This document shows, piece by piece, positions 1-30,358 of a stretch of DNA of 30,358 nucleotides (position 1 is the first letter of the stretch; each line of letters starts with the position of its first letter). Made by a program: the position numbers and the translations under genes. Source of the DNA: a virus. The notes under the pieces are model-generated. The model did not search any database, was not told the DNA's origin, and was given only the letters and a program-made list of their open reading frames with translations. The stretch spans positions 1-30,358 of the IMG/VR virus record IMGVR_UViG_3300025674_000237, one strand, 5' to 3'.

Positions 1-9
1 CAAGTGGGG
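1..9. repeat. Terminal 9-bp direct repeat (circular junction)
   Basis: Bases 1-9 (CAAGTGGGG) are identical to bases 30350-30358. Collapsing the two copies joins the helicase gene in frame and gives the KWGNRAD stretch expected in this family. Keeping both copies would also stay in frame, because 9 is a multiple of 3, but would duplicate a K-W-G triplet. The overlap most likely marks the ends of a circular or circularly permuted genome and is not a biological terminal repeat. Confidence 0.85.
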
Positions 10-244
10 TAACCGTGCTGACGATTGCTATTGTGTTCATCGAATGACAAACCACCCGAATGAATGGATGTATTCAGAATTACACGTACTAAAAATAAAA
101 GAAACCGAGACGGGCGGTAGATGCACACCTTTTGAACAACCTATAAGATTAAGAATGTCAAGAAACAATGTAGGGTTTGAGTTTTTAGGAAAAGACATAT
201 TGCATAGTAAAAGAAGTGAAGTAAACGAAATATTAAAGTTTTGA
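1..244 (+). CDS. DnaB-type replicative helicase, C-terminal part (continues from 29676)
   Basis: This is the 3' end of the gene that starts at 29676. From position 10 it continues the frame broken at the window end. The joined product is 305 aa. This part carries the NRADD segment followed by a conserved-looking strand (CYCVHR), which in DnaB/gp4-type RecA-fold helicases corresponds to the last core motifs near the arginine finger. It then has a C-terminal tail rich in basic residues and ends at TGA 242-244. An internal ATG at 44 opens the same frame and would be misread as a 66-aa gene if the circular junction were ignored. See the entry at 29676 for motifs. Confidence 0.88.
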   Translation, partial: KWGNRADDCYCVHRMTNHPNEWMYSELHVLKIKETETGGRCTPFEQPIRLRMSRNNVGFEFLGKDILHSKRSEVNEILKF

Positions 245-249
245 TATAT

Positions 250-474
250 ATGGTACAAATAATAATAGTGTTTTTAATTATAGCTACTTCTATGATTTAT
301 ATTGGTCAGTTAAATAACGCTGAAATAATGGTAGCACCAATATTGGGAGTTGTCTTAGGTGCGCTATATTCCAAGCAAGCATACGAAGAAGAAGAATCGG
401 TAGAGCATACTTTACAATGCTGTATATTTTTTATAAGCCTGACAGTAATATGGGAGACAACCTCGAATGGTTAA
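250..474 (+). CDS. Small membrane protein, unknown function
   Basis: This 74-aa product starts at ATG 250. A TTG at 241 in the same frame overlaps the helicase stop but is the weaker choice. It has an N-terminal hydrophobic segment (about residues 3-20), a second apolar stretch (about 28-43), an acidic patch (EEEES) and a third hydrophobic stretch near the C-terminus. It therefore probably sits in the host inner membrane. It lies between the helicase and the sigma-like gene and overlaps the latter by about 25 bases, so it belongs to the early operon. I do not recognise the family. Candidate roles such as host takeover or superinfection exclusion are guesses. Confidence 0.6.
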   Translation: MVQIIIVFLIIATSMIYIGQLNNAEIMVAPILGVVLGALYSKQAYEEEESVEHTLQCCIFFISLTVIWETTSNG

Positions 475-998
475 GAATTGTTGCCAAGCAGCACGATGAA
501 TGGGTTAAGATTGTAAACAGTTTTGGCGAATATAACTATGCTGAAGACATTGTGCAAGAGGGGTATTTAGCTTTAATTAAATATGCAAAGCCTGAAAACA
601 TCATTAAAGATAACAAGATGACTAGGGGTTATATGTATTTTACATTGCGTTCTATTTATTATCAGTATTATAACAAGAAAAGAAAAGTAAAAAAGATTAG
701 CATAGACAATGAAGATATAAACATTCAACTTCCTTATGTCGATGATATAGACGAACAGGAAGCGTTTCATAAGATTTGTACTATGGTAGATGACATAGCG
801 GATGGTTGGAATTGGTATGACCGTAAGTTGTGGAAGTTGTACTCACAAACAGATATGAGCATTAGAAAACTAGCAAAGGAAACTAAAATAAGTTGGGTAA
901 GTATATTCAATACATTAAAGAATTTAAAAGAAGAACTTAGATTTAAACTAGGCGAAGATTTTGAAGATTATATAAATAACGATTACGATAAATTATGA
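450..998 (+). CDS. Sigma-70-like / RNA polymerase sigma factor-like protein
   Basis: This 182-aa protein (ATG 450; an upstream ATG at 417 adds 11 residues that overlap the previous gene) looks like a small sigma factor. Residues 30-46 (YAEDIVQEGYLALIKYA) match the sigma region 2.1-2.2 helix that binds the RNA polymerase clamp. Residues 59-79 form a second region-2-like helix rich in aromatic and basic residues (RGYMYFTLRS), where -10 recognition occurs in sigma factors. A C-terminal helix-turn-helix at about 136-161 (SIRKLAKETKISWVSIFNTL) resembles region 4. The linker is short, as in ECF-type factors. It probably directs host RNA polymerase to phage promoters. The repeated TATTGTA element before late genes is a natural target candidate. 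The N-terminal pattern (EWLRIVAKQHDEWVKIV) is one I recall from flavobacterial phages, which favours the 450 start. Confidence 0.7.
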   Translation: MGDNLEWLRIVAKQHDEWVKIVNSFGEYNYAEDIVQEGYLALIKYAKPENIIKDNKMTRGYMYFTLRSIYYQYYNKKRKVKKISIDNEDINIQLPYVDDIDEQEAFHKICTMVDDIADGWNWYDRKLWKLYSQTDMSIRKLAKETKISWVSIFNTLKNLKEELRFKLGEDFEDYINNDYDKL

Positions 999-1405
999 AA
1001 GAACCAAAAGACAAAAGGACAAAGGCTTGGAAAGAGTGGAAGAAAAACTTTAATAAACAAAGCAAAGGTGTTGGTGATACGATTGAAAAAATTACTGAAG
1101 CAACAGGAATTAAGAAAGCAGTTAAGTTTATAGCAGGGGATGATTGCGGATGTGATGATAGAAAGAAAATATTAAATCACATATTCCCGTATCAAAAACC
1201 AAACTGCTTAACGGAAGACGAATTTAATTATTTAGGTGAAAAAATAGGTAAGATTAACACCGTTACAGTTGAAGAACAAAAACACTTGTTGAACATCTAT
1301 AATAGGGTTTTTAACGATAAAAGAGAATTGACTTCTTGTGGTAGTTGTTTCCTTAATGGTGTTTGGAAAAAGTTAGAACGAGTTTATAAAGAGTATCTTG
1401 AGTAG
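995..1405 (+). CDS. Conserved cysteine-bearing early protein, unknown function
   Basis: This 136-aa protein overlaps the sigma-like gene by 4 bases (ATGA). It has a Lys-rich N-terminus, then a GDTIEKITEATGIKKAVKFI segment, a CGCDDRKK motif near residues 52-59 and a second cysteine pair near the C-terminus (SCGSC). The two Cys pairs could bind one metal ion. I recall similar proteins (GDT.EK.T.ATGI..., CGCD.R, TSCGSC) in phages and prophages of flavobacteria without an assigned function. Its place directly after the sigma-like gene, in an overlapping operon, makes a role in transcription or DNA handling plausible but unproven. Confidence 0.75.
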   Translation: MKEPKDKRTKAWKEWKKNFNKQSKGVGDTIEKITEATGIKKAVKFIAGDDCGCDDRKKILNHIFPYQKPNCLTEDEFNYLGEKIGKINTVTVEEQKHLLNIYNRVFNDKRELTSCGSCFLNGVWKKLERVYKEYLE

Positions 1406-1796
1406 TTTAATAAGAAATAGAAACCAAGTAAAGCAAGTGATTGACTTTACAGGAGTGCAGAATGGCAAACTGCACCCAAGCGATATTGACTTTGTATTAG
1501 AGTTTGATAATGAGATACTGATACTAGGCGAGGTAAAAAGGAAGTACAACAAGATACCAACAGGGCAAAGATTAATATTGGAAAGGATATGCGATGCTTG
1601 GGGGGAAAAGTCAATAGCGATTAAGGTGGAGCATCAATTTGATGATGATTCTAAAAACATTCCATTAGAAGAATGCAAGGTAACAGCTTGGTATGAACCA
1701 CAAGTAGGATGGCACTTTTTAAAAGACCCTTTTGATTTTATAGAATTTATTAATAACTTGGGCAAGAAGTGGAATAACAAAAAATGTAGATTCTAA
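1398..1796 (+). CDS. PD-(D/E)XK-type nuclease-like protein
   Basis: This is a 132-aa product with the pattern of a minimal PD-(D/E)XK fold. Residues 29-31 (DID) are followed by a beta strand (FVLEF) and then E45-V-K47 in ILGEVKRK, which gives the D...ExK catalytic triad used by small endonucleases and Holliday-junction-resolvase-like enzymes. The start is unusual. No ATG lies before the catalytic core, and the frame opens with TTG at 1398, overlapping the preceding stop; GTG at 1438 is the alternative. It ends in an overlap with the next gene (TAATG). The likely role is branch resolution or host DNA cleavage during replication. The fold assignment is by motif only. Confidence 0.6.
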   Translation: MSSLIRNRNQVKQVIDFTGVQNGKLHPSDIDFVLEFDNEILILGEVKRKYNKIPTGQRLILERICDAWGEKSIAIKVEHQFDDDSKNIPLEECKVTAWYEPQVGWHFLKDPFDFIEFINNLGKKWNNKKCRF

Positions 1797-2128
1797 TGAC
1801 ACCTAAAGAAGCAATGCACAACAAGTTTGACAACCTAGACGATTTAAACCTGACAAATAATTTATTGATTTTGCAGGAGGCAATAAAGAATTGGTGCGAA
1901 CTTAAACCACAAAACAAAGAACTTCAAGAGGCAAGAGATGCAATAGTAAAGGTATCAATGCTTACAAACAAGTTACAACTAGATAGAGGAAACTACCATA
2001 TTGCACTTAGTCAATATAGAAGTGATTCGACTCGTTCAATAGTTAGAGCGAGGAAAGCGGAAGAAAGAATAGAAGAACTAGAGCAAGAATTAAAAGTATT
2101 TAAAAAAGCAAAAGAGTTAGGATTATGA
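1796..2128 (+). CDS. Coiled-coil early protein, unknown function
   Basis: This 110-aa protein starts in a TAATG overlap with the nuclease gene. Helical throughout by composition, it has an N-terminal Leu-rich stretch and a strongly charged C-terminal heptad region from about residue 75 (ARKAEERIEELEQELKVF) that should form a coiled coil. This suggests a small oligomer. I recall similar phage proteins with a QYRSDS.R..RARKAEE segment, but none with a known function. Confidence 0.65.
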   Translation: MTPKEAMHNKFDNLDDLNLTNNLLILQEAIKNWCELKPQNKELQEARDAIVKVSMLTNKLQLDRGNYHIALSQYRSDSTRSIVRARKAEERIEELEQELKVFKKAKELGL

Positions 2129-2211
2129 TACAAAAATTAATAGTAGGCTATATATTATTTAGAACCATTGAGTTCTTTATAGTATGGGCTTGGAAAATGT
2201 TTATCAAATGA
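2125..2211 (+). CDS. Tiny membrane peptide (28 aa)
   Basis: This 28-codon ORF opens at ATG 2125 in an ATGA overlap with the previous stop and closes in an ATGA overlap with the alternative start of the next gene at 2208. The peptide is almost entirely hydrophobic and aromatic (YILFRTIEFFIVWAW), enough for one membrane helix. The exact overlap at both ends is the main evidence that it is translated. Function is unknown. Confidence 0.45.
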   Translation: MIQKLIVGYILFRTIEFFIVWAWKMFIK

Positions 2212-2456
2212 GTGATAGCGTAACAAAGTTTTTTGAGATGGGAGGTTATATAACTAACCACACAAATGAACGTAAAACAGATAAAATAGTAGATGACGTT
2301 ATAAAGCGTTTTAAAGACCGTAGCACCATTGGAATAGAAAAGTATGGTACAACCCTTTATGATTCTCCTGATGGCTTCTATGGGTTTTTAAATCACCTAC
2401 AAGAAGAACTTATGGATGCTACTCTTTACATTGAGAAACTTAAACAACAAAAATGA
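2208..2456 (+). CDS. MazG-like all-alpha protein, possible nucleotide pyrophosphohydrolase
   Basis: Starting at ATG 2208 gives 82 aa and an ATGA coupling with the tiny ORF before it. ATG 2184 in the same frame would give 90 aa. The segment VIKRFKDRSTIGIEKYGTTL, followed by a C-terminal helix QEELMDATLYIEKL, resembles phage MazG-like or dUTPase-like all-alpha pyrophosphohydrolases, where an EExxD motif binds Mg2+. Only one of the two usual motif halves is clear, so the enzymatic role is uncertain. It might trim the nucleotide pool. Many relatives I recall are simply called hypothetical. Confidence 0.55.
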   Translation: MSDSVTKFFEMGGYITNHTNERKTDKIVDDVIKRFKDRSTIGIEKYGTTLYDSPDGFYGFLNHLQEELMDATLYIEKLKQQK

Positions 2457-2563
2457 AAGAAAGTACATTAATAGAATTACGCAATAGAGTAATGACGATG
2501 GAAAAGGTTTTAATGGCTGTTATCCTTAGACTAGAAAAGTTGGAGGAAAAAGAAAGTGAATAA
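2453..2563 (+). CDS. Short coiled-coil peptide (36 aa)
   Basis: ATG 2453 overlaps the previous TGA. The 36-aa product is one amphipathic helix with hydrophobic heptads (LRNRVMTMEKVLMAVILRLE) and a Glu/Lys-rich end. It looks like a small oligomerising or partner-binding peptide. About 58 non-coding bases follow, the first real break in the early gene run. Confidence 0.45.
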   Translation: MKESTLIELRNRVMTMEKVLMAVILRLEKLEEKESE

Positions 2564-2607
2564 TTTATTTATATCTAAAAAGTTCATTTACTTTACATTA
2601 TAATAAT

Positions 2608-2623
2608 AAAACAAACAATTATG
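2608..2623 (+). promoter_or_regulatory. A-rich translation leader (repeat copy 1)
   Basis: The 16 bases AAAACAAACAATTATG, including the start codon at 2621, are identical to 6000-6015, before another small gene. Close variants occur at 6238-6252 and 6383-6397. Bacteroidota genes generally lack Shine-Dalgarno sites and favour A-rich upstream sequence, so this is probably a reused ribosome-binding leader. The bases just before it (2573-2605) are AT-rich and could hold a promoter, but no clear TAnnTTTG is present. Confidence 0.5.
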
Positions 2624-2782
2624 CAATATCAAGAAAGCGATTGGATAAAACAAGAGTACGGTTCTATGACTAGGGAACGTTTAATGTTTACCATTCAAAA
2701 CAGACATCATTACCTTTTTGCACACGCTGAAAGATGTTTAAAAGAATTAAAACTTAGAAGGAATGATAATACTATTAAATAA
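2621..2782 (+). CDS. Small protein, unknown function (53 aa)
   Basis: ATG 2621 follows the A-rich leader shared with the gene at 6013. The 53-aa product is charged and aromatic with His pairs (QNRHHYLFAHAERCLKELK) and a basic end. No membrane segment or signal peptide is visible. It is the first gene after the 2564-2620 gap, so it may open a second early transcript that includes the exonuclease. Not recognised. Confidence 0.5.
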   Translation: MQYQESDWIKQEYGSMTRERLMFTIQNRHHYLFAHAERCLKELKLRRNDNTIK

Positions 2783-2816
2783 TGAAACGTGGGGTAGGGA
2801 AGAAATCCTTATACAA

Positions 2817-3530
2817 ATGTACGATGATAACTTTTACTACGGACACTTAGGACAACACGCATTAAGTAGTAGTAGCCTAAAGATGATACTTAAAAGCCCT
2901 AAGACATATCGTAATGTTACAAAGTATGGAGACCCTAACGCAGATAGTCCTGCATTATCAGCAGGTAAGTTAGCACATTGGATGGTACTTGAACCACACA
3001 AGATTGACGAACTACACTTTGTGGAAGCATCAACAAAGAACACAAAAATATATAAGGAAGCAAAGTCTAAGTATGGGGAGGTGTTTCTAAACAAAGAACT
3101 AAAGGCAGCAGAAAGAATATCAGATGCTGTGCTAAGAAACGAAGCAGCAATAAAGTTGCTAAACAAATCAGAGTTTGAAGTACCTGCAATAGAAATGATG
3201 GAGGGATTACCATTCAGGGGTAAAGCTGATATAATACAAGGAGATACTATTATTGACCTTAAAACATCTGCCGACCTATCATCTTTCAAGTGGAGTGCCG
3301 ATAAGTATGGTTACGATTTACAAGCGTATATGTACAAGAGAATGTTCAAGGCTGATGACTTTAAGTTCTTGGTGATTGACAAGGGAAGTTGTGATATAGG
3401 GATATTTGAAACGTCTGATGAATTTATAGCAAGAGGCGAAGATAAATTCTATAGAGCAGTAGACAACTACAAGTACTTTTTTCAAGGCGATACAGACCTT
3501 GACCAATATGTAATGCGTGGAATATTATAA
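2817..3530 (+). CDS. RecE/RecB-type PD-(D/E)XK exonuclease
   Basis: This protein of 237 aa (ATG 2817; ATG 2763 in frame would overlap the previous gene by 20 bases) resembles phage exonucleases of the RecE/PDDEXK_1 kind. Numbered from 2763, an N-terminal LSSSSLKMILKSP segment at 34-46 matches the helix that opens this family. G153-K-A-D156 is followed by D165-L-K167 (TIIDLKTS), the metal-binding D...DxK core. YDLQAYMY at 184-191 is the RecB-type QxxxY motif. It should resect double-stranded ends to give 3' single strands. The ERF annealing protein at 28598 is the expected partner, so the phage has a two-component single-strand annealing system even though the two genes lie about 4.5 kb apart across the junction. 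Confidence 0.82.
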   Translation: MYDDNFYYGHLGQHALSSSSLKMILKSPKTYRNVTKYGDPNADSPALSAGKLAHWMVLEPHKIDELHFVEASTKNTKIYKEAKSKYGEVFLNKELKAAERISDAVLRNEAAIKLLNKSEFEVPAIEMMEGLPFRGKADIIQGDTIIDLKTSADLSSFKWSADKYGYDLQAYMYKRMFKADDFKFLVIDKGSCDIGIFETSDEFIARGEDKFYRAVDNYKYFFQGDTDLDQYVMRGIL

Positions 3531-3538
3531 AACACAAG

Positions 3539-3766
3539 ATGGCGAGGAAGGGTAAAATGTCATCTATAAGGAGAAAGAGCAACAAGTTATTTAACTACTA
3601 TGAAAGAGATGGTAGCATTAAATTAAACAAGCTAAATAAGAAAGATAGAAAGAAGTATATATTAGCAAAACAAAAAGGTATAAAGCTATTGCAAGAAAAG
3701 CAGCGTTTGCCTAAGATTAGAAAGAAAATCAATGGAGAATGGGTAACTTTAGAGAGAGGTGAATAA
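3539..3766 (+). CDS. Small highly basic protein, possible nucleic-acid binder
   Basis: This 75-aa protein is very rich in Lys and Arg across its length (for example MARKGKMSSIRRKSNK and KLNKKDRKKY). It has almost no acidic residues until the last few, and one Trp near the C-terminus. Composition points to DNA or RNA binding. It starts 8 bases after the exonuclease stop, in the same operon, and overlaps the next gene by 8 bases. I do not recognise the family. Confidence 0.6.
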   Translation: MARKGKMSSIRRKSNKLFNYYERDGSIKLNKLNKKDRKKYILAKQKGIKLLQEKQRLPKIRKKINGEWVTLERGE

Positions 3767-3959
3767 AGACATAATACAAGAATTTTATTACCTTACCTTA
3801 CTAGATATAAGAGAAGGAGTTTCAATACAAGAACTAGAAGACATAATACAACTTTACGAAGATGTAGAAGACTATGAGGCTTGTGCAGGAATACTAAAAG
3901 CAATAAACGAAACAAGATACGATACAATAATAAATTTAAAACAAAATGATACTGAATAA
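3759..3959 (+). CDS. Small acidic helical protein, unknown function
   Basis: A 66-aa ORF opens with GTG at 3759, overlapping the end of the basic protein gene by 8 bases. It is acidic and helical (SIQELEDIIQLYEDVEDYEA), the opposite charge of its neighbour, so the pair could form a complex. It overlaps the next gene by 14 bases. No known family is recognised. The non-ATG start is the least certain part. Confidence 0.5.
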   Translation: MNKDIIQEFYYLTLLDIREGVSIQELEDIIQLYEDVEDYEACAGILKAINETRYDTIINLKQNDTE

Positions 3960-4401
3960 CATCTGCGAAATGGTTAGCAATGAATTAAAAGTTAATCTAC
4001 GTGAAAGAACAAGAAAACAAAGAAACGTATTTGCAAGAGCAATATATTATAGACTAGCTAGAGAGTTTACACCTTACTCACTTAACAAAATAGCAAATGA
4101 ACTAGACTACGACCACGCAACAGCAATACACGGTATAAGAATGTTTGATTCTTTTAAGATGCAACCTAAACTTTATGTTCACGAATTAGCAGCATACGAA
4201 AACATATCTAAAATACTTCAAACAGTTAAGATAGAGAAAAACGAAACACACTTAGAGAAAATCCTTAGAGAAAGAACCGAACTAATAATAGACAGACAAA
4301 AACACATAGAGAAATACCAAGCACTAAAAGAAAAGTACAATAGAATGTTAAAGTACTATTCAAGATTTGAAAAAAACGCATTAGAGAAATATGGAATATA
4401 G
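3946..4401 (+). CDS. DnaA domain IV-like DNA-binding protein with coiled coil
   Basis: This is a 151-aa product. Residues about 20-68 (RTRKQRNVFARAIYYRLARE, then YSLNKIANELDYDHATAIHG) match the C-terminal helix-turn-helix domain of bacterial DnaA: an R-x-x-x-Y-x-x-R helix, then a helix-turn-helix ending in the DHATAIHG signature (DHSTVLHA in host DnaA). The AAA+ ATPase domain is absent. Instead a long charged helix follows (about 95-150) that should form a coiled coil. It might bind DnaA-box-like sites to mark the phage origin, recruit the phage helicase, or compete with host DnaA. It is the last sizeable gene of the replication block before terminase. Confidence 0.75.
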   Translation: MILNNICEMVSNELKVNLRERTRKQRNVFARAIYYRLAREFTPYSLNKIANELDYDHATAIHGIRMFDSFKMQPKLYVHELAAYENISKILQTVKIEKNETHLEKILRERTELIIDRQKHIEKYQALKEKYNRMLKYYSRFEKNALEKYGI

Positions 4402-4471
4402 TATAATGTTATTTGTAATGATGGGGTTTGGTTTCTTAGCTATGGCTATATATGAATACTTTAATGATTAA
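4391..4471 (+). CDS. Tiny membrane peptide (26 aa)
   Basis: ATG 4391 overlaps the end of the DnaA-like gene by 11 bases. The 26-aa product is a single hydrophobic helix rich in Met and Phe (MLFVMMGFGFLAMAIYEYF) with a short polar end. It is like the 28-aa peptide at 2125. Translation is inferred from the overlap and the clean membrane profile only. Confidence 0.4.
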   Translation: MEYSIMLFVMMGFGFLAMAIYEYFND

Positions 4472-4486
4472 CAAAACAATTAATTT

Positions 4487-4495
4487 TTTATTGTA
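4487..4495 (+). promoter_or_regulatory. TTTATTGTA element upstream of terminase (relaxed copy)
   Basis: TTTATTGTA at 4487-4495 matches the core found before other late genes, and an AACAAAACAATTAA stretch lies just upstream. Here the start codon (4522) is 26 bases downstream instead of 5-6. It could be a promoter with a short leader for the packaging genes. It is the weakest member of the set because of this spacing. Confidence 0.35.
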
Positions 4496-4521
4496 TTATT
4501 GAATAATCAAGTTATATCAAG

Positions 4522-4752
4522 ATGGCACACGGAGGCAAAAGAGTCGGAGCAGGTAGAAAACCAAAGGCGGAAGAAGTCAAATTAGTGGAACGATTAAGTC
4601 CATTAGAAGATGATGCTTTAGCTGCTTTAGCCGAAGGTGTAAAGTCAGGTGATATTAAATGGGTGCAACTTTACCTTAACTATTATCTTGGCAAACCAAA
4701 AGAAACTAAGGACATCACAATTAATGAAGATGTACCTTTGTTTGTAGATTAG
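4522..4752 (+). CDS. terS: Terminase small subunit-like protein
   Basis: This 76-aa protein begins with the GGKRVGAGRKPK-type N-terminus common in phage small terminases and some phage HTH proteins, followed by helices and a C-terminal YYLGKPKE segment. It lies 30 bases before the large terminase, the usual order. It would recognise the packaging site on concatemeric DNA and hand it to the large subunit. It is short for a small terminase (usually 100-180 aa), so only the DNA-binding region is evident. The family was assigned from motif and position. Confidence 0.75.
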   Translation: MAHGGKRVGAGRKPKAEEVKLVERLSPLEDDALAALAEGVKSGDIKWVQLYLNYYLGKPKETKDITINEDVPLFVD

Positions 4753-4782
4753 GGATAACCTAGACCCTATTCTGCAATATAT

Positions 4783-5952
4783 ATGCAGATTAAAAAAACA
4801 CAAGCACTTACCAAACTTAGAAACCTCAACAATAGAGTTAAGATTGTACGAGGTGGAACATCGGCAGGAAAGACTATTTGCATCTTGCTTATTCTTATTG
4901 ATTATGCTATTAGAAACGATGGTAAAGAAATATCCGTAGTAAGTGAAAGCATCCCACACTTGCGTAGAGGTGCTTATAAGGACTTCTTAAACATCTTAAA
5001 GGGTCTTAATAGGTATAAGGATAGCCAACTAAATAAAAGCACCTTAAAATACACCTTTACTAATGGTAGCTATATTGAGTTCTTTAGTACAGACCAACCC
5101 GATAAACTAAGAGGTGCAAGAAGAACAGACTTATATATCAATGAGTGTAATAACGTACCCTTTGATGCTTACCAACAATTAGTAGTAAGAACAAGTGGAA
5201 ACATTTGGTTAGACTATAACCCTGCTGCATTATTTTGGGTTGATAAGGAATTAGTAGGAAAAGATGATACCGACTTCATAACACTAACATATAAGGATAA
5301 CGATTCATTACCTGATACAATCATAAACGAAATAGAGAAGGCAAAGGTAAAAGCAAAGACTTCTACCTATTGGGCGAATTGGTGGAGGGTGTATGGACTT
5401 GGAGAAATAGGAAGTTTAGAAGGTGTGTGTATACCTGATTGGAAAGGGATAGACACAATACCCGATGAGGCACGTTTACTTGGATATGGTATGGACTTTG
5501 GTTATTCCGTTGACCCTACAACATTAATAGCAATATACAAGTGGAATAACGCATATATAGCGGATGAGGTGCTTTGTAAGAAAGGAATGCTTAATAGAGA
5601 TATAAGTAGGTTCTTACAGTCAAATAACATAAGGGAAAACATCACAGCAGATTCAGCAGAACCGAAATCTATATCAGAGTTGCAAGGATATGGACACAAT
5701 GTGTTTCCTTGTTCTAAGGGCAGGGATTCGGTAGTATATGGAATCAACCTAATAAACCAAAACGAAATATACGTTACAAGTAGAAGCAAGAACTTGAAAC
5801 GTGAACTACAAGGATATATATGGGCAAAGGACAAAGAGGGTAACACCTTACAGAAACCAACGGGAGAACACCCCGATTGCATTGATGCGATGAGGTATGC
5901 ACTAACAGACCAATTAGAGAATCCAAATAAAGGGAATTATTTTATCTATTAA
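4783..5952 (+). CDS. terL: Terminase large subunit (packaging ATPase and nuclease)
   Basis: This 389-aa enzyme has both motor and nuclease parts. Walker A is GGTSAGKT at residues 24-31 and Walker B is DLYINE at 116-121. The RNase-H-like nuclease has acidic residues at D238 (GYGMDFGYSVDPT), D290 (ITADSAEP) and in HPDCIDAMRY (D365/D368). It is of the PBSX/SPP1-like type and slightly short for the family (400-450 aa). It cuts concatemers and pumps DNA through the portal. Unusually, the portal gene lies more than 14 kb downstream instead of next door. The start is ATG 4783, preceded by an AT-rich ATATAT stretch. Confidence 0.95.
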   Translation: MQIKKTQALTKLRNLNNRVKIVRGGTSAGKTICILLILIDYAIRNDGKEISVVSESIPHLRRGAYKDFLNILKGLNRYKDSQLNKSTLKYTFTNGSYIEFFSTDQPDKLRGARRTDLYINECNNVPFDAYQQLVVRTSGNIWLDYNPAALFWVDKELVGKDDTDFITLTYKDNDSLPDTIINEIEKAKVKAKTSTYWANWWRVYGLGEIGSLEGVCIPDWKGIDTIPDEARLLGYGMDFGYSVDPTTLIAIYKWNNAYIADEVLCKKGMLNRDISRFLQSNNIRENITADSAEPKSISELQGYGHNVFPCSKGRDSVVYGINLINQNEIYVTSRSKNLKRELQGYIWAKDKEGNTLQKPTGEHPDCIDAMRYALTDQLENPNKGNYFIY

Positions 5953-5957
5953 TTTTT

Positions 5958-5984
5958 TTTGTTAATAAAAAGTTTATATATTTG
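5958..5984 (+). promoter_or_regulatory. Candidate Bacteroidota-type promoter before the small-gene cluster
   Basis: TATATTTG at 5977-5984 is an exact match to the TAnnTTTG -7 element of Bacteroidota promoters. A TTTG at 5958-5961 could serve as -33, but the 15-base spacing is shorter than the usual 17-23. The gene at 6013 starts 28 bases downstream behind the A-rich leader. Confidence 0.5.
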
Positions 5985-6012
5985 AAGTGTATAACAATTA
6001 AAACAAACAATT

Positions 6013-6207
6013 ATGAAAGCAATTATTTGGAAAGACGGAACAATTACTTACAAGAAAGGTAGTTCAACATATACGGAAAAAATAGTATCTGAAAATAAAG
6101 ACTACTATACTGTTGTTGAGTTAGGTGCAGGTGAAGAACTTTGGAACGCAGGACACGCAGTTGGCAATAGAGTTTATAAAGACCCGATTGATTTAACCAC
6201 ATTATAA
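6013..6207 (+). CDS. Small beta-rich protein, unknown function (64 aa)
   Basis: ATG 6013 follows a promoter-like TATATTTG and the 16-base A-rich leader, so this gene is probably well expressed. The 64-aa product alternates polar and hydrophobic residues (WKDGTITYKKGSSTYTEKIV) as in a small beta barrel or SH3-like fold, and has a Gly-rich turn near residue 40. It is followed directly by a hairpin terminator. I do not recognise it. Confidence 0.6.
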   Translation: MKAIIWKDGTITYKKGSSTYTEKIVSENKDYYTVVELGAGEELWNAGHAVGNRVYKDPIDLTTL

Positions 6208-6214
6208 AATAAAC

Positions 6215-6237
6215 AAGGGGGCAGCAATGCCCCTTTT
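6215..6237 (+). terminator. Intrinsic terminator after the 64-aa gene
   Basis: Arms AAGGGGGC (6215-6222) and GCCCCTTT (6229-6236) pair with one G-T wobble around a 6-base loop, followed by a short T tract. It ends the transcript of the gene at 6013, which makes that gene a separately expressed unit or a read-through control point. Confidence 0.65.
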
Positions 6238-6249
6238 AAAACAAACAAT

Positions 6250-6384
6250 ATGGATTACTTAGTAAACGAATACGAAAGTTATTTAGAAAGCATCGGAGAC
6301 ACCGATGAACCCTGCCCGACTTGTGGGCTACCAACAGACAAAGACTTCTGTTCAGGACAATGCTTTGAGGCATATTTAATTTAA
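6250..6384 (+). CDS. Tiny zinc-finger-like protein (44 aa)
   Basis: ATG 6250 follows an A-rich leader (AAAACAAACAAT). The 44-aa product is acidic in its first half and has four cysteines in the second, C-P-T-C (22-25) and C-S-G-Q-C (34-38). This gives a CxxC...CxxxC arrangement suited to one zinc ion. It might be a small adaptor that binds a host protein or nucleic acid. There is no family match by eye. Confidence 0.5.
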   Translation: MDYLVNEYESYLESIGDTDEPCPTCGLPTDKDFCSGQCFEAYLI

Positions 6385-6394
6385 AACAACAATT

Positions 6395-6562
6395 ATGAAA
6401 ATTCAAGAAACAACCGAGTACAGGATAGTTAAACAACTAACTGCACAAGAAAACAAGAACGCAATTAAGAAAGCACTATGGCAAGTTCCTTTTGCGATGG
6501 CTTTTATGTACGCATCAATGTGGGGCGTTATGTATTTAATTTCTTATTTATGGAAACTGTAA
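6395..6562 (+). CDS. Small tail-anchored-like membrane protein (55 aa)
   Basis: ATG 6395 is preceded by AAAACAACAATT, a close variant of the shared leader. The N-terminal half (about 30 residues) is charged and soluble. The C-terminal half is one membrane helix rich in Met, Trp and Tyr. It overlaps the next start by 13 bases. It might be an early membrane effector. Not recognised. Confidence 0.5.
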   Translation: MKIQETTEYRIVKQLTAQENKNAIKKALWQVPFAMAFMYASMWGVMYLISYLWKL

Positions 6563-6813
6563 CACTAGAACGAATGAACTTAGACCACAAAATAAGAGAC
6601 AAAGTAATGTCTAATTGTTTTGATAAAGGTTTCTATGTTATACAAGTTCCTATGGGGCGTGGATGGTCTAAGAAGCCTTACCCTGTTCAATTGCAAATGG
6701 ATTTACAAGGTCAATTAAAGATGGGTGAAGATTCGTATGAACAAAACAGCGAAAAATTAAGTTTAAAAATAAATGAAATGTATTTGTATATGTGGAAAAA
6801 TTTTGTAAATTAG
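6550..6813 (+). CDS. Small protein, unknown function (87 aa)
   Basis: The best start is ATG 6550, which overlaps the previous stop. An upstream in-frame ATG at 6478 would run through that gene in another frame. The 87-aa product has an N-terminal helical part (LERMNLDHKIRDKVMSNCFD), then a beta-like region with Gly and Pro (VPMGRGWSKKPYPVQLQMDL) and a helical end. It is the last gene of the small cluster, before a strong terminator. Not recognised. Confidence 0.5.
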   Translation: METVTLERMNLDHKIRDKVMSNCFDKGFYVIQVPMGRGWSKKPYPVQLQMDLQGQLKMGEDSYEQNSEKLSLKINEMYLYMWKNFVN

Positions 6814-6860
6814 TAAAAGATTTACATTTTTCATTTTTATTTTGTTTAGTTAGTAATGCG

Positions 6861-6890
6861 AAAGAGGGTATCAGAAATGATACCTTTTTT
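6861..6890 (+). terminator. Strong intrinsic terminator before the tail module
   Basis: GGTATCA (6867-6873) and TGATACC (6878-6884) form a perfect 7-bp stem closed by a GAAA tetraloop, followed by six T. Flanking A and T bases can extend the stem. It separates the early or middle small genes from the late tail genes, which start with their own TATTGTT element at 6917. Confidence 0.85.
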
Positions 6891-6916
6891 CATTTTATAC
6901 ATATTCTGTATTTATT

Positions 6917-6928
6917 TATTGTTATAAT
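6917..6928 (+). promoter_or_regulatory. TATTGTT element, 5 bases before ATG (tail module)
   Basis: TATTGTT at 6917-6923 is followed by five bases (ATAAT) and the ATG at 6929. The same core and spacing recur before the genes at 15063, 16775, 17639 and 19908. Here the last core base is T instead of A. It sits directly after a strong terminator, where a promoter is needed. See the finding on the late element. Confidence 0.5.
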
Positions 6929-7591
6929 ATGAAAGTTGATATATTAGTTCCAAGCAGTTTATCTGATATAACGTTAGAACAATACCAAAAGTTTGCGAAG
7001 ATTAATACGGAAGAAAACAGAGACAGTAGTTTCTTAATGCACAAGACCGTTGAGGTGTTTTGTAACTTAGAATTAAAGGATATTGCAAAGATTAAGTTTA
7101 GCTACGTTAAAGACATTCTAAACGATATAAACAGCTTGTTTGAAGCAAATCAAGAATTAATACCAACCTTTAAAATGGGCGGTATTGAGTACGGGTTTAT
7201 ACCTGTATTAGATGATATGAGTTTAGGTGAGTATATAGACCTAGACGAAAACTTCTCCGATTGGGAAACGATGCACAAGGCAATGGCAGTTCTTTATAGA
7301 CCTATTACATTAAAGAAAGGTACAAGGTATCAAATAGAAGAATACAGTGGTATTGATAAGTCGGAACAAATGAAGAAGATACCATTAGATGTCGTTATGG
7401 GGTGTATGGTTTTTTTTTATCGTTTAAACAACGAGTTGCTGAAAACTACCCTGAACTATTTGGAGAATCAGTTGGGCAAGGAAATGACTACTCAACAGCT
7501 TCAACATTTGGAAAAAAATGGGGATGGTATCAAAGCATCTATGGAATCGCTAAGGGAGATGTTACCAAGTTTGAAAATATCACTAAATTAG
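6929..7591 (+). CDS. Tail assembly chaperone, upstream frame (lambda G-like role)
   Basis: This 220-aa protein starts right after the TATTGTT element and opens the tail module. I recall this family (N-terminal ILVPSSLSDITLEQYQ, C-terminal LNYLENQLGKEMTTQQLQ) in Bacteroidota phages. A second, -1 frame opens within it and encodes a different plausible C-terminus, with a run of nine T at 7410-7418 at the crossing point. This is the layout of lambda G/GT tail chaperones, which keep the tape measure soluble and recruit tail-tube subunits. The unshifted product has about 60 residues after the slip site. Unusually, the tape measure is almost 6 kb downstream. Confidence 0.7.
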   Translation: MKVDILVPSSLSDITLEQYQKFAKINTEENRDSSFLMHKTVEVFCNLELKDIAKIKFSYVKDILNDINSLFEANQELIPTFKMGGIEYGFIPVLDDMSLGEYIDLDENFSDWETMHKAMAVLYRPITLKKGTRYQIEEYSGIDKSEQMKKIPLDVVMGCMVFFYRLNNELLKTTLNYLENQLGKEMTTQQLQHLEKNGDGIKASMESLREMLPSLKISLN

Positions 7592-7677
7592 GAATGCACG
7601 AGTGCCTATTGTATTTGGCATTTGAAAAGGAAAAAATAGAATTAGAAAGACAACAAATTAAAAGACACCAAAGATGA
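7402..7677 (+). CDS. Tail assembly chaperone, frameshift extension (lambda T-like role)
   Basis: This frame has no good start of its own (it opens with GTG at 7402, just before the slip site) and overlaps the upstream chaperone for about 190 bases. It is best read as the C-terminal extension made by -1 slippage at 7410-7418. The residues after the shift (FGKKWGWYQSIYGIAKGD, later LYLAFEKEKIELE) resemble the conserved GWY..IY.LA.GD....E...L....L.YL..EK pattern of phage chaperone extensions. The fusion would be about 250 aa. It ends in an ATGA overlap with the next gene. Confidence 0.65.
   Translation: MYGFFLSFKQRVAENYPELFGESVGQGNDYSTASTFGKKWGWYQSIYGIAKGDVTKFENITKLGMHECLLYLAFEKEKIELERQQIKRHQR
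7410..7418 (+). other. Probable -1 frameshift site (T9 run)
   Basis: Nine consecutive T span the zero-frame codons GTT TTT TTT TAT. This satisfies the X XXY YYZ rule for -1 ribosomal slippage (T TTT TTT), after which reading continues TTA TCG TTT AAA in the downstream frame. A run of nine T can also cause RNA polymerase slippage. No obvious stable hairpin was seen just downstream by eye. A sequencing length error is the alternative, but both frames encode plausible C-termini. Confidence 0.65.
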
Positions 7678-8129
7678 CAGGTTTCTACAATGTAACAGAT
7701 AAGATAAAGGACACGCTAAGTGCAGAGCCATTTGTAAACACGGTTACTTATGGAAGTCTTGATGACGTGGATTTAAACAAACAAACTATATTTCCTTTGT
7801 CTCACATCATTGTGAACAATTGTAATGTAGCAAACAATACGCTTACATTTAATATTAGCGTTCTTGCAATGGATGTGGTAGATGAATCGAAAGAAGAAAC
7901 AGAAGATGATTTTGTAGGAAACGATAACGAGCAAGACGTACTTAATACACAATTAGCAATACTAAATAGGCTAATATCAATCTTACAAAGAGGTGATGTA
8001 TATACAGACAAGTATCAAGTAATTGGTGCAGTAGGTTGTGAGCCATTTGTAGATAGATTTGAAAACAAGTTAGCGGGATGGGTAGCTACTTTTGATGTAG
8101 TAGTAGAAAACGATATGACTATATGTTAA
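7674..8129 (+). CDS. Tail terminator / tail-completion-like protein
   Basis: This 151-aa protein sits between the chaperone pair and a gp10-like gene, overlapping both by a few bases. It is an alpha/beta protein with an acidic central loop (DESKEETEDDF) and a C-terminal strand pattern (WVATFDVVVEND), consistent with tail-terminator (gpU/gp17-like) rings that cap the tail tube. Sequence similarity to such proteins is weak by eye. The call rests on size, strand pattern and context, and on recalling the family in flavobacterial phages as a structural gene. Confidence 0.5.
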   Translation: MTGFYNVTDKIKDTLSAEPFVNTVTYGSLDDVDLNKQTIFPLSHIIVNNCNVANNTLTFNISVLAMDVVDESKEETEDDFVGNDNEQDVLNTQLAILNRLISILQRGDVYTDKYQVIGAVGCEPFVDRFENKLAGWVATFDVVVENDMTIC

Positions 8130-8629
8130 CAAAAGGATATACATATCAAGTGCTAAACAACTTTAAGAAGTTTGTTGTTCAACAATCACGTAGTAGATTA
8201 AGCAAGGGTAAAAAAAACGTAAATGGTAAACTATATAAAAGTATTGATGGAGAGGTTAAAGTTAATCCTAATAGTTTTAGTTTATCTTTTAGTATGGAAG
8301 ATTATGGGGTGTATCAGGACAAAGGTGTAAGCGGTACAAAGAAGAAGTACAACACACCATTTAGTTACACCTCTAAAAGACCACCACGCAAAACACTAGA
8401 AGAATGGATAAGCAAACGAAGATTCCAATTTAGAGATAAGAAAGGAAAGTTTTTGTCTTATCAAAGTATGTCGTTTTTGATACAAAGAAGCATATTTGAG
8501 AAAGGTATAAAACCGAGTTTGTTTTTTACAAAGCCATTTGAACAAGGGTTTAAAAAGTTACCCGATGAAATTATAGAAGCATACGGTTTAGACATAGAAG
8601 AATTATTAGAATTTACACTTAAAAAATGA
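8123..8629 (+). CDS. HK97 gp10-like neck / head-tail joining protein
   Basis: A 168-aa basic protein. The segment MEDYGVYQDKGVSGTKKKY, with a central DKG loop, resembles the HK97 gp10 family, in which an E/D-Y-G/A...xxG motif lies between strands. It is followed by a Lys/Arg-rich loop and a helical C-terminus. Such proteins form a ring at the head-tail interface. It pairs with the terminator-like gene just upstream, a common neighbourhood in siphoviruses. Confidence 0.55.
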   Translation: MLTKGYTYQVLNNFKKFVVQQSRSRLSKGKKNVNGKLYKSIDGEVKVNPNSFSLSFSMEDYGVYQDKGVSGTKKKYNTPFSYTSKRPPRKTLEEWISKRRFQFRDKKGKFLSYQSMSFLIQRSIFEKGIKPSLFFTKPFEQGFKKLPDEIIEAYGLDIEELLEFTLKK

Positions 8630-10125
8630 GTACAAAAATAAACGCACGTAGTCCATTCTTTTTAGAGTTTGTAGAACCTACACCTGCTTTAGGCGCATAC
8701 GACTGTAATACAGCAGACTTACAAAACTTCGCAGTATCAAGTGCAGGTCTTATAACAGTTCCTTCGCCTAGACACGGTACAATAATTGACCAAACAGACA
8801 CAAGTTTTGCAGAAAACACCACAGGTAGTCCTATAAGTAGAACCGTATCATATACATTACAGATACCAAGCGGATATACTAACGCTTCAGATGGTACTTT
8901 TATTTGTAGTGTTACAGCAGACCAACCAAGTCAAACAGCCCAAGAAGACCCTGCACAAAACACTAATTGTCCAACCTTTTCAGGTACAATACCAAATGTT
9001 ACAAATAGCACTAGTACCACAATAGATTTAACAACTTACTTTACCGCAGGAAGTGGTGCAGCTATAAGTAGTTATTCAGTCAATAGACAAGGAGATGCAG
9101 GAATATCGCATAGCGTTTCAGGAGACACGCTTACAATAAGTAGTAATGTAAACTGTTTGAGTGCCACGTTTAGAGTAGTTGCAAAAAATGCAAATGATAC
9201 TTGTACTGATGTATCAAACGCTTTTACATTTAGTACACCTTGTACAGAAGCATACGATTGTGATACAGCAGGTTTAATTAACCCTACAACGGGAGGAATA
9301 GACCAAGACGGTACTTTACACTTATCGCAAATTTTAATAAGCGGAGGTATCAAAGAAATAAGATACAATAGTAGTGCTTTAACGTTGCCTTATAACGTAG
9401 GTGCTAATACAGGAGGAAGCCCTGTAACAAAAACAATAACATACGAAATATATATACCACAGGGATATAGCAATTATTCAGTAGGTGCTACTATTAACTG
9501 TAACGTAGATTATAGTCAAACAAATGATACGGGATTACCTACTTTTGGTTGTGATGATGCAAAGCCTTTTCAGGGAGGGTTTATAAGTCCAAGCGGTAAT
9601 ATAGCACCACCGACAATATCACACGGTACGTTAGTTAGTTGGACACCACAACAATTTGACCCTGTTAGTACTGATACAGCAAGAATTATTTATTTAACCA
9701 TTCAGCCACCTGCGACAGGTTATAGTAATTCAGGAGGTGCAAACATTGGACCTTGTGAGTTTAACACCACACAACCACCTGACGATAACCCTTGTGGAAC
9801 AGGAATAAACGTATATATAACCCAAAATGGTCAATCTACTTCTGATGGATTTTGTGGACTAACTCACGAGACTAGAGTACAACTTGTAGGAGCAGGTATA
9901 TCATTTTCTAATCTTTCTGATTGGGTTGGAAAAATACTATGTTTTAATGGTAGTCCATTTGCAGGTGGTCAAAAGTGGTTCGGTGTTAGCGACTCAATAA
10001 CAGGCTTAGTGGGTAACATAGGTGCAACATTTAACGTTATACGAATTGATGACTTTGGTGTTGTTCAACAAGTGGCACAAGATAATTGTACGGTTTCAAG
10101 TGAAGGGGATTTTACACTTATATAA
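8626..10125 (+). CDS. Large repeat-bearing tail protein with Ig-like domain
   Basis: This 499-aa Ser/Thr/Asn-rich protein is mainly beta structure. Three related blocks are visible at about 24-95, 209-292 and 309-377. Blocks 1 and 2 begin with AYDC and share TxSYTLQIPSGYTN-like and ITYEIYIPQGYSN-like strands with a CxV end. Block 3 has IIYLTIQPPATGYSN. Between blocks 1 and 2 (about 112-206) is a segment like a bacterial Ig/cadherin-like domain. The C-terminal 110 residues form a separate Cys-containing domain. It is probably a surface-exposed tail or baseplate adhesin involved in carbohydrate binding. There is no signal peptide. Regularly placed cysteines are unusual for a protein assembled in the cytoplasm. 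Confidence 0.55.
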   Translation: MSTKINARSPFFLEFVEPTPALGAYDCNTADLQNFAVSSAGLITVPSPRHGTIIDQTDTSFAENTTGSPISRTVSYTLQIPSGYTNASDGTFICSVTADQPSQTAQEDPAQNTNCPTFSGTIPNVTNSTSTTIDLTTYFTAGSGAAISSYSVNRQGDAGISHSVSGDTLTISSNVNCLSATFRVVAKNANDTCTDVSNAFTFSTPCTEAYDCDTAGLINPTTGGIDQDGTLHLSQILISGGIKEIRYNSSALTLPYNVGANTGGSPVTKTITYEIYIPQGYSNYSVGATINCNVDYSQTNDTGLPTFGCDDAKPFQGGFISPSGNIAPPTISHGTLVSWTPQQFDPVSTDTARIIYLTIQPPATGYSNSGGANIGPCEFNTTQPPDDNPCGTGINVYITQNGQSTSDGFCGLTHETRVQLVGAGISFSNLSDWVGKILCFNGSPFAGGQKWFGVSDSITGLVGNIGATFNVIRIDDFGVVQQVAQDNCTVSSEGDFTLI

Positions 10126-10134
10126 AAAAAAGAT

Positions 10135-11124
10135 ATGGCATTACAAAAAGTAGATTTAGAAATATATATATATACGGGTACAGTAGGCTCATATAGTAAT
10201 GGAGATTTAAAATACACATTATCTAAGGATAGAATATCTATTCAAAGTAATATTGTTCTTGAAGTAGCGCAGTTGGTTCGTGATTACCTAGATGTAACAT
10301 TTAACGATGATTACAATAGCACGACCATTTGGGTAACAATTGTAGCAAGACACTTTGAAGAAGCAACGGGTGTTTTATACGAAAGCGAATCAACTACTAT
10401 AACAAACTATTTAGCATTTGACGGATTTGGAGAATTTGAGGATGATATAAATCCGCAGTTATCTACTAATGCACTTTTAACGACAAATAATATATACCTA
10501 CCCGAAAGCACTGAAGGTAAGTTACCAATATTTGCAGAGGGTGTTGGTAAGGTTACAATAGATAGCGTTGATACAGAAATAATAGACAACGGAAATAGCA
10601 ACCAAAAAATACAGTATATTACTATTCCTGCTGACAGTTCCACAATACAAGTTTACGATACAGATGATGCTACGCTTCTAAAGACGATTACGGTAAACAA
10701 TATATGTGAGCCTAAATTTACACCCTATAAGGTGACGTTTGTAAATAAATACGGGGCTTATCAAGATTTATATTTCTTTAAAAAGACAACGGAAAGTTTT
10801 AACGTTGAAGATGAAATATACAAGCGTAATAATATCAATGCAGCAGCAGTAGATTATAACACCTACGACGGTCAAAGACAAAGATATAATGTAAACGCTG
10901 TTACATCAATATCACTTAATACAGGATTTGTTAAGGAAGACTTTAATAGTGCAATAGAAGAACTTTTCTTATCAGAGAACGCTTGGATAAGGTGGAATGG
11001 ACAAACACTACCTATTATTCCTAAAAGCAAATCTATGACCTTTAAAACAAGTTTAAACGACAAGCTAATAAATCACACGGTAGGATTCGATTTTGCATTT
11101 AACAAGATAAACAATGTACGCTAA
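10135..11124 (+). CDS. Tail/baseplate structural protein (flavophage family)
   Basis: This 329-aa protein lies 9 bases after the repeat protein and overlaps the next gene at its stop. I recall the C-terminal block in flavobacterial phage proteins: FVNKYGAYQDLYFFKKTTES, then a NVNAVTSISLNTGFV segment and a DKLINHTVGFDFAFNKINN ending. The N-terminal half is beta-rich. A position just before the 720-aa baseplate-like protein and the tape measure suggests a distal tail or hub role. The exact function is unassigned. Confidence 0.6.
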   Translation: MALQKVDLEIYIYTGTVGSYSNGDLKYTLSKDRISIQSNIVLEVAQLVRDYLDVTFNDDYNSTTIWVTIVARHFEEATGVLYESESTTITNYLAFDGFGEFEDDINPQLSTNALLTTNNIYLPESTEGKLPIFAEGVGKVTIDSVDTEIIDNGNSNQKIQYITIPADSSTIQVYDTDDATLLKTITVNNICEPKFTPYKVTFVNKYGAYQDLYFFKKTTESFNVEDEIYKRNNINAAAVDYNTYDGQRQRYNVNAVTSISLNTGFVKEDFNSAIEELFLSENAWIRWNGQTLPIIPKSKSMTFKTSLNDKLINHTVGFDFAFNKINNVR

Positions 11125-13286
11125 TGTTAGAGCTACAATTATACATAGAAGGCGAACAAGTAGAGTTGCACGACAACGAAAGTATTACCTTAACACAAAC
11201 GTTACAAAACGTAAAGGATATACAAAAGATATTTACCGACTTTACGCAAACGTTTAATGTACCTGCATCTAAAACAAACAACAAGATATTTAAGCACTTT
11301 TACAATGCTGACATAGTAGGATTTGATGCAAGAAACAAAAAGGATTCTGAACTGCTAATTAACTACAAACCATTTAAGAAAGGTAAGGTTAAATTAGAGG
11401 GGGTGCAAATGTCAAACAATCAGCCTGTAAATTATAGGCTTACTTTTTTCGGAAAAGCGGTAAATTTAAAAGATGTAATAGGTGAAGATAAGTTAGACAA
11501 CCTTTCTTTGCTAACTGAATTTAATATTCAGTACGATGCTCAATCTATAATAAATCTGATGCAATCCGCAAGAACCATTTTCACAAATGGGGAAATATTT
11601 ACGGGCGCAATATTAGTACCATTAATTACACACACACAAAGGTTGTATTACAATAGTGCAGAAGATGAAGCACTTTCAGGAAACTTACACAATGGAAGTA
11701 CAGCAAAAGGTGTTTACTATGAAGAACTAAAACCTGCATTAAGGGTTTACGCTATTATTAGAGCAATAGAAAGAGAGTACAACCTTAAATTTAGTGATGA
11801 CTTCTTTAATAAAACAAACGAAACGTTTTATAATTTATATATGTGGATGCACCGCAAGAAAGGTGGCATATTAGAAGAAAACGAAACTAAAAGAGAAGTA
11901 CAGTTTAACAACTTTTCAAATATAACCTTTTCGCATAGAAGAGCAGCGGAAACATTTACAAGATTCGGATTTAAAAACATCAACCACGATAATAGAGTAG
12001 AAAGAAGAATCAACGTAAAAATAGATGTAGCTTCAACCGTAAACTATGACTTTATAATTAAAAAGAATGGTGAAACGTATTTTAGAGAAGATGGCAATAC
12101 AGGTTCAAAGTCTTTTGTAGGGTTTAGTAATGACTTTGTTTTTGAAAGCGGAACAGACCATTACACCGTTCACTTACTAACAGAAGATAGTGCAACCTTT
12201 TCGGCAACACTTCAAATTAAACACACTAGAATAAGTTATGCTCTTGGTATTAAGATAACTAATTCAGACCAAGCACAAGCTACTGCAAGTTTAACAACGG
12301 GAACAGATATACAAATTATTACAACAAGTCAAGTTCCTGAAATAAAAGTAATGGACTTCCTTACAGGGTTATTTAAGATGTTTAACCTTACAGCATATCA
12401 AGAAGAAGATACAATAATAGTAAGAACGTTAGATAGCTTTTATGATAGCAGTACACAATCATATGATATAACAAAGTACTTAGATAAAACAACTAGCGAA
12501 GTAAACGCTATTATGCCTTATAGCGAAATTACATTAGAGTACAAAGGTTCGGACAGTTTCTTTGCAAAAAAGCACAAAGAACTAAACAACCTTGAATGGG
12601 GTACTTCACACTTTGACAATAAAGGTATTTATGAAGGTAGTACATATAAAATCACACTACCATTTGAGCATCACAAGTTTGAGAGGTTACTAGATGCGGG
12701 AGACAATAATGCAAACACTTCAGCGCAATGGGGTTGGTCAGTAGATGACAAACAAGACTCTTATTTAGGAAAACCATTGTTGTTTTATCCGCATTTAATT
12801 TCAGGAGGAACACCAATATCTGTTAGAAAAACTGCATCTACCAAAGAAGCAACTTCAAGTTATCATATACCTAGCAATTCAGTCGACCCAATTTCAGAAT
12901 CACAAAGTATAAACTTTAATGCTGAACTAAACGAATATACGGGTAAGATATTTAAAGACAGTTTGTTTAATACGTTTTATAAAAAATACATTGTAGATAC
13001 TTTTAATATAAATAGACGATTAAGCAAGTTTAAGGCTTATTTACCATTAAAGGTAATACTCAATCTAAAGTTACAGGATAAGATAGTAGTATTTAACAAC
13101 TTGTATAAGATAAACAGTTTAAAGACAAACTTTGAAACAGGGTTAAGTGATTTGGAACTAATCAATGAAGTTTCTGATTTCGATATTCCTGTAAATGATA
13201 CAGACCTTGCTAGGTCAGTTAATACAGATTTTGTAACAGCAGATATTACAACTATAACAGCTGATACAGGCACATTAAGTATATAA
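11124..13286 (+). CDS. Large tail/baseplate protein, possibly tail-associated hub
   Basis: The largest product of the window (720 aa) starts at the stop of the previous gene. I recognise its N-terminus from flavophage structural proteins (SITLTQTLQNVKD..K.FTDFTQTFNVPASK, then NNKIFKHFYN), where Dit/Tal-like or hub functions are suspected. The middle holds helical and beta segments. Residues around 600-680 (KFKAYLPLKVILNLKLQDKI) suggest a domain akin to gp27/Tal-type hub proteins, which also end in a strand-rich region before a Ser/Thr-rich tail. The short tail (DLARSVNTDFVTADITTI) may attach to a fibre. Confidence 0.6.
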   Translation: MLELQLYIEGEQVELHDNESITLTQTLQNVKDIQKIFTDFTQTFNVPASKTNNKIFKHFYNADIVGFDARNKKDSELLINYKPFKKGKVKLEGVQMSNNQPVNYRLTFFGKAVNLKDVIGEDKLDNLSLLTEFNIQYDAQSIINLMQSARTIFTNGEIFTGAILVPLITHTQRLYYNSAEDEALSGNLHNGSTAKGVYYEELKPALRVYAIIRAIEREYNLKFSDDFFNKTNETFYNLYMWMHRKKGGILEENETKREVQFNNFSNITFSHRRAAETFTRFGFKNINHDNRVERRINVKIDVASTVNYDFIIKKNGETYFREDGNTGSKSFVGFSNDFVFESGTDHYTVHLLTEDSATFSATLQIKHTRISYALGIKITNSDQAQATASLTTGTDIQIITTSQVPEIKVMDFLTGLFKMFNLTAYQEEDTIIVRTLDSFYDSSTQSYDITKYLDKTTSEVNAIMPYSEITLEYKGSDSFFAKKHKELNNLEWGTSHFDNKGIYEGSTYKITLPFEHHKFERLLDAGDNNANTSAQWGWSVDDKQDSYLGKPLLFYPHLISGGTPISVRKTASTKEATSSYHIPSNSVDPISESQSINFNAELNEYTGKIFKDSLFNTFYKKYIVDTFNINRRLSKFKAYLPLKVILNLKLQDKIVVFNNLYKINSLKTNFETGLSDLELINEVSDFDIPVNDTDLARSVNTDFVTADITTITADTGTLSI

Positions 13287-13432
13287 TGATAGAAAATATT
13301 ATAGAAATGCTAGAAATAGCAAAAAGGGAAAAAGAAATAGGACAACACGCACATATTGCGTTAGGTAAAAATAAATATCCCGAATCAGTAAAAGAAGCGT
13401 ACAAACAATTTAAAATAGAGTTATGTCGATAA
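13286..13432 (+). CDS. Small helical protein before tape measure (48 aa)
   Basis: ATG 13286 overlaps the stop of the 720-aa gene, and the end overlaps the tape-measure start by 10 bases. This makes the three genes a coupled set. The 48-aa product is helical and charged, with two His (GQHAHIALGKNKYPESVKEA). Both overlaps support translation. Function is unknown; a small tape-measure partner is possible. Confidence 0.5.
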   Translation: MIENIIEMLEIAKREKEIGQHAHIALGKNKYPESVKEAYKQFKIELCR

Positions 13433-15033
13433 AAAAGACTATTGAAATAGAAGCAAGGGTTGGAAAGGCAGAAAAAGACCTAGAAGGGGTAGCTGAAAGC
13501 GTACAGAAGATAGATAAAAACCTTGAAGAAGTAAAAGATACATCTAAAGGTGTAGCCAAAGGCGTTAAGGGTATTGGAACTGCACTAAAAACAGCAGGTA
13601 TTGGTTTAGCTATTGCAGCTTTTGCTAAGTTAGGCGAAGTATTTAATGAAAACCAAAAAGTAGCTGATACGTTTAAAACAGGGTTTGAAGCACTTTCTTT
13701 AGCGTTTAATGACTTCTTTAATTTCTTAGATAGAAACGTAGGAACTGTTATAGACTATTTTAAGGGTATTTTTAGCGACCCTGTACAAGCTATTAGTGAT
13801 TTTAGAAAAGCATTAGTAGAAGGCTTTATAGTTAGAATACGTGAAGGTGTAGAAGCACTTGGTTTATTCGGTCAAGCAGCACTTAAATTCTTTAAGGGTG
13901 ATTTTGCAGGAGCAGCAGATACTGCTAGAGAAGCAGGTAAACAGTTGGTGGATGTTGTTACAGGTGTAGATGATAGTTTTGATAAGACAGTTGAAACAGT
14001 TTCTAACGTTACAAAGGGTATTGTAGAATATACAAAAAGCACAGTAGAAGCAGCAAGAGAAAACGTAAATCTACAAAAAACAGCAGAAGTAGGTATTGCA
14101 CAAAATAGAATCATCTTAGAGCAAAAGGATAGAGAAGCTGAAAAGCTAAGACAAATAAGAGATGACGAAAGCAAAACTATTGCACAGCGTATTGAAGCGA
14201 ACAACAAACTTGCAGAAGTATTAGATGAGCAAGAAAGATTAATGTTGGCTAATGCAGATGCAGTAATAGCAGCAGCACAAGCACAGTTTGACAAGAACGC
14301 AAACGATGAGAATCAAATTGCATTACTAGAAGCACGTGCAGAACGTGAAGGTATATTAGCACAGATTGAAGGATTCCGTTCAGAGCAATTAATGAACATA
14401 AATTCACTTGAACGTGAAAGAAAGGATTTAGAAGATGAAAATTTTGAAAAGAAAAAAGAACAAGCGGAAGAATTACTAAGACTTAAAGAGGAAGAAAGAC
14501 AAGGCATTAAAGATAACCTTGATGCTATTGTAGATGCAGCAGGGCAAGAATCAGCAATAGGTAAAGCGGTGTTTATAGCTAAACAAGCAATGTTAGTAAA
14601 AGAACAAATAGCAAACGCAAAAGCTACACTTGCAAAAATAACAGGAAAAGCAGCGGAGGCAGCAGTTGATGCATCAGCGGGTTCTATGAAGTCAGCATCA
14701 GCAGCACCATTCCCTGCCAACATACCTTTAATTATTGGGTTTGCAGCGCAAGCAGCAGGTATCTTTGCTTCTATTAAGTCAGCAGTAGGTGCAGCTAAAA
14801 GTGCTACTTCTAAGTTTGGCGTATCGGGTGGCGGTGGAATATCAGCACCAAGAACACAAGTTGCTTCACAAGCACCTGCATTTAATGTAGTGGGTGCAGC
14901 ACCTGAAAATCAATTAGCACAAGCAATAGGGGAAAAAGAACAACAACCTGTAAAAGCCTTTGTTGTAAGTAATGAAGTAACAAACGCACAAGCACTAGAC
15001 AGAAATATTGTAGAAAGCGCATCAATAGGATAA
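13423..15033 (+). CDS. Tail tape measure protein
   Basis: This 536-aa protein is almost entirely helical. An N-terminal charged coiled coil (1-50) is followed by an apolar GTALKTAGIGLAIAAFAK segment near 52-69, amphipathic helices, and a long Glu/Lys/Gln-rich coiled coil (about 205-375). An Ala-rich part with a membrane-like stretch (NIPLIIGFAAQAAGIFASI) near 430-450 precedes a flexible Gly/Ala/Gln tail. This layout is typical of tape measures, which set tail length and help DNA entry. By the usual 0.15 nm per residue it predicts a tail of about 80 nm. It lies directly before the head protease. Confidence 0.88.
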   Translation: MSIKKTIEIEARVGKAEKDLEGVAESVQKIDKNLEEVKDTSKGVAKGVKGIGTALKTAGIGLAIAAFAKLGEVFNENQKVADTFKTGFEALSLAFNDFFNFLDRNVGTVIDYFKGIFSDPVQAISDFRKALVEGFIVRIREGVEALGLFGQAALKFFKGDFAGAADTAREAGKQLVDVVTGVDDSFDKTVETVSNVTKGIVEYTKSTVEAARENVNLQKTAEVGIAQNRIILEQKDREAEKLRQIRDDESKTIAQRIEANNKLAEVLDEQERLMLANADAVIAAAQAQFDKNANDENQIALLEARAEREGILAQIEGFRSEQLMNINSLERERKDLEDENFEKKKEQAEELLRLKEEERQGIKDNLDAIVDAAGQESAIGKAVFIAKQAMLVKEQIANAKATLAKITGKAAEAAVDASAGSMKSASAAPFPANIPLIIGFAAQAAGIFASIKSAVGAAKSATSKFGVSGGGGISAPRTQVASQAPAFNVVGAAPENQLAQAIGEKEQQPVKAFVVSNEVTNAQALDRNIVESASIG

Positions 15034-15050
15034 CAAAAAACCTTAAATAT

Positions 15051-15062
15051 TATTGTACATAT
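15051..15062 (+). promoter_or_regulatory. TATTGTA element, 5 bases before ATG (head protease)
   Basis: TATTGTA at 15051-15057 precedes the ATG at 15063 by five bases (CATAT). It lies in the only gap (15034-15062) between the tape measure and the protease, where the tail genes end and the head genes begin. Upstream it also reads TATTATTG, one base off the TAnnTTTG host element. Confidence 0.6.
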
Positions 15063-16070
15063 ATGGACATTATAGAACTTTTTATAGATGAAAACGATGA
15101 TGTTTCGGGAATTGAAGCGGTATCTATCGTAGAGAACCCTGCAATTGAAGAAGACTTCGTAGCATTAAAAAACCAAGAGTTTAAGTTTGCAGAAGTGAAC
15201 AAAGAGAAGCGTATCCTGATGGGTGCTGCTCTTATTCCCAACAAACCTATTTACAGAAGAAACGAAGATAACGAATATTACATATATTTTTCAAGAGATA
15301 CAGTACGCAAAGCAAGTGAATTGTTTTTTATTCGTGGCAACCACAATAAATCAACCTTAGAACACCAAATGCCCTTAGAGGGATTAGTAGCAGTTGAATC
15401 TTGGATTGTAGAAGATAAAGACAAAGACAAGTCTAAGTTTTATGGTATGGATATGCCATTAGGTACTTGGATGTTGTCGATGAAAGTTCTTAACGATGAT
15501 GTTTGGGAAAACTATGTTAAAACAGGAAAAGTAAAAGGATTTAGCATTGAGGGTTACTTTGCTGATAAGTTAGAAAGACCAAACGAACCTAACAACCTTT
15601 CAGCTTGGGAACAAGAGGAGGAAGATTTCTTAGTAGAAGAACTTAAAATGATACTATCAGGAGAAGAACTAGAATCTTATACAGACTATCCTGATGCGGT
15701 AAGCAACAATGCAAAAAGAGGAATAGAATTAAACGAAAAAGTAAATAACAAATGCGCAACACAAGTAGGAAAAGTCCGTGCGAAACAACTTGCACAAAAG
15801 AAACCTGTAACTGTGGAAACTATCAAGAGAATGTTCAGCTACCTAAGTAGGGCGCAAGAATATTACGATGAAGGAAACAATGAAGCCTGTGGTACTATTT
15901 CTTACTTATTGTGGGGTGGTAAAGCAGGACTAAGATGGGCAGGAAGTAAGTTAAAAGAATTAGACTTGTTAGAAGCTGATTTAAAGAAGCCTTGCCAAGC
16001 AGGATATGAGATGATAGGGTTTAAAATGAAAAACGGTAGACGTGTACCTAATTGCGTACCTATAAAATGA
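15063..16070 (+). CDS. Prohead protease, XkdF-like, with extra C-terminal domain
   Basis: This 335-aa protein has three parts. Residues 1-170 match XkdF/prohead serine protease-like proteins: SIVENPAIEEDF near the N-terminus, H94/H101 in NHNKSTLEHQ, and S161 in KGFSIEGYF as the likely nucleophile. Residues about 207-298 are a separate helical domain (YPDAVSNNAKRGIELNE, then CATQVGKVRAKQLAQK and WGGKAGLRWAGSKL) that I recall in Bacteroidota phage proteins without a known role. The last 24 residues (CQAGYEMIGFK, NGRRVPNCVPIK) form a small Cys-containing tail. It should mature scaffold and capsid. It is far from the portal, unlike the portal-protease order in HK97. Confidence 0.75.
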   Translation: MDIIELFIDENDDVSGIEAVSIVENPAIEEDFVALKNQEFKFAEVNKEKRILMGAALIPNKPIYRRNEDNEYYIYFSRDTVRKASELFFIRGNHNKSTLEHQMPLEGLVAVESWIVEDKDKDKSKFYGMDMPLGTWMLSMKVLNDDVWENYVKTGKVKGFSIEGYFADKLERPNEPNNLSAWEQEEEDFLVEELKMILSGEELESYTDYPDAVSNNAKRGIELNEKVNNKCATQVGKVRAKQLAQKKPVTVETIKRMFSYLSRAQEYYDEGNNEACGTISYLLWGGKAGLRWAGSKLKELDLLEADLKKPCQAGYEMIGFKMKNGRRVPNCVPIK

Positions 16071-16270
16071 GAGATTACGAACAATACGCGCCAAGTCCTA
16101 AAAACGGAAAAAGAGGTTGTTTATGTGATGACGGAACATATAGCAGAAAATGCTGTGATGGAAGTTTCCAAGCACAAGGCATAGGTAGTATCACAAGAAG
16201 TTTATTTTTTCTATATACAGAAGAAGGAGAAAAATTTATACAAGAAGATAACAGTAAATTATATCAATAA
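16067..16270 (+). CDS. Small Cys-rich head-region protein
   Basis: ATG 16067 overlaps the protease TGA, giving 67 aa; an upstream non-ATG start at 16052 is less likely. The core is NGKRGCLCDDGTYSRKCCDG followed by QAQGIGSI, with four Cys in CxC and CC pairs. I recall the pattern of a short Cys-rich protein with a GIG end next to protease genes in flavobacterial phages. It could be a minor structural or processing partner. It overlaps the next gene by one base. Confidence 0.6.
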   Translation: MRDYEQYAPSPKNGKRGCLCDDGTYSRKCCDGSFQAQGIGSITRSLFFLYTEEGEKFIQEDNSKLYQ

Positions 16271-16737
16271 TGGCTGACAAAAAAATAAGTGAATTAACAC
16301 AAGTAACAACTTTAACTAATACCGATATATTTCCATTGGTACAAAGTGGTGCAACTAGAGGGGTTGTTTTTTCTAATATTCAAAAAGAAATAGTAAACTA
16401 TTTAATAGCTACATCAATAACAGCAGAAGCAGGAACACCTATTGATTTAGGGGATTCTGCATACGATAATGCAGAGATGATAAAGTTAAGTTGGTCGGGC
16501 GCAAACGGTACTGCTGTTTTTACTTTGCCCGATGCTACTACTACAAATAATTCTCACAGGGTAATTAGATTCATATCTGACTCTACATTTGCTACAAACA
16601 CAAGAGTACACATAACCCCTTTGGGTTCTCAAAACTTAGACGGTTCAAATTCTTATTATGAGATAAACAAGGCTTATGAGGGAATACAATTGTGGTCTGA
16701 TGGTACAGAATGGTTTATCATTCAAAAGAAAGCATAA
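16270..16737 (+). CDS. Head-fibre or fibre-base-like protein
   Basis: This 155-aa protein opens with KKISELTQVTTLTNTDIFPL, a phage motif that usually begins fibre or decoration proteins and forms a trimeric base. It continues with TRGVVFSNI and ends in a beta-rich domain (YEGIQLWSDGTEWFIIQ) like the C-termini of many phage fibre bases. Its location among head genes, away from the tail, suggests a capsid-attached fibre or decoration protein. The gene at 22909 is a second protein of this general kind. Confidence 0.6.
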   Translation: MADKKISELTQVTTLTNTDIFPLVQSGATRGVVFSNIQKEIVNYLIATSITAEAGTPIDLGDSAYDNAEMIKLSWSGANGTAVFTLPDATTTNNSHRVIRFISDSTFATNTRVHITPLGSQNLDGSNSYYEINKAYEGIQLWSDGTEWFIIQKKA

Positions 16738-16774
16738 AAACACAACAAACTAATAAATAACCTATTGTATAAAT
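16736..16774 (+). promoter_or_regulatory. Duplicated leader with TATTGTA element (copy A)
   Basis: The first 17 bases (AAAAACACAACAAACTA, 16736-16752) are identical to 17599-17615. Both copies continue with a short AT-rich spacer and then TATTGTA (here 16763-16769), five bases before the ATG at 16775. The AACAAAC block and the TATTGTA core are 12 bases apart in both copies. This looks like a two-part promoter or expression leader that was duplicated. Confidence 0.6.
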
Positions 16775-17155
16775 ATGGACAATAAAACACAAAATATCTT
16801 GCAGAAGTTTTCTACACAGAAAGTAGAGTTAGGTAATATGACAGCCATAAAAGGTGCTGTGATGATTTTAAAAGGATTTGAACCGAAAGCATATAAAGAG
16901 GTTGAGAAATTTGATAAAATATTTTCAGAGTACGCAAACCAACACGATAGAATTGTAAAGGTTAGAAACGAAATTTACAACTTTGTTGAAAGAGAAGCTA
17001 AAGGTATATCAAGAACATTTGAAGCCAACGCCAAAGAGGTTGGTATTAAAGCTGATTCTATATCTGAATACAAAGAGTTACAAAAACTTATTCAAGAGGG
17101 AGAGGAATTATATAGAGCCATCGACAGAGATTACCCAAGACCTAAACAACAGTAA
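16775..17155 (+). CDS. Coiled-coil protein in head module (126 aa)
   Basis: A 126-aa charged helical protein starts just after the TATTGTA leader. It is rich in Lys, Glu and Ile with heptad-like spacing (EYKELQKLIQEGEELYRAID). There is no signal peptide, cysteine or membrane segment. Its place before another coiled-coil protein and the acidic scaffold suggests a role in prohead assembly, but nothing in the sequence fixes a function. Confidence 0.6.
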   Translation: MDNKTQNILQKFSTQKVELGNMTAIKGAVMILKGFEPKAYKEVEKFDKIFSEYANQHDRIVKVRNEIYNFVEREAKGISRTFEANAKEVGIKADSISEYKELQKLIQEGEELYRAIDRDYPRPKQQ

Positions 17156-17168
17156 ATTAAAATAAGAT

Positions 17169-17600
17169 ATGAAACCAAGTGTACAAAAAATAATCACCAA
17201 GTTAGCTAAAGAGCAAGAGAAAGAAGCTAACGTAAAGTTAGAAAAGGTTGAGTTGGCTATTGAAGCTAAGAATGTTTTAAAGGACATTGAAAAAGGCAAC
17301 CAAAGAGCAAAGGAACTTAAAAAAGAAGCCATATCACTAATTAAAAAACTTGTAGATATAAATTCAGAAGCTAAAAAGTTTATGAACGAAACAAGTACTT
17401 TAAGAGATGGTTCAGCTATTTTTAATGTAGCTTACTATGAAACTGCAATTAATGACATTGAAAGAGCAGCTAAGGAACTTGATATGAACCCTAAGCAAAT
17501 AGATATGTATAATAAATTGCAACAGGCAAAAGAAGAAAACATTGACTTAGTTAGAGAAGCTGTGAAGTTTATTAGCGATGTTAAATTCTTTGTAAAATAA
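17169..17600 (+). CDS. Second coiled-coil protein in head module (143 aa)
   Basis: A 143-aa helical protein lies 13 bases after the previous one, in the same transcript. It is Lys/Glu/Ala-rich (KLAKEQEKEANVKLEKVELA) with later helices containing Phe and Tyr. It resembles its neighbour in composition, and they may be distant paralogues. It may assist the scaffold or line the capsid interior. The function is not recognised. Confidence 0.6.
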   Translation: MKPSVQKIITKLAKEQEKEANVKLEKVELAIEAKNVLKDIEKGNQRAKELKKEAISLIKKLVDINSEAKKFMNETSTLRDGSAIFNVAYYETAINDIERAAKELDMNPKQIDMYNKLQQAKEENIDLVREAVKFISDVKFFVK

Positions 17601-17638
17601 AAACACAACAAACTAAATAGTAATTTATTGTACAATAT
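17599..17638 (+). promoter_or_regulatory. Duplicated leader with TATTGTA element (copy B)
   Basis: AAAAACACAACAAACTA at 17599-17615 repeats copy A exactly. TATTGTA lies at 17626-17632, six bases before the ATG at 17639. The leader marks the start of the scaffold-capsid unit, the most highly expressed part of a phage genome, so a strong late promoter is expected here. Confidence 0.65.
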
Positions 17639-18235
17639 ATGAAAGCAACAGAAATTTTATCAAAAGCAAAAGAACTTCTTTCTATTGAAACAGAAACAGT
17701 AGAAGTGAAGTTAGCACAAGCTACTTTGGAAAATGGTACTATTATCGAAGCCGATGAAATGGCAGAAGGTAAAGAAGTATTTATCGTAACAGAAGATGAA
17801 AAGGTAGCATTACCTGTTGGCGAGTACACCTTAGAAGATGGTCAAGCCTTAATCGTAGAAGAAGAAGGTATTATCGCTTCTATTGGTGAAGCCAAAGAGG
17901 AAGAAGAAGCCCCTGCCGAAGAAGAAGTCGAAGCAGCGGAGGAAGAAAAAGAAGAAATGGAATACGCTACTAAAGCTGAACTTTCTGAAATCAGAGAAAT
18001 GGTTGAAGAAATTAAATCTATGCTAGAACCTAAAGAGGAAATGAGCGCAGAAGAATTAGCAGAAGAAGCGGTTGAAGATATTGTGGAAGAAGTTAAAGAG
18101 GAACTTTCTGAAGTTGAGAAAATTACTCACAACCCTGAAGCAAGTGCAAAGAAAGAATTAAACCTATTTGCACAAAAAAGAGTAGCTACTACATTTGATA
18201 GAGTACTCGGAAAAATTGGAAATTTTAATAAATAA
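17639..18235 (+). CDS. Scaffold-like acidic protein
   Basis: A 198-aa strongly acidic protein lies directly before the major capsid gene. Residues 1-85 form a beta-rich domain (LENGTIIEADEMAEGKEVFI), followed by a Glu/Ala run near 90-110 and coiled-coil helices (ELSEIREMVEEIKSML). The end is basic (QKRVATTFDRVLGKIGNF). Acidic coiled coils before the capsid gene with a basic capsid-binding tail are typical of scaffolds, which are cleaved by the prohead protease. The N-terminal half is unusual for a pure scaffold and might remain in the head. Whether the capsid has a delta-domain of its own is unclear. Confidence 0.65.
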   Translation: MKATEILSKAKELLSIETETVEVKLAQATLENGTIIEADEMAEGKEVFIVTEDEKVALPVGEYTLEDGQALIVEEEGIIASIGEAKEEEEAPAEEEVEAAEEEKEEMEYATKAELSEIREMVEEIKSMLEPKEEMSAEELAEEAVEDIVEEVKEELSEVEKITHNPEASAKKELNLFAQKRVATTFDRVLGKIGNFNK

Positions 18236-18242
18236 ATAAAAA

Positions 18243-19196
18243 ATGGCAACAACAACTAGTATTACAACTACTTATGCAGGAGAAAGTGCAGGACAGTACA
18301 TCTCTGCTGCTTTATTGAGCGGTTCTACTATCGAAAACGGTGGTATTACTGTTAAACCAAATGTAAAGTTTAAAGAAGTAATCAAGAAATTATCTACTGA
18401 TGCTATCGTAAAAGATGCAACTTGTGATTTTGACCCTACTTCTACTATTACACTTACTGAAAGAGTTCTACAACCTGAATTTCAACAAGTCAACTTACAA
18501 CTTTGTAAGAAAGACTTTGTTTCAGATTGGGAAGCTATTCAGATGGGATATTCTGCACACCACGACTTACCACCTTCGTTCTCTGACTTCTTAATCGCTC
18601 ACGTAGCGGCTAAAGTTGCTCAAAGAACAGAGCAGTCTATTTGGGCAGGAGACACTTCTAACAACGGACAATTCAACGGACTTACTACACAAATTGCTCT
18701 TGATGCTGCTTTACCTGCCGCACAAGAAGTTGCAGGAACTACTGTTGATTCTTCAAACGTAATTGCACAATTAGGAAGCATTGTTGATGCTATTCCTTCT
18801 GCACTTTACGGAAGTGAAGACTTGAACGTTTATGTATCACAAAATATTGCTCGTGCTTACGTTCGTGCTTTAGGTGGGTTTGGTGCTTCAGGATTAGGTG
18901 CTGCAGGTACAAACGCTATGGGTACTCAATGGTGGAATAACGGTTCACTTTCTTTTGATGGTGTTAAATTGTTTGTAGCTAACGGATTAGCTGATAACAC
19001 TGCTATTGCTGCTGAAAAATCTAACTTATTCTTTGGTACAGGATTATTAGCTGACCATAACGAAGTTAAGGTTTTAGATATGTCTGACCTTGATGGTTCT
19101 GACAACGTACGTATAGTAATGCGATTTACCGCAGGTGTACAGTACGGAATTGTAGAAGATATCGTAACTTACGGAATCACTAACTCTGCAAACTAA
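18243..19196 (+). CDS. Major capsid protein (HK97-fold)
   Basis: This 317-aa protein follows the scaffold by 7 bases. It has features of an HK97-type capsid: an N-terminal arm, a helical spine region, a QRTEQSIWAGDTSNNGQFNG segment around residues 130-150 and a C-terminal A-domain-like strand pattern (VRIVMRFTAGVQYGIVEDI). The Cys in TCDFDP and QLCKKDF could form a disulphide. Codon use is more GC-tolerant and regular than in nearby genes, as expected for high expression. A strong terminator follows at once. Confidence 0.85.
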   Translation: MATTTSITTTYAGESAGQYISAALLSGSTIENGGITVKPNVKFKEVIKKLSTDAIVKDATCDFDPTSTITLTERVLQPEFQQVNLQLCKKDFVSDWEAIQMGYSAHHDLPPSFSDFLIAHVAAKVAQRTEQSIWAGDTSNNGQFNGLTTQIALDAALPAAQEVAGTTVDSSNVIAQLGSIVDAIPSALYGSEDLNVYVSQNIARAYVRALGGFGASGLGAAGTNAMGTQWWNNGSLSFDGVKLFVANGLADNTAIAAEKSNLFFGTGLLADHNEVKVLDMSDLDGSDNVRIVMRFTAGVQYGIVEDIVTYGITNSAN

Positions 19197-19216
19197 GAAT
19201 AAATTAAATTAACCTA

Positions 19217-19256
19217 AAGGGGTGGGTAAGCCGATGTGCCTACTCACCCTTTTTTA
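19217..19256 (+). terminator. Intrinsic terminator after major capsid gene
   Basis: AAAGGGGTGGGTAAGC pairs with GCCTACTCACCCTTT (one bulged G, one G-T wobble, one mismatch), closed by a short loop and followed by a T6 tract. It ends the scaffold-capsid transcript. Its AAAGGG...CCCTTT core is shared with terminators at 19836 and 28515. Confidence 0.85.
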
Positions 19257-19268
19257 ATATAAAAAACT

Positions 19269-19817
19269 ATGGCTTGTAACTTAACAAAAGGTAGAAAAGA
19301 ACCTTGTAAAGATGTAGTTGGTGGTCTTCGTGCAGTTTATTTTACAGATTTCGGTGATTTCGGAACTGTAACACAAACGGATGACGAGATTACTGATATG
19401 ACGGGTACTTTTACTGCTTTTAAATACGAATTAAAAGGTAACAGCAGCTTTGAACAAGCTGTAACATCTTCAAGAGAAAATGGAACTACTTTCTTTGACC
19501 AAACTTTAAACATCACGTTTAAGAAACTATCTAAAGAAGATAACAAAGAAGTAAAACTATTAGCTTACGGAAGACCACACGTAGCGGTTGAAGACTATAA
19601 CGGAAATGTTTTTGTTATGGGATTAGAACACGGTGCAGAAGTAACAGGTGGTAGCATTGTAACGGGTGCTGCTATGGCTGACCTTTCAGGATATACACTT
19701 ACGTTTAATGCGCAAGAGTTGAAACCTGCTAACTTTGTGGCTTCTCCTACTGCTGCTGACCCATTTGCAGGTATGTCATCTGCGACTGTAACAGTAACAG
19801 AAGGTACTAATTCATAA
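19269..19817 (+). CDS. Major tail tube protein-like structural protein
   Basis: This 182-aa beta-rich protein stands alone between two terminators, so it is its own expression unit or a read-through step. I recall the family (CKDVVGGLRAVYFTDFGD, SRENGTTFFDQTLNITFKKL, KLLAYGRPHVAVEDYNGNVF, TGAAMADLSGYTLTF) as a major structural protein of flavobacterial phages, most likely the tail tube. The last 25 residues are an exposed Thr/Ser-rich tail. Its place next to the capsid, not beside the tail genes, is unusual. A head decoration protein is the alternative. Confidence 0.65.
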   Translation: MACNLTKGRKEPCKDVVGGLRAVYFTDFGDFGTVTQTDDEITDMTGTFTAFKYELKGNSSFEQAVTSSRENGTTFFDQTLNITFKKLSKEDNKEVKLLAYGRPHVAVEDYNGNVFVMGLEHGAEVTGGSIVTGAAMADLSGYTLTFNAQELKPANFVASPTAADPFAGMSSATVTVTEGTNS

Positions 19818-19835
19818 TTAGAATTTGACTTGATT

Positions 19836-19865
19836 AAAGGGTGGCTATATGCTGCCCTTTTTTTT
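19836..19865 (+). terminator. Intrinsic terminator after tail-tube-like gene
   Basis: AAAGGGTGGC (19836-19845) pairs with GCTGCCCTTT (19851-19860) around TATAT and is followed by a further T5. The stem has an unpaired T on each side. The next gene has its own TATTGTA element 31 bases downstream. Confidence 0.85.
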
Positions 19866-19895
19866 GCTCTATAATTAACAAAAACAAACTTTATT

Positions 19896-19907
19896 TATTG
19901 TATATAT
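19896..19907 (+). promoter_or_regulatory. TATTGTA element, 5 bases before ATG (portal unit)
   Basis: TATTGTA at 19896-19902 is followed by TATAT and the ATG at 19908. AACAAAAACAAACT lies just upstream, as in the leaders at 16736 and 17599. It directly follows a terminator, so a promoter must lie in this 40-base gap if the portal gene is not expressed by read-through. Confidence 0.65.
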
Positions 19908-20249
19908 ATGATTGTTTTACAAAATTCAGATAGCGACCAAACATTTAGTTTTATACCACGTTCTTACGAAGACGGTACAACTTACGCAATCAAAATAAAA
20001 AACGAAACTACAAACAAATTAGTTTACGACAGTACATCAACTAGCTTTACTTTAGTTGACTACTATTACCAACATACAGACACTTTTACGCTTATAGAGG
20101 ACACTACATATACCTTAGAAATTAAAGCAGGAAGTGAACTTATATTTAGAGATAAAATATTCTGCACAAATCAAGCAGTAAGTTCTTATAGCATAAACAA
20201 TAGTGCTTATACAGAACATAGTCAAGACAATGAATTTATAGTATTATAA
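19908..20249 (+). CDS. Small beta-rich structural protein before the portal
   Basis: A 113-aa protein with strand-rich sequence (DQTFSFIPRSYEDGTTYAIK, TYTLEIKAGSELIFRDKIFC) resembling an Ig-like fold. It starts after a TATTGTA element and its stop overlaps the portal start. Position suggests a head component such as a decoration or connector protein. I recall similar short proteins upstream of the portal in flavobacterial phages, without a defined function. Confidence 0.55.
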   Translation: MIVLQNSDSDQTFSFIPRSYEDGTTYAIKIKNETTNKLVYDSTSTSFTLVDYYYQHTDTFTLIEDTTYTLEIKAGSELIFRDKIFCTNQAVSSYSINNSAYTEHSQDNEFIVL

Positions 20250-22027
20250 TGGCAAGAAACAACAAAATAAAAGCAAACGTTGATAGCATTCACGTTGTTA
20301 ATTTATCTTCTTACAACAAACCACAAGTTAAAGAGGATAAAAAAAAGGATTGGGTTGCTTACGGTAGTGATAACAACTATTATGGGTATTTAATTAACTT
20401 ATATACTAATTCTACAACTAACAACGCTATTATTAACGGTGTTAGCAATATGATTTATGGAAAAGGACTAGATGCCTTAGATAGTAGTACTAAAACAAAC
20501 GAGTATGCTGCTTTACGTTCTATATTCCACAATGATTGTTTAAAAAAGGTATCTTTAGATTTAAAACTATTAGGAGAGGCTTCCTTTCAAGTATTATATA
20601 AAGATTCTAAAGTAGTAAGAGCGGAACACTTTCCACGCCAAACTTTACGTGCTGAAAAATGCAATGATGACGGGGAGATTGAGGCGTACTATTATTTCCA
20701 CGATTGGTCTAAAATAAAATCTAACGACAAACCGCAAAGGATTTCAGCATTTGGGTACGGTAATGGTAAAGAACCTGAAATAAAAATCATAAAGAAATAT
20801 GTTTCAGGATATGATTACTATTGCCCTGTGGATTATCAAGGTGGTTTGGCTTATGCTGAATTGGAATCGGAAGTAGCAGACTACTTAATTAACGATGTAC
20901 AAAACGGATTTAGCGGAACTAAAGTAGTCAACTTTAACAACGGTGTACCTGATAGAGAAAAGCAATTAAGCATTAAGAACGATGTAATGCAAAAGCTAAC
21001 GGGTTCAAGAGGGGAAAAAGTAATTATTGCTTTCAACAACAATGCAGAAAGTAAAACAACTGTTGATGACATACCTTTAAATGATGCACCTGCACATTAC
21101 GAATATTTGTCTAGTGAGTGTGCAACTAAATTAATGGTAGCACATAGGGTTACATCACCTTTACTTTTAGGAATTAGAGACGGTAATAATGGTTTAGGTA
21201 ATAACGCTGATGAAATTAAAACTGCTTCTTTGTTGTTTAACAATATTACAATTAAACCTTATCAGGATTTAATAATTGAATCAATAGAGCAAATATTAGC
21301 AGTAAATCAAATTAGTTTAAAACTGTATTTTAAGACTCTACAACCGCTTGAATTTATCGAAACGACTAATGCCATTACAGACGAGGCTAGAGAGGAAGAA
21401 ACAGGCGTTAAATTAGCTAAGGAGGAATCCTTTGATGATGATAAGATGTTTGATTTACTAGATGAATTTGGAGAGGAAGAAGATTTAGACGAATGGGTGT
21501 TAGTTGATGAAAGAGAAGTAGACTATGACCAAGAAGAAGCATTAGATAAAATGATAGGTTTAGCGAGTACAGAAACAGCAAGACCGAGTACAGGAACAGC
21601 AAGACCGAATGCAGGGAGTGAACAAGATGGCGAAGCTGATGGACTTAAATTTAAAGTAAGATACCAATACGCGCCATTAAGAGTTTCTGCAAACAGTAGA
21701 GAGTTTTGTAAAAAAATGGTAGCTGCTAAAAAAATATACCGCAAAGAAGATATAATGCAAATGAGTGAAAGAGCGGTAAATGCAGGTTGGGGATTAAATG
21801 GTGCTGATACTTATGATATATGGTTATATAAAGGTGGTGGAGGTTGTCATCATTTTTGGATGCGTAAGACGTATATGGCAAAAGGTGTAAAACCCGATGC
21901 GACTAACCCAAAATCAGAAATATCTGTAAACAAGGCAAAAAAAGAAGGGTTTAAACCTGAAGTAAATGATAAGAAAGTGGCAATGCGACCAAAGGATATG
22001 CCGAATCAAGGATTTGTAAATAAGTAA
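20249..22027 (+). CDS. Portal protein with fused MuF-like C-terminal domain
   Basis: This is a 592-aa protein. Residues 1-370 fit a phage portal: an opening KKDWVAYGSDNNYYGYLINL, a NNAIINGVSNMIYGKGLDAL segment and a GIRDGNNGLGNNADEIKTAS stretch near 307-326. An acidic linker and a low-complexity Thr/Ala/Arg/Pro repeat (TETARPSTGTARPN) follow at about 440-455. Residues 465-592 look like the conserved end of MuF minor head proteins: SREFCKKM (C487), YRKEDI, and GGGGCHHFW (C533, H534-H535). In most phages portal and MuF are separate neighbouring genes; here they appear fused. It forms the dodecameric DNA gate. Portal identity is firm, and the MuF label is by motif. Confidence 0.85.
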   Translation: MARNNKIKANVDSIHVVNLSSYNKPQVKEDKKKDWVAYGSDNNYYGYLINLYTNSTTNNAIINGVSNMIYGKGLDALDSSTKTNEYAALRSIFHNDCLKKVSLDLKLLGEASFQVLYKDSKVVRAEHFPRQTLRAEKCNDDGEIEAYYYFHDWSKIKSNDKPQRISAFGYGNGKEPEIKIIKKYVSGYDYYCPVDYQGGLAYAELESEVADYLINDVQNGFSGTKVVNFNNGVPDREKQLSIKNDVMQKLTGSRGEKVIIAFNNNAESKTTVDDIPLNDAPAHYEYLSSECATKLMVAHRVTSPLLLGIRDGNNGLGNNADEIKTASLLFNNITIKPYQDLIIESIEQILAVNQISLKLYFKTLQPLEFIETTNAITDEAREEETGVKLAKEESFDDDKMFDLLDEFGEEEDLDEWVLVDEREVDYDQEEALDKMIGLASTETARPSTGTARPNAGSEQDGEADGLKFKVRYQYAPLRVSANSREFCKKMVAAKKIYRKEDIMQMSERAVNAGWGLNGADTYDIWLYKGGGGCHHFWMRKTYMAKGVKPDATNPKSEISVNKAKKEGFKPEVNDKKVAMRPKDMPNQGFVNK

Positions 22028-22030
22028 GAA

Positions 22031-22531
22031 ATGGCAGAAGCACTACTAGTAACACGAAAAGACATAGTTAAGTTTACCGCAATGAATGGTAACGTAGATA
22101 CTGACAAATTTATTCAGTACGTTAAGATTGCGCAAGATGTTCATATACAAAACTATTTAGGTACAGATTTATTTGAAGCAATACAGACTAAGATAATTGC
22201 AGACACGCTAACGGGAGATTACCTTACTTTGGTTAATGATTGGATAAAACCTTGTTTGATTCATTGGTCAATGGTTTCTTATTTACCTTTTGCTGCTTAT
22301 TCTATTTCTAATAAGGGAATATTTAAAGGAACTTCTGAAAATGCAGAAACACCCTCAAAAGAAGAAGTAGATTATCTAACGGAAAAAGAAAGAGATACCG
22401 CACAATACTACACTGATAGGCTTATAAGACATTTAAGTTTTAATAATTCTAAATACCCTGAATATAATTCTAATAATAACGAGGATGTATATCCTGATAA
22501 AGACGCAAATTTTGAGGGATGGGTTCTTTAA
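22031..22531 (+). CDS. Head-tail connector (gp6-like adaptor)
   Basis: A 166-aa helical protein lies 3 bases after the portal. The start VTRKDIVKFTAMNGNVDTDK and the following QYVKIAQDVHIQNYLGTDLF are a pattern I recall from Bacteroidota phage connector proteins. HK97 gp6-like adaptors have the same size, position and all-helical nature. It would dock below the portal and bind the neck. The C-terminus is polar, rich in Asn and Asp, and probably flexible. Confidence 0.7.
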   Translation: MAEALLVTRKDIVKFTAMNGNVDTDKFIQYVKIAQDVHIQNYLGTDLFEAIQTKIIADTLTGDYLTLVNDWIKPCLIHWSMVSYLPFAAYSISNKGIFKGTSENAETPSKEEVDYLTEKERDTAQYYTDRLIRHLSFNNSKYPEYNSNNNEDVYPDKDANFEGWVL

Positions 22532-22626
22532 AAAGAAAGTATAAACCAAAACAAGATAATGTTAAAAAACTAAATCATTATCTAAACAAGATAAATAACA
22601 AAACGACAAAAAAAGTATTGTTTTAA
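22519..22626 (+). CDS. Tiny basic peptide (35 aa)
   Basis: ATG 22519 overlaps the connector's last codons by 13 bases and the ORF ends one base before the next start. The 35-aa product is very Lys/Asn-rich (GSLKRKYKPKQDNVKKLNHY) and probably unfolded alone. It could be a nucleic-acid-binding or head-associated peptide. Support comes from overlap and spacing only. Confidence 0.45.
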   Translation: MGSLKRKYKPKQDNVKKLNHYLNKINNKTTKKVLF

Positions 22627-22627
22627 T

Positions 22628-22789
22628 ATGAGTTATGGTAAGATATATGAAACTACTTATTTTGGTAGTACAACCAATGAAATAAGTTGGGGAATAGCTT
22701 ACCGCTTTTTAGTAATAACACCTTTAGCTAGTACTACAAGAATATTTGCGAGTACAACTAGATGGTTAGCAGACAACTTATTTGGATAA
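22628..22789 (+). CDS. Small aromatic structural protein 1 (53 aa)
   Basis: A 53-aa product contains YGKIYETTYFG, then ISWGIAYRFL. The next gene has a similar INWAEIYCSTWWG segment. The common pattern is [YW]-x-x-I-Y-x-[ST]-T-[WY]-[WF]-G. I recall short proteins with WGKIY.TTWWG motifs next to tail-fibre genes in flavobacterial phages. Probably a small virion component or fibre accessory. Confidence 0.5.
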   Translation: MSYGKIYETTYFGSTTNEISWGIAYRFLVITPLASTTRIFASTTRWLADNLFG

Positions 22790-22791
22790 TT

Positions 22792-22899
22792 ATGGCAAAT
22801 ACAATTAATTGGGCAGAAATATATTGCAGTACTTGGTGGGGGAATCAAGGTAATGAAGACACATTACACATAGATAGCCAACCAACCTGCTTTGAATAA
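22792..22899 (+). CDS. Small aromatic structural protein 2 (35 aa)
   Basis: A 35-aa product, two bases after its relative, has the same motif (INWAEIYCSTWWGNQGNED) and two Cys. It lies 9 bases before the fibre-base gene. The shared motif and neat spacing support a real gene family of very small proteins with a role linked to the fibres. Confidence 0.5.
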   Translation: MANTINWAEIYCSTWWGNQGNEDTLHIDSQPTCFE

Positions 22900-22908
22900 T
22901 AAAATAAT

Positions 22909-23391
22909 ATGGCAAAACAAACTGTAAATATTGGTACAACCGCAAACGACGGAACAGGAGACCCGTTAAGAACTGCATTTGACAAACTAAACGATAACTT
23001 CGATGAGGTTTATGGTAATAACTTTGTTACAGAAGATAGATTATCAAATAATATAGTAGGTTATAGTAAACTAGATTTAAGATATATAGGAAATGTTGCT
23101 CTTTCAGCTGTAACCACAGCTTCAACGGTTGATATTGATTTTGATAATGGTATTGTATATACTGTTACAAGTTCAGATGCTTTAGAGTTAAACTTTACAG
23201 ATGAGCAAGTAGGAGACGTTAAAACGATAGTGGTAACTGATTCAGGGGGAACTTCAAGTTTAACATTTGAATCAAGCACAAATACTGTAACTACTTTAAA
23301 TGGCACTTATGATGCGACAGCAGGCGCAATAAACGTAGTACAAGTAATATGTACAGCAAGTAACACATTTTTTGTAACAATATCACAATAA
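22909..23391 (+). CDS. Tail-fibre base-like protein
   Basis: This 160-aa protein begins VNIGTTANDGTGDPLRTAFD, then KLNDNFDEVY. This N-terminal motif is common in phage tail fibres and attaches them to the virion. The rest is strand-rich (DNGIVYTVTSSDALELNFTD) and ends in an FFVTISQ strand like the gene at 16270. It is too short to be a full fibre, so it is likely the proximal part, with the LamG protein at 23917 as the distal part. Confidence 0.65.
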   Translation: MAKQTVNIGTTANDGTGDPLRTAFDKLNDNFDEVYGNNFVTEDRLSNNIVGYSKLDLRYIGNVALSAVTTASTVDIDFDNGIVYTVTSSDALELNFTDEQVGDVKTIVVTDSGGTSSLTFESSTNTVTTLNGTYDATAGAINVVQVICTASNTFFVTISQ

Positions 23392-23392
23392 T

Positions 23393-23905
23393 ATGAAAGC
23401 AAGAATAGAAGAAGGGAAGATAATTAAGTACAGCCAAATACCTCAACAATTCACAGCAGGTTCTAAGATAATCGCAGGTGGTGGCAGAAACTTACCCACA
23501 GAAAAGCTAGAGGAATACGGATTCTTCGATGTTATTGTACCTGACTACGACCCTATAACACAAGTGGCTTATAATCTACATTTTGACAACGCTTATGCAG
23601 ACACTGATGTTGATGGTAATGAGATTACTAGAGAAGTTTTTATTTACGATATAAAGTCTAAGACAATATCTGAAACTGTTGCAGAATTAAAGGGAATTAG
23701 AATTGCTGAATTAAAGTCAATAGCATACGATAAATTACAGCCTACTGATTGGATGGTGGTAAGAAAAGCAGAAAAAGGTATAGATATACCTAGCGACATA
23801 CAAAGCGAAAGAGATGCGATAAGAGCAAGTGTAGAAACTAAAGAACAGGAAATTAACGCACTCACTACAAAGGCTTCTATATTGAAGTTTGATATTAACT
23901 TCTAA
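23393..23905 (+). CDS. Tail-fibre assembly-like protein
   Basis: A 170-aa protein lies between the fibre-base gene and the LamG protein. Its C-terminal half (LQPTDWMVVRKAEKGIDIPS, then IQSERDAIRASVETKEQEIN) matches the DW...R..E.g...p..i...R..IR pattern of tail-fibre assembly chaperones and XkdW-like proteins. The N-terminus (KYSQIPQQF, AGGGRNLPTEKLEEYGFFDV) fits the same families. It probably assists fibre folding. Confidence 0.65.
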   Translation: MKARIEEGKIIKYSQIPQQFTAGSKIIAGGGRNLPTEKLEEYGFFDVIVPDYDPITQVAYNLHFDNAYADTDVDGNEITREVFIYDIKSKTISETVAELKGIRIAELKSIAYDKLQPTDWMVVRKAEKGIDIPSDIQSERDAIRASVETKEQEINALTTKASILKFDINF

Positions 23906-23916
23906 AAGCATAATAT

Positions 23917-26058
23917 ATGCCATTCAACGACAGATTAATGGATACTGAAGAAGCTGCCGCAGTTAATGGTGGTGGTAGAGAAGATGCAGAACAAAATTTA
24001 GTATTACATTTAGATGCCAATGATGTAGACTCTTATGACGGTGATGGAGATGTTTGGTACGATATATCAGAACACGATGTAACGATACCTTTATCTGATA
24101 ATGCCGATGATTTAGAACTACACCTTAACGCTAGTGATTCTACTTCTTATGGTGGGAGCGGAACTACTTGGACGGACATTAGTGGTAATAGTAACGATGG
24201 AACTATAAGTGGAGCAACATTTGGCGCAGACAATGGTGGTTACTTTGATTTTGATAGTAATGATTACATATCCGTTCCGTCCACATCATCAACGCCTGTT
24301 GACTTTTCAGCTAAAAACTACACAATAGAGGCTTGGATAAATCCTGACACCACCGCTCTCTCAAACCCAATTCTAACTAAGTATGGTACTACCGACTCAC
24401 TTAGAAGCATTCATTTTAGTTATATTAGTAGCGGAAAAATTCGTTTATTTGAAAGAGCGACAGGAACAAACGCTTCTCACGAATCAACTAGCACATTGAC
24501 GTTGAATAGGTGGACTCACGTTGCCGTAACAAGAACTTCATCACAAGTTAAACTTTACATAGACGGAAGTTTAGATGCTACTATATCTTCTACCTTTACG
24601 CCTAATAATGGAGGAAGCCAAAATATAAATATAGGCTCACAGGCTAACGGTCAATTCAACTTCTTTGACGGTCAAATAGGCGAAGTAAGAGTCTACTCTA
24701 AATCACTTTCAGCATCAGAAGTAGGACAAAACTACCGACACGGAAGAGGTTATATTTATACTGATTTAATAGATGATACTGATTTAGAGTTACATTTAGA
24801 CCCTACCTCATATAGCGGAAGTGGCACTACTTGGACTGCCGATGTGGGAAGTGATGCTACAATTAACGGTGCTGATTATGACCAAGAATTAGGCGATTGG
24901 TTTGATTTCAATGGTTCTAGTAATGATGTTCGTTTAAATAGTGGTAATACTATACCTGCGGCAACTTTTGATAATTGCACTTTTGAATATTGGATTAGAT
25001 TAGATGATTTGTCAGAATCTAGGCACTTATATTTACACGATTTTACTTCAAATAATGCTAATTTTATAGGTATATCAAAATCAAATACTAATAATAAACT
25101 TATGGTGTTTGGTAGTGCTCCGCACATAACAATATCAAGAGGAAACACAGATTTAGTTACCAATAAATGGACACATATTGCGGTGTCATTAACATCTTCT
25201 CAAATTAAAATGTATATCAATGGCAAACTAGATGCTATCGTAAGTCAAAGTTTTAGTGGTTTTTCTAGTCCTCTTTATGGGACTATTGGCAATGACCGAC
25301 GAGGAAGTTCTACCGCAGGACCTAAATGGTTAAACGGACAGGTAGGGCAATTTCGGATTTATTCAACAGCCCTAACCCAAGACCAAGTAATACAAAATTA
25401 TAACTTTACTAAGCCTAGCTATCCTAATGGGAATAACGCAACTAATAACGGTGCTACTTTTAGTCCTTCAACAACACCTAATTATTGGAGTTTTGATGGT
25501 AGTAATGATTCGATGTTATTATCTACAACTAATACTTTATTGGGAGATACAAATAACATAAAAACCATTAGTGGGTTTATTACTTTATCTTCAACTACTG
25601 CAAGAGGATTTATTTATAGTGTTTCTGCTAGTAATAACATAAACGATTATTTCTACATAGGCTGGTTAGGAGACCAAAACAAAGTTTACGTTACATCAAG
25701 AGATGGCAGTTCTTCCAATTCATTTACACACACTGCCCCTTTGACGGGCGTTGCTAATACTTGGAAGCACATTTGTGTAACAGGTGGTGACGGAAATACA
25801 CCTAAGATTTATGTTAATGGAGTAGAACTAACGGTAACGTCATCTTTATCGGGTAGCGCAACTTCTGCAAGTTGGATAGATTACCCTTCGTATTCAGGAA
25901 CTATTTATACTTATGTAGCTAAGTTAAGACAGTACCTTCCTGCCTCGACTCATTGGCATAACGGTAGAATAGGACAAGTTAAATTATATGATAACACCTT
26001 AACAAGCACAGAAGTCTTAGCACTTTTCAACGCGGAAAAAGATACATACGGATTGTAA
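23917..26058 (+). CDS. LamG/concanavalin-like repeat protein, probable receptor-binding
   Basis: A 713-aa protein made of LamG/concanavalin-A-like jelly rolls, at about 65-275, 289-497 and 500-713. Each has a YxIEAWI- or FEYWIRL-type strand, an RWTHVAVTRTSSQVKLYIDG- or KWTHIAVSLTSSQIKMYING-type strand and an IGEVRVYSKSLSASEV-type ending. An extra copy of the header (NLVLHLDANDVDSYDGDG, about 27-44) precedes the first full domain without a fold behind it. These domains bind glycans, often Ca2+-dependent, and fit a distal fibre or adhesin for host polysaccharide. A Thr/Ser/Asn-rich surface fits exposure. No catalytic residues for sugar cleavage are apparent. Confidence 0.75.
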   Translation: MPFNDRLMDTEEAAAVNGGGREDAEQNLVLHLDANDVDSYDGDGDVWYDISEHDVTIPLSDNADDLELHLNASDSTSYGGSGTTWTDISGNSNDGTISGATFGADNGGYFDFDSNDYISVPSTSSTPVDFSAKNYTIEAWINPDTTALSNPILTKYGTTDSLRSIHFSYISSGKIRLFERATGTNASHESTSTLTLNRWTHVAVTRTSSQVKLYIDGSLDATISSTFTPNNGGSQNINIGSQANGQFNFFDGQIGEVRVYSKSLSASEVGQNYRHGRGYIYTDLIDDTDLELHLDPTSYSGSGTTWTADVGSDATINGADYDQELGDWFDFNGSSNDVRLNSGNTIPAATFDNCTFEYWIRLDDLSESRHLYLHDFTSNNANFIGISKSNTNNKLMVFGSAPHITISRGNTDLVTNKWTHIAVSLTSSQIKMYINGKLDAIVSQSFSGFSSPLYGTIGNDRRGSSTAGPKWLNGQVGQFRIYSTALTQDQVIQNYNFTKPSYPNGNNATNNGATFSPSTTPNYWSFDGSNDSMLLSTTNTLLGDTNNIKTISGFITLSSTTARGFIYSVSASNNINDYFYIGWLGDQNKVYVTSRDGSSSNSFTHTAPLTGVANTWKHICVTGGDGNTPKIYVNGVELTVTSSLSGSATSASWIDYPSYSGTIYTYVAKLRQYLPASTHWHNGRIGQVKLYDNTLTSTEVLALFNAEKDTYGL

Positions 26059-26204
26059 TGATACAAGATTTAAGAATATATATATTGAACATATCAGCAG
26101 TAATATTTAGTAGTTTGCCTAATATAAATACGCAACTACAAACAGTCGTTTTAATATTAACCATAATCTATACCTTAACTAAAATCTACAAACAAATCAA
26201 ATGA
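26058..26204 (+). CDS. Small two-helix membrane protein (48 aa)
   Basis: ATG 26058 overlaps the LamG stop. The 48-aa product has two hydrophobic segments (about residues 6-20 and 28-41) and a short basic end (KIYKQIK). It overlaps the next start (ATGA at 26201). It opens the lysis region. Two short membrane helices and a positive tail fit a class II holin or antiholin, but no family is recognised. I recall similar short proteins in flavophages. Confidence 0.55.
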   Translation: MIQDLRIYILNISAVIFSSLPNINTQLQTVVLILTIIYTLTKIYKQIK

Positions 26205-26545
26205 AAAAGAAAGACTTAATACATTATTCAGGAGCAGCAGGTATTTTTGTGTTAGTAATACTTTTGTTACTATATTTAGCTAATAATTCTATACCTAAAG
26301 AAAACAAAGATATTATTGTATCTATTGTAGGTATGATAGTTGGTAGTTTATCTGTTGTAATCTATGCTATCATAGGTCGAAATCCTGATGAAGTTAACGA
26401 CTTAAAAACAAAAGTAGAAAGTCAGCAAAAACATATTGATACATTAGTACAACAAAAAGATGCTTACGAAGCACAAATGATAGCTTTACAAAAAGAAATA
26501 ATTAGTGCAGGTAGTGAAGCGTTTAGAGCAATTTTAAAAAAATAA
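26201..26545 (+). CDS. Membrane protein with C-terminal coiled coil, possible lysis component
   Basis: A 114-aa protein has two membrane helices (about 12-28 and 38-59, the latter GMIVGSLSVVIYAIIG) followed by a charged coiled coil (VNDLKTKVESQQKHIDTLVQ) to the end. This topology fits a holin-like protein or an inner-membrane spanin (Rz-like) with a helical arm. It lies 2 bases before the endolysin gene. The specific role is uncertain. Confidence 0.6.
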   Translation: MKKKDLIHYSGAAGIFVLVILLLLYLANNSIPKENKDIIVSIVGMIVGSLSVVIYAIIGRNPDEVNDLKTKVESQQKHIDTLVQQKDAYEAQMIALQKEIISAGSEAFRAILKK

Positions 26546-26547
26546 AA

Positions 26548-26901
26548 ATGTTACACTTTGATATATCAGAATTTGACAGCCCCGATGAAGTTGGTAGTGG
26601 TCGCTATATGCAGTCTTCTACTTTACAGATGCTCGATGATGCACGTTCAATTGCAGGGATTCCATTTAAAATCACTAGTGGCTTCAGAACAAAAAGTCAT
26701 AATGCCTACGTTGGAGGAAAAACAGGTAGCAGCCACTTGTATGGATATGCCGTTGACATTTCCGTTACAAGTTCACACCAAAGAGCCACAGTACTCAATG
26801 CCCTTATTAAGGCAGGATTCCGTAGAATTGGAATTGCTAAAACCTTTATCCACGCAGATAATGACCCTGATAAATCACAAGACGTTTTTTGGGTCTACTA
26901 A
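26548..26901 (+). CDS. Endolysin, peptidase M15-type L,D/D,D-carboxypeptidase
   Basis: This is a 117-aa enzyme of the peptidase M15_3 kind. The segment ITSGFRTKSHNAYVGGKTGS, followed by SHLYGYAVDI, gives the H63-x6-D70 zinc motif, and FIHAD supplies H102 as the third ligand. It should cut peptide cross-links in the host murein at lysis. It has no signal peptide, so a holin must let it out. Its size is typical for single-domain M15 lysins. Neighbours are membrane proteins on both sides. Confidence 0.9.
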   Translation: MLHFDISEFDSPDEVGSGRYMQSSTLQMLDDARSIAGIPFKITSGFRTKSHNAYVGGKTGSSHLYGYAVDISVTSSHQRATVLNALIKAGFRRIGIAKTFIHADNDPDKSQDVFWVY

Positions 26902-26919
26902 TACAGCAGGAAGTACGTT

Positions 26920-27009
26920 ATGGGTAAAGCACTAAACAGAAGAGGAAAATATAGTCATTGTACTAGGGCACAGAAGCAAGGTAGAAATAAACCCGCTAAA
27001 AAGAAATGA
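26920..27009 (+). CDS. Tiny basic peptide (29 aa)
   Basis: ATG 26920 lies 18 bases after the endolysin stop, and its TGA overlaps the next ATG at 27006. The 29-aa product is Arg/Lys-rich (GKALNRRGKYSHCTRAQKQG) with one Cys and one His. It may be a ribosome-associated or nucleic-acid-binding peptide. Support comes from overlap only. Confidence 0.4.
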   Translation: MGKALNRRGKYSHCTRAQKQGRNKPAKKK

Positions 27010-27200
27010 GCAAAAATTCAATAAGCATTAAGTCTAACGGACTTAGAAACGAATTAAAAGAGATACGCAAAAGTATCGACAATCTAACTAACGCTATTAT
27101 TATGGCACAAACACACAAACGATATGAGAATATTAATAACACTGATTTGCCTGACCACGATGACCGTTATGGCGAATCCAAAATTAGACGAGTCAAGTAG
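27006..27200 (+). CDS. Small charged protein in lysis region (64 aa)
   Basis: A 64-aa product starts in an ATGA overlap. It is a charged N-terminal helix (LRNELKEIRKSIDNLTNAII) followed by a disordered polar end (DLPDHDDRYGESKIRRVK). The last 77 bases also encode the signal peptide of the next gene in another frame. Function is unknown. With the secreted protein it may form an Rz/Rz1-like overlapping pair, although it has no clear membrane anchor. Confidence 0.5.
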   Translation: MSKNSISIKSNGLRNELKEIRKSIDNLTNAIIMAQTHKRYENINNTDLPDHDDRYGESKIRRVK

Positions 27201-27318
27201 TTGTAGAGAAGTATATAATAGTATATATTTTATGCTACAACAAGACTTAATAACAAATACAGATGCGCAGTTACTTTGGTTAAAGCACAAAGAAAATGAG
27301 CGAAAAAAAGAAATTTAA
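27124..27318 (+). CDS. Small secreted protein, start nested in another gene; possible lysis accessory
   Basis: A 64-aa product has a signal-peptide-like start (MRILITLICLTTMTVMA, then NPKL) with probable signal peptidase I cleavage after residue 17. No lipobox fits (TLIC lacks a small residue before Cys). The mature part is about 47 aa, charged and helical (SCREVYNSIYFMLQQDLITN). The gene starts inside 27006-27200 in the +2 register and ends inside the holin start. Overlapping secreted proteins next to endolysin and holin recall Rz1-type spanins, but a lipoprotein signal and Pro-rich tail are absent. Confidence 0.55.
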   Translation: MRILITLICLTTMTVMANPKLDESSSCREVYNSIYFMLQQDLITNTDAQLLWLKHKENERKKEI

Positions 27319-27715
27319 AGATACAAAGGTTGGTCAGTTTTTACTTTCTAAGATTCCTTCAGTTGTTGGCAGTATTGCCAATGATACCCCTGTTGGTAAT
27401 GTCGTACGTACCCTTATTGGTGGTAGTGAAATGTCAGATGCTGATAAACAAATTGCACTTAAAAAGCTAGACCAAGAGATACACGAGTTCGATGGTATTA
27501 CAAAAAGATGGGTAGCAGATAGTCAGAGTCAATCTTGGTTAGCAGCAAACGTAAGACCGCTAACTTTAGTTACACTAACTGCTAGCTTTGTAATAGGTTG
27601 GTTTTTACAGATAGATGAACTAGATGTAGTAAAGGAGTTATTAACTATTGTTTTCTTGGGTTACTTTGGTTCAAGAGGTGCGGAAAAGATAATGGGTAAC
27701 AACAAACATAGATGA
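27296..27715 (+). CDS. Holin-like protein (3TM / GTA-type holin family)
   Basis: A 139-aa protein has a polar N-terminal half (KFKDTKVGQFLLSKIPSVVG, then GGSEMSDADKQIAL) and a C-terminal half with two or three membrane helices (NVRPLTLVTLTASFVIGWFL and LLTIVFLGYFGSRGAEKI). The WLAANVRPLTL and GYFGSRGAEK motifs are typical of the 3TM phage holin family (GTA-type). It starts inside the previous gene (23-base overlap). It should open the inner membrane for the endolysin at 26548. Confidence 0.82.
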   Translation: MSEKKKFKDTKVGQFLLSKIPSVVGSIANDTPVGNVVRTLIGGSEMSDADKQIALKKLDQEIHEFDGITKRWVADSQSQSWLAANVRPLTLVTLTASFVIGWFLQIDELDVVKELLTIVFLGYFGSRGAEKIMGNNKHR

Positions 27716-27759
27716 GAAGAAAATACTTCAAGAGATATTTTAAGAGGTTGATTGGTTAA
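27712..27759 (+). CDS. Very short basic peptide after holin (15 aa), doubtful
   Basis: ATG 27712 overlaps the holin TGA. The 15-residue product (MRRKYFKRYFKRLIG) alternates basic and aromatic residues like an amphipathic antimicrobial-type helix. Its last codons form part of the following terminator stem. I recall similar Arg/Lys/Phe-rich mini-ORFs after holin genes in related phages, which is why it is listed. Length alone makes it uncertain. Confidence 0.3.
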   Translation: MRRKYFKRYFKRLIG

Positions 27760-27779
27760 TAACTGACAACCTTTTTTTA
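27745..27779 (+). terminator. Intrinsic terminator at end of the late/lysis region
   Basis: AGGTTG (27745-27750) pairs with CAACCT (27767-27772), with an inner GGTT-AATA-AACT-like pairing, followed by a T7 tract. It closes the late operon right before the candidate early promoter at 27780. Confidence 0.7.
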
Positions 27780-27810
27780 TTGACTATTTAAAAAAAAAGT
27801 ACGAACTTTG
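27780..27810 (+). promoter_or_regulatory. Candidate early promoter for the replication block
   Basis: TTG at 27780-27782, a 20-base spacer (mostly A) and GAACTTTG at 27803-27810 match the Bacteroidota pattern TTG-N17-23-TAnnTTTG with one or two mismatches in the -7 element. It sits directly after a terminator and 34 bases before the first replication-block gene. This is the best-placed host-type promoter in the genome. Confidence 0.55.
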
Positions 27811-27844
27811 GTGGGTGGAGGCTAATAATATATATATTTAATAT

Positions 27845-28078
27845 ATGAATGATATAAAACAACTTGCAGAAAAAATAGCAAAAGACTTTAATTTAAGCAT
27901 TAAAGAAAGGACAGATGCTTTACTAAAAATGGATTGTGAACAGTATATGATGTTAGGAACAGATACTAATAAAACACAAAAACAAGAAGTAAAAAAAAAT
28001 TCTAAATACATATATAAGCAAATAAAAGGATTTAATGAATCAGATGGCGAGTTACTTTTACGTGCTTTAGATGATTAA
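27845..28078 (+). CDS. Early protein, unknown function (77 aa)
   Basis: A 77-aa helical, charged protein, the first gene of the replication block, lies 34 bases after the candidate promoter. ATATATTTAATATATG precedes the start. It is rich in Lys, Asp and Glu (QLAEKIAKDFNLSIKERTDA) and its end overlaps the NinG-like gene by 8 bases. The position suggests a very early role, possibly regulatory. The family is not recognised with confidence. Confidence 0.6.
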   Translation: MNDIKQLAEKIAKDFNLSIKERTDALLKMDCEQYMMLGTDTNKTQKQEVKKNSKYIYKQIKGFNESDGELLLRALDD

Positions 28079-28487
28079 AAAAAAAACAATGCCTAAAACA
28101 TCAAAGAAACCTACTAGAAGTAAATTAGTTAAAAAACTTGATGTAGTATTTAGTCAGTATATAAGATTAAGCAATGCGGATAGTAGAGGAATGTGTACTT
28201 GTGTTACTTGTGGAAAACAAGGACATTGGAAAACAGGAGGCATACAAGCAGGACACTTTATATCTCGGAAACATTATTCAGTGAGATGGGATGAAAGAAA
28301 TGTAAAACCACAATGCGTAGCTTGTAATGTTTATAGGGCAGGAGAACAATACAAATATAGTTTATATCTTGGTAATAACTTGTCTGATGAATTGTATCAA
28401 AAAAGTAAAAAGATTACTAAATTTACTAATGTAGAATTGCAGGAGATGATAGAGACTTACTCATCTTTACTTAAAAAACTTTCCTAA
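28071..28487 (+). CDS. ninG: NinG-like recombination nuclease
   Basis: A 138-aa protein (ATG 28071; ATG 28089 is the alternative) with the lambda NinG/Rap pattern: zinc-binding C42-x-C44-x-x-C47 (MCTCVTCGK), the GHF-x-SR-x-H segment (QAGHFISRKHYS) with H62, and QCVACNVYR (C82, C85). NinG-type proteins cut branched recombination intermediates in focused recombination. Here it heads a gene run that also carries the ERF annealing protein and SSB, as expected for a recombination module. Confidence 0.85.
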   Translation: MIKKKTMPKTSKKPTRSKLVKKLDVVFSQYIRLSNADSRGMCTCVTCGKQGHWKTGGIQAGHFISRKHYSVRWDERNVKPQCVACNVYRAGEQYKYSLYLGNNLSDELYQKSKKITKFTNVELQEMIETYSSLLKKLS

Positions 28488-28514
28488 ATTCTTATTGTTT
28501 GTTTTAATTGGATG

Positions 28515-28546
28515 AAAGGGTGGAATTAATTTTCTACCCTTTTTTT
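28515..28546 (+). terminator. Intrinsic terminator after ninG
   Basis: AAAGGGTGGAA (28515-28525) pairs with TTCTACCCTTT (28532-28542), an 11-bp stem with one G-T wobble, around a 6-base loop, then T. The 5' arm begins AAAGGGTGG, as in the terminator at 19836. Confidence 0.88.
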
Positions 28547-28576
28547 GTTATATTATAAAAAAAAACTGTAACTTTA
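28544..28576 (+). promoter_or_regulatory. Candidate promoter before ERF gene
   Basis: TTTG at 28544-28547, 21 bases, then TAACTTTA at 28569-28576, one mismatch from TAnnTTTG. The TTTG overlaps the tail of the terminator. The ERF gene starts 21 bases downstream. Confidence 0.5.
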
Positions 28577-28597
28577 TTAAAATTTAATAATATAATT

Positions 28598-29116
28598 ATG
28601 AGCAAACAATTATCACTTAATCAAAAGCTGTTTAACTTACAGCAAGAAATTGGGGCAATTAGTAAGGATGCTAATAACCCTTTTTACAAGTCAAAGTATT
28701 TTGACATTAATTCTTTAATTAAACAACTACAACCTTTATTAAAGAAGCACAAGTTACTTTTAACACAACCCGTTTTAGGAGACAGTGTAGAAACAAAGAT
28801 AACTTGTATTGACACCGAACAGTCGGTTATTTCTAATTTACAACTTCCTCAAATATCAGACCCACAAAAACTAGGTTCTTGTATTACTTATTTTAGACGT
28901 TATACATTAGCTTCTTTATTAGGACTACAAGCAGAAGATGATGATGGAAACGCTGCTAGTGGCAGAGTCTCGGAAGTAGAAAAGAAATGGCTAAACGCTA
29001 ACACACCTGAATATTCAAAAGCAATAGAGTATTTACAAGGTGGTGGTTCTATTGAAAGCATAAAGGCTAAATATAAAGTCTCAAAAAAGATTCAAGATGA
29101 ACTTTCAAAACTGTAA
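28598..29116 (+). CDS. erf: ERF-family single-strand annealing protein
   Basis: This 172-aa protein is of the ERF recombinase family: an N-terminal helix and strand (NQKLFNLQQEIGAISKDANN), a KYFDINSLIKQLQPLLKKHK segment (residues 34-52) and the signature LGSCITYFRRYTLASLLGLQ (92-111), followed by an acidic EDDDGN. The C-terminal 50 residues form a small helical domain (EYSKAIEYLQGGGSIESIKA). ERF proteins anneal complementary single strands and circularise or recombine phage ends. Its exonuclease partner is probably the gene at 2817. Confidence 0.92.
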   Translation: MSKQLSLNQKLFNLQQEIGAISKDANNPFYKSKYFDINSLIKQLQPLLKKHKLLLTQPVLGDSVETKITCIDTEQSVISNLQLPQISDPQKLGSCITYFRRYTLASLLGLQAEDDDGNAASGRVSEVEKKWLNANTPEYSKAIEYLQGGGSIESIKAKYKVSKKIQDELSKL

Positions 29117-29170
29117 AATAAAAAGTGTATATTACATAGGAAACTACAATAATTATAAATTTAAAATACA

Positions 29171-29488
29171 ATGGAAAAAAAGACAACAGCAATTATTTCA
29201 GGAAGTATCGACCTTACTTCAATTGACAAAACAAAATTAATAAAAGGTAAAAACGGAAAGCAATATTTAAACTTTACTGCTATGGTTCAAAATCAATCAA
29301 GCTACGGTAATAATGTTTGGGTAACGCAAACTTTATCTAAAGAAGAAAGAGAAGCTAAAACACCTTCAATCACTTTAGGTAATGCAGCAGTAAGATGGTT
29401 AGGGGATGAGCCGATAACAGTAGCGGAACGTAACGAAGTTACTAATGCAGTACAAAACGAAGCAAGAGAAGTAGATTTACCATTTTAA
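29171..29488 (+). CDS. ssb: SSB-like single-stranded DNA-binding protein
   Basis: A 105-aa protein fits a short OB fold (ISGSIDLTSIDKTKLIKGKN, then YLNFTAMVQNQSSYGNNVWV) with aromatic residues in the strands. It ends in EVDLPF, like the DDDIPF tip by which bacterial SSB recruits partner proteins. It is shorter than host SSB (about 150-180 aa), with only a brief linker. It should coat single strands during phage replication and recombination, between ERF and helicase. Followed by a terminator. Confidence 0.8.
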   Translation: MEKKTTAIISGSIDLTSIDKTKLIKGKNGKQYLNFTAMVQNQSSYGNNVWVTQTLSKEEREAKTPSITLGNAAVRWLGDEPITVAERNEVTNAVQNEAREVDLPF

Positions 29489-29495
29489 TTTAATC

Positions 29496-29520
29496 GGGGG
29501 TGTAACAACCCCCTTTTTTT
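29496..29520 (+). terminator. Intrinsic terminator after ssb
   Basis: GGGGGT (29496-29501) and ACCCCC (29508-29513) form a 6-bp GC-rich stem, then a run of seven T to 29520. The next ORF starts immediately at 29521, so its transcript depends on read-through or on a promoter I do not see. Confidence 0.8.
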
Positions 29521-29679
29521 ATGCGACCAAAGGAACTAAAACAAGATGCAGAAATGCCTAGAGATTTTTGGAATTACAAAGTAAATCCTATTATGGGATA
29601 TTATGTAGAACCAATTGTAAGAAACACAAAGAAAGAAAAAATAAAATACGGTTTAGAAACAATAAGAAACAAACAATGA
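29521..29679 (+). CDS. Small basic protein before helicase (52 aa)
   Basis: ATG 29521 follows the terminator T run directly, and the end overlaps the helicase start (ATGA). The 52-aa product is basic with Trp and Tyr (RDFWNYKVNPIMGYYVEPIV). Position next to the helicase may imply a loader or accessory role, but the family is unknown. The near absence of a leader is odd. Confidence 0.5.
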   Translation: MRPKELKQDAEMPRDFWNYKVNPIMGYYVEPIVRNTKKEKIKYGLETIRNKQ

Positions 29680-30358
29680 TTGCACAAGCCAAAAACATTC
29701 AAGAGAAAATATTAGACATAAAGTATGGAAGGGTAAAGGAGGGTTTGAAGATGGACATACCTGAAATAGACGAATACGTGCGATTTAAGCACGGGAACTT
29801 CAATTTACTTATAGGACACGCAAATGTAGGTAAAACAACTGTCTTAACATATTTGTTTACGGTGTGGGCAATAAAACACAATTTAAAGTTCTTGATATGG
29901 TCAAGCGAGAATACAAGCCAAAGTATTGTTAGAAAGATTATAGAATTTAAAATGGGCAAACCAATACACACCGCTTCGGAATCGTTAATTGCAGAAGCGA
30001 TTAAATGGTGTGATGTTTATTTTAAATTAATAGATGTAGAAAATTTAGTTACATATAAAGAGTTATTATCAGAGGCAAACGCCATAAAAGATGCTTGGAA
30101 CTATGATGCCTTAATGATTGACCCTTATAATAGTTTAGCAAAGGACAAACAATTAATGCGTAACTTAGGTGGACACGAATACGACTACCAAATAGCAAGT
30201 GAGTTTAGATTGTTTGCTAAAAAAAGAAATGTTACAGTTTTTCTAAATGCTCACGGTGTAACGGAAGCAATGCGTAGAACATATCCTAAAGGACACGAAT
30301 ATGAAAACCTACCTCAACCTTTGTCTATGTCGCAAGTAGAAGGTGGGGGCAAGTGGGG
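29676..30358 (+). CDS. dnaB: DnaB-type replicative helicase, N-terminal part (continues at 1-244)
   Basis: The first 227 codons of a 305-aa RecA-fold helicase are split by the window end. Walker A is GHANVGKT (47-54) and Walker B is YDALMIDPYN (143-152). A VTVFLNAHGVTE strand is followed by a LSMSQVEGGGKW loop at the break, which fits the DNA-binding L2/H4 region of DnaB-family proteins. There is no N-terminal DnaG-interaction domain and no fused primase. It should unwind DNA at the fork using host polymerase and primase, with help from the DnaA-like and SSB-like proteins. Start is ATG 29676 in an ATGA overlap. Confidence 0.9.
   Translation, partial: MIAQAKNIQEKILDIKYGRVKEGLKMDIPEIDEYVRFKHGNFNLLIGHANVGKTTVLTYLFTVWAIKHNLKFLIWSSENTSQSIVRKIIEFKMGKPIHTASESLIAEAIKWCDVYFKLIDVENLVTYKELLSEANAIKDAWNYDALMIDPYNSLAKDKQLMRNLGGHEYDYQIASEFRLFAKKRNVTVFLNAHGVTEAMRRTYPKGHEYENLPQPLSMSQVEGGGKW
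30350..30358. repeat. Second copy of the 9-bp terminal repeat
   Basis: Identical to bases 1-9 and part of the helicase gene. See the entry at 1-9. Confidence 0.85.

Follow-up and report, generated by a model that had tools for sequence, protein, structure and literature searches.

A virus record with a 9-base terminal repeat is the complete genome of an uncultured tailed phage, most likely opened at an arbitrary place inside its predicted helicase gene

Nonlabens (Persicivirga) phages P12024S and P12024L belong to the genus Inhavirus and have genomes of 35.7 kb; P12024S is a phage of a seawater flavobacterium. Its genome contains a run of genes for a portal, a fibre, an M15 peptidase, an ERF protein, a sigma-70 region 2 protein and a terminase, the sigma-70 region 2 gene lying upstream of that for the terminase. 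Among 43 of the 59 features of P12024S are a primase protein of the VirE type and a helicase that carries PF04851/PF00271. Another isolate, Maribacter phage Panino, is a 77 kb phage with a 1.9-kb gene annotated as a primase/helicase. The hexameric helicases of superfamily SF4 include DnaB, T7 gp4 and SPP1 G40P. SPP1 and Sf6 are headful phages; for SPP1, packaging by the headful mode is described in PMC6316719.

Here we analyzed the whole of IMG/VR virus record IMGVR_UViG_3300025674_000237, a stretch of 30,358 bases that we refer to as the window (gene and repeat coordinates are for the + strand). At 30.3 kb the window is shorter than the P12024 genomes, and its genes resemble those of P12024S in content and order. 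The portal protein (20249..22027; phrog_33693, 3.8e-111) is 36% identical to that of P12024S over 98% of its length, and its gene contains two tandem 21-base copies, 95% alike, at 21564-21605, in a TARPST-like stretch. There follow a virion adhesin or fibre with three laminin-G-like domains (23917..26058; PF13385, three stretches), an M15 peptidase endolysin (26548..26901; PF08291, 56.9 bits), a holin-like protein (27296..27715; phrog_3427, 9.8e-15), a NinG/Rap junction endonuclease (28071..28487; phrog_5034, 7.8e-25) and an ERF single-strand annealing protein (28598..29116; PF04404, 78.3 bits). At the other end of the window are a sigma-factor-like protein (417..998; phrog_1740, 5e-6; no Pfam match), whose gene lies just downstream of the helicase gene in 23 of 23 genome-length relatives, and an exonuclease VIII-like protein with a PDDEXK-like domain (2763..3530; phrog_412, 1.4e-36; PF12684, 79.5 bits). 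An XkdF-like prohead protease is encoded at 15063..16070 (PF14550, 50.4 bits). The product of 3946..4401 has a DnaA C-terminal DNA-binding domain (PF08299, 41.3 bits, cut-off 31.5) and no match to the DnaA ATPase; it is possibly a replication initiator or regulator of the phage. With 3 DnaA boxes, against 5.4 that chance would give, the window shows no enrichment of such sites, and it contains neither tRNAs nor Rfam families. Megablast of positions 1-20000 against a phage collection gave no match, nor was there nucleotide relatedness to Inhavirus over this span, so within that scope no isolate appears close in nucleotide sequence.

The last nine bases of the window (30350..30358) repeat the first nine (1..9) exactly, as the original prediction had claimed, and there is no third copy of this 9-mer. 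When the two ends were compared, no longer or inexact overlap was found, and a terminal inverted repeat extended to 1 base only. We know of no usual assembly k-mer of 9 bases, and trimming, which the original prediction put forward as a possible source of the overlap, is a conjecture. Copy 1 comprises the last base of codon 225, the codons for K226 and W227 and two bases of that for G228. If one copy is removed, the ends join to give a frame of 305 codons, which starts with the ATG at 29676 and stops at 242-244. If both copies are kept the frame is still open and reads KWGKWG; because nine is a multiple of three, the window by itself does not distinguish one KWG from two. The N-terminal part of the gene (29676..30358; residues 1-227, ending two bases into codon 228) matches a PHROG primase/helicase profile at 3.3e-27 and contains the stretches GHANVGKTT and LMIDP, which we take to be Walker A and Walker B. 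The C-terminal part (2..244) runs from K226 to the stop. The joint falls within the stretch EGGGKWGNRADD, presumably motif H4 of DnaB-type helicases. The joined protein scored 126.8 bits (profile positions 344-610), the N-terminal piece alone scored 96.0 bits to phrog_18375 (positions 344-548), and the C-terminal piece alone had no PHROG match. Between a gene at 29171-29488 and the start of the helicase gene there is an intrinsic-terminator-like hairpin followed by seven T (29496-29520).

The joined protein is predicted to be an SF4, DnaB-type helicase. An AlphaFold2 model made from 29 sequences (pLDDT 81.9, pTM 0.84) matches the RecA-like fold of DnaB and T7 gp4: with this model Foldseek recovered T7 gp4D (1e0j, E 5.6e-15), DnaB (4nmn) and the G40P ATPase domain (3bh0), with identities of 14-17%. 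In the 29 sequences G47, G52, K53 and T54 of the P-loop (G-x4-GKT) are invariant. Whereas the fold search was clear, a sequence-level search of the PDB that started from the helicase alignment found nothing with an E of 0.01 or less, and the Pfam DnaB_C score, 23 bits, is under the 27-bit gathering cut-off. Unlike DnaB, T7 gp4 and G40P, the window's helicase is a 305-residue domain that has neither a primase nor an N-terminal domain. Its best isolate match is the Panino primase/helicase (35% identity over 90%), and P12024 is absent from the 13 phage records that match it. Note that when 47 protein queries (the helicase counted whole and as two halves) were compared with PHROGs, none hit a stand-alone primase family; matches with a primase label were to primase/helicase profiles, in which the helicase aligned from position 324 on.

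Among the 337 confirmed relatives of the helicase in IMG/VR, L002 (5,606 bp) and L003 (20,400 bp), two contigs whose metagenome numbers differ, encode a contiguous 305-residue helicase that is 100% identical to the joined protein in both its N-terminal and C-terminal parts. Beside the joint their DNA is 98.6% identical to the end of the window and 97.0% identical to its start. Both contigs align up to base 30358 and again from base 1, and exactly nine bases (3099-3107 in L002, 3190-3198 in L003) are common to the two alignments, from which it follows that nothing is missing at the joint and that the nine bases are present once. L003 extends on both sides of the joint, back to window position 27161 and forward to about 16308, with identities of 90-98.6% and some unaligned stretches; away from the joint its identity drops to 90-95%. 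It is thus a near relative from another strain.

Other relatives give the same picture. They were sampled by taking the best 80 of 337, at least 600, 324, 154, 237 and 186 matches in turn and, in the last sampling, 26 of 26; taking the best 80 means that the sample favours close relatives, and the last two samplings (best 80 of 186; 26 of 26) entered no analysis except the tally of contig ends described below. When loci L002-L213 were searched with the helicase, 150 matched, of which 147 span the joint and three are cut by a contig end; later sampling added L260-L410. All 295 fetched loci that carry both halves of the helicase have exactly 6 bases between the K226 and N229 positions, and none has an insert (intein or intron) at the joint. 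These 295 loci represent 158 distinct sequences round the joint, because many of L260-L410 refetch the same contigs. Six loci with a single half (L184, L212, L277, L292, L324 and L158) are each cut by a contig end. In distant relatives other letters stand in place of KWG (KWA, KIS and KVS, for instance), and the length is constant. The joint is therefore real, and contiguous in relatives, and the question that the original prediction had put forward as a check, namely whether KWG appears once or twice, is answered by the single copy in L002 and L003 and the single length in all 295 loci: in these relatives it appears once. The same contigs and relatives bear out two further claims of that prediction, that joining the ends restores one 305-residue helicase and that the 66-codon reading frame at 44-244 is no separate gene; it is an internal start in the C-terminal part of the helicase gene.

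To set the window beside complete relatives we used 23 genome-length records (27.3-34.8 kb), picked by length from the first three samplings of relatives; genome-length records from later samplings were left out of this set. Each was probed with 46 reading frames of the window, of which the best hit was taken (25-41 found per relative); gene order in 23 of 23 was that of the window, rotated, and the helicase halves were adjacent. (Six shorter records were also inspected, five of which lack the helicase and are fragments of 22.9-26.2 kb.) Self-overlap of the ends was found in 15 of the 23 relatives. It is exact in five, G011 (127 bases), G012 (77), G017 (123), G023 (99) and G030 (127), and reaches to within 2 bases of both ends in a further seven, G010, G019, G022, G024, G026, G027 and G028, in which it amounts to 98 to 2083 bases at 88.7-100% identity and is ungapped save for 2 gap positions in G022. 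Three relatives (G018, G025 and G029) have a looser or displaced overlap, and G004, G006, G009, G013, G014, G016, G020 and G021 have none. The unit genomes of the five relatives with exact overlaps measure 31,891 bp (G011), 29,953 bp (G012), 29,789 bp (G017), 31,898 bp (G023) and 31,162 bp (G030), and since this range, 29,789-31,898 bp, brackets 30,349 bp, the latter is a typical length. The contigs open at different places: in or beside g8626 in G011, between g1796 and g2184 in G017, in g15063 in G030 and in the tail-fibre region in G012 and G023. None of these five opens inside the helicase gene. Together with the contigs that span the joint, the rotated gene order and the end overlaps uphold the proposal that the window makes up a complete genome of about 30,349 bp with a closed map, and we conclude that it is the complete genome of a member of an uncultured group of tailed phages.

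Two of the related records are unusual in their assembly. In G022 (the same as L242/L243; 34,783 bp) the ends overlap over 2,083 alignment columns at 97.1% identity, and the contig seems to pass a full turn into a sister strain. G037 (IMGVR_UViG_3300030202_000332; L495, L502 and L515-L517), of 53,010 bp, consists of two related genomes head to tail and has two helicases. Its bases 1-26765 are 99.99-100% identical to G039 (3300030061_000258) and the remainder is 99.6-100% identical to G040 (3300030061_000207), with the switch point inside a stretch of about 590 bp that is common to both genomes and 93.6% alike. Probably the assembler ran round two circles that share a segment, in which case the length of this record is misleading.

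Why the map closes is suggested by the terminase. The large subunit (4783..5952; PF17288 and PF04466 above cut-off) resembles the large terminases of SPP1 and Sf6, over the nuclease part for SPP1 (nuclease domain 2wbn, 1.5e-12) and over the ATPase part for Sf6 (4ife, which we take to be Sf6 gp2; 9.1e-7); its best isolate matches, among those listed, are Flavobacterium phages, at 51%. Although headful packaging is a property of SPP1 and Sf6 themselves, for the window's phage the mode of packaging is predicted from the terminase sequence; this kinship and the varied contig ends make it likely that this phage, too, packages by the headful mode, and headful packaging of permuted DNA is the likely reason that the map closes. 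The virion DNA would then be linear, terminally redundant and circularly permuted, as molecules made from concatemers by SPP1/Sf6-type headful packaging are. A permuted linear population would yield reads over every position and no fixed end, its assembly graph would have no ends, and the contig would be opened at an arbitrary place, here inside the helicase gene. Our preferred reading, to which we give a probability of roughly 0.88, is that the window is one turn, plus nine redundant bases, of a tailed-phage genome of about 30,349 bp, probably from a phage of Bacteroidetes (Flavobacteriia), that it was cut arbitrarily inside the helicase gene, and that closure most likely stems from headful-packaged permuted DNA.

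A cohesive end could also account for the repeat, and we reasoned that 9-nt 5' overhangs of a cos site, filled in when the library was made, would leave just such a short terminal repeat on a linear genome assembled from end to end. G or C accounts for six of the nine bases, where the genome has about 34% GC, and the contigs of three loci (L158, L277 and L292) start within 20 bases of the joint. These starts differ, however: relative to codon N229 they lie 3 bases before it in L158, 2 bases before it in L292 and 14 bases inside and beyond it in L277, and the window starts 10 bases before it. Moreover, near-identical contigs cross the joint, over 400 bases, for both L277 (L268 and L019, 99%) and L292 (L283, 100%), and L158 (refetched as L487) was itself a sampling query and so is no independent draw. 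Eighty more loci fetched with another query had no contig end within 20 bases, and the apparent cluster was rejected: in the pooled count, which took in 89 left ends within 3 kb of the joint from three different C-terminal queries, 3 of 89 lie within 20 bases, where 1.2 are expected (P = 0.12), which is about chance. On the other side, among 297 loci with the N-terminal half no contig has a right-hand end within 60 bases of the joint, the nearest being 92 bases before it and 208 bases after it. The lack of a clear pile-up speaks against a fixed physical end, and the original prediction, which had held that homologues ending at the window's edge would count against it, stands in this respect also. 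The site in addition lies inside conserved helicase coding sequence, with 4.8 kb between it and the start of the gene for the large terminase, and that terminase is SPP1/Sf6-like; according to PMC5000459, cos sites are often, not always, near terminase genes. We therefore consider a cos site very unlikely. It is harder still to credit that the joint is a species-specific physical end, a 9-nt cohesive terminus within the helicase gene, such that the helicase is made only after the injected DNA circularises and the spanning contigs derive from intracellular concatemers or circles.

The spanning contigs prove contiguity alone, and the form of the virion DNA is a separate matter. A closed map fits a circle too, and would result if the sequenced element was physically circular, for instance a phage-plasmid or a circular replicating form. 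Against this, the window encodes a terminase, a portal, a protease, a fibre, a holin and an endolysin, and the 47 queries against PHROGs, many of whose matches are without known function, gave no match to an integrase, a relaxase or a partition protein. The kinship of the terminase favours linear permuted DNA over physically circular DNA, and we regard the sequencing of a circular element as highly improbable. As for the repeat itself, nine bases are few, and one might suppose that they match by chance and that the window is linear, a fragment of a genome that has further sequence between these ends. At the base composition of the window, however, an exact suffix/prefix match of at least 9 bases has a probability of about 1.6e-5, and L002 and L003 have nothing between the window's two ends, which, short of an insertion precisely at the joint in this strain, leaves next to no room for this explanation. 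Equally negligible is a tandem duplication, in which three codons would truly be present twice and the ends would not be redundant; the doubled form is in frame too, but the relatives with both halves have a single length.

With respect to the host, the kinship with P12024S, the terminase matches and one contig of a metagenome-assembled genome (MAG) indicate that Flavobacteriia are probably the candidate host, and a marine origin is suggested on the same grounds. A scan of contigs of cellular genomes for the helicase yielded two loci only (L513 and L514). L514 (DIAL01000090.1), from the Flavobacteriaceae MAG UBA5079, has a helicase that is 72% identical over the first 135 residues and is cut by the contig end, a weak hint of the host; no terminase was found in the UBA5079 assembly. 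In the assembly of Candidatus Thioglobus AH-541-B16, a helicase (47%) on L513 (JAOMMB010000017.1) and a terminase (58%) on contig 9 (G042) lie on separate contigs. This assembly may contain a related phage that infects a gammaproteobacterium or, alternatively, a virus that came along with the cell or the bin.

The finding is an ordinary one, that of an uncultured tailed-phage lineage with many members in IMG/VR and nothing unusual about it. It means that the record is a complete genome despite an overlap under the minimum of 20 bases that CheckV sets for a terminal repeat, as described in PMC8241571, so that a 9-base overlap would escape recognition as a terminal repeat. Recognizing it avoids the annotation of a spurious 66-residue gene and of a truncated helicase. 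The combination of a short overlap, a restored conserved frame and relatives that span the joint could rescue other complete genomes.
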